From Zhihengliuella flava (GTDB lineage Bacteria; Actinomycetota; Actinomycetes; Actinomycetales; Micrococcaceae): DNA of 64,000 nucleotides. A model generated the notes under the pieces. The model made no database searches, was not told where the DNA came from, and worked only from the letters and a program-made list of their open reading frames with translations. Positions within the stretch are counted from its first letter, which is position 1. Each line of letters starts with the position of its first letter. Location of the stretch: positions 1,488,001 to 1,552,000 of the forward strand of contig NZ_JADOTZ010000001.1 of the NCBI RefSeq assembly GCF_015751895.1, written 5' to 3'. Of this stretch, positions 1-64,000 are shown in pieces. Made by a program: the position numbers and the translations under genes.

Positions 1-74
1 CCGCGGCCTCGTCGCCGGCCGCCGCACCAGCCCGGGGCCGCCGCGGCACGGGCGTGGTGAAGAGGCTGCTCACG
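1..74. other. window edge, no complete gene
   Basis: No complete gene lies here. The plus-strand frame beginning at base 1 stops at 58-60. The frame beginning at base 3 stays open to a TAG at 171-173 and might be the tail of a gene cut by the edge, but most of it is antisense to the sulfurtransferase gene, so I do not call it. Confidence 0.3.
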
Positions 75-938
75 TCAGGCGCCGGTTTCGATCGGCCGCA
101 CGCCCTTCGGATCTGGCCGTCCCCAGTCGGCCCACGACCCGTCGTAGACGCGGACCCGTGGCTCGCCGGCTAGCTCAGCCGCCAGCGCCAGCACGCAGGC
201 GGTCACGCCGGAGCCGCAACTGGTGATGAGTTCCCGTTGCCCCAGGATGACCCCCGGGGCGACGCGTTCAAAAGCCTGGCGCAGTTCCGGAACGGAGATC
301 ATCTTGCCGTCCCGCAGGAGCGAGGCAAAGGGCAGGTTCGCGGACCCGGCCACGTGCCCGGCGCGTAGGCCAGGCCGCGGCTCGGCGGCCTCGCCAGCGA
401 AGCGTTCGCTGCTGCGCGCGTCCACCACCGCGGCGCCGCCCTCACCTGCCAGCTGCGCTGCCACAACCTCCGCGTCGACGAACGCGTCGGCATCGAGCGA
501 GACGACGACGTCGCCGGCCGCGCCGTCGTAGTCCGCGCGACCGGGTTCGACGGCCTGGCCGGCAGCCTCCCAGGCCGGCAGGCCGCCGTCGAGCACGGCG
601 ACCCGTTCAAGCCCGGCGGCGCGCAGCATCCACCAGGCCCGCGGGGCGGAGTAGATGCCGGCCGCGTCATAAACCACCACGGTGCTGGAGCTGTTGATCC
701 CGATCGCGCGGAGCCGCTCCTGCAGAAATGCCGCAGGCGGCATTGAGTGCGGTAGGTCGGAGTCCGGGTCCGAGAACTCGCCGTCGATGTCGAACCTGCG
801 CGCGCCCGGGATGTGCCGGTCCTCGGCGAGGTGCGGGGCGATCGACGCGTCGAGCACCACCACGTGGGCGGCGTTGCACGCCAGCCAATCAACGCCGACG
901 AGCGGACCGGGCGTCAGGGTTACCGGTTCAGTAGACAT
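75..938 (-). CDS. sseA: 3-mercaptopyruvate / thiosulfate sulfurtransferase
   Basis: A two-domain rhodanese of 287 residues, the usual size. It moves sulfane sulfur from 3-mercaptopyruvate or thiosulfate to a thiol or cyanide acceptor in the cytoplasm. The N-terminal rhodanese domain is inactive. The C-terminal domain carries the active loop CGSGVTA with the catalytic cysteine at residue 241. That loop is the SseA (mercaptopyruvate) form rather than the CRKGV loop of thiosulfate rhodaneses, so mercaptopyruvate is the likelier donor. The gene appears to be a single unit. Upstream of the ATG there is no strong ribosome site, but a TAGCAT sequence ends seven bases before it, so a short-leader or leaderless transcript is possible. 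Confidence 0.88.
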   Translation of the reverse strand: MSTEPVTLTPGPLVGVDWLACNAAHVVVLDASIAPHLAEDRHIPGARRFDIDGEFSDPDSDLPHSMPPAAFLQERLRAIGINSSSTVVVYDAAGIYSAPRAWWMLRAAGLERVAVLDGGLPAWEAAGQAVEPGRADYDGAAGDVVVSLDADAFVDAEVVAAQLAGEGGAAVVDARSSERFAGEAAEPRPGLRAGHVAGSANLPFASLLRDGKMISVPELRQAFERVAPGVILGQRELITSCGSGVTACVLALAAELAGEPRVRVYDGSWADWGRPDPKGVRPIETGA

Positions 939-1058
939 GCAGTGATGCTAACGCGGCGGTGTTTCGCTGAGCTTAACGATGCGCCTGTGGCGGGTCGGGC
1001 CGAGGGCGCCGCGGGTGCACAGGGCCGGTGGGTTCTCTCTCAGTCCCCGATACCCCGC

Positions 1059-1574
1059 TCAGCCCCAGACGCCCTGCTCTACCTGGAGCACCAGCCACGG
1101 GCTGAACGCGAACGGCGTCGCCAGCACGGCCCGCTTCGCCGAGGCTGGCTCCACCCAGGCCCACTCGCAGACCTCGTCCTCGCGCGGGACCGGGTCCGCC
1201 GCCGTCGTCGCCCGGAACACCGGGCAGACCTCGTTCTCCACGATCCCGCCGGCGTCCCGCGCCCAGTAGGTGAAGTCCGGCAAGACGGGTTCGACGCCGG
1301 CGACCAGCAGGCCCAGCTCATGCTGAGCGCGCCGCTCCAGCGCGGCCTCCGGTGCCTCGCCGGGCCCCGGATGGCCGCAGAACGCGTTGGTCCAGACCCC
1401 CGGCCACGCCACCTTGCTCAGGGCGCGCCGGGTGAGCAGCACCCGCCCGGCGGCGTCGTACACGTGACAGGAGAACGCCAGGTGCAGCGGCGTGTCCTCG
1501 GTGTGGACGTCCGCCTTGGGACACGTCCCGGCAGGCGCGCCGTCGTCGTCCAGCAGGACCACCAGTTCCGTCAC
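1059..1574 (-). CDS. idi: isopentenyl-diphosphate delta-isomerase (type 1)
   Basis: Interconverts isopentenyl and dimethylallyl diphosphate, feeding prenyl chain growth for the carotenoid genes at 3972-9018. The 171-residue Nudix-fold protein has the catalytic cysteine in FCGHP (C66) and the metal/acid motif ENEVCPVF (E113, E115), one position from the E. coli numbering. I chose the GTG at 1574 because AAGGAGG sits just upstream and because this start overlaps the stop of the preceding SDR gene by four bases (GTGA), a coupled arrangement. The frame stays open far upstream to 2051, but that extension lies wholly inside the SDR gene and is not Idi-like. Confidence 0.93.
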   Translation of the reverse strand: MTELVVLLDDDGAPAGTCPKADVHTEDTPLHLAFSCHVYDAAGRVLLTRRALSKVAWPGVWTNAFCGHPGPGEAPEAALERRAQHELGLLVAGVEPVLPDFTYWARDAGGIVENEVCPVFRATTAADPVPREDEVCEWAWVEPASAKRAVLATPFAFSPWLVLQVEQGVWG

Positions 1575-3031
1575 CCTTGCGCCTCCTTCTCCGCACGCTC
1601 GGCCATGCGCCGGCTCATGCCCGGGAAGATCGTCCCATGGAACGGCACCATGGCCCACCAGTAGAGCCGGCCGGAGAGACCGCGCGGGAAGAACACCGCG
1701 CGTTGGCGGCAGACGCTGCCGTCGCCGTCGGCTTCCACCACAAATTCCAGCCACGCCTGGCCCGGAACGAGCATATCGGCGCGCAGGCGCAGAAGCCTGC
1801 CCTCCTCGATCTGCTCGACCCGCCAAAAGTCCACGACGTCGCCTGGCCGCAAGCCCGTCCGGCTGCGCCGGCCGCGGGAGAGACCAGCACCGCCGATCAA
1901 CTTGTCGAAGAGGCCGCGCAACCGCCACGCGACCGGCAGCGAATACCAGCCCGCGTCGCCACCCACCGCGACGACGACGTTCCAGAGCTGCTCGGGCGAG
2001 GCCGACGAGCGGACCTCTTGGCGATCCACAAACACCGTCCGGCCGGCCCACTCGGGGTCCGAGGGCAGCGGCTCCGCGGGCTGTTCCACGGCATGCGCCG
2101 TGGCCCAGGAGGTCTCCACCGTGTCGAGATCCAATCGCTCAAGGGCGAGGTCCACCGAACGCCGGTATCCGGTCAGGCCGCCTTCCGGGGCGTCGATGAT
2201 CTGATCGATGCGCTGCTCGCCCATCACGCAGTCGTGCTGCAGCGATTCCACCAGCGGGATGGCGAGCGCGCGCGGGATGGGGGTGACCAGGTTGACCCAT
2301 TGGGCCGCGAGCCACGGCGTGAGCACCGGCAGCGCGATGATCCGAGGGCGCCGCAGGCCCGCCGCGTCGGCGTAGATCCGCATCATGTCCCGGTACGTGA
2401 GGACGTCCGGGCCGCCGATGTCATAGGTGCCGGCCCGGGCCGGGTCCACGTCCGCCACGGAGAGCAGGTAGTGCAGCGCGTCCCGCACGGCGATCGGCTG
2501 GATGCGGTTGCGCACCCACCGCGGGGCCGGCATGACGGGCAGCACGTCCGTCAGGTGCCGAATCATCTCGAAGCTGGCCGACCCGGAACCGATCACCAGC
2601 CCGGCCTGCAGTTCGAAGAGCGGCACCCCCGAGCTCTTGAGAATGCGCCCCACCTCCTGCCGGGAGGCGAGGTGCCGGCTGAGCGGCCCCTCCGGGTGCA
2701 AACCGGCGAGGTAGACGATGCGGGAGACCGAGGCGTCACGCGCGGCGACGGCCGTGGTGAGCGCGCACTCGCGCTCCTTGCGCTCGAAGTCGCCCGGGCC
2801 ACCCATGGAATGGACCAGATAGTAGAGCGTCTCAGCCCCGGCGCAGAGGTCTGCCGCGGCGTCGGCGTCCTCCAGGCCGCCCTCGACGATGCGGACGTCG
2901 TCGGCCCACGGGTAGCCCGCGAGGCGCCCGGCGTCCCGGGTCAGCACCGTGACCTCGTGCCCCATCTCGATCAGGCGCGGCACGAGGCGCCCGCCAATGT
3001 AGCCGGAGGCCCCGGCGACCGCGACCCTCAT
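1571..3031 (-). CDS. SDR-family NAD(P)-binding protein with C-terminal DUF2867-like domain
   Basis: A 486-residue protein. The N-terminal half is an extended/atypical SDR (NmrA-like) Rossmann fold starting with GASGYIGGRL at residues 7-16. The C-terminal part (from about residue 330) resembles the SRPBCC-type DUF2867 domain found in the same combination in other Actinobacteria, with the ending LYWWAMVPFHGTIFPGM. The substrate is unknown. It is the middle gene of an overlapping trio: its ATG overlaps the stop of the TspO-like gene by four bases, and its stop overlaps the idi start. That gives it a probable role near isoprenoid or membrane-lipid metabolism, but this is inference from position only. 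Confidence 0.75.
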   Translation of the reverse strand: MRVAVAGASGYIGGRLVPRLIEMGHEVTVLTRDAGRLAGYPWADDVRIVEGGLEDADAAADLCAGAETLYYLVHSMGGPGDFERKERECALTTAVAARDASVSRIVYLAGLHPEGPLSRHLASRQEVGRILKSSGVPLFELQAGLVIGSGSASFEMIRHLTDVLPVMPAPRWVRNRIQPIAVRDALHYLLSVADVDPARAGTYDIGGPDVLTYRDMMRIYADAAGLRRPRIIALPVLTPWLAAQWVNLVTPIPRALAIPLVESLQHDCVMGEQRIDQIIDAPEGGLTGYRRSVDLALERLDLDTVETSWATAHAVEQPAEPLPSDPEWAGRTVFVDRQEVRSSASPEQLWNVVVAVGGDAGWYSLPVAWRLRGLFDKLIGGAGLSRGRRSRTGLRPGDVVDFWRVEQIEEGRLLRLRADMLVPGQAWLEFVVEADGDGSVCRQRAVFFPRGLSGRLYWWAMVPFHGTIFPGMSRRMAERAEKEAQG

Positions 3032-3837
3032 GACGCCGCTCCCGCGGTGCGTGCGGCCCGCAGTCGGACGGTCAGCGTCGCCGCCAAGATCACGAGGGCT
3101 GCCAAGGATGCTGCGACGCCAATAACGGTCGCGGTGTCAGCCCCGCTGAGTCGTCCGACGGCGATCCACGCCAGGCCCCAGCACATCGCGGCGGCCGGAG
3201 CGATCCGGCCTTGGCCGCGCACCGCGAGCACCGTGCCGACGACGGCGACGACCGCCAGGATGACGCTGGCGGCCGCGGCCACCGGCCACCCCCACTCCCC
3301 GGCGCCGAGCGAACCGAGCCAGGACGCAGTATTGGCCACGACGGCGACCGCCACCCACCCGAGGTAGAGACCGAAGGTCCCGTCCACGAGGACGGTCTCC
3401 CACCCGTCGCGGGGCCGCTGGGAACGCAGCGTCCGGAACAGCACGCACAGGACGGCGAGGAGCGCCACAATGACCACCAGGCTGAGTCCGATCCAGCCAG
3501 CCTGAGCCACCCAGAGCCACAGCGCATTGAGCACCATCGAGGCGATGGCCCACCCGCGCACCGCCCGCTGCCGGGGCTCGTGGCGCCGAGAGGGCAAGAA
3601 TTGCAGGATGGCGTAGCCGAACAGGCCGACGTAGATCACGCTCCAGATGGAGAAGGCCGTCGTGGCCGGCGCCAGCGGCGTGGCGTCGGCGGCGTACCAC
3701 CCGCTCGCCGCTTCCGCGACGGAATCCCCGCCACCCGCTCCGGCCCCGAAAGCCGCCACGATGGTGGTGACGATCGCGGCGACCACGGTGGCCGCTGGGG
3801 CCCACACGCCCCCTGAGGAGCTTTGCTGCTGTTTCAC
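3028..3837 (-). CDS. TspO-like tryptophan-rich membrane protein
   Basis: A 269-residue integral membrane protein with about seven hydrophobic segments. It contains FSIWSVIYVGL and LNALWLWVAQAGW, which resemble the tryptophan-rich TspO/MBR family, but it is longer than classical five-helix TspO (about 160 residues). TspO proteins bind tetrapyrroles and cholesterol-like ligands, and in Rhodobacter TspO modulates pigment gene expression; whether this longer form does so is unknown. It is the first gene of the TspO-like/SDR/idi unit and is divergent from crtE with a 134-base shared promoter region. The alternative is a generic multi-helix membrane protein. Confidence 0.5.
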   Translation of the reverse strand: MKQQQSSSGGVWAPAATVVAAIVTTIVAAFGAGAGGGDSVAEAASGWYAADATPLAPATTAFSIWSVIYVGLFGYAILQFLPSRRHEPRQRAVRGWAIASMVLNALWLWVAQAGWIGLSLVVIVALLAVLCVLFRTLRSQRPRDGWETVLVDGTFGLYLGWVAVAVVANTASWLGSLGAGEWGWPVAAAASVILAVVAVVGTVLAVRGQGRIAPAAAMCWGLAWIAVGRLSGADTATVIGVAASLAALVILAATLTVRLRAARTAGAAS

Positions 3838-3868
3838 CGGTTCCCTCCGATTCGGCTGGTATCAGGTC

Positions 3869-3900
3869 TGGACAACGCGACCTCTCTGGGTAAGTATGTA
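3869..3900 (+). promoter_or_regulatory. candidate crt operon promoter
   Basis: TGGACA at 3869-3874 followed after 16 bases by TAAGTA (3891-3896), or with a slightly different register by TATGTA. It lies in the only AT-rich stretch between the divergent TspO-like and crtE genes. The exact start of transcription cannot be fixed; it would give a leader of about 65 bases. Confidence 0.35.
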
Positions 3901-3902
3901 TC

Positions 3903-3917
3903 TAGCTTTATTAGCAA
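3903..3917. promoter_or_regulatory. imperfect palindrome, candidate MarR operator
   Basis: TAGCTTTATTAGCAA reads as T-GCT-N5-AGC-A on both strands and lies just downstream of the candidate -10 of the crt operon. The operon ends with a MarR-family regulator, and in Corynebacterium a MarR-type CrtR controls crtE, so this is a reasonable operator candidate. The palindrome is short and imperfect. Confidence 0.3.
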
Positions 3918-3971
3918 TCAACCGATGGAAGCAAAAATGTCACCCTTTTCTGCCAGCACGGCACGGCGCTC

Positions 3972-5066
3972 ATGATTCCCGTGCGAGAGAACCGGACCGG
4001 CGCGCGGTCCACGGAGGCGGAGCACGCGGACTTCCTCGCCGGCGTGGAGGAGGAGATCACGGCCTTCGTCGCGCACACCAGCACCCGGTGCACGCCGCGG
4101 GTCGAGTCGATGGCAGATTTTGCGACGCACCTCGCGGCCGCGTGCGCCGGAGGCAAGCGTCTGCGGCCCGTTCTCGTGGAGACGGCGTACCGGGGGTTCG
4201 ATGGCGCGGAGGGCCGGGCGCCGGTGCTACTCGGCGCAGCGTTCGAGCTCCTCCACAGTGCCCTCCTGATTCACGACGACGTCATCGACCGGGACTCGCT
4301 GCGGCGCGGACAGCAGAACATCCGCGGCGCCTACCGGTACCAGCACTCCCTGCAGGGTGCGGACGAGGCCACGGCCACCCACACCGGAGATGCCGCGGCG
4401 ATCGTGGCCGGCGACGTGCTGCTCGCCGGCGCGGTTCGACTCGCCGGTCGGGCCGCGGCGCTGAGCCCGCAGCCCGATCTGGTGAGCGACTGCTTCGAGG
4501 ACGCCGTGATCGCTTCCGCCGCCGGGGAGCTCGAGGACGTGCTGCTCGCCGCGCGGCCGGCGGGCTCCGCCTGCCCGCCGCAACGGGTCCTCGACATGGA
4601 GTCACTGAAGACGGCAGCGTACTCCTTCGATGCCCCGTTGCGCTCGGGCGCCCTGCTCGCCGGGGCCTCCTCCGTCGACGCTCACAGCCTGGGCACCGTG
4701 GGCCGCCGCTTCGGCGTCGCCTACCAAGTGATCGATGACCTGCTCGGCACCTTCGGGGACAGTGCCCGCACCGGGAAACCCTCCGACTCTGACCTGTTGG
4801 AGGGCAAAATGACGGTACTCACCGCGTTTGGCACGAGCCAAGACGCCAGCCTGGCGCCGCTCCTCGAAGACGTGCGGCACGGGCGCGTCCAGCCGGCCGC
4901 CGCTCGCGACGCGCTGCGCGAGCTGGGCGCAGACCGCCACGCCTACGCCCTGGCCGCCGACCTCGTCGAAGAGGGCGTCCAGCTCGCCGAGTCCCTGCTG
5001 CCTCCCGGCCCGCTGCGCCGCTCCGTCATCTCCATTGGCCAGCGCATGGTGGAGCGTGAGGCGTAA
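3972..5066 (+). CDS. crtE: geranylgeranyl diphosphate synthase
   Basis: Makes GGPP, the C20 precursor of phytoene, by head-to-tail condensation of prenyl units. The 364-residue protein has the isoprenyl synthase signatures in order: GKRLRP (residues 61-66), the first aspartate-rich motif DDVIDRD (from D102) and the second, DDLLGTFGD (from D255). It is the first gene of the carotenoid operon; crtB starts with GTG directly after its TAA stop. No convincing ribosome site precedes the ATG at 3972, so the start is the least certain part of the call. Confidence 0.93.
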   Translation: MIPVRENRTGARSTEAEHADFLAGVEEEITAFVAHTSTRCTPRVESMADFATHLAAACAGGKRLRPVLVETAYRGFDGAEGRAPVLLGAAFELLHSALLIHDDVIDRDSLRRGQQNIRGAYRYQHSLQGADEATATHTGDAAAIVAGDVLLAGAVRLAGRAAALSPQPDLVSDCFEDAVIASAAGELEDVLLAARPAGSACPPQRVLDMESLKTAAYSFDAPLRSGALLAGASSVDAHSLGTVGRRFGVAYQVIDDLLGTFGDSARTGKPSDSDLLEGKMTVLTAFGTSQDASLAPLLEDVRHGRVQPAAARDALRELGADRHAYALAADLVEEGVQLAESLLPPGPLRRSVISIGQRMVEREA

Positions 5067-5945
5067 GTGGACATTCTGGGAACGTACACGCGCGCCGCCG
5101 TGCGCAGCTCGGGTCACATCATTGAGGCCTATTCGACGTCGTTCGGGTGGGCCTGCCGCACCCTGCCGCCGGCCACGCGGCGGGATATTGCCGCGATCTA
5201 CGCGCTGGTGCGCGTCGCGGACGAAACGGTCGACGGCGCCGCCGCCCGGGCCGGGTTGGAACCGGCGGCCGTTCAGGAGGAGCTGGACCGGCTCGAGGCG
5301 GAAACCGTGCGGGCCATCGCCACCGGTTTTAGCACCAACATGGTGGTCCACTCGTTTGCCGCCACGGCCCGCCAGCACGGCATCGGCGCGGACCTGACCG
5401 GCCCCTTCTTTGCGTCGATGCGCGCTGACGTCACCGCCGAGGGCGCCGCCGCGCAGGACCTGCAAACTTACATCTACGGCTCTGCCGAGGTGGTCGGCCT
5501 GATGTGCCTGCGGGTGTTCTCCTCGCTTCCGCGCACGGACCGGGACCGCCCGGAGGTCCTGCAAGAGGGCGCCCGCCGGCTGGGCGCCGCGTTCCAGAAG
5601 GTCAATTTCCTGCGGGACTTGGGAGCGGACCGGGATCAGTTAGGGCGCGTCTATCTCCCGGGCACCTCCCCCGCGGAGTTCACCGACGAGGTCAAGCGCG
5701 AGGCCCTCGCCGACATCCGTGCCGATCTCGACGCCGCCGCGGCCACGTTGGAACTGCTGGACCCGTCCGCGCGCCGCGCCGTCGCCCTCGCCTATGCCCT
5801 GTTCTGCGAGCTCGCGGACCGGCTCGAGCGCACGCCCGCGGCGACCCTCGCCCACACCCGTGTCCGCGTGCCCAATAGTCGCAAAGCCGTCATCGCCGCC
5901 CGGGTCCTGACCCGCCCGGCGCGAGGCACGGTGCACCATGACTGA
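5067..5945 (+). CDS. crtB: phytoene synthase
   Basis: Condenses two GGPP molecules to phytoene (C40). The 292-residue protein has the squalene/phytoene synthase aspartate motif DETVDG (from D52) and the second signature NFLRDLGADRDQLGRVYLP at about residue 180. It begins with GTG immediately after the crtE stop and its end overlaps the crtI start by eight bases, so the two are translationally coupled. The length is normal for the actinobacterial family. Confidence 0.94.
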   Translation: MDILGTYTRAAVRSSGHIIEAYSTSFGWACRTLPPATRRDIAAIYALVRVADETVDGAAARAGLEPAAVQEELDRLEAETVRAIATGFSTNMVVHSFAATARQHGIGADLTGPFFASMRADVTAEGAAAQDLQTYIYGSAEVVGLMCLRVFSSLPRTDRDRPEVLQEGARRLGAAFQKVNFLRDLGADRDQLGRVYLPGTSPAEFTDEVKREALADIRADLDAAAATLELLDPSARRAVALAYALFCELADRLERTPAATLAHTRVRVPNSRKAVIAARVLTRPARGTVHHD

Positions 5946-7512
5946 GCGCGCCGTCGTCATCGGAGGCGGATTCTCCGGCCTTGCCACAGCCGGCCTGTTG
6001 GCCCGCGACGGGCATCGGGTCACTGTGCTGGAGCAGCAGCAGAGGCTCGGCGGCCGCTCCGGCCGGTGGCACGCTGACGGATTCCGGTTCGACACCGGCC
6101 CGTCCTGGTACCTCATGCCGGAGGTGATCGACCGCTGGTTCCGCCTGATGGGCACCAGCGCGGCCGAGGAATTAGAACTGGCCCGGCTGGACCCCGCCTA
6201 CCGGGTGTGGTTTGGCCCGGACAGCGAGGCGGTAGACGTCCGGTCAGGACGCGAGCACGCGCTGGAACTGTTCGAACGGCTCGAGCCGGGCTCCGGGCCG
6301 CGCGCGGCGCAGTACCTCGACTCGGCCGCCCATACGTACGAGCTCGCCAAGCGGCGCTTCCTGTACGACGGGTTCGACTCCGCCCGCGGCCTCCTGTCCC
6401 CCGACGTGCTGCGCGAGCTGCCGCGGCTCACCCGGCTGCTCGGTTCCTCCCTGCACGGGGAGATCGCGCGGCACTTCCGGGATCCGCGCGTGCAACAGAT
6501 CCTCGGCTATCCGGCCGTGTTCCTCGGCACGACCCCGTACCGCGCTCCGGCGCTGTACCACCTCATGAGCCATCTGGACCTCAACGACGGCGTGCTCTAC
6601 CCGCAGGGTGGATTCGCCGCGCTCGTCGACGCCATGGAGCGCGTCGCCCGCGGCGCCGGGGTGGAGATCGAAACCGGCGTCCGGGCCACGGCCATCCATA
6701 CCGCCGGACGGACGGGCGCCCGCCAGCGGCGCCGGGTGAGCGGGGTGGACTATCGCGATGCGCACGGCGCACTCCGGCACGCGCCGGCCGCGGCCGTCGT
6801 CGCGGCCGCTGACCTCCATCACGTCCAGCGCACGCTGCTCGCCCCCGCGGACCGGGATTTCTCCGAGCGCCAGCTGCGGCGCACCGACCCCGGTCCCGGC
6901 GCCGTGCTGCTGTGTGCTGGGATCGAGGGCGAGTTGCCCCAACTGGCGCACCACAACCTCCTCTTCACGGGCGATTGGCGGGACAATTTCGGACGCATTT
7001 CCGCCGGCCGGCCCCTCGCGGAGGAGACCTCCATCTACGTCAGCCGCACCAGCGCCACGGATCCGACGGCGGCACCGGCCGGCCACGAGAACCTCTTCGT
7101 GCTGGTGCCGGCCCCGGCGCTGTCACGCACAGGCCGCGGCGGCCGCAGCGGGGACCAGCCGGTGGAGGCCGTGGCCCATCGCGCACTGGAACAGTTAGGC
7201 CGCTGGACCAGCACGGGGGATCTCAGCGAGCGGGTACGAGTGCGGCGGACGTGGGGCCCGGGGGACTTCTCCGCCCAGTTCAACGCCTTCCGCGGCAGCG
7301 CGCTGGGCCCGGCCCACATCCTGACGCAGAGCGCTTTCTTCCGGCCGGCGAACCGCAGCCGCCGCGTCGCCGGCCTGTTCTTCGCGGGAGCCTCCGTGCG
7401 CCCCGGGATCGGCGTGCCCATGTGCATGATCAGCGCGGAGATCGTCCGCCAAGCTGTCCGCGGGGAAGCAGCCCTTCCCGCCGTCGAGGCGTCGCAGGCG
7501 GTGACCCCGTGA
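5938..7512 (+). CDS. crtI: phytoene desaturase (lycopene-forming)
   Basis: FAD-dependent four-step desaturation of phytoene to lycopene. The 524-residue protein starts with the dinucleotide-binding loop VVIGGGFSGLATAG and has the CrtI-type C-terminal segment FFAGASVRPGIGVPMCMI. The order crtE-B-I followed by two small cyclase genes and a prenyltransferase is that of C50 carotenoid clusters of Corynebacterium and relatives. Its TGA overlaps the next GTG start by four bases. Confidence 0.95.
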   Translation: MTERAVVIGGGFSGLATAGLLARDGHRVTVLEQQQRLGGRSGRWHADGFRFDTGPSWYLMPEVIDRWFRLMGTSAAEELELARLDPAYRVWFGPDSEAVDVRSGREHALELFERLEPGSGPRAAQYLDSAAHTYELAKRRFLYDGFDSARGLLSPDVLRELPRLTRLLGSSLHGEIARHFRDPRVQQILGYPAVFLGTTPYRAPALYHLMSHLDLNDGVLYPQGGFAALVDAMERVARGAGVEIETGVRATAIHTAGRTGARQRRRVSGVDYRDAHGALRHAPAAAVVAAADLHHVQRTLLAPADRDFSERQLRRTDPGPGAVLLCAGIEGELPQLAHHNLLFTGDWRDNFGRISAGRPLAEETSIYVSRTSATDPTAAPAGHENLFVLVPAPALSRTGRGGRSGDQPVEAVAHRALEQLGRWTSTGDLSERVRVRRTWGPGDFSAQFNAFRGSALGPAHILTQSAFFRPANRSRRVAGLFFAGASVRPGIGVPMCMISAEIVRQAVRGEAALPAVEASQAVTP

Positions 7513-7826
7513 CCTATCTGCTGATCTTGGTAGCGCTGATCGGATGTATGGCCCTCCTCGACGCCCGCTTTCGCCTAGTGATCTGGGATCGGCCGCTTCG
7601 CGGCGTGCTAGCGCTGGCGCTCGGCACGGCCTTCTTCCTGCTCTGGGACCTGCAGGCCATCCACCACGGGATCTTCCTACACCGCGCCTCGCCCCTGATG
7701 ACCGGCGTGATGCTCAGCGATCAGCTGCCACTCGAGGAGCTGTTTTTCCTGATCTTCCTCTGCTATCAGACCCTGATCCTCTTTACCGGTACCCAGCGCC
7801 TGCTCGACCAGAGGAGGACCACATGA
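7509..7826 (+). CDS. crtYe: C50 carotenoid cyclase subunit (CrtYe type)
   Basis: One half of the heterodimeric carotenoid cyclase that closes the end rings of the C50 chain. The 105-residue protein has three hydrophobic helices and the cyclase-domain motif PLEELFFL. The GTG at 7509 was chosen because it overlaps the crtI stop as GTGA and starts directly at the first helix (VTYLLILVALIG); the frame is open further upstream only inside crtI. Whether the product ring is epsilon (decaprenoxanthin) or gamma (sarcinaxanthin) cannot be read from the sequence. Confidence 0.88.
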   Translation: MTYLLILVALIGCMALLDARFRLVIWDRPLRGVLALALGTAFFLLWDLQAIHHGIFLHRASPLMTGVMLSDQLPLEELFFLIFLCYQTLILFTGTQRLLDQRRTT

Positions 7827-8149
7827 CCTACCACGAGCTCAACGCCGTCTTCCTCACCGTCGCCGCGGTGGTGGCTGCCCTCGCCGTCGTCAGAGTGTTG
7901 GTCGCCGGCGCGGGCCGACGCGCGCGGGTGGCCGGCGCGGCGGCCGTCACGGCCGTGGTGCTGCTAGCCCTGACGGCCATCTTCGACAACCTCATGATCG
8001 CCGCGGGCCTCTTCAGCTACGCCCCCCACACCCTGAGCGGGCTCCATGTGGGCCTGGCACCCATCGAGGACTTCGCGTACCCCGTCGCCGCCGCTCTGGT
8101 GCTTCCGGGACTGTGGATCCTGCTCGGCGGACGGAGACAGCGGCCGTGA
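7823..8149 (+). CDS. crtYf: C50 carotenoid cyclase subunit (CrtYf type)
   Basis: The second small cyclase subunit, 108 residues, with helices and the cyclase motif PIEDFAYP near residue 85, plus FDNLMIAAGLFSY. The ATG at 7823 overlaps the stop of the preceding subunit (ATGA), and its own TGA overlaps the GTG of crtEb. Both subunits are needed for activity in characterised C50 pathways. Open frame upstream of 7823 overlaps crtYe and is not cyclase-like. Confidence 0.88.
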   Translation: MTYHELNAVFLTVAAVVAALAVVRVLVAGAGRRARVAGAAAVTAVVLLALTAIFDNLMIAAGLFSYAPHTLSGLHVGLAPIEDFAYPVAAALVLPGLWILLGGRRQRP

Positions 8150-9018
8150 AAGAACTCCTCTCCACCTCCCGCCCGCTCTCCTGGGTCAACACGGCCTACC
8201 CCTTCGCCGCCGCCTACCTCCTCGCCGGAGGCGGCATTGACTGGCTGCTGTTCCTCGGCACGTTCTTCTTCCTCGTGCCCTACAACCTGGCGATGTATGG
8301 CATCAACGACGTCTTCGACTACGAATCGGACCTGCTGAACCCGCGCAAGGGCGGCGTGGAGGGCGCCGTCGTTCCCCGGGAGAGGCACCGCCGGATCCTG
8401 TGGGCCGCGGCGGTCAGCACCGTTCCGCTGGCGGTGATCCTCCTCGCCGCGGGTGGGCTCGCCGCCGCCGTGGCGCTCGTGATCTCCCTGGCCGCCGTCG
8501 TGGCCTACAGTGCGCCTAAGCTTCGCTTCAAGGAGCGGCCCGTGCTGGACTCCATCACCTCCAGCACGCACTTCGTCTCCCCCGCGGTGTACGGCTGGCT
8601 CCTCGCCGAGGCCCCGATGAGCAGCGGCGCCTGGGCCGCGTTCGCCGCGTTCTTCTGCTGGGGCATGGCCAGTCATGCGTTCGGCGCGGTTCAAGACATC
8701 GTGCCGGACCGTGCCGCGCACCTCGGCTCCATCGCGACGGTTCTGGGCGCTCGGCCCACCGTCGCGGTCGCGACCGGGCTCTACGCGGCCGCCGGGTTGC
8801 TGTGCCTGGCCCTGCCTCTGCCCGGGGCACTGGCTGGCCTGCTGAGCCTGCCCTACCTCGTGAACTCCGGGCGATTCCTCCGGGTCACGGACGCTACCTC
8901 GGAGCGCACCCGCCGCGGCTGGCGCGTCTTTCTCTGGCTCAACTACGTCACGGGGTTCCTGTTCACGCTGCTGCTGATCATCGATGCGCTGGGCCTCTGG
9001 GGCCCGAACGGCGGCTAG
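8146..9018 (+). CDS. crtEb: lycopene elongase (UbiA-family prenyltransferase)
   Basis: Adds two C5 units to lycopene, giving the C50 skeleton (flavuxanthin type). The 290-residue membrane protein has the UbiA aspartate motifs NDVFDYESD (about residue 53) and DIVPDRAAHLG (about residue 184) and roughly eight membrane helices. The GTG at 8146 overlaps the crtYf stop (GTGA). It is the last biosynthetic gene before the MarR regulator. Confidence 0.92.
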   Translation: MKELLSTSRPLSWVNTAYPFAAAYLLAGGGIDWLLFLGTFFFLVPYNLAMYGINDVFDYESDLLNPRKGGVEGAVVPRERHRRILWAAAVSTVPLAVILLAAGGLAAAVALVISLAAVVAYSAPKLRFKERPVLDSITSSTHFVSPAVYGWLLAEAPMSSGAWAAFAAFFCWGMASHAFGAVQDIVPDRAAHLGSIATVLGARPTVAVATGLYAAAGLLCLALPLPGALAGLLSLPYLVNSGRFLRVTDATSERTRRGWRVFLWLNYVTGFLFTLLLIIDALGLWGPNGG

Positions 9019-9056
9019 AATCTATGCCGAGTAATTCAGGGAAGAGAAGTCACGTC

Positions 9057-9641
9057 ATGGCCACCGAACCGTCCGATGCGATGTTTAGCCTCGCCGGCAG
9101 CGACCCCCGGCAGGAGCTGATCAGCCGCGGGGACGTGGACCCCGCTGACCTAGAGCAGATTGACCGCCTCATGCGCGCCATGGGTGCCTTACGGGCGACC
9201 GAACGGAAAATCGCCGCAGCCTCCCAGCGCCACATGCACCTGAAGGAAACGGACATGCGGGCGCTGCATTTCCTGATCACGTGCGCCAATACGGACACGC
9301 ACTGCACGCCCAGCATGCTCGCGCGCCATCTAGGCATCAGTACGGCGGCGACCACCAAGCTTCTGGACCGGCTCGAATCCGCCGAGCACCTCAGCCGCGC
9401 CGCTCACCCCACGGACCGGCGCGCCGTCACGCTGCACGTCAATCCGGAGACGGCGCGGGATGCCCGCGCTTCTGTGGGCCGGCACCACGCCGCCCGGTTC
9501 GCGCCCGCCGCCCGGCTCTCCACGCAGGAGCGGGAAACCGTCATCCGTTTCCTCGAGGAGACGGCCCACGCCATGAACGCCAGTCTCGAGGCGGCCAGCG
9601 GCGGCGCCACGGGGGACATTCCCCCGCGGAACACGGCTTAG
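9057..9641 (+). CDS. MarR-family regulator, likely of the crt operon
   Basis: A 194-residue winged-helix protein. The recognition region LARHLGISTAATTKLLDRL and the wing PTDRRAVTLHV are typical of MarR. It follows crtEb by 38 bases in the same direction, and a MarR-type CrtR represses carotenoid genes in Corynebacterium, so local control is likely. I prefer the ATG at 9057, preceded by AGGGAAGAGAAG, over the in-frame ATG at 9024. Its stop overlaps the convergent kinase gene by a few bases. Confidence 0.82.
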   Translation: MATEPSDAMFSLAGSDPRQELISRGDVDPADLEQIDRLMRAMGALRATERKIAAASQRHMHLKETDMRALHFLITCANTDTHCTPSMLARHLGISTAATTKLLDRLESAEHLSRAAHPTDRRAVTLHVNPETARDARASVGRHHAARFAPAARLSTQERETVIRFLEETAHAMNASLEAASGGATGDIPPRNTA

Positions 9642-10543
9642 ACCTCGGACTCCCAGGGCGGGTTGGCGCCCGCCCGGCCCACCGTCACCGCGGCAATGTG
9701 TGCCGCGCGCTCGAGGATCCCGCGCAGGGTCGCGGGGCCAACACCGGCGAGCCGGTCCCGAACCGTCTCCCCGCCGGTGCCCCGCGAGATGCCGTCCAGC
9801 AGGGCGGCCATATAGGAATCGCCGGCGCCGACGGTGTCCACCACCTCGACCTCCGCGGCCGGAACGTCAATCTCCGTGCCGTCGTGGTGCAGCGCGATCA
9901 CGCCGTCGCCGCCGCGGGTAACCACCACAAACTGGCACGTCTGCGCCCATTCGGCCGCCACCGTCGCGACGTCCTCTCCCGGCCGCAGCCACGCCAAGTC
10001 CTCTTCGCTGACCTTGGTGATGTCCGCGAGTTCCACCAAGCGTTCCACGCGCGGGCGCACCTCGGCGGGCTCGCCCATCAGCGAGGGCCGCAGGTTCGGG
10101 TCGTAGGAGATCACCGCGCCACCGGCCTTCGCCGCGGCCAACGCGGCCTCCGTCGCCGCATAGGCGTCGGCGTCGACGGCGGCGATGGACCCGGTATGGA
10201 CATAGGGAAAATCGCCGACCCCCTCCAGCTGGGGCAGCTGGTAGTTGACCTCAAACTCATAGGTGGCGCCGCCGTCGTCGTCCAACGTGGCCACGGCCAC
10301 GCTGGTGGAGTCCGCGCCGCGCGAGGCGTCCGTCACGCTCACGTGGGACTCCGCGAGGTGCTCGGCAATCGCCTGCCCCCGGTCATCGTCACCGATCCAC
10401 GTGGCCAAGGTGACGTCTTGGCCGAGGCGGCCGAGACCCAGCGCCACGTTGGCGGGCGAGCCACCCGGGTGTTCCTCCACGGCGCCATCGGCGGTGTGAA
10501 CGACGTCGATCAATGCTTCGCCAATGACGAGGAACTTCGGCAT
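9638..10543 (-). CDS. PfkB-family sugar kinase (fructokinase-like)
   Basis: A 301-residue ribokinase/PfkB-type kinase that phosphorylates a sugar or nucleoside hydroxyl with ATP. It has the N-terminal substrate glycines (HPGGSPANVALGLGRLG), the DPNLRPSL motif and the catalytic GAGDSYMAALL (anion hole and base Asp). The overall sequence is closest to bacterial fructokinases, but the sugar cannot be proved. TTGGAGG precedes the ATG. There is no linked sugar transporter nearby. Confidence 0.85.
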   Translation of the reverse strand: MPKFLVIGEALIDVVHTADGAVEEHPGGSPANVALGLGRLGQDVTLATWIGDDDRGQAIAEHLAESHVSVTDASRGADSTSVAVATLDDDGGATYEFEVNYQLPQLEGVGDFPYVHTGSIAAVDADAYAATEAALAAAKAGGAVISYDPNLRPSLMGEPAEVRPRVERLVELADITKVSEEDLAWLRPGEDVATVAAEWAQTCQFVVVTRGGDGVIALHHDGTEIDVPAAEVEVVDTVGAGDSYMAALLDGISRGTGGETVRDRLAGVGPATLRGILERAAHIAAVTVGRAGANPPWESEV

Positions 10544-10638
10544 GCGTGGCCTCCAAGAAGGTCGTGGTCTGAGGACTTAGGCTAACCGCTCCGCGTGCCA
10601 GCGGTCACACCGGGATGTCACAGAAAGTACACGACCCC

Positions 10639-10667
10639 TTGTCAGCGTTGCGGTCCGGGACTACGTT
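10639..10667 (+). promoter_or_regulatory. promoter of the FAD monooxygenase gene, leaderless
   Basis: TTGTCA (10639-10644), 17-base spacer, TACGTT (10662-10667). The ATG at 10675 lies eight bases past the end of the -10, where transcription would be expected to begin, so the mRNA is probably leaderless. This promoter also rules out the in-frame start at 10615. Confidence 0.55.
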
Positions 10668-10674
10668 CAGCCGC

Positions 10675-11946
10675 ATGGATGATCGGGAGAGAACGGGGCC
10701 AACTCGGGCGCTGACCTGCGATTGCGTGATTGCCGGCGGCGGGCCGGCCGGAATGATCGCCGGGCTTCTGCTGGCGCGGTCCGGCGTGCGGGTGACGGTG
10801 CTGGAGAAACACCACGACTTCCTGCGCGACTTCCGCGGGGACACCGTGCACCCCAGCACCTTGGGGCTGCTCGATGAGCTGGGCCTGATGGAGCAGTTTG
10901 GCGCCCTCGGCGCCACCCGAGTCGAGGAGGTCCAGGCGCCCGTCGCGGGCGGCGGCAGCGTGCGGATGGCCGACTTTCGGCGCTTGCCCGTCAAGCACCC
11001 GTACATCGCGATGATCCCGCAGTGGGACTTCCTCGACGTCCTCGCGACCGCCGGCGAGGCCGAGCCGAACTTCACGCTGCTCATGGGCGCCGAGGTGACC
11101 GGCCTGCGCTGGGAGGGCGAGCAGGTGGTGGGGGTCACCGCGGTGCACGACGGCGCCGCGCTGGACGTGGCGGCCCGGCTCACCCTGGCGGCGGACGGCC
11201 GCTGGTCCACCCTGCGCGCCGCATCGTCCCTGCCCATAATGGATCACCCCGTCGACGCGGACGTGTGGTGGTTTCGGCTGCCCACGCGAGAGAACCCGGG
11301 CGTCTCCGCCGAATCCTTGCTACCGCGCAGCATCGCCGGCCAGCTCTACATCGGCATCCCCCGCCGCGACTACCTGCAGGTGGCGCGCGTCATCCCCAAG
11401 GGGGCGGACGGCCGGATGCGGGCGCAGGGGATCGAACAGATCCGGGCGGATGCCGCCTCCGCATTCCCGGAGCTCGAACGGGCCGCGAGCCACCTAGAGC
11501 TCGAGGACCTCAAGCTGCTGGACGTGCGCGTCAACCGGCTGCGCCAGTGGCACCGGCCGGGGCTGCTCTGCATCGGGGACGCCGCGCACGCCATGTCGCC
11601 CATCGGCGGGGTGGGGATTAACCTCGCGGTTCAGGACGGCGTGGCCGCCGCCCGCATTCTGGCCGAGCCCCTCCGCCGCGGCACCATCGGAGACCGTCAC
11701 GTCGCCGCCGCCCAACGGCGTCGCACCCTGCCGACGCGCGCGACGCAGCTGCTCCAACGCGGGCTGCACCGCGGCGTGTCCCGGCTCTTGCGCGGCAACG
11801 CGCAGCTGCAGATCCCGGTCCCGGTGGCACGGCTCGTCTCCGCCGTCCCCGCGCTGGCCGCGGTGCCCGCGTTCGCCGTCGGAGTGGGCGTGCGTCCGGA
11901 GCACGCCCCGGCGGCGGCCCGGCGACCGCCGGGGATGACACAATGA
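10675..11946 (+). CDS. FAD-dependent monooxygenase (PHBH-type)
   Basis: A 423-residue class A flavoprotein monooxygenase-like enzyme that would hydroxylate or oxidise an aromatic or other small molecule with NAD(P)H and O2. It has the FAD-binding GGGPAGMIAG near the N-terminus and the second FAD motif GDAAHAMSPIGGVGIN at about residue 302. The substrate is not predictable. An MFS exporter starts six bases after its stop, so the pair may modify and expel a compound. The start was set at 10675 from the promoter; the frame itself is open to 10615. Confidence 0.82.
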   Translation: MDDRERTGPTRALTCDCVIAGGGPAGMIAGLLLARSGVRVTVLEKHHDFLRDFRGDTVHPSTLGLLDELGLMEQFGALGATRVEEVQAPVAGGGSVRMADFRRLPVKHPYIAMIPQWDFLDVLATAGEAEPNFTLLMGAEVTGLRWEGEQVVGVTAVHDGAALDVAARLTLAADGRWSTLRAASSLPIMDHPVDADVWWFRLPTRENPGVSAESLLPRSIAGQLYIGIPRRDYLQVARVIPKGADGRMRAQGIEQIRADAASAFPELERAASHLELEDLKLLDVRVNRLRQWHRPGLLCIGDAAHAMSPIGGVGINLAVQDGVAAARILAEPLRRGTIGDRHVAAAQRRRTLPTRATQLLQRGLHRGVSRLLRGNAQLQIPVPVARLVSAVPALAAVPAFAVGVGVRPEHAPAAARRPPGMTQ

Positions 11947-11952
11947 CCCACT

Positions 11953-13134
11953 GTGACTGACTCGCTCTCTCCGCCGCCGGTCTGGCGCGCGCCCGGAATG
12001 CCCGCCCTCTTGCTGGTGACGTTCTTCGGGTTCGCCGGGTTCGCCGCGCTCATGCCGACGGCGCCGCTTTGGGCGCTGGAGGTGGGCGCTGGGTCCGCCG
12101 GCGCGGGCATGGTCAACGGCATCCTCATGCTCTGCACGGTGGCGTCCCAGCCCTTCGTGCCGTGGGCCCTGCGGCGGTTCGGGTGGGCGCGCACCCTCGG
12201 CGTGGGACTGGCTCTGCTCGGTGTACCCACACTGTTCTTTGGGCTCGCGGGCTCGCTGGGGACCGTCCTGACCCTCTCCGGGGTGCGTGGGCTTGGATTC
12301 TCCATCCTGACCGTCGCCGGCTCCATGGCCGTGGCCGAACTGGTCGAGCCTGGCCGCCGCGGCAAGGCGGTCGGCGCCTACGGGCTGGCCATCTCCGTTC
12401 CGCAGTTGACCCTGCTGCCGAGCACGCCGTGGCTGGCCGAGCACATGGGTTTCTGGCTGGTGTTTGTGCTCGGGGCCCTCCCGGTGGCGGCTATCCCGCC
12501 CGCGCTCGCGCTGGCCAGGCACCTGCACCAGCCGGACGATTCAGACCGCGTGCCGGAGCAGGCACTCTCCTGGCGGGGCATGCTCCCGCTGGCGCGACCC
12601 ATGGCGCTGCTGTTGGCCGTCACACTGGCCTCCGGCGCGTTCATCACGTTCACCCCGCAAATGAGTTCCGACGCGGCGGCCACCACGGCGGGCCTGCTGC
12701 TGTTGACGTCCACCGCGGCGCTGGCCCGGTGGCGGTTTGGCCATTGGGCGGACGTGCACGGCGCGCACGTGTTCCTGTGGCCGTTGGTGTGCGTGACCAT
12801 CGTGGGGCTGCTGCTGGGCGCTTGGGCCGTGATTGACCCGCAGGACACCTCCGTGGTGGCGCTCTTGGTCGGCATGGCGCTGCTCGGCATCAGCTACGGC
12901 GGCCTACAGAATCTGACCCTGCTCGAGTCCTTCAGCGCGGTGCGGCCGCGGGACTACGGGGTGGCGAGCGCGGCGTGGAACATCGGGTTTGACGCGGGCA
13001 CGGGCCTCGGTTCGGTGCTGGTCGGCGCGCTGGCCGCGGGGTATTCCTTCCCCGTGGCGCTGGTGGTGTGCGCGGCCTTCTCCGTGCTCACCCTGCCGCT
13101 GGCGCTCATGCGCCAGCGCGGGCCGAGCGCCTAG
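11953..13134 (+). CDS. MFS transporter
   Basis: A 393-residue major facilitator protein with about twelve hydrophobic helices and a short central loop, starting with GTG six bases after the FAD monooxygenase. It resembles drug-efflux members of the superfamily, with MLCTVASQPFVPWALRRFGWARTLG around the helix 2-3 loop. The substrate is unknown. The tight spacing suggests one transcript with the monooxygenase. Confidence 0.85.
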   Translation: MTDSLSPPPVWRAPGMPALLLVTFFGFAGFAALMPTAPLWALEVGAGSAGAGMVNGILMLCTVASQPFVPWALRRFGWARTLGVGLALLGVPTLFFGLAGSLGTVLTLSGVRGLGFSILTVAGSMAVAELVEPGRRGKAVGAYGLAISVPQLTLLPSTPWLAEHMGFWLVFVLGALPVAAIPPALALARHLHQPDDSDRVPEQALSWRGMLPLARPMALLLAVTLASGAFITFTPQMSSDAAATTAGLLLLTSTAALARWRFGHWADVHGAHVFLWPLVCVTIVGLLLGAWAVIDPQDTSVVALLVGMALLGISYGGLQNLTLLESFSAVRPRDYGVASAAWNIGFDAGTGLGSVLVGALAAGYSFPVALVVCAAFSVLTLPLALMRQRGPSA

Positions 13135-13324
13135 CCGCGCGCGGCCGAGTGCGCCATTCCGCCCCGTTCTCCAGCCGATTCCGCGCCGGCATGCCCGGAG
13201 TTTCGGGAGTTCACCCGGCAAGAACGGGGCCAAGTGGGCGGGGCGGCGACCCAAACCCCTACCCGTGCCACCGAATTCGGGTCATGATGGGCACAGCAGA
13301 GCGCACCGATCGAGAGGAACAGCG

Positions 13325-14086
13325 ATGAGCGCGGGAAACCCCGTCTGGATCGACATCAACTTCCCGGATCCCGCCGCGGGCGAGGAGTTCTACACCTCCC
13401 TGTTCGGGTGGACGTTCGAGGACCAGGGCCCGACGATGGGCGACTACCGCATGATCCACGCGCCCGGCGGCCACGTGATCGCCGGCGCCTCCCCCGGCAT
13501 CCCGCAGGATGCCTCGGTCCCCACTGAGTGGATGGTCCACCTTGGTGTGGATGATCTTGAGGCGGCCCTGACCAGGGTCTCCGCGGCCGGCGGGAAGACC
13601 TTGTCCGAGCCCATGCCCGTGGGAGAGCTGGGCACGGTGGCCGTGGTCTCCACCCCGTCGGGCGCCGCGCTGGGCCTCTGGCAGGCGGCGTCCTTCACCG
13701 GATTCACCCTTCCGCAGACCCACGGCACGCCCGTCTGGTTTGAGCACATGTCCACGGATTTCGACGCCGACTTGGCGTTTTACGCCGCCGTATTCGGGTG
13801 GGAGAACGCGCTGATGGAGGGCGGCTTCGGCTACGCCACCAACTGGCCGGCGGAGACCGCGACCGCCGGGCTTTGCGACGCCGCGAACATCTTGCCCGCA
13901 GGCACCCAGCCCTTCTGGCGCATCTACTTTCAGGTCAAGGACACCGAGGAGTCCATGCACCGGGTGACGGATCTCGGCGGCACCGTACTGGACGGCCCCA
14001 TGGATTCACCGTTCGGCCGGTTGTGCACGGTGGCGGACCCGTACGGGCACGCGTTCCAAATCATCTCCCGTCCGGCCGAGGACTGA
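13325..14086 (+). CDS. VOC (glyoxalase/dioxygenase fold) two-domain protein
   Basis: A 253-residue protein built from two vicinal-oxygen-chelate domains: residues 1-120 (VWIDINFPDPAAGEEFYTSLFGW) and 130-253 (VWFEHMSTDFDADLAFYAAVFGW), each ending in a DPYGHAF or equivalent strand. Members of this two-domain group are widespread in Actinobacteria and have no settled substrate. AGAGGAACAGCG supplies the ribosome site for the ATG at 13325. It stands alone; the 190 bases upstream contain only a 10-base inverted repeat with a wide loop and no clear promoter. Confidence 0.82.
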   Translation: MSAGNPVWIDINFPDPAAGEEFYTSLFGWTFEDQGPTMGDYRMIHAPGGHVIAGASPGIPQDASVPTEWMVHLGVDDLEAALTRVSAAGGKTLSEPMPVGELGTVAVVSTPSGAALGLWQAASFTGFTLPQTHGTPVWFEHMSTDFDADLAFYAAVFGWENALMEGGFGYATNWPAETATAGLCDAANILPAGTQPFWRIYFQVKDTEESMHRVTDLGGTVLDGPMDSPFGRLCTVADPYGHAFQIISRPAED

Positions 14087-14130
14087 GGTACCACCGCTCA
14101 CCCCGCACCGAAGCGCCGAAGCGCCATCCG

Positions 14131-14547
14131 CTACTCCAGCAGCTCGCTGCGGATCAGGAACCGCTTGCCCTCGGGGGCTTCCACCGAGAACCCGGACCCG
14201 CGCCCCTGCACCACATCCACGGTGAGGTGCGTGTGCTTCCAGTAGGCGAACTGCTCGGCGGACATCCAGAAGTCCAGCTCCCCGAGCGCCTCGCCCTCAC
14301 GGCCTGTGAGGTCAAAAGTTCCCAAGAGGACGTCCGCGGCACCGGTCTTAAAGTCCCCGGCCGGAAAGCACATGGGGGACGAGCCGTCGCAACAGCCGCC
14401 GGACTGGTGAAACATCAGGGGACCGTGAACGTCCCACAACTGGCGCAGCAAGTCCACCGCGGCCGCGCTCAGCGCCACGCGGGAGCGGCTCTCCCCGTCC
14501 AACCGAGGCCGCGATTCGACGCGCCCGGCGCCCGCCTCAAACGTCAT
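14131..14547 (-). CDS. DUF779-family protein linked to aldehyde dehydrogenase
   Basis: A 138-residue cytoplasmic protein with the conserved cysteine/histidine stretch FHQSGGCCDGSSPMCFP near residue 50 and VQGRGSGFSVE near the end, which define DUF779. Genes of this family are commonly next to acetaldehyde dehydrogenases; the function is unknown, and the cysteines suggest metal or redox chemistry. I chose the ATG at 14547 because AAAGGAG precedes it; the frame runs back to 14577. It follows the dehydrogenase gene after a strong hairpin. Confidence 0.75.
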   Translation of the reverse strand: MTFEAGAGRVESRPRLDGESRSRVALSAAAVDLLRQLWDVHGPLMFHQSGGCCDGSSPMCFPAGDFKTGAADVLLGTFDLTGREGEALGELDFWMSAEQFAYWKHTHLTVDVVQGRGSGFSVEAPEGKRFLIRSELLE

Positions 14548-14567
14548 CGGTACTCCTTTCCGCTGCC

Positions 14568-14600
14568 CTGGCCCCACGACGCCCGTCGCCGTGGGGCCAG
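14568..14600. terminator. intercistronic hairpin between aldehyde dehydrogenase and DUF779 genes
   Basis: CTGGCCCCACG and its exact complement CGTGGGGCCAG form an 11-pair stem with an 11-base loop. It lies just after the dehydrogenase stop and before the DUF779 start, so it could be a partial terminator or an mRNA-stabilising hairpin. There is no U tract. Confidence 0.55.
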
Positions 14601-14621
14601 CGCATGCACACCTCCGTCGGC

Positions 14622-16145
14622 TTAGAAGAAGCCGAGCTTGCTCTCCGCGTAGCTGACCAGCAAGTTCTTGGTCTGCTGGTAGTGCTCCAGCATCATCAAG
14701 TGCGTCTCCCGCCCGATGCCGGAGGACTTGTAGCCGCCGAACGCCGCGTGCGCCGGGTAGGAGTGATAGTTGTTCACCCAGACGCGCCCGGCCTGGATCT
14801 CCCGGCCCGCCCGGTACGCGGTGTTGCCGTTGCGGGACCAGACGCCGGCGCCCAACCCGTACAGGGTGTCGTTGGCGATCCGCAGGGCGTCGTCGTACCC
14901 GGAGAACTTCGCGACCGAGACCACGGGGCCGAAGATCTCTTCTTGGAAGATCCTCATGGAGTTGTTGCCCGCAAAAATCGTCGGCTGCACGTAGTAGCCA
15001 CCGCTGAGCTCGCCGCCCAAGTCCGCCCGGCCGCCGCCGGTGAGGACCGTGGCCCCCTCCTGCTGACCGATGTCCAGGTAGGACAGGATCTTCTCCAACT
15101 GATCGTTGGAGGCCTGGGCGCCCATCATGGTGTCCGTATCCAACGGGTTGCCCTGCTTGATGGCCTGGGTGCGGGCCACGACGTCGTCCATGAACCGGTC
15201 ATAGATCGATTCCTGCACCAGCGCGCGGGACGGGCACGTGCACACCTCGCCCTGATTGAGGGCGAACATGGTGAAGCCCTCCTGCGCCTTGTCATAGAAC
15301 GCGTCGTCCGCCGCGGCGATGTCCTCGAAGAAGATGTTGGGGCTCTTACCGCCGAGCTCCAGCGTGACCGGAATCAGGTTCTCGGAGGCGTACTGCATGA
15401 TCAGCCGGCCCGTGGTGGTCTCCCCGGTAAAGGCGATCTTGCGGATCCGCTTGTTGGCCGCGAGCGGCTTTCCGGCCTCCAGGCCGAACCCGTTGACGAT
15501 GTTCAGTACGCCGGCGGGCAACAGGTCTCCGATGAGCTCCGTGAGCACCAGGATGGACGCCGGGGTCTGCTCGGCCGGCTTGAGCACCACGGCATTGCCC
15601 GCCGCCAGCGCTGGCGCCAGCTTCCAGACGGCCATGAGGATCGGGAAGTTCCAGGGGATGATCTGTCCGACGACGCCGAGCGGCTCGTGGTAGTGGTATG
15701 CCGTCGTATCGTCATCGATCTGGGACAGGCGGCCCTCCTGAGCGCGGATGGCCCCGGCGTAGTACCGGAAATGATCGATGGCCAGCGGCAGGTCCGCGTT
15801 CAGGGTCTCGCGGACGGCCTTGCCGTTGTCCCACGTTTCGGCGACCGCGAGCATCTCCAGGTTTTCCTCCATGCGGTCCGCGATGCGGTGCAGGATGAGA
15901 GCGCGCTCGGCCGCGCTGGTTTTGCCCCATGCGCTGGCTGCGGCGTGCGCGGCGTCGAGGGCGGCCTCGATGTCGTCGGCGGTGCCGCGGCCGACCTCAC
16001 AGAACACCTGCCCGGTGACCGGCGTGACGTTCTCGAAGTACTGGCCTTTGACCGGTGCGGTCCATTCACCGCCGATGTAGTGCTCGTAGCGCGGCTTGAA
16101 GGTCAGCAGCGATCCGTCGGTTCCGGGGTTGGCGTAGACAGTCAT
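14622..16145 (-). CDS. aldehyde dehydrogenase (acetaldehyde type)
   Basis: NAD-dependent oxidation of an aldehyde to its acid. The 507-residue protein has the conserved glutamate motif [12 protein letters not shown] and the catalytic cysteine in [11 protein letters not shown] at about residue 301. It is closest to the AldB/AcoD/ExaC group, which handles acetaldehyde and chloroacetaldehyde. A GAF-domain regulator is upstream in the same direction and DUF779 is downstream, a common trio for alcohol or acetoin breakdown. AAAGGAG precedes the start. Confidence 0.9.
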
Positions 16146-16287
16146 GCGAGTCTCCTTTGTCAGGCAGTGCGTCTGCGGCAGGGTCTGGCCTGCGCGGCCC
16201 GCCGGATGCCCCGGCCGGGCCTGCTCACGCTGCCGACGCTACGCTCGCGCAGGTTGCACGCACGTTGCACGGGTGCCGCGGCGGCTC

Positions 16288-17652
16288 TTAGGCCTCCAGC
16301 GCTTCGAGGTGGGAGACGACGACGGCGCGGCGCGGCGAACGCGGCGGCAGCACGGCCAGCGCGGTGCGCCAGGCGGCGACGTCGTCGTGCGCCTCGGATA
16401 GCGCGAGGTAACTCATGAGGACCTCCGGGCCTGCGTCGGAGAGCATGGCCTCGCGCAGGGCGCCGGAGACTTCGGCGCGGATCGCCTCGATGCCCGGCGC
16501 CGTGGAGGCGGGCAGCAGCGGCCCCCGGTACAGCTCGAGGGCGGCGCGGTAGCGGCCGCGGCCAACGAGCTCCAGCACGCGGCGCGCGTCGGACGCGGGG
16601 GCCGGGTCCAGCCGGTACGGGCGCGAGGCGAGGGCGGCTGCGGTCCCGGCGAGCGTGTGGCGCAACCGGGAGATCTCCGCGCGCAGCGTGACGGGGCGGG
16701 CGAACTCGCCCCAGAGCGCCAGGGCCAAGGCTTCTGCGCTCAGCCCCGCGGCCGAGGCCCGCGGACCGCCGGGCGCACTCTGGTGCCAGGCCAGCAGGGC
16801 GAGGATCTCCGCGTGCCGGCCCGTGAAGCGGTCCGTCCCGCGCTCGGTGATGAGTTCGACGCCGTCGCGCCCCCACGTGCCCACGGTGAGCGCCGTTTCC
16901 TGCGCGGGCCGGGTCTGGGGCCGGGGTCCGCTGCCCGAGGCAACGCCGCGGACGGGCTGGCGGGCCGTGGCATAGGCGGCGAGCTTGAGCTCGGCCTCGG
17001 CGGCGGCCACGGCCGCCTGAACGAGGGAGAGCGAGTGCGCGGCGACGGCGTCGTCCCCTCCGGTCAGGTCAATGACGCCCAGCACGTTCCCGGTGGGGCC
17101 GTGGATCGGCACGGCGGTACAGCTGACGCGGTGGGCGAGTCGGCTGTAGTGCTCGGCTCCGCTGACCTGCACCCCGGCCCCGGTGGCCAGCGCGGTCCCG
17201 GGAGCGGAGGTGCCCACGGAGCGTTCGGACCAGTCAGCGCCGGGGACGAACGCCATGGACTCGGCGCTAGCCAGCGCGGCGCGGTCCCCGTCCACCCAGA
17301 GGAGGCGGCCGTGTTGGTCGCCCATCGCGACGATGAGCCCGGTGTCCCGGGCCGGTTCGATGAGCAGGCGGGTGATCACCGGGCGGATGGCCGCCAGCGG
17401 GTGGTCCCGGCGGTAGGCGTCCAGTTCGGCGGAGGCGAAACTGAGGACCGGCTCGATCGCCCCGGGGGCCAGAAAACCTCGGGAACGCCGCCACGACTCC
17501 CGCACGACGGGACGCAGCAGGTCAAAGGCGGTTCCGGGGCCGCCGTCGTCAGCGCCGCCCGGGCCCGGCGCGCAGGCCAGCGCGTGCGCGGCGAGCGCGT
17601 GGCGCTGCAGCGCGGGCTCCGCCGGGCAAATGAGCACGATGAGCACCCCCAC
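16288..17652 (-). CDS. GAF-domain transcriptional regulator (AcoR-like without AAA domain)
   Basis: A 454-residue regulator. The N-terminal part has the sensory region seen in AcoR-type activators (VRESWRRSRGFL near residue 50) followed by a GAF domain (VSCTAVPIHGPTGNVLGVIDLTGG). The C-terminal third (FTGRHAEILALLAWHQ...LRAEISRLRHTL) resembles a winged-helix DNA-binding domain. There is no sigma-54 ATPase module. It lies directly upstream of the aldehyde dehydrogenase gene, which it probably controls. The GTG at 17652 is the first in the frame; several GTGs follow, so the start is uncertain. Confidence 0.72.
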   Translation of the reverse strand: MGVLIVLICPAEPALQRHALAAHALACAPGPGGADDGGPGTAFDLLRPVVRESWRRSRGFLAPGAIEPVLSFASAELDAYRRDHPLAAIRPVITRLLIEPARDTGLIVAMGDQHGRLLWVDGDRAALASAESMAFVPGADWSERSVGTSAPGTALATGAGVQVSGAEHYSRLAHRVSCTAVPIHGPTGNVLGVIDLTGGDDAVAAHSLSLVQAAVAAAEAELKLAAYATARQPVRGVASGSGPRPQTRPAQETALTVGTWGRDGVELITERGTDRFTGRHAEILALLAWHQSAPGGPRASAAGLSAEALALALWGEFARPVTLRAEISRLRHTLAGTAAALASRPYRLDPAPASDARRVLELVGRGRYRAALELYRGPLLPASTAPGIEAIRAEVSGALREAMLSDAGPEVLMSYLALSEAHDDVAAWRTALAVLPPRSPRRAVVVSHLEALEA

Positions 17653-17693
17653 AGTTCATGTGTCGAGAGTCACAAAATTCCTGCTGGTAAGTC

Positions 17694-17722
17694 TAGGCAA
17701 GCCGCACCGCCGGTGCCATAGT
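17694..17722 (+). promoter_or_regulatory. candidate promoter of VOC gene, leaderless geometry
   Basis: TAGGCA (17694-17699), 17-base spacer, CATAGT (17717-17722). The ATG at 17730 lies eight bases after the -10, the same spacing as at the csoR, FAD monooxygenase and ROK genes. It would make the GTG at 17721, which is inside the -10, an unlikely start. Confidence 0.4.
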
Positions 17723-17729
17723 GAGCACC

Positions 17730-18149
17730 ATGAGCCGCATGATTTTCGTCAATCTACCCACCAACGATCTAGCCGCCGCGGATGCCTTCTACGCGGCGCT
17801 CGGGTTCACCAAGAACGAGCAGTTCTCCGACGAGAACGCCTCCAGCTGGGTCATCGCGGAGAACATCAGCGCCATGATCCTCAAGCGAGAGTACTTCTCC
17901 ACCTTCCTGCCCGGCGAGGATGCTCCGCACGTCCCCGGCGCCAGCGGCAACCGCGAGGTGCTCAACGCCCTGTCCTGCGACACGGCGGAGGAGGTGGACG
18001 CGTTCGTGGAACGCGCCGTCACCGGTGGCGGCAGCGTCTACCGCCCGGCGGACGAGCCCTTCCCCGGGATGCGCCAGGCCGCCGTCGCGGACCCGGACGG
18101 GCACGTGTGGGAAGTGGCCTGGATGGACCCCTCGGCCATGCCGGGATAG
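17730..18149 (+). CDS. VOC-family protein (glyoxalase/bleomycin resistance fold)
   Basis: A 139-residue single-gene VOC protein: MIFVNLPTNDLAAADAFYAALGF at the N-terminus and a closing strand DPDGHVWEVAWMD. Close relatives in Actinobacteria are annotated only as VOC or lactoylglutathione lyase-like, so no substrate is proposed. The start at ATG 17730 fits the homologous N-termini and the -10 position; GTG 17721 would add three residues. It is divergent from the GAF regulator and convergent with the FemAB gene. Confidence 0.8.
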   Translation: MSRMIFVNLPTNDLAAADAFYAALGFTKNEQFSDENASSWVIAENISAMILKREYFSTFLPGEDAPHVPGASGNREVLNALSCDTAEEVDAFVERAVTGGGSVYRPADEPFPGMRQAAVADPDGHVWEVAWMDPSAMPG

Positions 18150-18166
18150 GCCCGGAGCCGGCCGCC

Positions 18167-19333
18167 CTAGTGGCGGTCCCGCGCGTTCATGTAGAGCTCG
18201 AACGCCTTGGCGAGCGGCTTGTTCAGGCGGTAGTCCCATTCACCGAGGGTCTGGACCACGTCACAGCCCAGCGTCGTCTTGAACAGGGTGAGTCCTGCCA
18301 AGTGGTGGTCACGGCTGAGCGTCGGCGAGACGCCGCCGTGGTCCAAGTAGGCGCAGCCCGCAGCCAGCGAGTCTTCGATCATGCGGTGGATGAGCGCCTT
18401 CGGGGCGAACAGTTTGCGCTCCGCGGAGGAGGAGGCGCCGTAGACGTACCACGCGCCCTCGCCCGATTGCACGCGAATCGCCGCGGCGAGATCACGGCCC
18501 TCATGCACCGCGAAGTAGACGGTGCACGTGCCGGGGATTCGCGCATTCAGCTCGGTCCACATGGTGGTGAAGTACGACGCCGGCCGGGGGGTGAACCCGT
18601 CCCGTTCGGCGGTCTCCCGGTACAGGGCGTGGAATCGCTCGACATCCCCCACGGCACCCACCTGCACCTCCAGCGGGCCGGAGGCGGCCTTGCGGGTTTC
18701 GCGGCGGGCGTTCTGATTCATGCCGGCTAGGACGCCGTCGACGTCGAGCTGCTCCCCGCCGGTGTCCCGGAGCGGGATGCGCGCCTGGAACTCCGGCTGG
18801 CCAGCGGCAAAGTCCTCGCTGACCTCCGGCTTGGTCCAGCCCGCGGCGCGCAATTGCGCGGCCACCAGCGCGGCATGCCCGTCGCCCGCCAGCGGCTCGA
18901 GGCCGGTGACGAATTCCGGGGTCGGCGCGGCGTCGTCCTTCTTCTTCCCAGAGAGTGCCTTGCGCACCTCGGCGGCCCGCCACTTCGCCTGCACCCCCGG
19001 CACGCCCATGCGGACCAGGAACGCGCCCCCGCGCGCCAGGTGCGCCAGCAGGGGTTCGGTGACCTGCGCCGTCGTATACGCCGCCCAGTCCAGCACCGGG
19101 CCCTCGGGGACGTACGCCAAGGTGCGGCGCAGTACGGGCAACGGGCGGTGCAGCACCTGCGCCGAGCCCACCAGCGCGTCCCCGGAGAAGAAGCCGAGGT
19201 ATTCGGGGCGCCACTCGCGCTTGACGGCGGCCCACTCCGGCCGCTGCAGGAAACTGGCCGCCGGCCGGCTCGCGATGAATCCGCGGTGTTCGTCGGCAGT
19301 GATGGGACGGACCGAGAGCTGGGTATCTGACAC
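18167..19333 (-). CDS. FemAB-family peptidoglycan interpeptide bridge aminoacyltransferase
   Basis: A 388-residue Fem-type transferase with two GNAT-like lobes. Enzymes of this family add amino acids from aminoacyl-tRNA to the lipid II stem peptide at the inner membrane face, building the interpeptide bridge. Visible family features are FLQRPEWAAVKREW near residue 28, KALIHRMIEDSLAAGCAYLDHGGV and LTLFKTTLGCDVVQTLGEWDY at the end. The GTG at 19333 is the first start after the csoR promoter; TATGCT ends six bases before it, so the transcript may be leaderless. The frame extends upstream through csoR, but that part is a shadow. Confidence 0.8.
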   Translation of the reverse strand: MSDTQLSVRPITADEHRGFIASRPAASFLQRPEWAAVKREWRPEYLGFFSGDALVGSAQVLHRPLPVLRRTLAYVPEGPVLDWAAYTTAQVTEPLLAHLARGGAFLVRMGVPGVQAKWRAAEVRKALSGKKKDDAAPTPEFVTGLEPLAGDGHAALVAAQLRAAGWTKPEVSEDFAAGQPEFQARIPLRDTGGEQLDVDGVLAGMNQNARRETRKAASGPLEVQVGAVGDVERFHALYRETAERDGFTPRPASYFTTMWTELNARIPGTCTVYFAVHEGRDLAAAIRVQSGEGAWYVYGASSSAERKLFAPKALIHRMIEDSLAAGCAYLDHGGVSPTLSRDHHLAGLTLFKTTLGCDVVQTLGEWDYRLNKPLAKAFELYMNARDRH

Positions 19334-19363
19334 GCAGCCAGCATAACGCGCACGCCTCGCCGC

Positions 19364-19381
19364 TATACCCCTAGGGGGTAC
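19364..19381. promoter_or_regulatory. CsoR operator 1
   Basis: TACCCCTAGGGGGTA at 19366-19380 is a G/C-tract palindrome of the kind bound by CsoR copper repressors. It ends at the -35 element of the csoR promoter and also lies in the upstream region of the divergent FemAB gene. Confidence 0.75.
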
Positions 19382-19410
19382 TTGACACCTATACCCACTG
19401 GGGGTATCTT
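19382..19410 (+). promoter_or_regulatory. csoR-copZ-copA promoter
   Basis: TTGACA (19382-19387), exact 17-base spacer, TATCTT (19405-19410). The csoR ATG at 19418 is eight bases past the -10, so the operon mRNA is probably leaderless at its first gene. CsoR palindromes flank and overlap the promoter. Confidence 0.75.
19391..19407. promoter_or_regulatory. CsoR operator 2
   Basis: ATACCCACTGGGGGTAT is a second CsoR-type palindrome occupying the promoter spacer and the first part of the -10. A repressor here would directly block RNA polymerase. Confidence 0.75.
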
Positions 19411-19417
19411 CGTGGCC

Positions 19418-19732
19418 ATGGAGACACCACAGGAAACCGCCCACGGCTACTCGGCGAACAAGGACGCGCTGCTGAAGCGCTTGCGCCGCATCGAGGGGCA
19501 GATTCGCGGGATCGCCCGCATGGTGGAGGAGGACACGTACTGCATCGATGTCCTCACGCAGGTCTCCGCGGTGAATGCCGCACTCCACAAGGTTTCGCTC
19601 AACCTCGTCGAGGACCACATCGGCCACTGCGTGGTCGGCGCGGCCGAGGAGTCGCAGCGAACGGGCGATCCCAGCATCGTCGATCACAAAGTCAAAGAAG
19701 CATCGGCCGCCATTGGCCGGCTGCTGCGCTAA
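19418..19732 (+). CDS. csoR: copper-sensing transcriptional repressor CsoR
   Basis: A 104-residue all-helical repressor that releases DNA when it binds Cu(I). The copper ligands C42, H67 and C71 (spacing H-x3-C) match the characterised CsoR pattern. It is the first gene of csoR-copZ-copA. The ATG at 19418 was chosen because the upstream TTG at 19382 is the -35 element itself and GTG 19412 is too close to the -10. Confidence 0.93.
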   Translation: METPQETAHGYSANKDALLKRLRRIEGQIRGIARMVEEDTYCIDVLTQVSAVNAALHKVSLNLVEDHIGHCVVGAAEESQRTGDPSIVDHKVKEASAAIGRLLR

Positions 19733-19748
19733 GCCGAAGGAGCACACC

Positions 19749-19976
19749 ATGTCCAACACCCTCACCGTCAGCATTTCCGGAATGACCTGCGGCCACTGCG
19801 TCTCCTCCGTGAAGGAGGAGATCGGCGCCATCGCGGGCGTTGACTCCGTGGACGTTGACCTCAACGCCGGCGGCGTCTCGACCGCCACGATTACCTCCGT
19901 CAGCCCGTTGTCAGAGGCCACGGTCTCCGAGGCCGTCGCCGAGGCCGGCTACACGCTGGTCAGCAACAACGGCTAA
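19749..19976 (+). CDS. copZ: copper chaperone (CopZ-like heavy-metal-associated domain)
   Basis: A 75-residue single HMA domain with the Cu(I) motif GMTCGHC (C14, C17). It carries Cu(I) in the cytoplasm to the exporter encoded next. GAAGGAG sits eight bases before the ATG. The frame is open upstream inside csoR, but this start gives the canonical chaperone length. Confidence 0.92.
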   Translation: MSNTLTVSISGMTCGHCVSSVKEEIGAIAGVDSVDVDLNAGGVSTATITSVSPLSEATVSEAVAEAGYTLVSNNG

Positions 19977-20006
19977 CCCCCCTCCCCCGCCTGCCCCAGG
20001 AGCGTC

Positions 20007-22313
20007 ATGACTCAGACCCCGCACACCCGCACCGTTGACCTCGCGATCGACGGGATGACCTGCGCGTCCTGCGTGGGGCGCGTGGAACGCAAGCTCGGCA
20101 AGCTGGACGGCGTGGAGGCCAGGGTGAACCTGCCGCTGGAATCCGCCAGCGTCAAGGTCCCCGAGCACGTGAGCGACGCGGACCTGATCAGCACCGTGGA
20201 GCAGGCGGGCTACCGCGCCCGCGTCAAGCAGCCCGCTCACGGCGGGCACGGCTCCCACGGTGGGCACGGGGAAGAGGATCACGACGGCGGTCACCTCCAT
20301 CACGACGTCCCCGCGGACGTGCTGCGCCCGCGCCTGATCGTGGCCGCCCTCCTCACGGTGCCCCTGTTCGTGATCTCCATGTTCCCGGCTGCACAGTTCC
20401 CGCACTGGGGCTGGGTGGCCCTGGGCCTCGCCGCACCGGTGACGCTCTATTCAGGGTGGCCGTTCCACAAAGCAGCCGCGGTCAACGCCCGCCACGGCGC
20501 CTCCACCATGGACACCCTGGTCTCCCTCGGCGTGCTGGCGGCGTTCCTCTTCTCCACGTGGCAACTCATCGCCAACCCGCAGCTGACCGCACACGCGGGC
20601 GGGGACATGGCCTCTATGGCCGAACACCAGCTCTACTTTGAGACGGCGGGGGTGGTGACCACGTTCTTGCTGCTCGGCCGATGGCTGGAAGCTCGGGCCA
20701 AGGCGCGCGCCGGGAACGCCCTGAAGTCGCTGCTTTCTCTGGGCGCCAAGGACGCCGTCGTGCTCCGGGACGGCACGGAAACGCGCATCAGCGCCGACTC
20801 CCTCTCCCCCGGGGACCTGATCGTGGTCCGTCCGGGCGAGAAGATCGCCACGGACGGGGTCGTCACCGAGGGAGCTTCCGCCGTCGACACGTCCGTGATC
20901 ACCGGCGAGTCCGTCCCGGTCGAGGTCGGGGTCGGGGACACCGTTACTGGCGCTTCCATCAATACCTCGGGCCGGCTGATCGTCGAGGCCACGCGCGTGG
21001 GCCGCGACACCACGCTGGCGCAGATGGGCCGCCTCGTCTCCGAGGCGCAGACGGGCAAGGCGCCGATCGCCCGCCTGGCGGACCGGATTTCTGCCGTGTT
21101 CGTGCCGATCGTGTTGGTCATCGCGGTCCTGACCTTTGTGCTGTGGCTGGCCGTGGGCGGCTCGCTGGAGTCCGCATTCACCGCCGCCGTGACGGTCCTC
21201 GTCATCGCCTGCCCGTGCGCGCTGGGCCTTGCTACCCCCGTCGGCCTCCTCGCCGGGACGGGCCGCGGCGCCCAGCTGGGCCTGCTGATTCGCGGTCCCG
21301 AGGTTCTGGAGGACACCCGCCGCGTGGACACCGTGGTCCTCGACAAGACCGGCACCGTCACGGCCGGCGAGCTGCGCGTGACCGGCGTCGAACCGTTCGA
21401 GCCGGCTGACCCAGCGAACACGCCGCTGGCCGCCGAAGATCTGCACCGCATCGCCGCCGCCGTCGAGGCCGGGTCCGAGCATCCGATCGCCACGGCGATC
21501 GTCGCCGCCGCCCCGGACGGCGAGCCGCTCACGGCGAGCCAGTTCGCCACCGCCGCCGGTGGGGGCGTCAGCGCCGACGTCGTGCTCCCTGGCTCCGCCG
21601 ACCCGGCCCGGGTGTACGTGGGTCAGGCCCGCTGGCTGGCCGAACAGGGGCTGGAACTGAGCCCGGCCCAGCAGGATCGACTCGCGTCCGCGCAAGCGGA
21701 AGGCACGACGGCGGTGCTCGTCGGGGTCTCCGACGCGTCGGGATCGCGGATGGCCGGGATTCTGTCCTTGCGGGACACCGTCAAGCCCGGCTCGGCGGAC
21801 GCGATCGCCCGCCTGCGGCGGGACGGGCTGCGCCCCGTGCTGTTGACGGGGGACAACGAGGACGTGGCAGCACTGGTGGCCCGCGAGGTCGGCATCGACC
21901 CGGCGGACGTGTTCGCCTCGGTACTGCCGGACGGCAAGGTCGCCGCGGTCAAGGCCCTGCAGGCCGAAGGCCGCACCGTGGCCATGGTGGGTGACGGCGT
22001 CAACGACGCCCCGGCGCTGGCCACCGCGGATTTGGGGATCGCCATGGGCTCGGGGACCGACGTGGCCATCGAGGCCGCGGACATCACGGTGATGGGCAAC
22101 GAGCTGGGCCAGGTGGTCACGTCGATCGAGCTCTCCCGCAAGACCCTCGGCGTGATCAAGACCAACCTGTTCTGGGCGTTTGCCTACAACACCCTCGGCA
22201 TCCCGGTGGCGGCGCTCGGCCTGCTCAACCCGATGTTGGCGGGAGCGGCCATGGCGGCCAGCAGCGTCCTCGTGGTGGCGAATTCGCTGCGGCTACTGCG
22301 GTTCGGCCGGTAG
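20007..22313 (+). CDS. copA: Cu(I)-exporting P1B-type ATPase
   Basis: Exports Cu(I) across the plasma membrane with ATP. The 768-residue protein has one N-terminal HMA domain with GMTCASC (C19, C22), a histidine-rich linker (residues 78-99), eight expected membrane helices with the metal motif CPC in ACPCALGLATP, the phosphatase loop TGES, the phosphorylated aspartate in DKTGT and the hinge GDGVNDAPAL. CAGGAG precedes the ATG. Expression should be controlled by CsoR. Its end overlaps the convergent EamA gene by about 20 bases. Confidence 0.95.
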   Translation: MTQTPHTRTVDLAIDGMTCASCVGRVERKLGKLDGVEARVNLPLESASVKVPEHVSDADLISTVEQAGYRARVKQPAHGGHGSHGGHGEEDHDGGHLHHDVPADVLRPRLIVAALLTVPLFVISMFPAAQFPHWGWVALGLAAPVTLYSGWPFHKAAAVNARHGASTMDTLVSLGVLAAFLFSTWQLIANPQLTAHAGGDMASMAEHQLYFETAGVVTTFLLLGRWLEARAKARAGNALKSLLSLGAKDAVVLRDGTETRISADSLSPGDLIVVRPGEKIATDGVVTEGASAVDTSVITGESVPVEVGVGDTVTGASINTSGRLIVEATRVGRDTTLAQMGRLVSEAQTGKAPIARLADRISAVFVPIVLVIAVLTFVLWLAVGGSLESAFTAAVTVLVIACPCALGLATPVGLLAGTGRGAQLGLLIRGPEVLEDTRRVDTVVLDKTGTVTAGELRVTGVEPFEPADPANTPLAAEDLHRIAAAVEAGSEHPIATAIVAAAPDGEPLTASQFATAAGGGVSADVVLPGSADPARVYVGQARWLAEQGLELSPAQQDRLASAQAEGTTAVLVGVSDASGSRMAGILSLRDTVKPGSADAIARLRRDGLRPVLLTGDNEDVAALVAREVGIDPADVFASVLPDGKVAAVKALQAEGRTVAMVGDGVNDAPALATADLGIAMGSGTDVAIEAADITVMGNELGQVVTSIELSRKTLGVIKTNLFWAFAYNTLGIPVAALGLLNPMLAGAAMAASSVLVVANSLRLLRFGR

Positions 22314-23375
22314 CGCCGGCTCGGCCCGGCGGGCCATGAGCCGGCGGGCGTTCCGGATCTCGTCAGTGCGAACCAGCACGACGCCGGCGACGATCCCGAC
22401 GCCGCCGAGCAACTGGATGGGGGCCGGCATCTCCCCCAGCAGCAACCAGGCCCAGACGACGGCGAAGACCACCTCGGTCAGGCCGATGAAGGACGCCATC
22501 GTGGCGCCGAGCGCGCGGGCGGCCAGAATGCCGGAGAGGTAGGCGAGCACGGCGGCGATGATCACCAGGCCACCGAGGGCTCCCCACCACGGCGCCTCGA
22601 ACCCCGCGAAGGTCACCCGGCCGAAGCTCGCGTGCATCGGCAGAATACCGAGGGCGCCGAGGCCAAACATGAGGCTGGCTCCCACGGCGAGCCCAAAGGT
22701 GGTGAGCACCAGCGGATGCAGGGTGTCGTTCTGCTGGGCGCTGATGACGAAGAACACGGCCAGCCCCACGGCGGCGGCGAGCCCCCACAGGACGCCCACC
22801 GGATCGATTCCCGTCGCGCCGGTGAGGTCGAGGACGAGGATGAGGCCGGCGATGGCCGTCAGCGCTCCGAGGATGGTCAGCAGCCGCGGGCTGCGCCGCG
22901 TGACGGCCCACGTCCCGAGAACAATGAGGATCGGGGCCAAGTATTCCAGCAGGAGCGCCACGGAGACCTCTAAGTACTGGACGGCTTGGAAGTAGGAGAA
23001 CTGGCAGATCGCCACCCCAAAGAGGCCGAACAGGCCGATGGGCTTCCAGTTCTCGGCCACACTGCGCCACCGGCCACGCAACACCCAGAGCGTGGGCACC
23101 AAGAGAAGGACGGCGGCGCCGAGCATCCGGGCGCCCACCGTGGCCCCGCTGGACCACCCCGCTTCCAGCAGGGGCTTGGCCAGCGAACCGCTGGTGGCGA
23201 AGACCATGGCGCTGAACAGGGCTAGGCCGTACCCGACGGCGGACCCGCGTGCCGCACGGCTAGGCGGTACGCTCTCGCTGCCCGCCGCGGGGCGGGTCGG
23301 CGCCGCGCGTTCCGGGCCCGCTGCGGCGTGAACGACGCCGTGTTCACCGCGCCCGACCAACCGCGCCTCGCCCAT
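22293..23375 (-). CDS. EamA/DMT-family transporter
   Basis: A 360-residue protein with ten predicted membrane helices arranged as two EamA repeats (ATSGSLAKPLLEAGWS in the first, and the second starting near residue 185). Members export amino acids, nucleobases or other small metabolites; the substrate here is unknown. The N-terminus before about residue 45 is unusually long and polar, so a later start is possible. It is divergent from the CGNR gene across a region with tandem GTCATGAC palindromes. Confidence 0.8.
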   Translation of the reverse strand: MGEARLVGRGEHGVVHAAAGPERAAPTRPAAGSESVPPSRAARGSAVGYGLALFSAMVFATSGSLAKPLLEAGWSSGATVGARMLGAAVLLLVPTLWVLRGRWRSVAENWKPIGLFGLFGVAICQFSYFQAVQYLEVSVALLLEYLAPILIVLGTWAVTRRSPRLLTILGALTAIAGLILVLDLTGATGIDPVGVLWGLAAAVGLAVFFVISAQQNDTLHPLVLTTFGLAVGASLMFGLGALGILPMHASFGRVTFAGFEAPWWGALGGLVIIAAVLAYLSGILAARALGATMASFIGLTEVVFAVVWAWLLLGEMPAPIQLLGGVGIVAGVVLVRTDEIRNARRLMARRAEPALPAEPQ

Positions 23376-23398
23376 CTGACCTCACCCTCATCGCCAAT

Positions 23399-23415
23399 GT
23401 CATGACCGTCATGAC
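23399..23415. promoter_or_regulatory. tandem GTCATGAC palindromes
   Basis: GTCATGAC-C-GTCATGAC: two copies of a perfect 8-base palindrome with 9-base period between the divergent EamA and CGNR genes, just upstream of a possible promoter for the CGNR gene (CTGACA 23424-23429, TAGACT 23449-23454). It could be an operator for a regulator of either gene, perhaps the CGNR protein itself. Confidence 0.4.
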
Positions 23416-23502
23416 TTTTACTCCTGACAGCGATCATACGCGGTGACATAGACTGAGGGAAAGCACTTGAGACCCTCCATAACAAGGAATGACACGAGCA
23501 AC

Positions 23503-24045
23503 ATGCAGTTTGCCCCTGACACCCTGGTGGCCTTACGCTCCGCCGTGAACCTGCTGAATACCGGTCAGGCGCCAGTGGACCAGCTCACCACTATCGCGGA
23601 CCTCGAGCAGTTCCTCGATCAGGAGCAGTACTCCGGATTCCGCGCGGGGACGGAGGGCGAGCTGCGTCAGGTGCGCCACCTACGCAGCACGTTTAGAGCC
23701 TTCTGGGACTCGGCCGAAGATGAAGCGGTGGAGTTGGTCAATCAGACCCTGCGTAATGTCCGGGCGCTGCCGCAGCTGGTCAAGCACGACGGCTGGGACT
23801 ATCACCTCCACGCGACGCCGGAGAACGCCCCGCTCGTCGATCGCATGGCGGCGGAGATCGCGCTCGCGGTGATGGACGTCATCCGCGCGGGCGAATTGGA
23901 CCGCCTCCGGGTGTGCGCGGCCGAGGATTGCCACGCCGTGCTGGTCGATACCTCCCGGAACCGCTCCAAGCGGTTCTGCGACACGGGCAACTGCGCTAAC
24001 CGGTCCCACGTGCGCGCCTACCGCCAGCGCCAGTCCGCGCGCTAG
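23503..24045 (+). CDS. CGNR zinc-finger/ABATE-domain protein, probable regulator
   Basis: A 180-residue protein with an N-terminal ABATE-type helical region and a C-terminal zinc-ribbon of the CGNR type: CAAEDCHAVLVDTSRNRSK followed by FCDTGNCANR and RAYRQR. The four cysteines fit zinc binding; the signature reads CANR in place of CGNR. The family is thought to be transcriptional, with a stress or ligand sensing role that is not defined. I chose the ATG at 23503 because the frame upstream (to 23467) adds a non-conserved stretch. Confidence 0.75.
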   Translation: MQFAPDTLVALRSAVNLLNTGQAPVDQLTTIADLEQFLDQEQYSGFRAGTEGELRQVRHLRSTFRAFWDSAEDEAVELVNQTLRNVRALPQLVKHDGWDYHLHATPENAPLVDRMAAEIALAVMDVIRAGELDRLRVCAAEDCHAVLVDTSRNRSKRFCDTGNCANRSHVRAYRQRQSAR

Positions 24046-24060
24046 GCGGTCGCCAAGCGC

Positions 24061-24369
24061 CTAGAGGCCGTGGCCGCCCCGCCGATCCCGCTGCGAATCC
24101 GGGTTCTTCGAGGAGCGGTTGACGCCGGATCCCTGTCCCAAGTCCGACGGGTTGTCCTTGGACGCCATGATGAGCAGCGAGGTCAGCAACAGGGAGCCAA
24201 TGAAGGCGATGCCGAAGAAGGTCAGGCCCAGATCAATGCGCAGTTCGTTGTCGCTCCCGCCGGTGGCAGAGATCGTCGCCACAGCACCCGCAATAACGCC
24301 CATGATCAACGAAAAGATCAACGGCGCCTTGATGCTCTGCTGCCACGACTTCTTGGGCTGGTTCGCCAC
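24061..24369 (-). CDS. small membrane protein of unknown function
   Basis: A 102-residue protein with two hydrophobic helices (about residues 15-37 and 48-69) separated by a short acidic-polar loop, and a polar C-terminal tail ending RRGGHGL. I do not recognise the family. The GTG at 24369 is preceded by GGAGGC at a good distance; the frame is open to 24402. It converges on the CGNR gene, with 15 bases between stops. Confidence 0.55.
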   Translation of the reverse strand: MANQPKKSWQQSIKAPLIFSLIMGVIAGAVATISATGGSDNELRIDLGLTFFGIAFIGSLLLTSLLIMASKDNPSDLGQGSGVNRSSKNPDSQRDRRGGHGL

Positions 24370-24446
24370 GGGGTTGCCTCCTGCGCTGGGTTCTGGCCGC
24401 ATCTAGTCTACCGGCCGTAGAAGAACGCCGGTACACGCCGGCGGGC

Positions 24447-25784
24447 TCAGCCGAGCCGCATCCATGCGTCGTTGCGCACACGGAACACCAGCGTGGCCGC
24501 CCGGGCGCATAAGTAGCCGACGCCGAAGGCCAGCCAGAGCGGAAGAATCGACGCGCCCGGCAGCTCGGCCCACCCCGCGACCGCCAACAGGGGCGCGTAG
24601 AGCACCAACGCGACGAGCCCGGCGAGCGCGAGGTAGCGGGCGTCGCCGGCGCCGATCAGCACGCCGTCGAGCACAAACACCAGCCCGCACACCGGCTGGG
24701 AGGCCGCGAGCACCCACAGGCCGATGCTCGCGGCGGCCGCCACGGCGTCGTCGGACGTGAACAGCCGCGGCAGCCAAGGGGCGCAGACGGCCAGCGCAGC
24801 GCCGGTGATGACCCCGAAACCCAGGCCCCAGCGGGTCATGGTGCGGGTCAGCTGGTGGGCCCGGTCGGCGCGGGAGGCGCCCAGTTCCTTGCCGATCAAC
24901 GCCTGCGCGGCGATCGCCAGCGCATCGAGCGCGAAGGCGAGGAACGTGAAGAGCGTGAACACCAACTGGTGCGCGGCCAGCGTGACCGCGCCCTGACTGG
25001 TCGCCACCCAGACCGTGGCGAGGATGGCCGCGCGCAGGCTGAGGGTCCGCAGCATGAGCCACGATCCCACCTGGGCCATGGCGACGACGCCGCGCGGGCT
25101 CGGCGCGAGCGGCACGCCGGCGGCCCGGGCCCGCGGAACCAACAGCACCAGATAGATCAGGGCCATGATCCACTGCACGATGGAGGTGCCGATCGCGCTA
25201 CCGGCCACGGAGAGACCGGCCCCGTAGACCAGAACGTAATTCAGCGCGATGTTGGCGCCAAAGCCGCCGGCCGCCACATACAGCGGCGTCTTCGTGTCCT
25301 GCAGCCCGCGCAGCACGCCCGTGGCGGCGAGGACCAGCAGCATGGCGGGCAGCCCCGGCATCGAGAAGCGCACGTAGTCGGTTCCGAACGCGGCAACCTC
25401 CGCCGTGCCGCCCATCGCGGCCACGAGGCCCGGGGCGGCGAACCAGCCGGCCACGGCCAGGACGAGGCCGAGCACCAGGGCGAGGGCGACGCCGTCGCGC
25501 CCGGCAGCCAGCGCCTCACCGAGGCGCCCCGCACCCAGGTGCCGGGCGACGGCGGGCGTGGTGGAGTACGCGAGGAAGATCAGCAGGCCCACGCCCGTGG
25601 TCACGATCGTGGTGCCGAGTCCGATGCCGGCGAGTTCGGCGACGCCCAGGTGACCGATGATGGCCGTATCCGCCGCGAGGAACAGCGGCTCGGCGATGAG
25701 GGCGCCCAGCGCGGGGACGGCCAGCGTCAGGATGGACCGGCCGATGCGGTGGTCAGCTGCCGGCTCGCGCTGCCGCACTACCAT
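24447..25784 (-). CDS. MATE-family efflux transporter (DinF-like)
   Basis: A 445-residue protein with twelve predicted helices in two MATE halves. It would export cationic drugs or metabolites in exchange for Na+ or H+. Family landmarks are VPALGALIAEPLFLAADTAIIGHLG at the start of helix 1 and GVLRGLQDTKTPL near the middle. It resembles the DinF branch common in Actinobacteria. It is divergent from pxpA and shares a 173-base intergenic region carrying the GntR-type palindrome. Confidence 0.87.
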   Translation of the reverse strand: MVVRQREPAADHRIGRSILTLAVPALGALIAEPLFLAADTAIIGHLGVAELAGIGLGTTIVTTGVGLLIFLAYSTTPAVARHLGAGRLGEALAAGRDGVALALVLGLVLAVAGWFAAPGLVAAMGGTAEVAAFGTDYVRFSMPGLPAMLLVLAATGVLRGLQDTKTPLYVAAGGFGANIALNYVLVYGAGLSVAGSAIGTSIVQWIMALIYLVLLVPRARAAGVPLAPSPRGVVAMAQVGSWLMLRTLSLRAAILATVWVATSQGAVTLAAHQLVFTLFTFLAFALDALAIAAQALIGKELGASRADRAHQLTRTMTRWGLGFGVITGAALAVCAPWLPRLFTSDDAVAAAASIGLWVLAASQPVCGLVFVLDGVLIGAGDARYLALAGLVALVLYAPLLAVAGWAELPGASILPLWLAFGVGYLCARAATLVFRVRNDAWMRLG

Positions 25785-25890
25785 TCACCCACCACCTGTT
25801 CCGACACTCGATGGTCCGCACTGGCTAACAGCCCACCTGGCCGCGCAGACAGGGCCACCTTATCCCGACGCCACCGACCCGGAGCGCAAA

Positions 25891-25903
25891 ATTGTTGAAC
25901 AAT
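25891..25903. promoter_or_regulatory. GntR-type operator at the pxp promoter
   Basis: ATTGTTGAACAAT is a perfect 13-base palindrome around one central base. It fits the T-N-GT-N3-AC-N-A consensus of FadR-subfamily GntR regulators, one of which is encoded at the end of this operon. The same core TTGTTGAACAA occurs twice upstream of the NRAMP-like gene near 40430. Confidence 0.65.
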
Positions 25904-25923
25904 ATTCGTCAATAGGGCATCCT
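25895..25923 (+). promoter_or_regulatory. candidate pxpA operon promoter
   Basis: TTGAAC (25895-25900), 17-base spacer, CATCCT (25918-25923). The -35 is part of the operator palindrome, so a bound regulator would block it. ACGGAGGTCAC then supplies a ribosome site for the ATG at 25958. Confidence 0.4.
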
Positions 25924-25957
25924 GAAGGGAAACACGCCACGAGACGGAGGTCACTTT

Positions 25958-26716
25958 ATGCCGGTCATCGACCTGAATTCGGACGTCGGAGAATCGTTCG
26001 GCAACTGGTCCATGGGGGACGACGCCGCGATTTTCGAGTCCGTCTCCAGCGCCAACGTGGCCTGCGGCTTCCACGCCGGAGACCCCTCCACGATGGCCCA
26101 GACCGCCCGCTCCGCCGCGGCCGCCGGCGTCACTATCGGCGCGCACGTCGCGTACCGGGACCTGGCCGGGTTCGGCCGCCGATTCCTTGACTGCACCCCG
26201 ACCGAACTCGCGGACGACATCCTCTACCAGCTCGGCGCCCTGCAGGCGATGGCGGCGGCCGCCGGCAAGCGCATCCACTACGTTAAGCCGCACGGCGCGC
26301 TATACAACACCATCGTGACCCACGAGCCGCACGCGCAGGCCGTCGTTGACGCCGTCCGCGCCCTCGGCGGCGACCTGCCCATCCTCGGGCTGCCCGGCTC
26401 GGCCGTGCACGCCCGTGCCGCGGCCGCCGGGCTGCGCACGGTCACGGAGGCCTTCGCGGACCGGAATTACACCCCCGAGGGCACGCTGGTGTCGCGGCGG
26501 GAGCCGGAGGCCGTCATCCACGATCCGGAGGCGGTCACCGCCAACATGGTCCGCCTGGCCACGGAGGGCACCATCACGGCGATCGACGGCACCGTGATCC
26601 GCACAGACGCCGAGAGCATCTGCGTCCACTCGGACACCCCCGGCGCGGTCGCCATGGCCGCCGCCGTGCGCCGCGGGCTCGAGGAAGCGGGCGTGAACAT
26701 CCGGAGCTTCGCGTGA
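25958..26716 (+). CDS. pxpA: 5-oxoprolinase subunit A (LamB/YcsF family)
   Basis: Subunit A of the PxpABC 5-oxoprolinase, which uses ATP to open 5-oxoproline (pyroglutamate) to glutamate. The 252-residue TIM-barrel-like protein has the family hallmarks [28 protein letters not shown] and VKPHGALYN. It is the first gene of pxpA, the PxpB-PxpC-biotin carboxylase fusion and gntR. A GGAGG ribosome site precedes the ATG, and its TGA overlaps the GTG of the fusion gene by four bases. Confidence 0.93.
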
Positions 26717-29700
26717 TGTTTCCCAGCCTCCGCCGGTTTGGGCCGACCGCGCTCTTACTGGAGCTGACGGACCTCGACCAGGTCCTCGCCCTCGCCGCGC
26801 ACCTGCAGGCCCACCCGCTGCCCGGCGTCGTCGAGGCCGTGCCCGCGGCCCGCACCATCCTGCTGCGCTGCGCCTCGGCGCGGGACGCCGATGCCGCGGC
26901 CGAGCTCTGTGCCGCCGGGTTTGACGTGGCCGGGCTGGACGCCGCGCCGGAGACCGGCCGCACGGTGGAGATCGAGGTGGTGTACGACGCCGCCGACCTC
27001 GCCGACGTGGCCCGGCTCACCGGGCTCTCGGAGGACGGGGTGGTCAACGCGCACACGGGGTCCGTGTGGACGGGCGCCTTCGGTGGGTTTGCCCCGGGCT
27101 TCACGTACTTGGCCGGCGGCGACGCGCGCCTGAACGTGCCCCGGCGGGAGTCTCCCCGCACCGCCGTGCCCGCCGGGTCCGTGGCCTTGGCCGGCGAGTT
27201 CTCCGCCGTCTACCCCCGGACGAGCCCCGGCGGGTGGCAACTGATCGGTCGCACCGACGCCGCGCTGTGGGACCTGAACCGCGAGTCCCCGGCCCTGATC
27301 GCCCCGCTGGATACGGTCCGATTCACGGCCGTGCGCGAGCGCGTCACCGCGACCGAGCGTTCCGTTCCCGCCGAGCAGGCCGAACAGCCCCACAAGGCCG
27401 AACAGGCCGACGGCGGCAAGGAGAACCCCGCGACCAGCGGCCTGACGGTCCTCGACGCCGGCCTACAGTCGCTCCTCCAAGACGGGGGCCGGCCGGGCCA
27501 GTCAAACCTCGGCGTGCCCTCCTCCGGCGCCGCGGATGCCGTGTCGGCGCAGCTGGCCAATCGCCTCGTCGGCAACCCAACCGGCGAGGCCGTGGTGGAG
27601 ATCCTGCTGGCCACCGCTACCGTCCGCGCCGAGGGGGACCAGGTCTTGGCCCTCGCGGGGGCCGAGGCCCACGGCGTCATCACGCCGGCGCCACAGGACG
27701 AGCGCCGCCGCGAGCGCACCGTCGCCACCGGCCGCCCGTTCGCTTTGCTCGATGGGGAGACGCTGGCGCTCTCCCCCGCCGGCGAGGGACTACGCGCCTA
27801 CCTAGGGCTGCGCGGCGGCATCGACGCGGAGCCCACCCTCGGCAGCCGCGCCACGGACACGCTCTCCGGGCTGGGGCCCGCACCGCTGGCCGCCGGCACG
27901 CGGCTGGGGCGCCGCCTGCGCGGCGGACTCGGCCCGGTCTGGCCGGAGGCTCCCGCTCCGGACGCGGCACGGGACGACGACGGCGCCACCGTTGTGCGCG
28001 TCCACCCCGGCCCCCGCGACGACTGGTTTGACGACGGGCTGGCGGCCCTCACCGCCCACGCCTGGCGCATTGGCCAGGACTCGAACCGGGTCGGGATCCG
28101 CTTAGAGCTGCCCGATGCGGATGCAGAGCAGCACGCACCACGCCCGCTGCGCCGCAGCCGCGAGGGCGAGCTCGCAAGCGAAGGCATGGTGGCCGGGGCC
28201 CTGCAGGTCCCGCCCTCCGGCCTGCCCGTGCTCTTCGTCGCGGACCACCCCGTCACCGGCGGATATCCCGTGATCGCCACCGTAGTGCCCCAAGACCTGC
28301 CCCTGGCGGCCCAACTACCGCCGGGCGCCACGGTCCGCTTCGCCGTCGTGCCCCACGCGGCCGACTCCCCGACCCACACCACCGCCGCACCGGCCGCCAC
28401 GCCCCACGCCGCGGCCGCCCACCCCGAACCCGCCGGAGGTCATCGCATGAGCCCTGCACCCACACCGACGCACCAGCCGCAGCCGCTGCGCAAGGTCCTC
28501 ATCGCCAACCGCGGAGAGATTGCGGTGCGCATCGCCCGCGCTTGCGCGGACGCGTCCCTCGCGTCCGTGGCTGTGTACTCGGACCCGGATGCGGACGCGC
28601 TCCACGTGCGCGCCGCGGACGAGGCCTACCCGCTCGGCGGACGCACCAGCGCGGAAACCTACCTCGATCAGGAGAAGATCCTCGCCGTCGCCCGCGAGTC
28701 CGGCGCGGACGCCGTGCACCCCGGCTACGGATTCCTCTCCGAGAACGCGGAGTTTGCCGAGGCCGTCATCGCCGCCGGCCTCGCGTGGGTGGGCCCGGCC
28801 CCGCAGACCATCCGTGACCTAGGGGACAAGATCAAGGCCCGGGAGATCGCCGTCGCCGCCGGCGCCCCGCTGGTCCCCGGCAGCGATGGCCCCGTGGATT
28901 CGGCGGAGGCGGCCCGCGCCTTCGCCGAGGAGCACGGCCTACCGGTGATCATCAAGGCGGCCCACGGCGGCGGCGGGCGCGGCATGCGCATCGCCCGCCA
29001 ACTCGGCGAGGTCGAGGACGCCTTTGCCGCCGCGGTGCGCGAGGCGGAGGGGGCCTTTGGCCGCGGCGAGTGCTTTGTGGAGCGGTTCCTCGACACGCCG
29101 CGCCACGTGGAGGCCCAGGTGCTGGCGGACACCCACGGCAACGTCGTCGTGGTCGGCACCCGCGACTGCTCGCTGCAGCGCCGGAACCAGAAGCTGGTGG
29201 AGGAGGCGCCCGCGCCGTTCCTCACCGCGGACCAGCGCGCCCGGATTCACGACGCCGCCCGGCAGATCTGCCGCTCGGCCGGCTACGTCGGCGCCGGGAC
29301 CGTGGAGTTCATGGTGGCCCCGGACGGATTGATTTCCTTCCTCGAGGTCAACACCCGCTTGCAGGTGGAGCACCCCATCACGGAAGAGACCACGGGCGTG
29401 GATCTGGTGGCCGAGCAGCTGCGCATTGCCGCCGGCGAGCCGCTGAGCCTCACCGAGGATCCGGCCCCGCGGGGCCACGCCTTCGAGTTCCGCATCAACG
29501 CCGAGGATCCGGCGCGCGGCTTCCTGCCCACCCCGGGCGACGTGACCCGCTTCGAGGCCCCCACCGGCGCGGGGGTTCGCGTGGACACGGGCGTGCGCTC
29601 CGGATCCACGGTGCCGGACGTGTATGACTCCATGATGGCCAAGCTGATCGTTTCCGGGGCCACCCGTCAGCAAGCGCTGCGCCGGGCACGCCAGGCGCTG

Positions 29701-30228
29701 GCGGACTTCCGGATCGAGGGCGTGGCGACGGTGCTGCCGTTCCACCGCGCGGTGGTGCAGGAGGAGGCCTTCGCCGGCACGGAGGAGTTCGGCGTGTACA
29801 CCACGTGGATTGAGGACGAGTTCTCCGCCGCCCTGGCCCCCTCGGACGATGTGGCCTTGCCCGCCCGCTCCGGCGAGCGCGAATCCATCACCGTGGAAAT
29901 CGACGGCCGCGCCCACCAAGTCGGCGTGCCGGCGGACCTGCTCGCCGCGTTGCGCGCCGGCAGTGGCGCCGTCGCCACCGCCGACTCCGGGGAGGACGAC
30001 GGCGCCGCTGAGGCGAACGTGGTGACCTCGCCGGTCAATGGTGGCTTCGTGAAGTGGTCGGTCGACGACGGCGCGACAGTCTCTGCCGGAGACGCGGTGG
30101 CCGTTGTGGAGGCGATGAAAACGGAATCGCCGGTGTCCGCGCCGTGCGACGGCGTCTTCACGCGGGCCGACCTGCACCCGGGGGATCAGCTCAGCCGCGG
30201 GCAGGAGCTCGGCCGGATCGCGGGATAG
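26713..30228 (+). CDS. PxpB-PxpC-biotin carboxylase-BCCP fusion (5-oxoprolinase / biotin-dependent carboxylase)
   Basis: A 1171-residue four-part protein. Residues 1-215 are PxpB/KipI-like (GFAPGFTYL at 126-133, then [14 protein letters not shown]). Residues 243-545 are PxpC/KipA-like ([17 protein letters not shown]). A low-complexity Ala/His/Pro linker spans 546-592. Residues 594 to about 1035 are biotin carboxylase ([38 protein letters not shown]). Residues 1095-1171 are a biotin carrier domain with VEAMKTE (K1136). Urea carboxylase has the same domain types in another order. PxpB/PxpC work with PxpA on 5-oxoproline; the carboxylase role is unknown. An internal ATG (residue 579) has its own GGAGGT site, so the carboxylase part may also be made separately. 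Confidence 0.88.
28435..28449 (+). promoter_or_regulatory. internal ribosome site and ATG inside the fusion gene
   Basis: GGAGGT (28435-28440), six bases, ATG (28447-28449) in frame at residue 579, exactly at the join between the PxpC-like part and the biotin carboxylase. It may be a relic of an ancestral gene boundary or a working second start that yields a free BC-BCCP protein of 593 residues. Confidence 0.5.
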
Positions 30229-30237
30229 GTTGGTTCT

Positions 30238-30939
30238 ATGCCAACCTCTACCGCACCGCGCTTCACGTTCCCGGATCACGTCGCCCCGCACGCGCACTCG
30301 GGCCCGTGGGCGGCGGCCGCGCTGCGGTCCTCGATCGCCGATGGTCAACTGCGTCCGGGCACCAAGTTGTCCGAGCAGCAGTTGGCCGACGCGCTGGGGG
30401 TGTCCCGCAATACACTCCGGGAAGCCTTCACTATCCTCGCGGCGGAACTGATCGTCACCCGCGTGCCTAATCGGGGCGTCTTTGTCACCTCCCCCGGCGC
30501 CGAGCAGGTCCGTGAGATCTACCGGGTGCGGCGGCTGTTGGAACCGGCCGCGGTGCTCTGGGGCACGGCGATTGACGTTCCCGCTCTCGAGGAGATTGTG
30601 GCGGCGGCCCAAGCCGCACGGGCCGCGGCGGATGTGGACGCCATGGCGCAGGCCAACCAGCAGTTTCACGAGCAGCTCATTCGCGGCACGGAAAGCACGC
30701 AAGTGCAGCGCCTCATGCGTCAGGTGCTGGCCCAGATGCGCCTCGTGTTCCACGCTATGGCGCAGGCCCCGGATTTCCATTCGCACTATGTGGAGGCCAA
30801 CGCCCAGCTCGTTGAGCTGCTGCGGGGGGATCGCCGGCCGGAGGCCGCCGAGCTGCTGCGCGGCTACCTCGATCAGGCGGAGGCCGAACTCTTGGCCCAC
30901 CTCGCGGCCGATGCCGCGGCCGTCGCGCAGGCGGACTAG
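30238..30939 (+). CDS. GntR/FadR-family regulator, likely of 5-oxoproline genes
   Basis: A 233-residue regulator: a winged-helix domain (LRPGTKLSEQQLADALGVSR, then NTLREAF) and a C-terminal FCD ligand domain with the expected histidines (FHEQLI and HAMAQAPDFHSHY). It starts nine bases after the stop of the PxpBC fusion and closes the operon. FadR-type regulators bind T-N-GT-N3-AC-N-A palindromes; matching sites lie at 25891 and near 40427 and 40451. The effector is plausibly 5-oxoproline or a related acid, which is inference. Confidence 0.82.
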   Translation: MPTSTAPRFTFPDHVAPHAHSGPWAAAALRSSIADGQLRPGTKLSEQQLADALGVSRNTLREAFTILAAELIVTRVPNRGVFVTSPGAEQVREIYRVRRLLEPAAVLWGTAIDVPALEEIVAAAQAARAAADVDAMAQANQQFHEQLIRGTESTQVQRLMRQVLAQMRLVFHAMAQAPDFHSHYVEANAQLVELLRGDRRPEAAELLRGYLDQAEAELLAHLAADAAAVAQAD

Positions 30940-30954
30940 GCACCCTGCGCGGGC

Positions 30955-30979
30955 GGCGCCGCGGACCCGCCGCGGCGCC
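30955..30979. terminator. hairpin after the pxp operon
   Basis: GGCGCCGCGG and its exact complement CCGCGGCGCC with a 5-base loop, 15 bases after the gntR stop. A short T-poor tail follows, so termination would be of the GC-hairpin type common in Actinobacteria. Confidence 0.6.
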
Positions 30980-31014
30980 CCAGATCACGAGTTGAAAAAA
31001 GTCTGGGAAAAGCC

Positions 31015-31043
31015 TTGTAGTTTGATTGTTAGTATAGTGTACT
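31015..31043 (+). promoter_or_regulatory. candidate ROK operon promoter, leaderless
   Basis: TTGTAG (31015-31020), 17-base spacer, TGTACT (31038-31043). The ATG at 31051 lies eight bases past the -10, as at csoR. The -35 match is modest. Confidence 0.4.
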
Positions 31044-31046
31044 AAC
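31028..31046. promoter_or_regulatory. ROK operator palindrome
   Basis: GTTAGTA-TAGTG-TACTAAC is a perfect inverted repeat with 7-base arms that covers the -10 of the ROK gene. Auto-repression of the regulator and the downstream sugar operon is likely. Confidence 0.65.
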
Positions 31047-31050
31047 GTTC

Positions 31051-32196
31051 ATGGATGCTTCACGGGGCCCCTTCCGGGCCACCAACTCGGTGACCCTGCC
31101 GTCCCACGGCCGGGCCCACAACCTCTCCGTCGTACTGCAGACCCTCTACTCGGAGGGCGCCATGAGCCGCGCGGATCTGTCCCGCGTCTTGGGGCTGACC
31201 CGCGTGACCGTCTCCGACCTCGTCTCCGAACTCCTCGGCCGCAATCACGTCGTCGAACTCGGACAATCGGACAAGGTCCGCCCCGGCAAGCCGGCCACCC
31301 TCGTTGACGTCAACCGTCGCGGCCTGCAAATCATCGGCCTCGACCTCGCGGAAAACTCCGTCCTGCGCGGCGCCGTTCTGGACCTCGACGGCAACATCCT
31401 GCACCGCACCGAAACCGTCCTGTCCAACGAGCGCGGCGAGGACGTCACCCAGCTGGTCCTCGCCCTGGTGCGGGACACCATCGCCGCGGCCACGGCCCCG
31501 CTGCTGGGCATCGGGGCCGGTAGCCCCGGCGTGGTCGACGCCGACGGCCGGGTCCTCACCGCACCCAACCTCGCGTGGACCGACGTGCCGCTGCGCGACC
31601 TGCTGGAGAGCGAATCCGGCTTGCCGGCCCTCGTCGCCAACGACGCCGATGCGGCCGTGTTGGCCGAGTACACCTTCGGGGCCGGAGCCGATGACATGAT
31701 CCTCGTCAAGGTCGGCCGCGGCGTCGGCTCGGGACTCATGGTCAATGGTCAGCGGGCGCGCGGGGTGCACTCCGCCGCCGGCGAGATCGGGCACGTCGTC
31801 GTCGGGACCGACGGCGGCCTCGACTGCACGTGCGGTAAAACCGGATGCCTCGAAACCTGGCTCTCCGTCCCCTCCCTCGAGCGCGGATTGACGGCCGCCG
31901 CCGACGCGGCCGAGCCCCAAGCCGCCGCCAACGCCGTCCTCGAAACGGCCGGCGAGCGCCTTGCCGTCGCCCTCGCCCCCATCGCCGGGGCGTTGGACCT
32001 CGCCGAGGTCGTGTTGAGCGGGCCCACCCACCTGCTCGACGGCGTGCTCCGCGCCAGCGTCGAACGCACCCTCACCGCGCGCATGCTGCCCCAACGTCCA
32101 CCCCAGCTGACCATCCGGCTCGCCAAGGAGCCCCAGGACGTCGTCCTGCGCGGCACCGCCGTCATGGTCCTGTGGAACCAACTCGGGGTCTCCTAA
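31051..32196 (+). CDS. ROK-family transcriptional regulator
   Basis: A 381-residue NagC/XylR-type repressor. The N-terminal winged helix (MSRADLSRVLGLTRVTVSDL) is followed by a sugar-kinase-like ROK domain with GAGSPGVVDADG, VGRGVGSGLMVNG and the zinc motif CTCGKTGCLE. It heads a unit with a sugar-binding lipoprotein, two permeases and a NagZ-like hydrolase, so the inducer is probably an amino sugar or its phosphate. It begins right at the predicted transcription start. Confidence 0.87.
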   Translation: MDASRGPFRATNSVTLPSHGRAHNLSVVLQTLYSEGAMSRADLSRVLGLTRVTVSDLVSELLGRNHVVELGQSDKVRPGKPATLVDVNRRGLQIIGLDLAENSVLRGAVLDLDGNILHRTETVLSNERGEDVTQLVLALVRDTIAAATAPLLGIGAGSPGVVDADGRVLTAPNLAWTDVPLRDLLESESGLPALVANDADAAVLAEYTFGAGADDMILVKVGRGVGSGLMVNGQRARGVHSAAGEIGHVVVGTDGGLDCTCGKTGCLETWLSVPSLERGLTAAADAAEPQAAANAVLETAGERLAVALAPIAGALDLAEVVLSGPTHLLDGVLRASVERTLTARMLPQRPPQLTIRLAKEPQDVVLRGTAVMVLWNQLGVS

Positions 32197-32279
32197 TGGC
32201 CCCCGCCCCGCCCGGCACCGGCCGGCCCACCAACCAACAACAACGCACCACCAACCATCACGCTCCGAAAGGATCTGCC

Positions 32280-33641
32280 ATGAAGAAGCACCTCGGGTTG
32301 GCGGCGGTCACCGCCACCGCCGCCCTCGTCCTGACCGCTTGCGGCGGCAGCTCACCCGCCTCCACCGACTCCTCGGAGTCGATGGACCCGGCCGCCAACG
32401 CTGACAAGAGCATCACGCTCTGGCTCGCCGGCGGCGACACCCCCGATGAGTTGCGCACCTACCTGCAGGACACGTTCACCGAGAAGACGGGCGCCACCCT
32501 GAAGATCGAGGAACAGGGCTGGGGGGACCTGGTCACCAAAATGACCACGGCACTGCCGGACGAGAACAACACCCCGGACGTCGTCGAAATGGGGAACACC
32601 CAGTCGCCGACCTTCACCAACATCGGCGCCTTCTCCGATATCTCGGACATGTACGAGGAGCTCGGCGGATCCAAGCTGATCCCGTCCTTCGTGGAAGCCG
32701 GCGCGGTCGACGGCGCCAACTTCACGCTCCCCTACTACGCCGGTTCCCGCTACATGTTCCAGCGCACCGACGTGTGGGAGGAGGCTGGCGTCGAGACGCC
32801 GACGACGCTCGAAGAGTTCAACGACGCCGTCAAGACGATCACGTCGGAAAACCCCCGCGACATCAACAACTTCTCCGGGTTCTTCCTCGGCGGCCAGGAC
32901 TGGCGCAACGGCATTTCCTGGATCTTCGCCAACGGCGGCGACTTGGCCAAGAAGGAGGGCGACACCTGGGTCTCCACGCTGTCCGACCCGAACACGGTGA
33001 AGGGCTTGGAGCAGCTGCAGGACCTGTACCAGAACGCCTCCAAGGCTCCGTCCGACGCCAAGGACGCCACCCCCTGGCTCTACATCAATGACACGGACCA
33101 GATCCTGGACGAGGAGGGCAACGCGACGGGCGACACCTCGCTGGCCGCGGCCACCATCATGGCCCCGGGCTGGGCCCACTGGTCCATCGGCGACCTCGTG
33201 GAGCAGGACGGCGAGAGCGTGCGCGAGTGGAACGATGAGAAGTTCTCCGCCTTCGTGCTTCCGGGCACCGACGGCGATCCGGCCCCCGTGCTGGCCGGCG
33301 GTTCCAACATCGGCATCTCGGCCGCCTCCCAGAATCAGGAGCTCTCCCGCGAGCTGCTGCGCATCATCTTCTCCGAGGAGTACCAGACGATGCTCGGCGA
33401 GAACGGCCTCGGACCGGCCAACTCGGACTACAACGATTCGCTCGGTGACGATCAGTTCGCTCAGGCCGCCGTCGCTTCCGCCTCGAACTCCAAGCTGACC
33501 CCCGCCGCTCCAGGCTGGGCGGCCGTGGAGTCCTCGATGATCCTCGAGGAGTTCTTCGGAAAGATCCGCGACGCCGATGACCTCACGGCCCTGGCCGAGG
33601 AGTACGACGCGAAGATCGACCCGATGCTCAACATCGACTAA
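32280..33641 (+). CDS. ABC transporter sugar-binding lipoprotein
   Basis: A 453-residue solute-binding protein of the CUT1 sugar family. A lipoprotein signal peptide ends in LVLTACGG with the lipidated cysteine at about residue 21. The mature protein has the type I extracellular solute-binding fold (SITLWLAGGDTPDE, then LPYYAGSRYMF). It delivers an oligosaccharide to the two permeases encoded next. AAAGGA precedes the ATG. The linked NagZ-like hydrolase suggests a GlcNAc-containing disaccharide or muropeptide sugar. A strong hairpin after the gene may favour its expression over the permeases. Confidence 0.87.
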   Translation: MKKHLGLAAVTATAALVLTACGGSSPASTDSSESMDPAANADKSITLWLAGGDTPDELRTYLQDTFTEKTGATLKIEEQGWGDLVTKMTTALPDENNTPDVVEMGNTQSPTFTNIGAFSDISDMYEELGGSKLIPSFVEAGAVDGANFTLPYYAGSRYMFQRTDVWEEAGVETPTTLEEFNDAVKTITSENPRDINNFSGFFLGGQDWRNGISWIFANGGDLAKKEGDTWVSTLSDPNTVKGLEQLQDLYQNASKAPSDAKDATPWLYINDTDQILDEEGNATGDTSLAAATIMAPGWAHWSIGDLVEQDGESVREWNDEKFSAFVLPGTDGDPAPVLAGGSNIGISAASQNQELSRELLRIIFSEEYQTMLGENGLGPANSDYNDSLGDDQFAQAAVASASNSKLTPAAPGWAAVESSMILEEFFGKIRDADDLTALAEEYDAKIDPMLNID

Positions 33642-33654
33642 GTAGCACGCCGCC

Positions 33655-33684
33655 GCGGCTGGGGCGGGAAACCGCCCCAGCCGC
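33655..33684. terminator. intra-operon hairpin after the binding-protein gene
   Basis: GCGGCTGGGGCGG and CCGCCCCAGCCGC form a 13-pair stem with a GAAA loop, 14 bases after the lipoprotein stop. Such hairpins between a binding protein and its permeases commonly protect or partially terminate the mRNA so that the binding protein is in excess. Confidence 0.65.
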
Positions 33685-33741
33685 TCATGGCTCTCCCCCG
33701 ACGGGGACCCCGTCTCTGCTGATGAAAGGCCAGTCCGTTCC

Positions 33742-34716
33742 ATGTCCATTCATGCTCCGGCCCCCGAGGGGCACGCAGTTCGCCAGGATCCGCCCGGCGA
33801 AGCCCCGGAGAGCGCACCGGCACGCGAGCCACGGCGGCGTCGTTCCCGCGTTCCCGCGCTGCTGATTCTGCCGACGCTGCTCATCCTCATCGCCGCGCTG
33901 GGCTACCCCATCGGGTGGCAGCTGGTCACCAGCATGCAGAAGTTCGGGCTGACCCAGCAGTTCGGTGCCCCGCCGGAATTTGTGGGCTTCGCTAACTACG
34001 CGGCCCTGCTGACGGACACCAACTTCTGGGTGGTCCTCGGCCGCTCCCTGCTCTTCTGCTTCTTGGCCGCCAGCCTGACCGTGGTGATCGGCTTCCTGCT
34101 GGCCGTGCTGATGAAGCAGGTCGGCACCGTCGCCCGCCTCATCCTGCAGATCTCCATGCTGCTGGCCTGGTCCATGCCGATCGTCGCCGCGATGACCGTC
34201 TGGGTCTGGCTGGTGGACTGGCGCCGCGGCGTCCTGAACTGGCTGCTCACGCGCGTCGGGTTCGACGCCGAGGGGCACAATTGGCTGGCCGAGCCCGTCA
34301 CGTTCTTCGCCATCGCGTTGATCATCGTCGTCTGGATGTCCGTGCCGTTCGTGGCCCTGAGCATCTACGCCGGCCTGTCCCAGATTTCGGATGAGGTCAT
34401 GGAGGCCGCTGAGATGGACGGCGCCGCAGGCTTCCAACGCATCCGCTACATCATCATGCCGCTCGTGGCGCCCGTGCTGTCCATCGTGATGCTGCTGCAG
34501 ATCATCTGGGATCTTCGGGTCTTCACCCAGATCAAGCTCCTCCAAGACGCAGGCGGCGTGGCCAACGAGACCAACCTGCTGGGCACCTACATCTACCAAA
34601 TGGGCGTCGGGGCCGGAGACTTCGGCACGGCCAGCGCCGTCTCGGTCCTCATGCTCGTCATCACGGTGGCGATCAGCTGGTACTACGTCCGCTCGCTGAT
34701 GAAGGAAGAGAACTAA
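33742..34716 (+). CDS. ABC sugar permease (MalF/UgpA type)
   Basis: A 324-residue membrane permease with about six helices after a polar N-terminal tail. The EAA loop EAAEMDGAAGFQRIRYIIMPL, which contacts the ATPase, is near residue 220. It pairs with the next permease; the ATPase itself is not encoded here. Two bases separate its stop from the next ATG. Confidence 0.88.
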   Translation: MSIHAPAPEGHAVRQDPPGEAPESAPAREPRRRRSRVPALLILPTLLILIAALGYPIGWQLVTSMQKFGLTQQFGAPPEFVGFANYAALLTDTNFWVVLGRSLLFCFLAASLTVVIGFLLAVLMKQVGTVARLILQISMLLAWSMPIVAAMTVWVWLVDWRRGVLNWLLTRVGFDAEGHNWLAEPVTFFAIALIIVVWMSVPFVALSIYAGLSQISDEVMEAAEMDGAAGFQRIRYIIMPLVAPVLSIVMLLQIIWDLRVFTQIKLLQDAGGVANETNLLGTYIYQMGVGAGDFGTASAVSVLMLVITVAISWYYVRSLMKEEN

Positions 34717-34718
34717 CC

Positions 34719-35558
34719 ATGCGCCTCTCCTCGCTCTCCCGCCCCCTGTGGACCGCCGTGGCGATCGTCATCGCTCTGGCCTGGGCCTTCCCCGTGTACT
34801 GGATGTTCAACTCGTCCTTCCTCCCCAACACGGTGCTGCAGTCCACCACCCCCACGTTCCTACCTTTCGGCGGCTCGCTGGATAACTTCAAGGCCGTCTT
34901 CGCGGATGGCACGTTCCTCCAGGCGCTCGGGATCTCCCTGACCGTCACGCTGACCACCGTCGTCGTCTGCCTGATCGTGGCGTTCCTCAGCGCGCTGGCC
35001 ATCTCCCGATTCAAGTTCAAGGGCCGCCGCTCCTTCATCCTGGCGATGCTGCTCATCCAGATGCTCCCGGCCGAAGGCATGTTTATTGCCCAGTACAAGA
35101 TGATGAGCTCGGTGGGCCTGCTCAATAACGTCCTCGGGCTCAGCGTGCTCTACATCGCCGCCGTCGTGCCCTTCACCATCTGGATGCTGCGCGGATTCGT
35201 CGCCGGCGTGCCCGCGGAGCTGGAGGAGGCGGGCATGGTGGACGGGCTCTCCCGCACCCAGGCTTTCATGCGCATCACCCTGCCGCTGCTGGCACCGGGG
35301 TTTGTGGCCTCCGGCGTGTACGCGTTCCTGCAGGCCTGGAACGAGTTCACGGTGGCGCTGGTCATCATGACCGAGGACCAGATGAAGACTTTGCCGCTGT
35401 GGCTGCGCGGGTTCGTGCAGGCCTCCGCGACGCGTGAGACCGACTGGGGCATGGTCATGGCCGCCTCCATGATGGTGGCCGTGCCGGTGATCATCTTCTT
35501 CATGATCGTCCAGTCGAAGATGTCCAGCGGCCTGGTCAGCGGGGCGGTGAAGGGCTAA
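34719..35558 (+). CDS. ABC sugar permease (MalG/UgpE type)
   Basis: A 279-residue permease with six predicted helices and the EAA loop EEAGMVDGLSRTQAFMRITL near residue 170. It forms the second half of the transport channel. Its TAA overlaps the ATG of the GH3 gene by one base (TAATG), which couples translation of transporter and hydrolase. Confidence 0.88.
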   Translation: MRLSSLSRPLWTAVAIVIALAWAFPVYWMFNSSFLPNTVLQSTTPTFLPFGGSLDNFKAVFADGTFLQALGISLTVTLTTVVVCLIVAFLSALAISRFKFKGRRSFILAMLLIQMLPAEGMFIAQYKMMSSVGLLNNVLGLSVLYIAAVVPFTIWMLRGFVAGVPAELEEAGMVDGLSRTQAFMRITLPLLAPGFVASGVYAFLQAWNEFTVALVIMTEDQMKTLPLWLRGFVQASATRETDWGMVMAASMMVAVPVIIFFMIVQSKMSSGLVSGAVKG

Positions 35559-37003
35559 TGGCCTCGACGACTCACACGAACACCACCACGGAACGGGAAC
35601 CCCACGTGACGAACACTGACTCCCTGTACCGGTTGGCCGCCGGCACCCTCATGCCCGGATTTCAGGGGACGACGGCGCCCGCATGGGTCCTGTCTGCGCT
35701 CGACGAGGGCTTGGCCTCCGTCTGCATCTATGGGCCCAACATCGCCTCCCCGGCGCAGGTCACCGAGCTCATGGGCGCGCTGCGCGCGGCCGCGCCACAG
35801 GCCTTGTTCACGCTCGATGAGGAGGGTGGAGACGTCACGCGCCTGCACTACCTCACGGGGTCTAACCAGCCCGGAAACGCTGTGCTGGGGCGGTTGAACG
35901 ATCCCGCCACGACCGCCAGCTCCGCGGCGGCCATCGCCGCCGAGCTGCGGGAGCTCGGGTTCAACCTCAACCTCGCCCCGGACGCGGACGTGAACTCCAC
36001 GGATACCAACCCCGTCATTGGGGTCCGGAGCTTTGGCGCGGACGCCGAGCTTGTAGCCCGTCACACGGTGAGCTGGGTCGCGGGGCTGCAGGATGCCGGG
36101 GTGGCGGCCTGCGCCAAACACTTCCCCGGGCACGGAGACACCAGCACGGACTCGCACCACACTCTGCCCACCATTGACGTGGACCGGCAGACGCTGACTA
36201 CCCGGGAGCTGGTGCCGTTCGCCGCCGCCATTGACGGCGGCATCGCCAGCATCATGACCAGCCACATCATGGTCCCCTCGGTGGATTCGGAGCACCCGGC
36301 CACGTTTTCCCGCGCCATCCTCCACGACCTGCTGCGGGCCGAGATGGGGTTTGAGGGGGCCATCATTACCGATGCGCTCGACATGGCTGGCGCCAGCGCG
36401 GAGACCGGCATCGAGGTGGCCGCAGTCCGTGCCCTCGCGGCGGGGGCGGACTTGCTCTGCCTCGGCTCCGAAACCACGCAGGAGCGTTACGCAGGGATTG
36501 TGGAGGCCATTGTCCGTAGCGTGCGGGACGGGCACTTGAGCCTCGAACGCCTCCAGGACGCCGCGCGCCGCACCGCTGAGCTCGCCGCTGCCTACAGCCC
36601 GTCCGCCAACTGGCCAGAGGCGACTGAGGCCCCGGGTCCGGCCATCGCTGCGGCGTTTGACGTCTCCGCATCGGCCCGTCGCTGGATCGAATTGCCGCAG
36701 GCCGCAGAGTTCGTCACGTTTGACTCCGCCACCAACCTTGCGGTGGGCCACGTGCCGTGGGGTCCCGCGGCGGTGCAGGCCCACACGGACATCGGCAACA
36801 TCTCCGCGGATTCCAAGCTCGCGCTCATCGGGCGCGGCATCGATGAGCATCACGGCATCTGGAAAGCCGCCGCAGACTTGCGGCGGTCCGGCCGGGAGGT
36901 CATCGTCGTCGATTGTGGTTGGCCACGCATGAAAGTCGATCTGGTGACGTTCGGCGCCTCGCGTGCCGTCGCTGCTGCGCTCGTAGATTTTTTGACTCGC
37001 TAA
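35558..37003 (+). CDS. GH3 beta-N-acetylhexosaminidase (NagZ-like)
   Basis: A 481-residue glycoside hydrolase family 3 enzyme. It has KHFPGHGDTSTDSH at about residue 187, the NagZ-type loop that carries the Asp-His acid/base, and GAIITDALDMAG with the nucleophile at about residue 272. It has no signal peptide, so it should act in the cytoplasm on sugars brought in by the linked permeases, releasing GlcNAc. This could serve chitobiose use or recycling of wall fragments. A GTG at 35606 is an alternative start and would remove a poorly conserved 16-residue N-terminus. Confidence 0.84.
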   Translation: MASTTHTNTTTEREPHVTNTDSLYRLAAGTLMPGFQGTTAPAWVLSALDEGLASVCIYGPNIASPAQVTELMGALRAAAPQALFTLDEEGGDVTRLHYLTGSNQPGNAVLGRLNDPATTASSAAAIAAELRELGFNLNLAPDADVNSTDTNPVIGVRSFGADAELVARHTVSWVAGLQDAGVAACAKHFPGHGDTSTDSHHTLPTIDVDRQTLTTRELVPFAAAIDGGIASIMTSHIMVPSVDSEHPATFSRAILHDLLRAEMGFEGAIITDALDMAGASAETGIEVAAVRALAAGADLLCLGSETTQERYAGIVEAIVRSVRDGHLSLERLQDAARRTAELAAAYSPSANWPEATEAPGPAIAAAFDVSASARRWIELPQAAEFVTFDSATNLAVGHVPWGPAAVQAHTDIGNISADSKLALIGRGIDEHHGIWKAAADLRRSGREVIVVDCGWPRMKVDLVTFGASRAVAAALVDFLTR

Positions 37004-37072
37004 ACCATCTAGTCACAGGGCTGATCCGGCCCGTTGTTGCGCCGCCTCGCGCCGCATTTCGGGTGCCCGCTG

Positions 37073-37101
37073 TTGGCTGGCGTGCAGAAAATTCATAGAA
37101 T
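37073..37101 (+). promoter_or_regulatory. promoter of the surface-protein gene
   Basis: TTGGCT (37073-37078), exact 17-base spacer, TAGAAT (37096-37101). Transcription would begin near 37108, giving a leader of about 60 bases. An imperfect hairpin (TGCCAGAGGC with GCCTTTGGCA, 37114-37142) lies in that leader, and GAAGGA precedes the ATG. Confidence 0.6.
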
Positions 37102-37167
37102 AGACCAAATTTGTGCCAGAGGCCTCCGGGCCGCCTTTGGCATGCCCTTTTCACCCTGAAGGAACAC

Positions 37168-39027
37168 ATGCAGATCAGAAAAACGCTCGGCGGCGCCCTG
37201 ACCGCCGTCCTCGCCATGGGCTCACTCGCCGCCCTCGCCACCCCCAGCTACGCCGCGCCGACGTATGACATCGAGCAGTGCATGCCCAGCAGCGGCCTGG
37301 GGACCGTGGCCTCCAACGGCACCGTCACGCCGCTACCGAAGGACAACAACGTCAGCGTCTACGCTGGCGGAAACTTCAGCCGCATCGAGGGCGCCGAGCT
37401 CGAGGGCCAGCTGGTGGTCGACGGCGATGCCGACCTGGGCAGCGGCGCGTACTCGATGGGCCGCGTCGGCGTCGGCTCGGGCATGATGCCCACGGCCGGC
37501 TCCGATGTGTTGCGCATCGGCGGGGACCTGTCCTTCCCGGGGCCGGGCACCGTTGAGGTCTCTCTGATCGACGAGCAGGACACCCTGCTCGAGTCCCACG
37601 TCGCCGTCGGCGGCGCGGTCACCGGCGCCGGGACCATCGCCGTGCCGGGCGCGGGAAGCTCCATCGACGAGGGCCTGGGCCGGGAGGCGGCACTCGGCGA
37701 GCCGAGCTTCGCCGATTGGCCGAGCAACGACTTCGCCGTGTTGACCTCGTTCATCGACCAGAACGTCAATCACGTCGACAACGTAGCCGGCACCGCCACC
37801 AGCGAGTTCGGCACGCTCAGCCTCAACGGAGATGCGTCCGCGGCCCGCCACACGTTCACCGTAGATGCCGCAGACTTGAACGGCTTCTCGCTGCAGGTCG
37901 GCGAGAACATTGACCCGACCGAGCCGATCATCATCACCGTCGAAGATGCTGCCGCGACCCTGAGCATTCAGGGACTCTTCGATTCCACAATGCAGGCGAT
38001 CGACCCAACTTCGGCCCGTTTTGGCCAGTTGGCTTCGCAGATCCTGTGGGTGTTCCCCAACGCCACGGACGTTGAACTCGGCGGCGCGCAGTTGCCGGGT
38101 AGCGTCGTCGTTCCGACGGCGGGCTCCACTACCAGCATGACGGCTGCGGGCACCAACGGTCGCGTATGGGTGGCCGGCGATTTGATCCAGAACCGCGCCG
38201 GTTCTGAATTCCACAACTTCCCGTTCATCGGCAACCCGGACTCGACGTGCAATGAGCCGCCGACGTCCCCGGTGGTGACCACCGAGGTCGCACCCGTGAC
38301 CCCCGACGTCACCCAAGCCCAGTGCATCGACGGCGAAGCCACCGAACCCACCATCACCCTCCCCACCACCGAGGGCATCACCTACACCATCACCGGCACC
38401 GTCGAAGCCGGCAACACCGTCACCATCACCGCCACCAGCGATGAAAACACCACCCTCACCGAGGCCGACGGCTGGACCCTGAACAACGACGGCACCGCCA
38501 CCCTCGAAATCACCCTCGAGAACCCCGACTGCACCGAGCCCACCACCGAGGTCGCACCCGTGACCCCCGACGTCACCCAAGCCCAGTGCATCGACGGCGA
38601 AGCCACCGAACCCACCATCACCCTCCCCACCACCGAGGGCATCACCTACACCATCACCGGCACCGTCGAAGCCGGCAACACCGTCACCATCACCGCCACC
38701 AGCGATGAAAACACCACCCTCACCGAGGCCGACGGCTGGACCCTGAACAACGACGGCACCGCCACCCTCGAAATCACCCTCGAGAACCCCGACTGCACCG
38801 ACGAGGCGCTGCCGACGGAGACCCCGGATCCCACGCCCACCCCGGTCGAGCCCACGGATCCGGACACCCCGGATGCTCAGGTTGATGAGGACGGGCAGGC
38901 GGGCGGCTCGTCGGATTCGGACGAGCTAGCCAAGACGGGTGTGACGCAGGCACCCATGATCGCCCTCGGCCTCGCCTTGCTGCTGGCCGGTGGCGTCCTG
39001 CTGGCCGTCCGCCGCAAGCGGGCCTAG
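37168..39027 (+). CDS. sortase-anchored surface protein, choice-of-anchor A type, with tandem repeats
   Basis: A 619-residue secreted protein. A signal peptide (about 30 residues, ending near SYAAP) is followed by a choice-of-anchor A domain (NVSVYAGGNFSRIEGAELEG, later ILWVFPNATDVELGG and VWVAGDLIQNRAGS). Two 88-residue repeats start with VAPVTPDVTQAQC, each with two cysteines. Then come a proline/threonine-rich wall segment and LAKTG, a hydrophobic helix and RRKRA. LAKTG fits the LAXTG signal of class E sortases. The repeats are identical at DNA level. A role in adhesion or wall architecture is likely, but the ligand is unknown. Confidence 0.85.
   Translation: MQIRKTLGGALTAVLAMGSLAALATPSYAAPTYDIEQCMPSSGLGTVASNGTVTPLPKDNNVSVYAGGNFSRIEGAELEGQLVVDGDADLGSGAYSMGRVGVGSGMMPTAGSDVLRIGGDLSFPGPGTVEVSLIDEQDTLLESHVAVGGAVTGAGTIAVPGAGSSIDEGLGREAALGEPSFADWPSNDFAVLTSFIDQNVNHVDNVAGTATSEFGTLSLNGDASAARHTFTVDAADLNGFSLQVGENIDPTEPIIITVEDAAATLSIQGLFDSTMQAIDPTSARFGQLASQILWVFPNATDVELGGAQLPGSVVVPTAGSTTSMTAAGTNGRVWVAGDLIQNRAGSEFHNFPFIGNPDSTCNEPPTSPVVTTEVAPVTPDVTQAQCIDGEATEPTITLPTTEGITYTITGTVEAGNTVTITATSDENTTLTEADGWTLNNDGTATLEITLENPDCTEPTTEVAPVTPDVTQAQCIDGEATEPTITLPTTEGITYTITGTVEAGNTVTITATSDENTTLTEADGWTLNNDGTATLEITLENPDCTDEALPTETPDPTPTPVEPTDPDTPDAQVDEDGQAGGSSDSDELAKTGVTQAPMIALGLALLLAGGVLLAVRRKRA
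38281..38801 (+). repeat. two tandem 264-base repeats with no visible difference
   Basis: Copy 1 begins at 38281 and copy 2 at 38545 (period 264 bases, 88 codons). Reading base by base I find no difference until 38802, where the wall-spanning segment begins. Lack of even silent changes points to recent duplication or ongoing gene conversion, and the copy number probably varies between strains. Confidence 0.9.
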
Positions 39028-39040
39028 CGGTCGAGCGATA

Positions 39041-39084
39041 ACAGGGGAGGGGCCCGGCGGTCATCCGCCGGGCCCCTCCCCTGT
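39041..39084. terminator. bidirectional terminator
   Basis: A perfect 20-pair stem (arms 39041-39060 and 39065-39084) with a TCAT loop lies between the convergent surface-protein and NRAMP-like genes, so it can end both transcripts. Confidence 0.85.
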
Positions 39085-39116
39085 TGCGTGCCGCGCTGTG
39101 GCGGCTCTTGACTCGG

Positions 39117-40334
39117 CTAGGCCCAGAGCGCGGCCAGGCCGGAGAGCGAGTTCCACCCGAGGAAGAGCGTCAGGAGCCACGTGATCGCTCCCAGTACCAG
39201 CAGCCACATGGGGTACGCGTAGCCCTGCAGCAGGTCGCGGCGGCGCCACGCCACCCAGAGAAGGACGCCGAAGCCGACCGGCAGGATGAGGCCGTTGAAG
39301 GCGCCAGCAAAAATAAGCAGCGTTTGCGGCGCCTGGCCGAGGAGCAGGAAGGCGGCCAAACACACGGCGATGAAGCCGATGGTGAGCCAATTGCGCGTGC
39401 GTACTGCCGTCGTCGTGCGCGTGATGAAGGAGACCGACGTGTAGGCGGCGCCGATGACGGAGGTGAGCGCGGCCGCCCAGAGGATGACGCCGAAGAGCCG
39501 CATGCCGATCTCGCCGGCGGCTGCGCCGAAGGCCTCGGCCGCCATGTTGTCGCTGGTCAGCGCAACGCCACCGGCAACGACGCCGAAGATGGCCAGGAAG
39601 AGCAGCACGCGCATGACGCCGGTGACGATGATGCTGAGGACCGAGCTGCGGGTGACTTCCTTGACGTGCTCGACGCCGGACGTGCCGGAATCCAACATCC
39701 GGTGGGCGCCGGCGTAGGTGATGTAGCCGCCGACTGTGCCGCCGATCAGCGTGGTGATGGTGAGGAAATCGACCTCGGCGGGCATCACGGTGTTCTTCAG
39801 CGCCTCACCGACCGGGGGTGCGGCGACGATGGCCACGTACAGCATCAGCAAAATCATCATGGCACCGAGCAGCACGACGATGCGGTCGAGCGCCATCCCG
39901 GCGCGCTTGGACACGAAGATCAGAATCGCGATGACGGCGGAGATGGCGCCGCCGATCTGTGGATCCCATCCCAGCATGGCGTTCATGCCGAGGCTCGCGC
40001 CGGCGATATTGCCGATGTTGAAGACCATGCCGCCGATGAAGACCAGCGCGGCGAGGAACCAGCCGATGCCGGGCAGGACCTTGTTGCCCAGCTCTTGGGC
40101 GCGCATCCCGGAGACGCCGATGACGCGCCAGACATTCAGCTGGACGGCAATGTCGACCAGGATCGAGACGACGATCGCGAAGGCGAAGGCGGCGCCGAGC
40201 TGCACCGTAAACACGGTGGTTTGGGTGATGAAGCCGGGCCCGATGGCGCTGGTAGCCATCAGGAACATGGCCCCTAGCAGCGCTGTACGGCGGGCCGAGG
40301 CGCTGAGTTGGGGCTTCTCGGGGGCGGCGGACAT
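39117..40334 (-). CDS. NRAMP-like transporter lacking the metal-binding motif
   Basis: A 405-residue protein with eleven or so helices of the NRAMP/LeuT fold. True NRAMP metal carriers have DPGN in helix 1; here the same place reads GPGF (residues 32-35). The helix 6 metal motif is replaced by GGYITYAGAHRM. It is therefore unlikely to carry Mn or Fe. A related NRAMP-like gene (ycsG) stands beside the 5-oxoprolinase genes in Bacillus subtilis. Here the gene is 10 kb from pxpA but has two copies of the same TTGTTGAACAA operator upstream, so I infer uptake of 5-oxoproline or a similar acid. Confidence 0.8.
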   Translation of the reverse strand: MSAAPEKPQLSASARRTALLGAMFLMATSAIGPGFITQTTVFTVQLGAAFAFAIVVSILVDIAVQLNVWRVIGVSGMRAQELGNKVLPGIGWFLAALVFIGGMVFNIGNIAGASLGMNAMLGWDPQIGGAISAVIAILIFVSKRAGMALDRIVVLLGAMMILLMLYVAIVAAPPVGEALKNTVMPAEVDFLTITTLIGGTVGGYITYAGAHRMLDSGTSGVEHVKEVTRSSVLSIIVTGVMRVLLFLAIFGVVAGGVALTSDNMAAEAFGAAAGEIGMRLFGVILWAAALTSVIGAAYTSVSFITRTTTAVRTRNWLTIGFIAVCLAAFLLLGQAPQTLLIFAGAFNGLILPVGFGVLLWVAWRRRDLLQGYAYPMWLLVLGAITWLLTLFLGWNSLSGLAALWA

Positions 40335-40377
40335 AGGAAACCTTCCGGTGCGGGTGCGAGAGTCGGCACGGTGTTCG

Positions 40378-40391
40378 CCCTCACGTGAGGG
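40378..40391. promoter_or_regulatory. palindrome in the leader of the NRAMP-like gene
   Basis: CCCTCACGTGAGGG is a perfect 14-base palindrome about 45 bases upstream of the start codon and just downstream of the predicted -10. It may be a second regulator site or a leader hairpin. Confidence 0.35.
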
Positions 40392-40405
40392 GCGTCACGG
40401 CGCAG

Positions 40406-40434
40406 GTATTGAGAGGACTCTACTGGTTGTTCAA
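40406..40434 (-). promoter_or_regulatory. candidate promoter of the NRAMP-like gene
   Basis: On the minus strand TTGAAC (40434-40429), 17-base spacer, CAATAC (40411-40406). As at pxpA, the -35 TTGAAC is the right half of the GntR-type palindrome, so the two promoters are built alike. The -10 is a weak match. Confidence 0.35.
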
Positions 40435-40461
40435 CAATCGGCGCAATAATTTGTTGAACAA
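40427..40461. promoter_or_regulatory. paired GntR-type operators upstream of the NRAMP-like gene
   Basis: TTGTTCAACAA at 40427-40437 and TTGTTGAACAA at 40451-40461, centres 24 bases apart. Both repeat the core of the palindrome at 25891 upstream of pxpA. One overlaps the predicted -35 and the other lies upstream. Confidence 0.6.
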
Positions 40462-40495
40462 TGTCGCCCGCAAGGCGGCGTCCGGCCCGCCGCGC

Positions 40496-41266
40496 CTACA
40501 TCTCCAGCAGCGGACCCAACGAGTACGCCAGCGACAGGGAAACGGCGTTGTTGAACGCATGGAGCACGTACACATACCCCAGGGACTTGCCCGTGAACAC
40601 GTAGGCCAGAGACATGGTCACACCGAGCACGATGTACGGAACCGCGGCCACCAGATCGAAGCTCATGGTGCCAATGAAGTGCAGGGCAGCGAATGCCACC
40701 ACGGAGATCAGCACGCAGATCCACACCGGAACCTTGCGGCTCATTTTGCCGATCAGCAGATGCCGGAAGATGTACTCCTCCACTAGCGGCCCCATGATCG
40801 CTACCGTGAAGAACATCGTCAGGAACGGCACATCCTGGGTCATGGATTCAATGGCCAGCTGATTCTCGCTCTTGGTCGGGTCCGCGCCCGAGGCGACCAG
40901 CAGACCGGTGGTCGTCATGATGGACGCGAACCAGAGGCCGGGAATCAACCCGAACTTCAACCACGGGTGGTAGGAAAATGTCCCGAAGGTGCGAAACAGG
41001 TGGGGCGCGACGACGATCATGACCGCCGTGAACAGCAGGACGTAGGAGAGCAGGTTCACGGAGAACAGGGCCCGGCTCTCCGTCCCAAAGAACTCCACAT
41101 ACCCGGGCACGAGCACCAGCAAGCCCATCAAGCCCAGTCCCATCAGCAGGACATACAACACCAGCACGGCCCCGTCGGCGCGGCGGAACGCGCCGGCCTC
41201 ATACACCGGCTGTTTCCGCTTCGGCGGGAGCTGGTACGGCGTGGGCGGCAGAGGGGGCTGATCCAT
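40496..41266 (-). CDS. CPBP-family intramembrane metalloprotease
   Basis: A 256-residue membrane protein with the three CPBP (CAAX/Rce1-like) motifs: EEYIFRHLL (EExxxR), FAALHF (FxxxH) and HAFNN (HxxxN), spread over about eight helices. Members cleave substrates in the membrane or act in bacteriocin immunity; the role here is unknown. The ATG at 41266 is preceded by TAGGGT eight bases upstream, which could be a -10 of a leaderless gene or a weak ribosome site; GTG 41275 is an alternative. It follows the ABC exporter genes. Confidence 0.82.
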   Translation of the reverse strand: MDQPPLPPTPYQLPPKRKQPVYEAGAFRRADGAVLVLYVLLMGLGLMGLLVLVPGYVEFFGTESRALFSVNLLSYVLLFTAVMIVVAPHLFRTFGTFSYHPWLKFGLIPGLWFASIMTTTGLLVASGADPTKSENQLAIESMTQDVPFLTMFFTVAIMGPLVEEYIFRHLLIGKMSRKVPVWICVLISVVAFAALHFIGTMSFDLVAAVPYIVLGVTMSLAYVFTGKSLGYVYVLHAFNNAVSLSLAYSLGPLLEM

Positions 41267-41289
41267 AGAAGTCACCCTATCGGCCCAAC

Positions 41290-43296
41290 CTATACGGCAG
41301 GAATCGAGCCGGTGACCGCATCCGGGTCCTCCGCGGGGCCCGCGAACTGGCTCTGATAAAGCCGGTAGTAGGCCCCCTCCGCGGCGATGAGCGCCTCATG
41401 ATTTCCCTGTTCCACGATGCGCCCGGCCTCCATGACCAGAATCGTGTCCGCGTCCCGAATGGTCGAGAGCCGGTGGGCGATCACAAAGCTGGTCCGGTCC
41501 GTGCGCAGCGCCTTCATGGCCTGCTGCACCAACACCTCAGTGCGGGTATCGACGGAGGACGTGGCCTCGTCCAAGATCAACAAGGACGGGTCCGCCAAAA
41601 ACGCCCGCGCAATCGTGATGAGCTGGCGCTCACCGGCGGAAACGTTGGTGCCCTCATCATCAATCACCGTGTCGTAGCCGTCCGGCAGCGCCCGGACAAA
41701 ACGATCCACATAGGTCGCCTCCGCCGCGGCGTAGACCTCCTCATCGGTGGCGTCCAGACGCCCGTAGCGGATGTTCTCCCGGATCGACCCCTTGAAGAGC
41801 CACGCGTCCTGCAGCACCATGCCCGCCGTCGAACGGAGCTCGGCCCGGGACAAGCGCGTGATATCGACGCCGTCGAGCGTAATGGCCCCGCCGTCGAGCT
41901 CGTAGAACCGCATCACGAGGTTGACCAGAGTCGTCTTACCCGCCCCGGTCGGGCCGACGATCGCCACGGTGTGGCCCGGGTCCGCCTCGAGAGAGAGGTC
42001 CTCGATGAGCGGACGGTCGGGGGTGTAGGAGAAGGACACGTGACGGAACTGCACGTGGCCGTCGGCGCGTTCCGGCAGGTGCTCCGAAGCGTCTTCCTCG
42101 TCCTGCTCCTCGGCGTCCAGCAGCTCGAACGTCCGCTCCGCGGACGCGACGCCGGACTGCAGCATCTGCGCCATGCCGGCTATTTGCCCCAGTGGCTGCG
42201 TGAACTCTCGCGAGTACTGGATGAAGGCGGTGGCGTCGCCGAGGGTCATCTGACCCGAGGCCACGCGCAGCCCACCCATGACGGCGATGCCCACGTAGGC
42301 CAGGTAGGAGATGAACTGCATCACCGGGAAAATAGACCCGGAGAGGAACTGTGCACCGAAGGAGGCGCGGAAGAGGTCCTCATTCTTCTCGTCAAAGTTC
42401 TTCAGCGCGACGTCCTCACGCCCGAACACCTTCATCAGGTCATGGCCGGAAAAGGACTCCTCGATGTGGCCATTGAGGGTTCCGGTGGCTTTCCACTGGT
42501 GTTTGAACTTCTTCTGCGAGCGCACGCCGATCAACCCGGCCGCCACTGCGGACAGCGGTAGCGCGATGAGGGCAATCAGCGCGAGCTGCCAGGAGACCAC
42601 GAACATCATGATGACGATGCCGATGACGGTCAGCAGCGCTTGGAGCAACTGAGCGAACGCCTGCTGTAGCGCGTTTTGGATATTGTCGACGTCGTTGGTC
42701 ACCCGGGAGAGCACATCGCCGCGCTGGCGGGTGTCAAAGTAATTCAGCGGCAGCCGGTTGAGCTTGGTTTCGACGTCGCGCCGCAGCGTGTAGACCACGC
42801 GCATGACCAGCTTGTTGAGGATGAAACCCTGGGCCCACATGAACGTATTCGCAACGAAGTACATGGCGAGCACGATCGCGATGATGACGGCCAGCTTCTG
42901 GAAATCGATCCCGGTTCCGGGCACGAGTTCCATCGTGGCGATCATCTGCGCTTGATCCGTCTGCCCCTCGGCCTGGAGCCCGGCGATGATCTGCTCCTGC
43001 GTCACCCCGGCCGGCATCTGCCCGCCGATGTAGCCGGCAAAAATGACATCCATGGCCTGACCCAAGACCTTGGGCGCCACCACGTTGAGCACCACGGCGA
43101 TGCCGATAAACAGCAGCACCACGGACAGCAAGGCCTTCTCCGGGGCTAGCAGGCCCATCAATCGCTTGGCGGAGGGCCAAAAGTCCTTGGCCTTGCGCGG
43201 AGGGGCCATCTCCCCGAACCCGTCGTCCATGGAGACGTTCAGGTCCTCGTCCGTCAGCTCGACGTCGTCGCCGCGCTTCTGCTTCTGCTCGGCCAT
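41290..43296 (-). CDS. heterodimeric ABC exporter, subunit with consensus Walker B
   Basis: A 668-residue half-transporter: a polar N-terminal extension of about 45 residues, six helices and an ATPase with Walker A GPTGAGKTT, Walker B LLILDEATSSVD (catalytic Glu present) and the signature VSAGERQL, which departs from LSGGQ. It pairs with the next protein as in TM287/288 or BmrCD exporters and probably expels drugs or lipids. Its ATG overlaps the stop of the partner gene by one base (TGATG). Confidence 0.88.
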   Translation of the reverse strand: MAEQKQKRGDDVELTDEDLNVSMDDGFGEMAPPRKAKDFWPSAKRLMGLLAPEKALLSVVLLFIGIAVVLNVVAPKVLGQAMDVIFAGYIGGQMPAGVTQEQIIAGLQAEGQTDQAQMIATMELVPGTGIDFQKLAVIIAIVLAMYFVANTFMWAQGFILNKLVMRVVYTLRRDVETKLNRLPLNYFDTRQRGDVLSRVTNDVDNIQNALQQAFAQLLQALLTVIGIVIMMFVVSWQLALIALIALPLSAVAAGLIGVRSQKKFKHQWKATGTLNGHIEESFSGHDLMKVFGREDVALKNFDEKNEDLFRASFGAQFLSGSIFPVMQFISYLAYVGIAVMGGLRVASGQMTLGDATAFIQYSREFTQPLGQIAGMAQMLQSGVASAERTFELLDAEEQDEEDASEHLPERADGHVQFRHVSFSYTPDRPLIEDLSLEADPGHTVAIVGPTGAGKTTLVNLVMRFYELDGGAITLDGVDITRLSRAELRSTAGMVLQDAWLFKGSIRENIRYGRLDATDEEVYAAAEATYVDRFVRALPDGYDTVIDDEGTNVSAGERQLITIARAFLADPSLLILDEATSSVDTRTEVLVQQAMKALRTDRTSFVIAHRLSTIRDADTILVMEAGRIVEQGNHEALIAAEGAYYRLYQSQFAGPAEDPDAVTGSIPAV

Positions 43297-45044
43297 CAGG
43301 CGCTCTCCTCTGCGGACATCTGGGACTCGACGATCTCTTGGTACGTCGCATTCGTTTCCAACAACTCGGCGTGCGTGCCCCGGCCGACGATCGCCCCGTC
43401 GTCGAGCACCAGGATCTGGTCCGCCTCGGTAATGGTGGCCACACGCTGTGCCACCATCAGCACCGTCGCCTCCGAGACCTCGCGCCGCAGGGCCTGGCGC
43501 AGCCGGGCGTCGGTCGTGACGTCGAGGGCTGAGAAGGAGTCGTCAAAGAGGTAGACGGACGGGCGGGAGGCCAGCGCACGCGCGATGCACAGCCGCTGCC
43601 GCTGCCCGCCGGAGACGTTGGTTCCACCCTGGGAGATCGGCATCTCGAGGCCGCCGTCAGCCGCACGCACAAAGTCCTCCGCTTGGGCAATCCGCAGGGC
43701 CTCCCACAGCTCATCGTCACTGGCGTCCGGCGCACCGTAGCGCAGATTGGAGGCCACGGTTCCGGAGAACAGGTAGGGCCTCTGCGGGACCGCGGCCACG
43801 GCGGCAGCGAGCGCCTGCCGGTCCAGTTCCCGCACGTCGACGCCGTCGATCCGCACGCTGCCGGCTTGGGCGTCATACAGCCGAGGCACCAAGTTCAGGA
43901 GGGTCGATTTTCCGGCGCCCGTGGACCCGATGATCGCCGTCGTTTGTCCGGGCTCGGCGGTGAAGGTGACGTCCTTCAGGACGGGCTCCTCCGCCCCGGG
44001 ATATCCAAAGGTCACCCCGGCGAACTCGACCTTCCCGGTGACGACGCCGTCGCCCTGCGTGGGCAGCGCGGCGCCGCCGGCCGGGTCCGTGAGGGAGGGT
44101 TCGACGTCGAGGACCTCGCCGATGCGTTCCGCGCACACCATGGCTCGCGGCACCATCATGGCCATGAACGTGCCCATCATGACGGCCATGAGGATCTGCA
44201 GCAGGTACTGCAGGAACGCGGTCAGGGCGCCGGGTTGGATGTCGCCGGCCTCGACCCGATGCCCGCCGAACCACAACACCGCCGCCGTGGCGAGGTGCAG
44301 GATCAGGCTGATCAGCGGGAACATGAGCACAAAGTACTGACCGACTTTGACGCCCGTCTCCGTCAGCCGCTCATTGGCCTCGTCAAACCGCTGCGTCTCA
44401 TAGGGCTCGCGGACGAACGCGCGGACCACGCGGATGCCCGTGATCTGTTCCCGCAGCACCCCGTTAATCCCGTCGATGCGGTCCTGCATCGTCCGGAACA
44501 ACGGCATCAGCTTCACCACGAGGAAGCCGACGACCACGAGCAGAATGGGCACGGAGACCCACACCAGCCACGACAGGCCCGGATCCTCCTGGAGCGCCAT
44601 GATCACCCCACCGATGCACATGATGGGGGCGTTGATCATGAAATTCAGCCCCATGAGCACCAGCATTTGCACCTGCTGCACGTCGTTGGTGCCGCGGGTG
44701 ATGAGGGTCGGCGCGCCGAACTGGTTGACCTCCCGCGCAGAGAAGCGCGCCACGGAATGGAACACGCCCCGGCGCAGGTCCCGGCCGATAGCCATGGCCG
44801 TCTTGGCACCGAAGTAGACGGCGCCCACCGCCGTGATCACCTGCAGACCAGCGACGCCGAGCATGACGGCCCCGGTGGACCAGATGTAGTCGATGTCCCC
44901 GGTCACCACGCCGGTGTCGATGATGTCCGCATTGAGGCTGGGTAGATAGAGCGTGGCCATCGTGGTCGCCAGCTGCAGGGCGAACACGGCAAAAATCCAC
45001 CGCTTATAGGGCTTCGAGTACTGCGCGATGAGTCGCAGGAGCAT
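43296..45044 (-). CDS. heterodimeric ABC exporter, subunit with degenerate Walker B
   Basis: A 582-residue half-transporter with six helices and an ATPase with Walker A GSTGAGKST, the signature VSGGQRQR and Walker B VYLFDDSFSALD, in which the catalytic Glu is Asp. Together with the non-consensus signature of the partner this makes one degenerate ATP site, the usual pattern in asymmetric exporters. It is the first gene of the pair. No specific substrate can be read from the sequence. Confidence 0.88.
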   Translation of the reverse strand: MLLRLIAQYSKPYKRWIFAVFALQLATTMATLYLPSLNADIIDTGVVTGDIDYIWSTGAVMLGVAGLQVITAVGAVYFGAKTAMAIGRDLRRGVFHSVARFSAREVNQFGAPTLITRGTNDVQQVQMLVLMGLNFMINAPIMCIGGVIMALQEDPGLSWLVWVSVPILLVVVGFLVVKLMPLFRTMQDRIDGINGVLREQITGIRVVRAFVREPYETQRFDEANERLTETGVKVGQYFVLMFPLISLILHLATAAVLWFGGHRVEAGDIQPGALTAFLQYLLQILMAVMMGTFMAMMVPRAMVCAERIGEVLDVEPSLTDPAGGAALPTQGDGVVTGKVEFAGVTFGYPGAEEPVLKDVTFTAEPGQTTAIIGSTGAGKSTLLNLVPRLYDAQAGSVRIDGVDVRELDRQALAAAVAAVPQRPYLFSGTVASNLRYGAPDASDDELWEALRIAQAEDFVRAADGGLEMPISQGGTNVSGGQRQRLCIARALASRPSVYLFDDSFSALDVTTDARLRQALRREVSEATVLMVAQRVATITEADQILVLDDGAIVGRGTHAELLETNATYQEIVESQMSAEESA

Positions 45045-45154
45045 GGGGAGTCAGTCTTTCTACACGACGCCCCGGGCTGCTTGGTGTGGTGGGGCAACTG
45101 TGTACTTTAGCCCCGCGGTGCGTCGCCGGCATCCACCCCAAGGATGAACTGCCC

Positions 45155-45183
45155 TGTACTTAGGATCACATTATTCGTATCAT
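45155..45183 (+). promoter_or_regulatory. candidate peroxiredoxin promoter
   Basis: TGTACT (45155-45160), 17-base spacer, TATCAT (45178-45183). The -10 overlaps the first of two AllR-like boxes. The -35 match is weak. Confidence 0.3.
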
Positions 45184-45208
45184 GAAACTGCAATATCGCA
45201 TCATGAAA
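45173..45208. promoter_or_regulatory. direct repeats like the IclR/AllR boxes, upstream of the peroxiredoxin gene
   Basis: ATTCGTATCATGAAA (45173-45187) and TATCGCATCATGAAA (45194-45208) repeat with a 21-base period, two turns of the helix. Their core YATCATGRAA matches the palindrome TTCCATATCATGGAA in front of hyi (52060). Confidence 0.4.
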
Positions 45209-45226
45209 ATCTATCGAGGAGGATCG

Positions 45227-45700
45227 ATGGCAGATACGCCGCACCTCACCCCGGGCGACGCCGCCCCAGACTTCGCACTGCGGGCCACGGGCGGCACCAC
45301 CGTGGCGCTGGCCGACTACGCGGGCCGCCGCGTCGTCGTCTACTTCTACCCCCGCGCCGCCACGCCCGGCTGCACAACGGAGGCCTGCGACTTCCGCGAC
45401 AGCCTCTCGGCCCTCGCGGCCGCCGGGTACGACGTCGTCGGGGTCTCCCCCGACCCCGTGGCGGACCTCGAGGCGTTCGCCGCAGACCAGTCGCTCACGT
45501 TCCCACTGCTGTCCGATCCCGACTCCGCCGTCGCCCGCGCATACGGCGCCTACGGGGCCAAGGAACTCGGCGGCCAGCAGATCACGGGCGTCCTGCGCAG
45601 CACCGTGGTACTGGACGAAGATCACCGGGTGCAGCACGCGCAGTACCGCGTAGACGCCCAGGGGCACGTCGCCCAATTGCGCCGCACGTTAGGCGCCTGA
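45227..45700 (+). CDS. bcp: thioredoxin-dependent peroxiredoxin (BCP/PrxQ)
   Basis: Reduces hydrogen peroxide and organic peroxides in the cytoplasm using thioredoxin. The 157-residue protein has the peroxidatic cysteine in TPGCTTEAC (C49) with the resolving cysteine C54 five residues later, as in atypical 2-Cys PrxQ enzymes. AGGAGG lies just upstream of the ATG at 45227. It is convergent with the allantoinase gene and separated from it by a terminator. The boxes in its promoter suggest control together with purine breakdown, which makes peroxide at the uricase step. Confidence 0.9.
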   Translation: MADTPHLTPGDAAPDFALRATGGTTVALADYAGRRVVVYFYPRAATPGCTTEACDFRDSLSALAAAGYDVVGVSPDPVADLEAFAADQSLTFPLLSDPDSAVARAYGAYGAKELGGQQITGVLRSTVVLDEDHRVQHAQYRVDAQGHVAQLRRTLGA

Positions 45701-45726
45701 CCGCCCCCGGGCGAGGGCACCCAACG

Positions 45727-45770
45727 GAGCGGGGGCGCATCCTGTGTGGTCACAGGTGGCGCCCCCGCTC
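45727..45770. terminator. bidirectional terminator
   Basis: GAGCGGGGGCGC pairs with GCGCCCCCGCTC, and inside this CCTGTG pairs with CACAGG around a TGGT loop. It lies between the convergent bcp and allantoinase genes. Confidence 0.8.
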
Positions 45771-45798
45771 TCTGCCCGAGTCACCGGAAACGGCCCGG

Positions 45799-47181
45799 CT
45801 AGGCCTCCCCGCGGCGGAGCAGGCGCCCGCGCGGCGTCTGGAAGTCCACTTGGCCGCCGCGCACCCACGTGCCACTGACCTCACCGGCCAGCTCACGCCC
45901 GTCGTACGGAGAGATCTGGTTGCGGTGGTGCAGGCGCGTGACATCGATGGTCTGCGTGGCCTCGGGCGAGAACACGGCGAAGTCGGCGTCCGCTCCCACC
46001 TCGATCTTGCCTTTGCGCTCGAGCCCGGCGAACTGGGCCGGGTGGGAGGACATCCACTCGAGAACGCGCTCCAGGGTGATCCCGCGCTTCTTCGCTTCGG
46101 TCCAGATCAGGGACAGGCCCAACTGCAGGGAGGCCACGCCGCCCCACGCGGTGCCGAAGTCACCGGTCTGCACGTGCTTGAGGTCCACGGTGGACGGGGA
46201 GTGGTCGGAGACGATGAAGTCGATCGTCCCGTCCTCCAGGCCCTGCCACAGCAGCTCCCGGTTGGCCTCCTCACGAATCGGCGGGCAGCACTTGAACGCG
46301 GTGCCTCCAGCCGGGATCTCCTCCGCGAGCAGCGTCAGGTAGTGCGGGCAGGTCTCCACCGTCAGGCGGACGCCGTCGCGCTTGGCCTCCGCGATCATCG
46401 GCAGCGCATCGGAGGAGGAGAGGTGCAGGATGTGGGCGCGAGCCCCGGTGCGGCGTGCCCGCTCAATCACCTCGGCGATCGCGATGTTCTCCGCCGAGCG
46501 CGGGCGCGAGGCGAGGAAACGGTCGTACTCACGGCCCTCGGCGGGCGGGGCGCCGTCGATCGTGGAGGCGTCCTCAGCGTGAACAATCATCATCGAGCCG
46601 ATCTCCGCCAGCTCGGCCAGATCCCGTTCCATCTCATCGGGTGACAGCGGAGGGAACTCGTCCACCCCGGAGTGCAGCAGGAAGCACTTGAAGCCGAAGA
46701 CGCCCTCCTCATGCAGGCGGCGTAGCTCCGCGGTGTTGCCCGGAACGGCCCCGCCCCAGAAGCCCACGTCGATGTGGGCCTGAGGTCCGGCCACCGCCCG
46801 CTTCTCCTCCAGCGCCGGCACGTCCACGGTGGGCGGAATGGAGTTCAACGGCATGTCGATCAGCGTGGTGACGCCACCGGCCGCGGCGGCTCGGGTGGCC
46901 GAATCGAAGCCCTCCCACTCGGTGCGTCCCGGCTCGTTCACGTGCACGTGAGTGTCCACGAGGCCGGGAATCAGGACCTGCTCGGCCCCCACATCGAGCG
47001 TCTCGGCCCCGGGCAGCTGGGCGCCGGCGGGTTCGACGGCGGCAAAGCGCCCGTCGCGGATGCCCACCTCACCGGCCACGGTGCCGTGCGGTGTCACGAT
47101 CCTCTCGGCCCGAATCACCAGATCAAACATGGTCTGGCCCGCTGCGGCGGGCGGCGCTGCGGCGCCGGTCTCGATGCTCAA
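45799..47181 (-). CDS. allB: allantoinase
   Basis: Hydrolyses the ring of allantoin to allantoate. The 460-residue amidohydrolase has the metal ligands in [10 protein letters not shown], the carboxylated lysine in [10 protein letters not shown] and the aspartate in DHSPST. I chose the TTG at 47181 because AAAGGAG lies eight bases before it; the ATG at 47130 would give a shorter N-terminus but has no ribosome site. It is the last gene of hyi-glxR-gcl-glxK-allB. The 95 bases before it contain TGATCTATCATGCGA, which resembles the AllR boxes. Confidence 0.92.
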
Positions 47182-47276
47182 GGCTGTCTCCTTTGTTTCG
47201 CGGCCCCGTGGGGCCTGTGATCTATCATGCGAGTTCGCGCGAGCGCGCTCAATCTGAACCGGCTCCGCGGGACGGA

Positions 47277-48437
47277 TTAGGGGTGCAATGCGGGCAGGGG
47301 CTCGCGGTCACCGGCGGCGATCTGCGCGCCGATCCTCCGGCCGAGCTCCCGCAGCAGCGGGGCCGGATTGGCCAAGCACGCGGCGACGTCCGGCTCCACG
47401 TCCGTGAGGGCCAGCGCAGCGGTGATACCGGCCGCCGTCAGTGCCTGCGCGTCGAGATCGCGCCGCCCGCACACGGCATAGACGGGCAGACCCCGCGCGG
47501 CCGCGGCGGCCGCGACGCCAGCGGGGGCCTTGCCCTCCAGCGTCTGGGCGTCGAGGCGCCCCTCGCCGGTGATGACGACGTCGGCCGCGGCGAGCGCCGC
47601 GTCGAACCCGGTCAGCTCCATGACCACCTCGATCCCGCGGCGACGCGTGGCGGACAAGAGCGCCAGGGCGGCGAAACCGACGCCGCCCGCACTGCCCGCC
47701 CCCGGAGCCTTAGCTGCGGCCGCCGGCTCCGGTCCGGCCACCCGCTCCAACACGTCGACCAGGCGCGCCAGCCCGGATTCGAGCACGCGCACATCCTCGG
47801 GGCTCGCGCCCTTCTGAGGACCGAACACGGCGGCCGCGCCGCGCGCGCCGAGCAGCGGGTTATCCACGTCGCTGGCGAGGACGACCTCCGTCCCCTCCAA
47901 CCGCGGGTCGAGCCCGGAGACGTCAACGCACGCTAAATCGTTGAGCGCGGCGCCGCCGTCGGGCAGTACACGGCCACGGGCGTCCAGCAGGCGTACGCCG
48001 AGGGCGCTCAGCAGACCCGCTCCGCCGTCCGTACAAGCGCTGCCGCCGACGCCGAGAATGATGCGGCGGGCGCCGGCATCGAGCGCAGCGCCGATGAGCT
48101 CGCCCGTCCCCCGGCTGGTCGCCGCCCCGGCGTCCCGCGCCTTGGCGGGCACCAGGTCCAGCCCCGAGGCGGCGGCCAGCTCCACGACGGCGGTATGTCC
48201 CGACACCGCGAAGCTGGCCTCCACCGTGGCGGAAAGTGGCCCGGTGACGGCGCGACTCACCGCGCGGTATCCGGCGCTGAGCGCAGCCGCCACGGTTCCC
48301 TCACCGCCGTCGGCCACCGGAACAGCGGTGGTCCGCGCCTGCGGCAGGCTCTCCTGCAGGCCGGAGGCCACCGCGGCGGCGACGTCGGCCGCGGCGAGGG
48401 TGCCCTTGAACTTGTCCGGGGCGATGAGCACGTCCAC
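47277..48437 (-). CDS. glxK: glycerate kinase (GarK/GlxK family)
   Basis: Phosphorylates D-glycerate (usually to 2-phosphoglycerate) and so ends the glyoxylate-to-glycolysis route. The 386-residue protein has the type I glycerate kinase N-terminus [16 protein letters not shown] and the glycine-rich [13 protein letters not shown] near residue 130. It follows gcl after eight bases and precedes allB. Confidence 0.92.
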
Positions 48438-48445
48438 GGCAGGCC

Positions 48446-50260
48446 TCAGACGCCCGCGCCGACGGGTTCGGCCGTCGCATCCTGGGCCGCGGCCAGCGGG
48501 ACCAACGCGGTCGGGGCGTCCTCGGCCGAACCGGCCAATTCCTCGAACTCGTTGACGGCGTCCAAGCTGGCGCCCATGGAAATGTTGGTGACGCGCTCCA
48601 GAATGACCTCAACCACCACGGGCACCTGATGCTCCTCCGCCAGTCGGCCAGCCTCCGCGAAGCCCTCGGCCAGCCGGGCCGGGTCCTCAACGCGGACGGC
48701 CTTGCAGCCTAGGCCCTCGGCAACCTTCACGTGATCGACGCCGTAGCCATTGGTCTCCGGGGAGTTGATGTTCTCGAACGCCAGAGACACGTGGTAATCC
48801 ATCTCAAACGCGCGCTGGGACTGGCGGATGAGCCCCAGGTAGGAGTTGTTGACCACCACGTGGATGTACGGCAGCTTGAACTGCGCGCCGACGGCCAGCT
48901 CCTCGATCATGAACTGGAAATCGTAGTCACCAGACAAGGCGACCACGCGCTGGTTTGGCTTGCCGCGGACCACGCCCAGGGCGGCGGGTCCGGTCCACCC
49001 CAAGGGTCCGGCCTGGCCGGCGTTGATCCACTGACGCGGGCCAAACACGTGCAGCATCTGCGCCCCGGCGATCTGGGACAGGCCGATGGTGGAGACATAC
49101 GTGGTGTCCTGGCCGAAGGCGGCGTTCATCTCTTGGTAGACGCGCTGCGGCTTGATCGGGATGTTCTCGAAGTTCGTCTTACGGTGCCCGGTGCCCTTGC
49201 GGGCCGTGCACTCGTCCGCCCACGCGCCGTACTGCGGCAGCGTCCCGTCGGCCTTGCGCTGCTTGGCGGCGGCCAGCAGTTGCTCCAGGGCGGCCCCGGC
49301 ATCGGAAACGATCCCCAGATCCGGGCTGAAGACGCGCCCGATCTGCGTCGGCTCAATGTCTACGTGCACAAAGGTGCGGCCCCGCCGGTAGGTCTCCAAA
49401 TCGCCGGTATGGCGGTTGGCCCAGCGGTTGCCGATCCCGAGGACAAAGTCAGAGGCCAGGAACGTGTCATTGCCATACTTGGTGTGCGTCTGAATGCCCA
49501 CCATGCCGGCCTGCAGGCGGTGATCGTCGGCGATGGCGCCCCATCCCATGAGGGTCGGGGAGACGGGGAGGTTCAGCTCTTCGGCCAGCTCCACCAGCAG
49601 CTCGGACGCGTTGGCATTGATCACGCCGCCGCCAGCGATCAGCAGCGGGCGTTTCGCCTGGACCAGCAGGTCGAGGATCTTCTCCGCCTGGGCGCGCGTG
49701 GCCTGCGGGCGCAGGGGCGGCAGCGGCTCGTAGGCGTCGATGTCGAACTCGATCTCGGCCAACTGCACGTTCAGCGGCAGGTCCAGCAGCACCGGCCCTG
49801 GCCGGGAGGAGCGCATGACCTGGAAGGCCTTCGCGAACGTGCCGGGGACCAACCCTGGTTCCAGGATGGTGGAGGCGAACTTCGTCACGGGCTTGGCGAT
49901 CGACTCGATGTCCACCGCTTGGAAGTCCTCCTTGTGCAGCACGGAGGTGGGCGCCTGCCCGGTGATGCACAGCATGGGGATCGAGTCGGCGATCGCCGCG
50001 TAGAGCCCGGTGATCATGTCCGTCCCGGCCGGCCCGGACGTGCCGATGCAGACGCCGATCCCGCCGGTGGCCCGGGAGTAGCCGTCCGCTGCGTGGGAGG
50101 CACCCTCGACGTGACGGTGCAGGGTGTGGCGGATGCCGCCGTGGGCCTTCATGGCCGAATACAGAGGGTTGATCGCGGCGCCAGGCAGCCCGAAGGCCTC
50201 GGTGGCGCCCTCCTTTTCCAGAATCAGGGTGATGGCGTCTACTGCGCGCATGCGGGTCAT
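48446..50260 (-). CDS. gcl: glyoxylate carboligase (tartronate-semialdehyde synthase)
   Basis: Joins two glyoxylates to tartronate semialdehyde and CO2, using thiamine diphosphate and FAD. The 604-residue protein shows the diagnostic change of this enzyme: V51 in RHVEGA, where nearly all other ThDP enzymes have the catalytic glutamate. The ThDP motif is [15 protein letters not shown]...[16 protein letters not shown] precedes the ATG. It lies between glxR and glycerate kinase in the glyoxylate operon. Confidence 0.95.
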
Positions 50261-50297
50261 GGTGTGCTCCTTGCTACGGGGTGGACCGGCCGGCCCA

Positions 50298-51218
50298 TCA
50301 GGCGGTGGTCGGCGTCGGTTCGGTGCTGGCGTCTGCCGCGAGGGTGCCGCCGCTGCGCTGCACGCCGCGGAACAGGCCGGAGTGGTCCAGTCCGCCGTCG
50401 CCCGTGGCGACGGTGGAGGCCACCAGTTGCGCCACTAGTGACCCGAGGGGCAGGACGACGCCGGCCTCGCGGGCCGCGGAGGTCACGATTCCCATGTCCT
50501 TGTGATGCAGGGCCAAGCGGAATCCCGGAGTAAAGTCTCGGTCCAGAATCTTCTGCCCCTTCTGGTCGAGGACCTTGGAACCGGCGAGCCCGCCGCCGAG
50601 GACGGACAGGGCGGCGGCGGTGTCCACGCCGTACGCCTCGAGGAAAGCCACGCCCTCGGAGAGGGCCTGGATGTTCGCGGCCACGATCAGCTGGTTGGCC
50701 GCTTTCACGGTCTGCCCGGAGCCGGCTGGGCCCACGTGGACGATCGTCTTGCCGACGCCGGCGAAGACCTCGGCGGCGGCGTCAAAGTCCTCCCGCTCGC
50801 CGCCGACCATAATGGACAACACGCCGTCCACGGCCCCGGCCTCGCCACCAGACACCGGGGCGTCGAGCGGCCGCAGGCCCGCGGCGCGGGCCTCTTCGGC
50901 CAAGCGCACGGCCACGTCGGGGCGGATCGTGGAGTTGTCGATCCACAGCGCACCCTCCTTGGCGTTCGCAAAGACCCCGTTCTCCCCCGTGACCACGGCC
51001 TCCACGTCTGGGGAGTCCGGGACCATGGTGATGACGACGTCGGCGTCGGCGACGGCCTCACGGATGTTCGCGGCGGCGCGTCCGCCGGCTTGCTCCAGCT
51101 CGGCGGCCTTGCCCGGGCTGCGGTTGTAGCCGGTGACGGCGAAGCCCGCGGAGACCAGGTTCTTGGCCATGGGCAGCCCCATGATGCCGAGTCCGATGAA
51201 GGCGATGTTCTTGCTCAT
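50298..51218 (-). CDS. glxR: 2-hydroxy-3-oxopropionate (tartronate semialdehyde) reductase
   Basis: Reduces tartronate semialdehyde from Gcl to D-glycerate. The 306-residue beta-hydroxyacid dehydrogenase has the nucleotide loop [10 protein letters not shown] (residues 9-18), the substrate motif DAPVSGG (119-125) and the catalytic lysine K172 in [11 protein letters not shown]. It is the middle gene of hyi-glxR-gcl. Confidence 0.94.
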
Positions 51219-51248
51219 GTGATGCTCCTAAAGAAATCGAGGGGTAGC

Positions 51249-52040
51249 TCAGGCGGGCTGGCGGATGAGCCAGCCGAAGGCGTCGTCGTGGGCGGCCTTG
51301 TACTCCAGGCCAATGGGGCCGGAGTAGCCCAGCTCGCGGCTGCGGGTCACCCACTCCCCCAGCGGTAGCTCGCCGGTGCCGGGTGCGCCGCGGCCCGGGT
51401 TATCGGCGATCTGAATGTGACCAAACTGGTGAGCATGCTGCTCAATCACGGCGGCCACGTCTTCACCGTTGACGGCCAGGTGGTAGAAGTCCGCGAGCAG
51501 TTGGACGTTGTCCACCCCGGCCGCGCGCGTGGCGGAGATGATCTCCAGCGCGTGCTGCGCCGTCTTGACCGGGTAGGCCTCGGTGCCGGAGACCGGCTCG
51601 AGAAGGACCGTGCCGCCGATGCGGCCGACGCCGCGAGCCGCGGCGACGAGGTTGTCCAGCCCGAGCGCGTCCTGAGCGGCGGGGTCCTGACCGTCCTGAC
51701 GGTTTCCGTACAGCGCGTTAAAGTGGCGGCACCCCGTGGCCTCGCCGATGCCGGCGACCACGTCGACGTTGTCCCGGAACTCAACGTCGCGGCCGATCCA
51801 GGACACGAGTCCCCGGTCCCCGCCCGGCATGTCTCCAGCCAGGAAGTTCAGCCCGGTCAGCCGCACCCCGGCATCGTCCAGGGCTCCGATGAAGCGGTCG
51901 ACGTCGACGTCGGCGGGGACCGCCTCCGCGAAGGGCCACCAAAACTCCACCTGGTCGAATCCCGCGGCCTTCGCGGCGGCGGGGCGCTCCAAGAGCGGAA
52001 GCTCCGTCAGCAGAATCGAGCAGTTCACGGTGTAGGACAT
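51249..52040 (-). CDS. hyi: hydroxypyruvate isomerase
   Basis: Interconverts hydroxypyruvate and tartronate semialdehyde. The 263-residue TIM-barrel protein begins YTVNCSILLTELPLLERP and has the acidic/histidine ligands of the Hyi/xylose isomerase-like family (LLEPVSG, LLADFYHLAVNGED, HIQIADNPGRGAPGTGE). The ATG at 52040 has AAGGAGG upstream; the frame extends to 52070 but would then enter the operator. It is the first gene of the glyoxylate operon, divergent from the NCS1 gene. Confidence 0.92.
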   Translation of the reverse strand: MSYTVNCSILLTELPLLERPAAAKAAGFDQVEFWWPFAEAVPADVDVDRFIGALDDAGVRLTGLNFLAGDMPGGDRGLVSWIGRDVEFRDNVDVVAGIGEATGCRHFNALYGNRQDGQDPAAQDALGLDNLVAAARGVGRIGGTVLLEPVSGTEAYPVKTAQHALEIISATRAAGVDNVQLLADFYHLAVNGEDVAAVIEQHAHQFGHIQIADNPGRGAPGTGELPLGEWVTRSRELGYSGPIGLEYKAAHDDAFGWLIRQPA

Positions 52041-52059
52041 CGCACCCTCCTTGAGAGAT

Positions 52060-52074
52060 TTCCATATCATGGAA
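52060..52074. promoter_or_regulatory. palindromic box in the hyi leader (IclR/AllR candidate)
   Basis: TTCCAT-ATC-ATGGAA is a perfect palindrome with a 3-base centre, between the hyi promoter and its ribosome site. Related sequences occur at the pucI, malic enzyme and peroxiredoxin promoters. Confidence 0.55.
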
Positions 52075-52095
52075 GCAAGTTATTGCTTTATGAGA

Positions 52096-52125
52096 ACTTT
52101 AGAAGTGGTCCGCATCACCTGTCAA
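52096..52125 (-). promoter_or_regulatory. hyi-glxR-gcl-glxK-allB promoter
   Basis: On the minus strand TTGACA (52125-52120), 18-base spacer, TAAAGT (52101-52096). The spacer holds GGTGATGCGG, which also occurs in the spacer of the divergent pucI promoter. Confidence 0.6.
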
Positions 52126-52157
52126 GCACTTTGCCTTCTCGCATGACGACCGAAACT

Positions 52158-52172
52158 TGTCGCGATGCGAAA
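52158..52172. promoter_or_regulatory. AllR-like box upstream of the pucI promoter
   Basis: TGTCGCGATGCGAAA shares the right half ATGCGAAA with the box at 52233 and lies just upstream of the -35 of pucI. Confidence 0.35.
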
Positions 52173-52177
52173 AACTC

Positions 52178-52206
52178 TTGACACCTCCTCTGTGATGCGG
52201 ATTACT
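52178..52206 (+). promoter_or_regulatory. pucI promoter
   Basis: TTGACA (52178-52183), 17-base spacer with TGTGATGCGG, then ATTACT (52201-52206). The box TTCCATAATGCGAAA follows downstream. Confidence 0.5.
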
Positions 52207-52232
52207 TAACACCGCCACATCTGGAATCTTCA

Positions 52233-52247
52233 TTCCATAATGCGAAA
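52233..52247. promoter_or_regulatory. AllR-like box downstream of the pucI promoter
   Basis: TTCCATAATGCGAAA: half-sites TTCCAT and ATGCGAAA around one base. It is the best match to the box in the malic enzyme promoter (minus strand TTCCATAATACAGAT). Confidence 0.5.
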
Positions 52248-52287
52248 ACTTTCCTGCCGCATCGCGGCCTGATCAGAAGGGCTTGCT

Positions 52288-53859
52288 ATGACTGCCCAGA
52301 ACCACACGATGCCCCCGGCCGCTGGCAGCGACGCCACCGGCATGGCATCGACCGCGGACCCCGCCGGCGTCGACGCCGAGAGCCCCACCGGCGCCCCACG
52401 GGAGAACAACCCGCTGGGACTCAGCCCCGGCCTGTACAACCAAGACTTGGCCCCCACCCGCCGGCGCGGCCGGACGTGGAACGCCTACAGCATCTTCACG
52501 CTGTGGGCTAATGACGTGCACAGTCTGGGCAACTACGGGTTCGCCATTGGGCTCTTCGCCCTAGGACTCGGCGGCTGGCAAATCCTGCTGGCCCTCGGGC
52601 TCGGCGGCGCCCTCCTGTTCTTGCTGCTCAATCTCTCCGGGTTCATGGGGGAGAAAACGGGCGTCCCGTTCCCCGTCATGAGCCGCATCTCCTTCGGCAT
52701 TCACGGAGCGCAGATCCCCGCGCTCATCCGCGGCGCCGTCGCCATCGCCTGGTTCGGCATCCAGACCTACCTCGCCTCCGTGGTGCTGCGCATCATGATC
52801 GTCGCCGTCGTCCCTGCGGCCGCGCGGTTCGATGAGAGCAACTACTGGGGGCTCTCCGCCCTCGGCTGGATGTCCTTCCTCGTCCTGTGGGCCCTGCAGC
52901 TGGTGATTGTGAGCTACGGGATGGAGATGATCCGCAAGTACGAGGCGTTTGCCGGACCGGTCATCTTGGTCACCATGGCCGCGCTAGCGATCTGGATGTT
53001 CACCGAGGCCCAGGGATCCATCGCCTGGTCCACGCCAGAGTCCAAGACCGGCCTCGACATGTGGCTGGCGATCTTCGGCGGCGCCACCCTGTGGGTGTCG
53101 ATCTACGGAACCTTCGTCCTGAACTTCTGTGATTTCACCCGTGGCGCCAGCTCCAAGGGCGCGATCGTTCGCGGCAACTTCTACGGCATCCCCATCAATA
53201 TGCTGCTCTTCGGCGCCATCGTGGTGGTCTTGGCTGGCGCACAGTTCAAGATCAACGGGACCGTCATCGAGTCGCCTGCGGACATCGTGCAGACCGTCCC
53301 GAACACCTTCCTCCTGGTCTTGGCCTGCCTGGCGTTGCTCATCCTGACCATCGCCGTGAACCTCATGGCCAACTTCGTAGCCCCGATCTACGCGCTGTCC
53401 AACCTCTTCCCCAAGACGTTGAACTTCCGCCGCGCGGGCCTCGTCTCCGGTCTCTTGGGCCTGCTGATCCTGCCGTGGAATCTCTACAACTCCCCGATCG
53501 TCATTACGTACTTCCTCGGCGGTCTGGGCGCGCTGCTCGGCCCTTTGTTCGGCATCATCATGGCCGACTACTGGCTGCTGCGCCGGGCGCGCGTCAACGT
53601 CCCGGACCTCTACCGTGACCGCCCGCAGACCGAGTACTACTACCGCCGCGGCGTGAACCCCCGCGCCGTGGCCGCGCTGATCCCCACGGCCCTGACGGCC
53701 ATGGTGCTCGCGTTCGTGCCCGCCTTCGCCGCCCTCTCCGCGTTCTCTTGGATCATCGGCTCCGTGCTCGGCGCGGTCGTTTACCTCTCCATCGCGGACC
53801 GGCGCACCCCCATCACCGACGTCTCCGGCGAGCCCATCGCCGTCGCCAGCACCCACTAA
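52288..53859 (+). CDS. pucI: NCS1-family nucleobase/allantoin permease
   Basis: A 523-residue transporter with twelve predicted helices. The helix 1 region TWNAYSIFTLWANDVHSLGN and GGWQILLAL are typical of NCS1 carriers of allantoin, hydantoins or purines. Its place between hyi and the racemase gene favours allantoin (PucI type), but purine transport is not excluded. It shares the operator region with hyi and is followed nine bases later by the racemase-family gene. Confidence 0.85.
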   Translation: MTAQNHTMPPAAGSDATGMASTADPAGVDAESPTGAPRENNPLGLSPGLYNQDLAPTRRRGRTWNAYSIFTLWANDVHSLGNYGFAIGLFALGLGGWQILLALGLGGALLFLLLNLSGFMGEKTGVPFPVMSRISFGIHGAQIPALIRGAVAIAWFGIQTYLASVVLRIMIVAVVPAAARFDESNYWGLSALGWMSFLVLWALQLVIVSYGMEMIRKYEAFAGPVILVTMAALAIWMFTEAQGSIAWSTPESKTGLDMWLAIFGGATLWVSIYGTFVLNFCDFTRGASSKGAIVRGNFYGIPINMLLFGAIVVVLAGAQFKINGTVIESPADIVQTVPNTFLLVLACLALLILTIAVNLMANFVAPIYALSNLFPKTLNFRRAGLVSGLLGLLILPWNLYNSPIVITYFLGGLGALLGPLFGIIMADYWLLRRARVNVPDLYRDRPQTEYYYRRGVNPRAVAALIPTALTAMVLAFVPAFAALSAFSWIIGSVLGAVVYLSIADRRTPITDVSGEPIAVASTH

Positions 53860-53867
53860 GGAGTCCC

Positions 53868-54599
53868 ATGCGCCTACTCGTCGTCAACGTCAACACCACG
53901 GCCTCCATGACGGAGGCGATCGCCGCGTCGGCCCGCGCCGTCGCGTCCGCTGATACGGAGATCATTGGCCTCACCCCGCGCTTCGGCGCGGACTCGTGCG
54001 AGGGGAATTTTGAGTCCTATCTCGCCGCCTTGGGCGTCTTGGACGCCGTGGCGAGTTATCAGGAGCCGTACGACGCCGTCATTCAGGCCGGCTACGGCGA
54101 GCACGGCCGGGAGGGCCTCCAGGAAGTGCTGGACGTCCCCGTCGTCGATATCACCGAGGCCGCCGCCTCCACGGCCATGTACCTCGGCCACAAGTATTCG
54201 GTGGTCACCACCCTGGACCGCACCGTTCCACTCATTGAGGACCGCCTGAAACTCGCCGGCCTCGATGCCCGGTGCGCCTCGGTGCGCGCCTCGGGATTGG
54301 GCGTGTTGGAGCTTGAGTCGGACCCTCAGCGCGCCGTCGAGGCCATTGTGGCCCAGTCCCGCGAGGCCGTGGAGCGGGACCACGCGGAAGTGATCTGCCT
54401 CGGTTGCGGCGGAATGGCCGAGTTGGAGGAGGCCGTCTCCGCCGCCACCGGCGTGCCCATCGTCGACGGCGTGCGCGCCGCGGTGACGGTGGCCGAGTCG
54501 CTGGTGCGGTTGGGCCTGTCCACCTCGAAGTCCCGCACGTACGCGCCGCCGCGCCCCAAGCAGATCACCGGGTGGCCGCTGCCGACGTCGGGCCGCTAA
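53868..54599 (+). CDS. Asp/Glu/hydantoin racemase family protein (allantoin racemase-like)
   Basis: A 243-residue protein of the HpxA/hydantoin racemase fold: MRLLVVNVNTTASMT, then CLGCGGMAEL with C177 and C180. Racemases of this family use two cysteines. The second is present, but the place of the first (ACFGDPG in hydantoin racemases) reads QAGYGEHG (residues 73-80), without cysteine. Context suggests interconversion of allantoin enantiomers, yet a one-cysteine enzyme may do different chemistry, as arylmalonate decarboxylase does. TAAGGAG ahead of the ATG includes the pucI stop. Confidence 0.75.
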   Translation: MRLLVVNVNTTASMTEAIAASARAVASADTEIIGLTPRFGADSCEGNFESYLAALGVLDAVASYQEPYDAVIQAGYGEHGREGLQEVLDVPVVDITEAAASTAMYLGHKYSVVTTLDRTVPLIEDRLKLAGLDARCASVRASGLGVLELESDPQRAVEAIVAQSREAVERDHAEVICLGCGGMAELEEAVSAATGVPIVDGVRAAVTVAESLVRLGLSTSKSRTYAPPRPKQITGWPLPTSGR

Positions 54600-54618
54600 A
54601 CCGCGGCAAGAAACACGA

Positions 54619-54657
54619 GGAGGGCCCGTGACCGAATGATTCGGTCACGGGCCCTCC
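54619..54657. terminator. bidirectional terminator
   Basis: An 18-pair perfect stem (arms 54619-54636 and 54640-54657) with a TGA loop lies between the convergent racemase-like and allE genes. Confidence 0.85.
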
Positions 54658-54676
54658 CGCTGCGTCGCCGGCCCTC

Positions 54677-55516
54677 TTACAGAGCGATCTGCCGGTTCAC
54701 GTCCTTGTAGAGCAAGTAGCGGAACCGCGACGGCCCGCCCGCGTAACAAGCCTGCGGACAGAAGGCCCGCAGGGACATGTAGTCACCGGCCTCCACCTCC
54801 ACCCAGTCGTCGTTCAACCGGTACACCGCCTTGCCCTCCAAGACGTACAGGCCGTGCTCCATGACGTGCGTCTCCGCGAAGGGGATGGAGGCGCCCGGAT
54901 CGAACGTCACCACGTTCACGTGCATGTCAAAGGCCAGATCCTCCGGATCGAGCATCCGCGTGGTCCGCCACGCGCCGTTGGTATCCGGCATCGGCGTCGG
55001 CTCAATGTCCTGCTCGTTGCCGACGACGACGCGCGGCGTGTGTCCGCTCAGCGGCTCGTACCGCTTGCGGATCCACTGGAATTGGGTGGGCTCCACACCG
55101 TTGTTCGCGGCGGTCCACGCCGCCCCCGCCGGCAGGTAAGCGAAGCCGCCCGGGGCGAGCACGTGCTCGGCCCCGTCAACGGCGATCGTCAACTCGCCCG
55201 CGAGGACGAACACAAAGCCCTCGACCTCGGCCTGCGGCTCGGGCCGCTTGGACCCTCCGCCGGGCGCGACCTCCACGATCGACTGCGCGAACGTGGTGGC
55301 GCCGGAGGCCACCGGGCGGTTCAGGACCCAGGCCCGCGCGCCCTCCCATTCGGGGAAAACGGACGTGACGATGTCCCGGAGCACGCCCCGCGGGATCACC
55401 GTGTAGGCCTCGGTCACCACCGCCCGGTCACTGAGCAAGTTGGTCTGCGGGGGCAATCCGCCCGTCGCCCCCTGATAGACGGGGGCGGTTGTACGTTCGG
55501 TCACGAGCTCAGACAT
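54677..55516 (-). CDS. allE: (S)-ureidoglycine aminohydrolase
   Basis: Removes ammonia from (S)-ureidoglycine to give (S)-ureidoglycolate. The 279-residue protein is a double cupin; the C-terminal cupin has the Mn ligands in ETHVMEHGLYVLEG. It is the last gene of the malic enzyme-aceB-aldolase-like-allE unit and overlaps the previous gene by eight bases. Allantoate amidohydrolase or allantoicase and ureidoglycolate lyase, which act on either side of this step, are not in the window. Confidence 0.9.
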   Translation of the reverse strand: MSELVTERTTAPVYQGATGGLPPQTNLLSDRAVVTEAYTVIPRGVLRDIVTSVFPEWEGARAWVLNRPVASGATTFAQSIVEVAPGGGSKRPEPQAEVEGFVFVLAGELTIAVDGAEHVLAPGGFAYLPAGAAWTAANNGVEPTQFQWIRKRYEPLSGHTPRVVVGNEQDIEPTPMPDTNGAWRTTRMLDPEDLAFDMHVNVVTFDPGASIPFAETHVMEHGLYVLEGKAVYRLNDDWVEVEAGDYMSLRAFCPQACYAGGPSRFRYLLYKDVNRQIAL

Positions 55517-56807
55517 GGGTTCCCTCTTCTACGGTGATCGGTCGGTTGAGTGCGATCGAGTCCAGGGTCGCCGCGTCCACGCCGGCCTCCCGCTCGATCT
55601 CCTCAGTGGTCAGGGCGCCACAGGCGCGGCCGCGGCGAATGAAGTTGGCCAGGGCCCGGGCAGTGGCCGGCTCGTCCATGACGGACGATTCAATGCGGTG
55701 CACGTAGTTGCGCAGGCGGGCCGCCGCCGCGGCGAACCCGTCCCGGTAGAACGCGTACGTCGCGAGGAACCGCGTGGGCAGCTGCGCCGCGTGCAGGTCC
55801 CAGCCTTGATAGATCCCCCGCTCGAGGTGGCGGCGGACCAGGCGGGCGTGCAGCTGCCATGCCTGCTGGACGTGCTCCGGATCGCCGACGGGCAGGATGT
55901 TGGTCGATCCGTCGGAAAGGTGCACACCGGTCCCGGCGACGGCCACCTGCATGACGTTCTTGGCGTAGTCGGCCGCCGGGTGCTCCATGGACTGGTACGC
56001 GGCGGCAATCCCCAGGGAGGCCGAATAGTCGTACGTGCCGTAATGCAGGCTGCTCACGCGACCGCGCCCGGCGTGCAGCAGGCGGGCGCTCGGCACCGTC
56101 CCGTCATCGGCGAGAATCAGCTGGGGCGTCTCCATCTGAACCTCGAACGTCAGCGTTCCCGGCGCCAAGCCGTGTGCCTGTTCCAGGTGTTCGACGACGT
56201 CGACCATCACTTGAACCTGATCCACGGAGGTGACCTTGGGCAGGGTCAGCACCAGCGACTCCGGCAGCGGCCCAGCCTCGAGCAGGGTGCTCAGGAACAG
56301 GTCCAGCGTGCGCAGGCCACGGCGCCGGGTCGGCGCCTCGAGGGACTTGAACCGGATGCCGATGAACGGCGGCGCGGTCCCGGCCGCCACGTCCTGGGCG
56401 ACGGCGCGGGCCGCCGCGACGACGGCCTCGTCCTCGGCCCGGTCCCCGCGGTCGCCAAATCCGTCCTCGAAATCGATCCGCAGGTCCTCGATGGGCTCGT
56501 CGCCGAGCTTGCGAGCCACGAGGTCCGCTAGCGCGCCGGCCGCGGCCGCCTCGCCGGAGCTGCCCAGTACGGTGCGCCGCGCCAGCTCGGCCAGCCCCCC
56601 GGCCTCGTCGGCGGCGGCTAGGCCTGCACGGCCCCAGTCGGCCGCGATCGACACCCTGTAGCGATCCCCTGGGATGTATACGGTGTGCACGGGCTGGCGC
56701 CGGCCATCATCCCCCGGGTATCCCGACGCCAGGAGCTCGTCCGCCGCGGCGAGGCGTTGATCGTACCCGGCCAGCATCGCGTCGCTCACCACGGGAGAGC
56801 GGCTCAT
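55509..56807 (-). CDS. HpcH/HpaI aldolase / citrate lyase-like protein (DUF6986 type)
   Basis: A 432-residue protein related to the CitE/HpcH aldolase superfamily: IEDLRIDFEDGFGDRGDRAEDE near residue 108 holds the acidic metal region, followed by GIRFKSLEAPTRRRG and FEVQMETPQL. Family members cleave or form C-C bonds next to a carboxylate. The substrate is not known. The ATGA overlap with malate synthase and the eight-base overlap with allE place it firmly in ureide/glyoxylate metabolism; a lyase that yields or uses glyoxylate is a reasonable but unproven guess. Confidence 0.75.
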   Translation of the reverse strand: MSRSPVVSDAMLAGYDQRLAAADELLASGYPGDDGRRQPVHTVYIPGDRYRVSIAADWGRAGLAAADEAGGLAELARRTVLGSSGEAAAAGALADLVARKLGDEPIEDLRIDFEDGFGDRGDRAEDEAVVAAARAVAQDVAAGTAPPFIGIRFKSLEAPTRRRGLRTLDLFLSTLLEAGPLPESLVLTLPKVTSVDQVQVMVDVVEHLEQAHGLAPGTLTFEVQMETPQLILADDGTVPSARLLHAGRGRVSSLHYGTYDYSASLGIAAAYQSMEHPAADYAKNVMQVAVAGTGVHLSDGSTNILPVGDPEHVQQAWQLHARLVRRHLERGIYQGWDLHAAQLPTRFLATYAFYRDGFAAAAARLRNYVHRIESSVMDEPATARALANFIRRGRACGALTTEEIEREAGVDAATLDSIALNRPITVEEGTHV

Positions 56808-58429
56808 GCGAGCACCGCCTTGCCGGTGAGCTGGCGGTAGGCCGGCAGGGTCAAAAAGTCCTCGAAGTCCTCGTCCCGGCCGGAGACCAGCCGGCCGATC
56901 AGATCGGCCGCCGGCTGGTAGTACGCCGTGAAGCGCTCCTCATCCTGAACCTCGGCCCGCAACCGCTGCGTCTCCTCCTCGAGGATCCCGGCCACCAGCT
57001 CGGCCGTGATGGTGCGGCCGGTATCCGCGGCCACCACCTCGTTACGGATTTGCTGCCACACCTGGGACCGGGAGATCTCTGCGGTCGCCGCATCCTCCAT
57101 CAGGTTGTGGATAGCGACGGCACCGTTGCCGGAGAGCCAGACGGCGGTGTAGGCCACGGCCACGTAGAGGTTGGCGCGCAGGCCCGCCTCGGTGACGGAC
57201 CCGGGCGCGGAGGCGACGTCGAGCAGCTGCTCGGCCGTCACGGTGACGTCGTCCCGCTGACGGACCACCTGGTTCGGCTCGCTGCCCAGCTCGGCGTCGA
57301 ACACCTCACGGCAGACGGGCACGAGGTCGGGGTGCGCCACCCACGAACCGTCAAAGCCGTCCTGGGCCTCACGGGTCTTGTCCGCGCGCACCTTGTCGAT
57401 CGCGGCGGCGGTCACGTCCGGCTCGCGCCGGTTCGGAATGAAGGCGGCCATGCCGCCCATCGCAAACGCGCCACGCTTATGGCACGTGGCCACCAGCAGG
57501 TCCGTGTAGGCGCGCATCATCGGCGCCGTCATGGCGACGTCGGCACGGTCCGGCATCACGAACTCGGCACCGGCCTCGCGGAAGTACTTGATGATGCTGA
57601 AGAGGTAGTCCCACCGGCCAGCGTTGAGGCCGGAGGCGTGATCGCGCAGTTCATAGAGGATCTCGTCCATCTGGAAGGCGGCCGGGATGGTCTCGATGAG
57701 CACGGTGGCCCGGATGGTGCCGTGCTCCAGCCCCAACTCCGCCTCGGCGAAGGTGAAGACCTCGTCCCACAGACGGGCCTCGAGGTGGGACTCAAGCTTG
57801 GGCAGGTAGTAGTACGGACCCTGCTTGGTCTCGGCGAGGTGGCGGGCGTTGTGGAAGAAGTGCAGGCCAAAGTCCACGAGCGCGCCCACGGCATCCTCGC
57901 CATCCACCCGCACGTGGGCTTCCGGCAGGTGCCAGCCGCGGGGGCGCATGACGACGACGGCGCGCTCCGCCTCCGGCACCAGGGTGTACGTCTTGCCCTG
58001 GGGGGAGGTGAAGGAGAGGGTTCCACGCGCGGCGTCGGTGAGGTTCTTCAGGGCGTCGACGACGTTATGCCAGCTGGGGGTGGAGGCGTCTTCGAGGTCG
58101 GCCAACCACACCTTGGCCCCGGAGTTCAGGGCGTTGATCGCCATCTTGACGGGGCTGGCCGGGCCGGTGATTTCCACGCGGCGGTCCCGCAACGCGGCGG
58201 GGGCCTCGGCGACCGTCCAGTCGCCCTCACGCACGGAGGCGGTCTGCGGCAGGAAGTCCAGCGTCCCGCTGGCCGCGGCCTGGGCGCGCGCCTCGACGCG
58301 TGCGTCCAGCAGGTCCCTCCGGGTTGCCGCGAAGCGCTGGTGCAGCTTCTCGACGAAGGCCAAGGCGTCCGGGGTCAGAATGGAGTCGCCGCCGGCGACG
58401 GTCGGGGCGGGGTAGGCGGTGATAGTCAT
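56804..58429 (-). CDS. aceB: malate synthase A
   Basis: Condenses glyoxylate with acetyl-CoA to malate. The 541-residue length fits the A isoform. Family features are LADLEDASTPSWHNV, VVMRPRGWHLPEAH and GLNAGRWDYLFS. No isocitrate lyase gene is near, so here the glyoxylate should come from ureides. The gene follows malic enzyme and overlaps the aldolase-like gene by four bases. Confidence 0.93.
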   Translation of the reverse strand: MTITAYPAPTVAGGDSILTPDALAFVEKLHQRFAATRRDLLDARVEARAQAAASGTLDFLPQTASVREGDWTVAEAPAALRDRRVEITGPASPVKMAINALNSGAKVWLADLEDASTPSWHNVVDALKNLTDAARGTLSFTSPQGKTYTLVPEAERAVVVMRPRGWHLPEAHVRVDGEDAVGALVDFGLHFFHNARHLAETKQGPYYYLPKLESHLEARLWDEVFTFAEAELGLEHGTIRATVLIETIPAAFQMDEILYELRDHASGLNAGRWDYLFSIIKYFREAGAEFVMPDRADVAMTAPMMRAYTDLLVATCHKRGAFAMGGMAAFIPNRREPDVTAAAIDKVRADKTREAQDGFDGSWVAHPDLVPVCREVFDAELGSEPNQVVRQRDDVTVTAEQLLDVASAPGSVTEAGLRANLYVAVAYTAVWLSGNGAVAIHNLMEDAATAEISRSQVWQQIRNEVVAADTGRTITAELVAGILEEETQRLRAEVQDEERFTAYYQPAADLIGRLVSGRDEDFEDFLTLPAYRQLTGKAVLA

Positions 58430-58457
58430 AATCGGTGCTCCTTCGGCGTCGGTTCGG

Positions 58458-59867
58458 TTAGCTGACGGGGGCCGCGGCGGGGGTCTGTGCGGGGGCGACC
58501 GCGACGATCGCGGCGGCGACGTCGCTGGCGATCTTCGGATCGAAAACGCTCGGGATGATGAAGCCCGGGTTCAGCTCCGCGTCGCTCACCCGGGAGGCGA
58601 TCGCCTCGGCGGCGGCCACCAGCATCTCGTCGGTGATCTCGGCGGTCTGCGCGTCCAGCAGGCCACGGAACACACCGGGGAACGCGAGGACGTTGTTGAT
58701 CTGGTTCGGGAAGTCGGAGCGGCCCGTGGCGACGACGGCGGCGTGCCGGCCGGCCGCCACCGGATCCACCTCCGGGTCCGGGTTGGCCATCGCGAAAACG
58801 ATGGCCTGCTCGGCCATCGACGCGATGTGCTCTTCCTGGAGCAGGTCCGGTCCGGAAACGCCGATGAAGACATCGGCCCCGACGACGGCCTCCTGCAAGG
58901 TGCCGCTGAAGCCCTCGGGGTTGGTGTTCTCGGCGATCCACACGCGGTGGGCGTCGCTGTACTCTTCGCCCTTGACGATCGCGCCGGAGCGGCCGCAGGC
59001 GATGATGTTCCGCGCCCCGCTGGCGGCCAACAGGCCGATGATGGCGTGGCCGGCGGCGCCCACGCCGGAGACCACAATCCGCACCTGGTCGATCGTCTTG
59101 CCCACCACCTTGAGGGCGTTGACCAGCGCGGCCAGCGTCACGATCGCGGTGCCGTGCTGATCGTCGTGGAACACCGGAATGTCCAGTTCCTCGCGGAGCC
59201 GGCGCTCGATCTCGAAACAGCGCGGCGCGGCGATGTCCTCGAGGTTCACGCCGCCGTAGACGGGGGCGATCGCCTTGACGACGCGAATGATCTCCTCGGT
59301 GTCCTGGGTGTCGAGGCACACGGGCCAGGCGTCGACGTCGGCGAACTGCTTGAAGAGGGCGGCTTTGCCCTCCATGACCGGCAGCGAGGCCTCCGGGCCG
59401 ATGTTGCCGAGGCCGAGGACGGCGGACCCGTCGGAGACCACAGCGATCGTGTTGCGCTTGACCGTCAGGCGCCGCGCGTCGTCCTTATTCGCGGCGATGG
59501 TCTGGCACACACGGGCGACGCCGGGCGTGTAGGCCCGGGACAGATCATCACGGTTGCGCAGCGCCACCTTGGGGTTGATCTCCAGCTTGCCGCCGAGGTG
59601 CATGAGGTAGGTGCGGTCGCTGACCTTGCGCACGCTCACGCCGTCGAGGTCATCGAGCGCGCCGCGGATCTGCTCGGCGTGGTCGGTGTTGGTGGTGTTG
59701 CAGCTGACGTCCACGATGACGGTCTCGTGACCGGATTCGACGACGTCCAGTGCCGTGACGGAACCGCCCGCCGCGCCGACGGCGGCGGCCAGTTCGCTGG
59801 TGGCCGTGATCGTCGCGGGGGCCTCCACGCGGATCGTCAGCGAATATCCGGGGCTCGGTGCTCCCAT
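58458..59867 (-). CDS. malic enzyme with N-terminal ACT domain
   Basis: Oxidative decarboxylation of malate to pyruvate. The 469-residue protein has an ACT-like domain at residues 8-80, then the malic enzyme N domain ([37 protein letters not shown]) and the Rossmann domain ([20 protein letters not shown]). The ACT domain suggests control by a small ligand. NAD or NADP preference is not certain. GAGGAGG precedes the ATG. First gene of the unit that carries glyoxylate to pyruvate via malate synthase. Confidence 0.9.
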
Positions 59868-59933
59868 GGTCCTACCTCCTCATCTCGGCGGCGGCGCCGC
59901 ACGGGCGGCCGCTCCACCGTAGTGACTCGTTTG

Positions 59934-59970
59934 TTTCCGTATAGTGGATATTATGATCTGTATTATGGAA
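59934..59970. promoter_or_regulatory. AllR-like boxes between malic enzyme and iclR
   Basis: TTTCCGTATAGTGGA (59934-59948) and ATCTGTATTATGGAA (59956-59970). The second fills the spacer of the malic enzyme promoter and the first flanks its -10, as expected for an IclR repressor. Confidence 0.5.
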
Positions 59971-59976
59971 TTTCAA
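59948..59976 (-). promoter_or_regulatory. malic enzyme operon promoter
   Basis: On the minus strand TTGAAA (59976-59971), exact 17-base spacer TTCCATAATACAGATCA, TAATAT (59953-59948). A strong consensus match with the regulator box inside the spacer. Confidence 0.65.
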
Positions 59977-60100
59977 GGGTTACCGCCAAAGATTCACTCT
60001 CAGTATTCCGGAGGGCGGAAAAACTGGGTCTCGATGCGATAGCCTGACCACGGGCTGATCCGCCCTATACACCGTCCGCGACCCCCTCGCGAGGAGCCCC

Positions 60101-60862
60101 ATGACCACCAAGACCGGATCCGGCGTTCAGTCGGTAGAACGCGCCTTTGATCTGCTGGAGCTCATTGCCCGCGCTGGAGGCGAGTGCACGCTCAGCGAGC
60201 TCGCCGAGCAGACGCCGCTGCCCCTGCCCACCATCCACCGGCTGTTGCGCACCCTCGTCGGCATCGGACACGTCCGCCAGCTACCCAACCGGCGCTATGC
60301 CCTCGGCCCCCGCCTCATCCGGCTCGGGGAGGTGGCCAACCGCCAGCTGGGTGCCCTAGCCGCCCCGGTCCTGCGTTCTCTCGTGGACGAGTTGGGCGAG
60401 TCGGCCAACCTCGCGGTGCTCGACGGCGACATGGTCACCTACACCGGTCAGGTCCCCTCGCCGCACAGCATGCGCATGAACACGGAAGTGGGCCGCCGGG
60501 CCAATCTCCACTCCTCCGGAGTGGGCAAGGCCATCCTGGCCGTGCTCGACGACGAACGCATCACCCGCTTGGTCCTGCAGGCCGGCATGCCGGCGGCCAC
60601 CCAGCACTCCATCACCACCCTGCCGGAGCTCATGGCTGAGATCGAGCGGATTCGCGCTCAAGGGCACGCGGTGGACGAACAGGAGCAGGAACTGGGCGTG
60701 CGCTGCTTCGCGATGGCCGTCCCCGGCGCTCCGACGCCGATGGCGCTGTCCATCTCGGGGCCGGTCTCTCGCGTGGACGAGGCCTTCGCCACGCAGGCCG
60801 TTGCCGCGCTGGAGCGGGCCACCCGCACCATCTCCGAGGCGCTCACCGGCGCTGCCCTCTAA
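60101..60862 (+). CDS. IclR-family regulator (AllR-like)
   Basis: A 253-residue regulator with an N-terminal winged helix (VQSVERAFDLLELIARAGGECTLSELAEQ region, TPLPLPTIHRLLRTL) and a C-terminal IclR effector domain (LHSSGVGKAILAVL, ELGVRCFAMAVPG). IclR proteins of this type (AllR in E. coli) control allantoin and glyoxylate genes, with glyoxylate or allantoin as signal. It is divergent from malic enzyme and next to the permease and uricase genes. GAGGAG precedes the ATG. Confidence 0.87.
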   Translation: MTTKTGSGVQSVERAFDLLELIARAGGECTLSELAEQTPLPLPTIHRLLRTLVGIGHVRQLPNRRYALGPRLIRLGEVANRQLGALAAPVLRSLVDELGESANLAVLDGDMVTYTGQVPSPHSMRMNTEVGRRANLHSSGVGKAILAVLDDERITRLVLQAGMPAATQHSITTLPELMAEIERIRAQGHAVDEQEQELGVRCFAMAVPGAPTPMALSISGPVSRVDEAFATQAVAALERATRTISEALTGAAL

Positions 60863-60915
60863 GCCCGCACCCGTCCGGCCACGCCTCGCCGGAGCGGTTC
60901 CGCACCGACGCACCA

Positions 60916-60959
60916 CGGCCTCGGCCCCGACGCCCTCTGGGACGTCGGGGCCGAGGCCG
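60916..60959. terminator. bidirectional terminator
   Basis: CGGCCTCGGCCCCGACG and its exact complement form a 17-pair stem with a 10-base loop between the convergent iclR and NCS2 permease genes. Confidence 0.8.
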
Positions 60960-60972
60960 CTTCATGCCGCCG

Positions 60973-62568
60973 TCAGGTCCGCGGGGCCGCGCCCGGCTCC
61001 CGGACCCCCTCGGCCGCCTCGAGCACTTCCTGCTTTTCGACGCCGTCCGGTAGCTCGGGCTCCACCCCCGCCTGATCGCAGGCCTTCAGGTGCTCGGCTA
61101 GGGCCACGGTGAACTGTTCGGAGGTCACCACGGGGACCTCCTCGCCCTTCGCGTCGATGAGTTTTCCGGCCTCAAAGTGATCGCCCTCGCGCAGACTCCG
61201 GATTTCCTCCGTCTTCACCATGCGCGGCGGCGCCGCGTGGAACACGGAACCGCCCTTGGTATTGCCCAGCTTGATCTCGTTGAACACGATGTTCAGGACA
61301 ATCGCCATGATGGCGGCGGAGCTAATGCCGGAGTGGAAGATCGTCCCCATCCACGTGGGGAAGTTGTCGTAGAAGCCCTCCGCCACCACGGGGATCATGC
61401 CGAACGCGATGGAGGCGGCCACAATGATCAGGTTCTGGCTGCTGAATTGCACCTTGGAGAGCGTCCGGATCCCGGAGGCCGCAACCGTCCCAAAGAGCAC
61501 CATGCCGGCACCACCCAGAACGGGTAGCGGAATGGCCGCCACGACGCGGCCGAGAATCGGCAGCAGGCCCAGCACCAGCAGGATGCCGCCGCCGGCCGTG
61601 ACCACGAAGCGACTCTTGACGCCCGTGATCGCCACCAGTCCCACGTTCTGGGCGAAGGCGCTCTGGGTGAAGGTGTTGAAGATCGGCGCCGCGATCGAGG
61701 AGATCATGTCCGCGCGCAGCCCGTCCGCGATGCGCTTCGAGTCCACCCGGGTCTTGGCGATCTCGCCGATGGCCAGGATGTCCGCCGTCGTTTCCGTGAG
61801 GATGACCAGCACCACGATGACCATGGAGATGATCGCACCCACCTCGAAGACGGGCGCGCCGAACGCGAAGGGCTGCGGCAGCTCGAAGATATGGCCCTCG
61901 CCCACCTCGGAGAAGTCCGCGATCCCCAGCGCCCACGAAACCAGGGTGCCGATGACAATAGCCAGCAGCACGGAAAGCCGGGAGATGGCCGCGTTGCCCA
62001 CCTTGCTCAGCAGAAGCACGATCACCAGCGTCATCGCGGCCAGCCCGATGTTCTGCAGGCTCCCGTAGTCGGCCGCCGACTCATCGCCGCCCATGGACCA
62101 ATTCGCGGCCACCGGCGTCAGGGACATGCCAATCATGGTGATGACCACGCCGGTGACCACGGGCGGGAAAAAGCGAATGACCCGGGCGAAGAACGGGGCG
62201 ATCGCAAACCCGATTACCGCCGCAACCAAGACGGCCCCGAAAACGGCTTGAATGCCGCCATCACCCTGCGCGATGGCGACGAGGGTGGCCACGGAGGCGA
62301 AGGACGTCCCCTGCACCAACGGCAGCTGTGCCCCGAAGAAGGGCACGCCCACGGTCTGCAGGATCGTGGCTACGCCGCCGACGAAGAGGCAGCAGGAAAC
62401 CAGCAGGGCCACCTGCGTGCTGTCCAGCCCCGCTGCGCCGCCGATGATCAGTGGTGGGGCGATAATGCCGCCATACATTGTGAGAACATGTTGTAATCCG
62501 TAGGCGAACGTGCGCCCCAACGGCAGTCGTTCGTCCTCCGGACGTTTCGATGTGCTTGCAGCTGCCAT
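60973..62568 (-). CDS. NCS2-family uric acid/xanthine permease
   Basis: A 531-residue purine carrier with fourteen expected helices. It has the NCS2 features QHVLTMYGGIIAPPLIIG, VQGTSFASVATLV and the signature TETTADILAIGEIAK. Such carriers import urate or xanthine with protons; the neighbouring uricase favours urate. The C-terminal tail of about 75 residues is long and acidic. The ATG at 62568 has AAGGAG upstream; the open frame to 62625 would include the intercistronic hairpin region. Confidence 0.88.
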   Translation of the reverse strand: MAAASTSKRPEDERLPLGRTFAYGLQHVLTMYGGIIAPPLIIGGAAGLDSTQVALLVSCCLFVGGVATILQTVGVPFFGAQLPLVQGTSFASVATLVAIAQGDGGIQAVFGAVLVAAVIGFAIAPFFARVIRFFPPVVTGVVITMIGMSLTPVAANWSMGGDESAADYGSLQNIGLAAMTLVIVLLLSKVGNAAISRLSVLLAIVIGTLVSWALGIADFSEVGEGHIFELPQPFAFGAPVFEVGAIISMVIVVLVILTETTADILAIGEIAKTRVDSKRIADGLRADMISSIAAPIFNTFTQSAFAQNVGLVAITGVKSRFVVTAGGGILLVLGLLPILGRVVAAIPLPVLGGAGMVLFGTVAASGIRTLSKVQFSSQNLIIVAASIAFGMIPVVAEGFYDNFPTWMGTIFHSGISSAAIMAIVLNIVFNEIKLGNTKGGSVFHAAPPRMVKTEEIRSLREGDHFEAGKLIDAKGEEVPVVTSEQFTVALAEHLKACDQAGVEPELPDGVEKQEVLEAAEGVREPGAAPRT

Positions 62569-62589
62569 AGCTGGTCTCCTTGTGCATAG

Positions 62590-62651
62590 TCCGGAGCGGA
62601 TGGCCGGGCCCGGTGTTTGCGGCACCGGACCCGGCCTCGCCCTGCTCCGGA
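62590..62651. terminator. large hairpin between uricase and permease genes
   Basis: Nested stems: TCCGGAGC (62590-62597) with GCTCCGGA (62644-62651), and inside it GGCCGGGCCCGGTG with CACCGGACCCGGCC (one mismatch). It lies between two genes of the same direction, so it is probably a partial terminator or stabiliser that separates their expression levels. Confidence 0.65.
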
Positions 62652-62669
62652 TCCTGGTGGGGTGGGGGC

Positions 62670-63596
62670 TTAGCAGAATCCGGAGGAGTTCTCCCAGATC
62701 GGGTGCGTGTCAGCGACGCCGTCGCGCTTGATGGCGGCCTCAATGAGCCCGTACGGGCGGTCGGCGGCGAAGAACACCTCGTTCGGGTTATCGAGGGAGA
62801 AGCTCTCCAGATCCACCAAGAAGTGGTGATTGTTCGGCAGGCTCATCCGGATCTCATCAATCTCCGGGTGCGCCTCCAGCACGGCGCGTCCCATCTCAAA
62901 CATGCTCTGCTGTAGCGCGAGGGAGTGGGTATTGGCGAAGGCGCCCAACAGCAGCTCCCGCACTGAGGCGTAGATGTCGTCGAACTGAATGTCGCCCGCG
63001 TTGACCGCGTCCGTGTTGTAGCGCCACTTGGCGGTCAGGTCCGTGGCCAGAATCCGGTCCGTGGTTTCCTTCAGCGTGGTGAATCGGTCCCGCGGGAAGC
63101 CATGGAACTCGCTGCCGGTGGACTTCAGGACGGTCACGCCCTCGATGCCGGCGATGATGTTCTTCCGCCCGTCGGCGATCTCCAGCACCGCGGTGCGGAC
63201 CTCGGACTTGTTGCGGGAGAACGCGTGGTCGTGATCCTGGATCCGGTCCCAGAAGTATTGCTCGGCCGCCCAGCGGCCTCCGCTGACCCAGTCGAACTCG
63301 CCCGTAAAGTGCTCGCCGAGGCGGGTCAGGAAACGCTCCATGGTGCCGACGCCGTCGCGGGCGAAGCCATACACCGTGTTCTTCTGGGTGTCGGTCGCCA
63401 CCACCTTGCTGTTGTCGCCCTCGGTATGAGCGCTTTCGAAGTCCCCGTGCAGCTGCGAGCTCACGTTGAGGTCCTCGATCTGGTGGCGCGCGGTGTCGCG
63501 GGTGATCTTCACCAGGCGGACTTCGGCCTTGCCGTACTGATTCTTGCCGAGCACAATCTTCGTGCCGGTCGCTGTCTCCGGTGCTGTCATGGTCAT
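62670..63596 (-). CDS. pucL: urate oxidase (uricase)
   Basis: Oxidises urate with O2 to 5-hydroxyisourate and hydrogen peroxide, without cofactor. The 308-residue T-fold protein has the catalytic lysine in NQYGKAEVRLV (K23), the threonine in VVATDTQKNT (T68), and SLPNNHHFLVDL near the C-terminus. GGGAG sits before the ATG, two bases after the stop of pucM. The C-terminus NSSGFC does not end in a peroxisomal signal, as expected in bacteria. Confidence 0.95.
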   Translation of the reverse strand: MTMTAPETATGTKIVLGKNQYGKAEVRLVKITRDTARHQIEDLNVSSQLHGDFESAHTEGDNSKVVATDTQKNTVYGFARDGVGTMERFLTRLGEHFTGEFDWVSGGRWAAEQYFWDRIQDHDHAFSRNKSEVRTAVLEIADGRKNIIAGIEGVTVLKSTGSEFHGFPRDRFTTLKETTDRILATDLTAKWRYNTDAVNAGDIQFDDIYASVRELLLGAFANTHSLALQQSMFEMGRAVLEAHPEIDEIRMSLPNNHHFLVDLESFSLDNPNEVFFAADRPYGLIEAAIKRDGVADTHPIWENSSGFC

Positions 63597-63598
63597 GG

Positions 63599-63955
63599 TT
63601 AGCTCCCTCGGTAGCTGGAATAGGCGAATGGGCTGATCAAGAGCGGTACGTGGTAGTGCTGTTCGACGTCGGCGACGACGAAGCTGAGCACCACCTCGGG
63701 GAAGAAGGTTTCCGTGCCCGACGTCCCGAAGTAGGCACCGGTGTCAAAGGTGATCCGGTAGGTTCCTGCTTCTACGCTGGCCGGTCCAAGCTGACTGATC
63801 CGGCCATCGCCGTCCGTCGTGCCTGAAGCGACCTCCTGCCAACCGGAAGCGCTCCTGCGCTCCAGCGTGGCCCTGACACCGGAGGCAGGCCTCCCGGTCC
63901 CGGTGTCGAGTACATGGGTGGTGATGTGGCTGCGATCGCCATCGGTGTGACTCAT
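63599..63955 (-). CDS. pucM: 5-hydroxyisourate hydrolase (transthyretin-like)
   Basis: Hydrolyses 5-hydroxyisourate to OHCU, the step after uricase. The 118-residue protein has the family N-terminus HITTHVLDTGTGRPA, a middle FFPEVVLSF and the C-terminal tetrapeptide YRGS that marks HIU hydrolase against vertebrate transthyretin. The ATG at 63955 has GGAGGA upstream; the frame continues to 63994 but with no support. The OHCU decarboxylase is not in the window and may lie beyond the right edge. Confidence 0.94.
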   Translation of the reverse strand: MSHTDGDRSHITTHVLDTGTGRPASGVRATLERRSASGWQEVASGTTDGDGRISQLGPASVEAGTYRITFDTGAYFGTSGTETFFPEVVLSFVVADVEQHYHVPLLISPFAYSSYRGS

Positions 63956-64000
63956 GTGAGTCCTCCTCTGCGCTGAGGTGTGGATCCTCTCCACACGGGA
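63956..64000. other. window edge
   Basis: The last 45 bases hold the pucM ribosome site and a short inverted sequence (GTGTGGATCCTCTCCACAC). No further gene can be identified. Confidence 0.4.

Follow-up and report, generated by a model that had tools for sequence, protein, structure and literature searches.

The gene at 39117-40334 of the 64,000-nucleotide stretch of Zhihengliuella flava DNA analysed here (the window) raises the question of whether its product, an NRAMP-type protein, imports a divalent metal or 5-oxoproline, the cyclised form of glutamate. The initial annotation had favoured a 5-oxoproline carrier and had warned against automatic annotation as a metal transporter; database records do carry the label "NRAMP family divalent metal transporter", which we consider misleading. 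The protein belongs to the Pfam Nramp family (PF01566; 73.6 bits, E 1.9e-20, curated cut-off 29.8) and falls far short of the NCBIfam Nramp equivalog (20.2 vs. a cut-off of 50). An AlphaFold2 model generated from 54 homologs (mean pLDDT 87, pTM 0.85) was all-helical, with helix 1 broken at G32-P33 and helix 6 after residue 198, as expected. Searching the solved structures by phmmer and with a profile retrieved no NRAMP matches and, therefore, no solved relative is close enough by sequence. Based on the Pfam match and the model, the protein is predicted to adopt an NRAMP/LeuT-type fold. Features of the locus are compiled in Table 1. Tail to tail with the transporter gene lies a gene (37111-39027, + strand) for a secreted surface protein, in which a repeat of about 75 residues occurs in two near-identical copies and the C-terminus carries a LAKTG-type anchor. 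Elsewhere in the window, positions 45799-62625 hold a purine/allantoin and glyoxylate cluster with genes for an amidohydrolase, a glycerate kinase, a TPP enzyme, a tartronate semialdehyde reductase, a hydroxypyruvate isomerase-like protein, an NCS1 permease, a ureidoglycine aminohydrolase, a DUF6986 protein (its gene flanked by those for the aminohydrolase and malate synthase), malate synthase, an IclR regulator, and a xanthine permease.

Table 1. Genes and operator sites of the pxp locus in the window.
Feature	Coordinates	Strand	Basis
pxpA, 5-oxoprolinase subunit A (LamB/YcsF)	25958..26716	+	PF03746 336 bits; NCBIfam NF003814 362.8 vs. cut-off 226
1171-aa fusion PxpB-PxpC-biotin carboxylase-biotin carrier	26713..30228	+	Pfam domain order; acceptor site EAMKT
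pxpR-type GntR/FCD repressor gene	30238..30939	+	Pfam GntR and FCD; BLASTP
pxpT-type gene, 405-aa NRAMP-type (LeuT-like) transporter	39117..40334	-	ORF; Pfam Nramp; C. glutamicum PxpT identity; AlphaFold2 model
Operator before pxpA	25892..25902	+	full 13-mer ATTGTTGAACAAT at 25891-25903
Operator O2, TTGTTGAACAA on - strand	40427..40437	-	between inferred -35 (TTGCGC) and -10 (TAGAGT) of pxpT; footprint of 37 distinct promoters
Operator O1, TTGTTCAACAA on - strand	40451..40461	-	24 bp from O2, upstream of inferred -35

In order to assess the residues on which metal transport depends, the protein was aligned with Escherichia coli MntH, a member of the same Pfam family with 17% identity to it, and the TM1 and TM6 motif regions of both proteins could be aligned. 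TM1 carries IGPGF where MntH has IDPGN; in TM6, GGTVGGYITYAG replaces GATIMPHVIYLH, with GGTVGGY at the place of the MPH motif; and TM3 reads FNIGNIAG in the window protein and TDLAEFIG, with the acid pair, in MntH. Thus, the window protein retains neither the two ligands of helix 1, nor the methionine and histidine of helix 6, nor the acid pair of the proton route. This confirmed the initial description of GPGF in place of DPGN in helix 1 and of a replaced helix 6 motif. The claim that metal transport is improbable is likewise supported by the lost metal and proton residues, and it keeps that grade in view of the manganese reports on YcsG/MntG and MumT considered below. Conservation of GPGF, which had been proposed as a check, was complete in every ortholog examined: it was found in 44/44 orthologs from the host family and, together with TM6 GG(T/S)(V/I)GGY, in 80/80 named actinobacterial loci, these being the best-scoring among the matches listed, with near relatives over-represented. 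Homologs with GPGF or a GPGF-type motif and the same TM6 were also found in Klebsiella, Pararhizobium, Bartonella, Paracoccus, Proteus, Moraxella, Deinococcus, Bacillus, Lactiplantibacillus, Fusobacterium, and Ilyobacter, and the motifs are likewise fixed in plasmid copies from four phyla besides actinobacteria. As far as sequences can tell, the replacement in the GPGF clade is not drift. Residues S29, Q38, T39, D61, Q65, N67, R70, N106, N109, Y204, T206, H211, R212, and R242 are invariant in 54/54 sequences and would be candidates for the substrate site.

Among characterised proteins, the nearest homolog is PxpT of Corynebacterium glutamicum. The genome of this organism was pinpointed by the published PxpR site plus a 17-base flank from the primer list (PMC13274462), a combination present in one of 242 Corynebacterium genomes. 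The ORF adjoining that site holds the MADNKN start and FDLLSS end required by the published primers, and it was therefore identified as cg1142, encoding PxpT. The window protein is 62-63% identical to it over about 400 residues, with GPGF in both. In a maximum-likelihood tree, to be read with its very long outgroup branches in mind, the GPGF proteins formed a single clade (100/99), to which neither MntH nor other NRAMP-like proteins belonged, and within it C. glutamicum PxpT was sister (98/90) to a Micrococcaceae group including the window protein; identity to the latter is 37-92% within the GPGF clade and 17-29% outside it. On these comparisons, the window gene is an ortholog of pxpT, the name used for it hereafter. 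Both proteins share GPGF and GGTVGGYITYAGAHR, and both genes have a PxpR operator in the promoter and a tie to pxpABC and a GntR repressor gene. The arrangement differs: in C. glutamicum, pxpTABC form one operon divergent from pxpR, with a single operator and separate pxpB and pxpC genes, whereas in the window pxpT lies 8 kb from the operon, there are two operators, pxpR stands at the operon end, and pxpBC is fused to biotin carboxylase and carrier domains. Deletion of pxpT in C. glutamicum abolished growth on 5-oxoproline, which was restored by complementation (PMC13274462). In the same work, pxpT was found to be under control of PxpR, whose site, containing ATTGTTCAACAAT, was proven by mutation and deletion; PxpR bound 5-oxoproline (KD 0.73 uM), but not glutamate, glutamine, proline, or aspartate. 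Its authors leave room for metal transport by PxpT (PMC13274462), and no direct measurement of 5-oxoproline uptake by any clade member was found in the literature. With the transporter, the repressor, and the site already published (May 2026), the 5-oxoproline idea is no longer new.

The pxp operon of the window spans 25958-30939. The Pfam domains of its fusion protein follow in the order CT_C_D, CT_A_B, Biotin_carb_N, CPSase_L_D2, Biotin_carb_C, and Biotin_lipoyl; the PxpB and PxpC domains are present, with NCBIfam scores of 134.9 (cut-off 145.55) and 148.2 (cut-off 500), fused to the biotin carboxylase and carrier. The characterised PxpABC enzymes of B. subtilis and C. glutamicum have no biotin carboxylase. 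The fusion suggests, from its domains, a biotin-dependent form of the enzyme, which would act on 5-oxoproline too; since biotin carboxylase is absent from those proven enzymes, its exact substrate might differ. A biotin-carboxylase module was found near pxpT in 51/80 named loci among the matches listed, and also in proteobacterial plasmid operons. The last gene of the operon codes for a protein that shares 37% identity with C. glutamicum PxpR across 205 aa (BLASTP), the HTH region being the most conserved. Divergent from pxpA is a gene for a MATE-family exporter (24447-25784, - strand), so that the operator at 25892 falls between the two.

An operator common to pxpT and the pxp operon had been postulated in the initial annotation and proved to be real. 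At the promoters, the PxpR site (agATTGTTCAACAATct) is represented by three sites with the core TTGTTSAACAA, one of them the full 13-mer. They are the only ones in the whole 2.9-Mb genome (0.08 expected from base composition, zero-order), and all lie at the two promoters: one 55 bp before pxpA, and two 93 and 117 bp upstream of the pxpT start. A reversed control pattern gave no matches in the whole-genome search. With up to two mismatches allowed, the 64-kb window contains 12 matches vs. 2.35 expected. The core is that of the mutationally proven C. glutamicum PxpR site. An operator was found at 38/43 host-family orthologs and within 300 bp upstream of pxpT in 70/80 named loci among the matches listed, the remaining 1.53 Mb of which holds 45 more sites, mostly at pxpA; close operator pairs have the 24-bp spacing in 45/53 cases. 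A comparison of 37 distinct homologous promoters gave the conserved footprint aTTGTTnAACAA-n-ctcTTGc-nnn-GATTGTTcAACAACCTGTAnnGT, that is, O1, TTGc, O2, and TGTAnnGT. Its elements may be interpreted as operator 1, a -35 box, a spacer containing operator 2, and a -10 box, the putative boxes of the window being 18 bp apart. These boxes were taken from the cross-species footprint; a promoter scan at pxpT did not find a sigma-70 match on the right strand. Ten genomes have pxpT and pxpA on separate contigs or 250 kb or more from each other, and in these neither gene showed an operator, even when one mismatch was allowed, whereas in two genomes where only contig ends separate the genes (G048 and G082) it was present at both. 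Therefore, the operator link is not universal, but applies to genes lying about 10 kb apart.

The genes are also linked by position. The distance of 10 kb initially given between pxpT and the oxoprolinase genes was roughly right, there being 8.2 kb from the operon end (30939) to the gene and about 14 kb from promoter to promoter. Among 120 host-family genomes, pxpA is present in all 61 that have pxpT and in 48 of the 59 that lack it (Fisher p 2.4e-4), and the distance between both genes is at most 49 kb in 48/61, typically 5-12 kb. Other NRAMP-like types sampled in the host family have neighbours unrelated to oxoprolinase. In 68/80 named loci among the matches listed, pxpT has pxpA or pxpBC no more than 10 kb away. 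Plasmid-borne pxpT of Proteobacteria, Bacilli, and Deinococcus adjoins pxpA or shares its operon, and these copies are usually labelled "NRAMP family divalent metal transporter"; the Ilyobacter homolog is an exception, with no pxp neighbours. The initial annotation also placed an NRAMP-like gene next to the 5-oxoprolinase genes of B. subtilis, and the literature bears this out (PMC13274462, PMC10448178).

Several further occurrences were recorded. Nearly identical pxpT homologs are found on 93 Klebsiella and several Enterobacter/Citrobacter plasmid records, and in one Enterobacteriaceae plasmid that was read (L137) pxpT heads an operon with pxpA, a hydro-lyase gene, pxpBC, and biotin carboxylase. 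On Haloarcula marismortui plasmid pNG700 (L145, 2959-7143), a different NRAMP-like protein with GPGT in TM1 (24% identity) is encoded directly 5' of genes for hydantoinase/oxoprolinase A and B, an unrelated type. This hints at more than one recruitment of NRAMP-fold proteins to lactam uptake. An actinobacterial pxpT (73% identity), accompanied by the operator and pxpA, is also present on a contig titled Vibrio cholerae strain 35D (L104), most likely through mislabelling or contamination of the assembly.

The window protein could instead be an NRAMP importer of Mn2+ or another divalent metal, supplying oxoprolinase or general metabolism, and its Pfam Nramp match would fit this. Overexpression of B. 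subtilis ycsG raised cell Mn, and the protein was renamed MntG (PMC10448178); it has since been placed in the "G-motif 3" NRAMP-related group and called a hypothesised Mn importer (PMC12873925). YcsG is 50% identical to C. glutamicum PxpT (PMC13274462), and its gene, part of a pxp operon, is of the kind seen in the window; it differs in being a reported Mn importer. The likeness is drawn here from the published description, and GPGF is present in a homolog from Bacillus badius whose gene belongs to a ycsG-like cluster. Deletion of mumT in Acinetobacter baumannii lowered cell Mn (PMC5050338). The mumTLUHC operon (transporter, L, U, "allophanate hydrolase", and biotin-carboxylase protein) matches in gene order plasmids of Klebsiella, Pararhizobium, and Paracoccus, on which pxpT is followed by genes for PxpA, hydro-lyase, PxpBC, and biotin carboxylase. 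Proteus mirabilis, whose locus encodes a protein with GPGF and 54% identity to that of the window, is counted among the species with a mum operon (PMC5050338). Judging by gene order and the P. mirabilis locus, MumT is a probable ortholog of PxpT, from which it differs in being a reported Mn importer in a urea operon. In addition, the NRAMP-related EleNRMT carries Mg2+ without the canonical motif (PMC12873925), and therefore loss of that motif alone does not rule out a metal. Against a metal stand the clade-wide exchange of both the metal-site residues and the TM3 acid pair for other, invariant residues, the company of oxoprolinase genes and of the operator of a 5-oxoproline-sensing repressor, the requirement of pxpT for growth of C. 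glutamicum on 5-oxoproline and its rescue by complementation (PMC13274462), and the presence in the genome of two ABC-type ZnuA-family metal-binding proteins. The only other NRAMP-like protein of this genome (G000:C1:899406-900437; L055, L177) has GAAD in TM1, and therefore a canonical DPGN MntH was not found there. Given the EleNRMT precedent and the conflict in the literature, including the genetic evidence on Mn for YcsG/MntG and MumT, metal transport is graded as improbable and no lower.

Another option is that the protein imports a related lactam or amide, such as another cyclic amide or urea, as substrate of PxpA and the biotin-carboxylase form of the enzyme. PxpBC travels with biotin carboxylase and carrier in the window, in the named loci counted above among the matches listed, and in the proteobacterial plasmid operons, and the mum operon of similar gene order is tied to urea use (PMC5050338). 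However, clusters with biotin carboxylase and those without it, including that of C. glutamicum, have the same transporter motifs and operator, and C. glutamicum PxpR binds 5-oxoproline and none of the four amino acids assayed (PMC13274462). This leaves a related substrate unlikely. The operator likeness itself could be due to chance or to another regulon, the core being a short palindrome that is missing from distant, unlinked pxpT genes; the confinement of the three sites of the 2.9-Mb genome to these two promoters, with position and pair spacing conserved across genera and a core shared with a proven PxpR site (PMC13274462), makes this extremely improbable. The most convincing reading is that the product of 39117-40334 is a 5-oxo-L-proline importer and no metal carrier, co-regulated with the pxp operon by the PxpR-type repressor. 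The initial proposal of a 5-oxoproline carrier is, on the sequence evidence, very probably right, and agrees with the need for PxpT in C. glutamicum and the common operator core.

According to this import reading, in the absence of substrate the GntR repressor would occupy the two TTGTTSAACAA sites overlapping the pxpT core promoter and the one before pxpA, and on operator 2 it would block RNA polymerase. Cytoplasmic 5-oxoproline, made inside or entering the cell, would free the repressor from DNA; with this release, pxpT and the operon of pxpA and pxpBC-biotin carboxylase would turn on together despite lying apart. The pxpT product would itself act as a secondary transporter bringing in more 5-oxoproline, which PxpA and the PxpBC fusion would open to glutamate at the expense of ATP. 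Orthology, loss of the metal and proton residues, operators, repressor homology, and gene clusters come from the present sequence analysis, and gene requirement, repression, site, and 5-oxoproline binding by PxpR from the work of others in C. glutamicum.

Beyond the published PxpT work, the present analysis adds that the altered motifs are fixed throughout the clade, that the regulon is split and includes a promoter with a conserved double operator, and that a biotin-carboxylase form of the enzyme (PxpB-PxpC fusion) stands under the same operator. The clade is publicly annotated as metal transporters, and two published claims of Mn import concern one member and one probable member of it; sequence, gene linkage, and the shared operator across many genera all indicate an organic substrate. 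The balance tilts slightly toward the whole GPGF clade, including YcsG/MntG and MumT, importing an organic compound, be it 5-oxoproline or a related lactam, in which case the Mn phenotypes would be indirect and many metal-transporter annotations wrong. If true, the NRAMP fold would serve an amino-acid-like acid.
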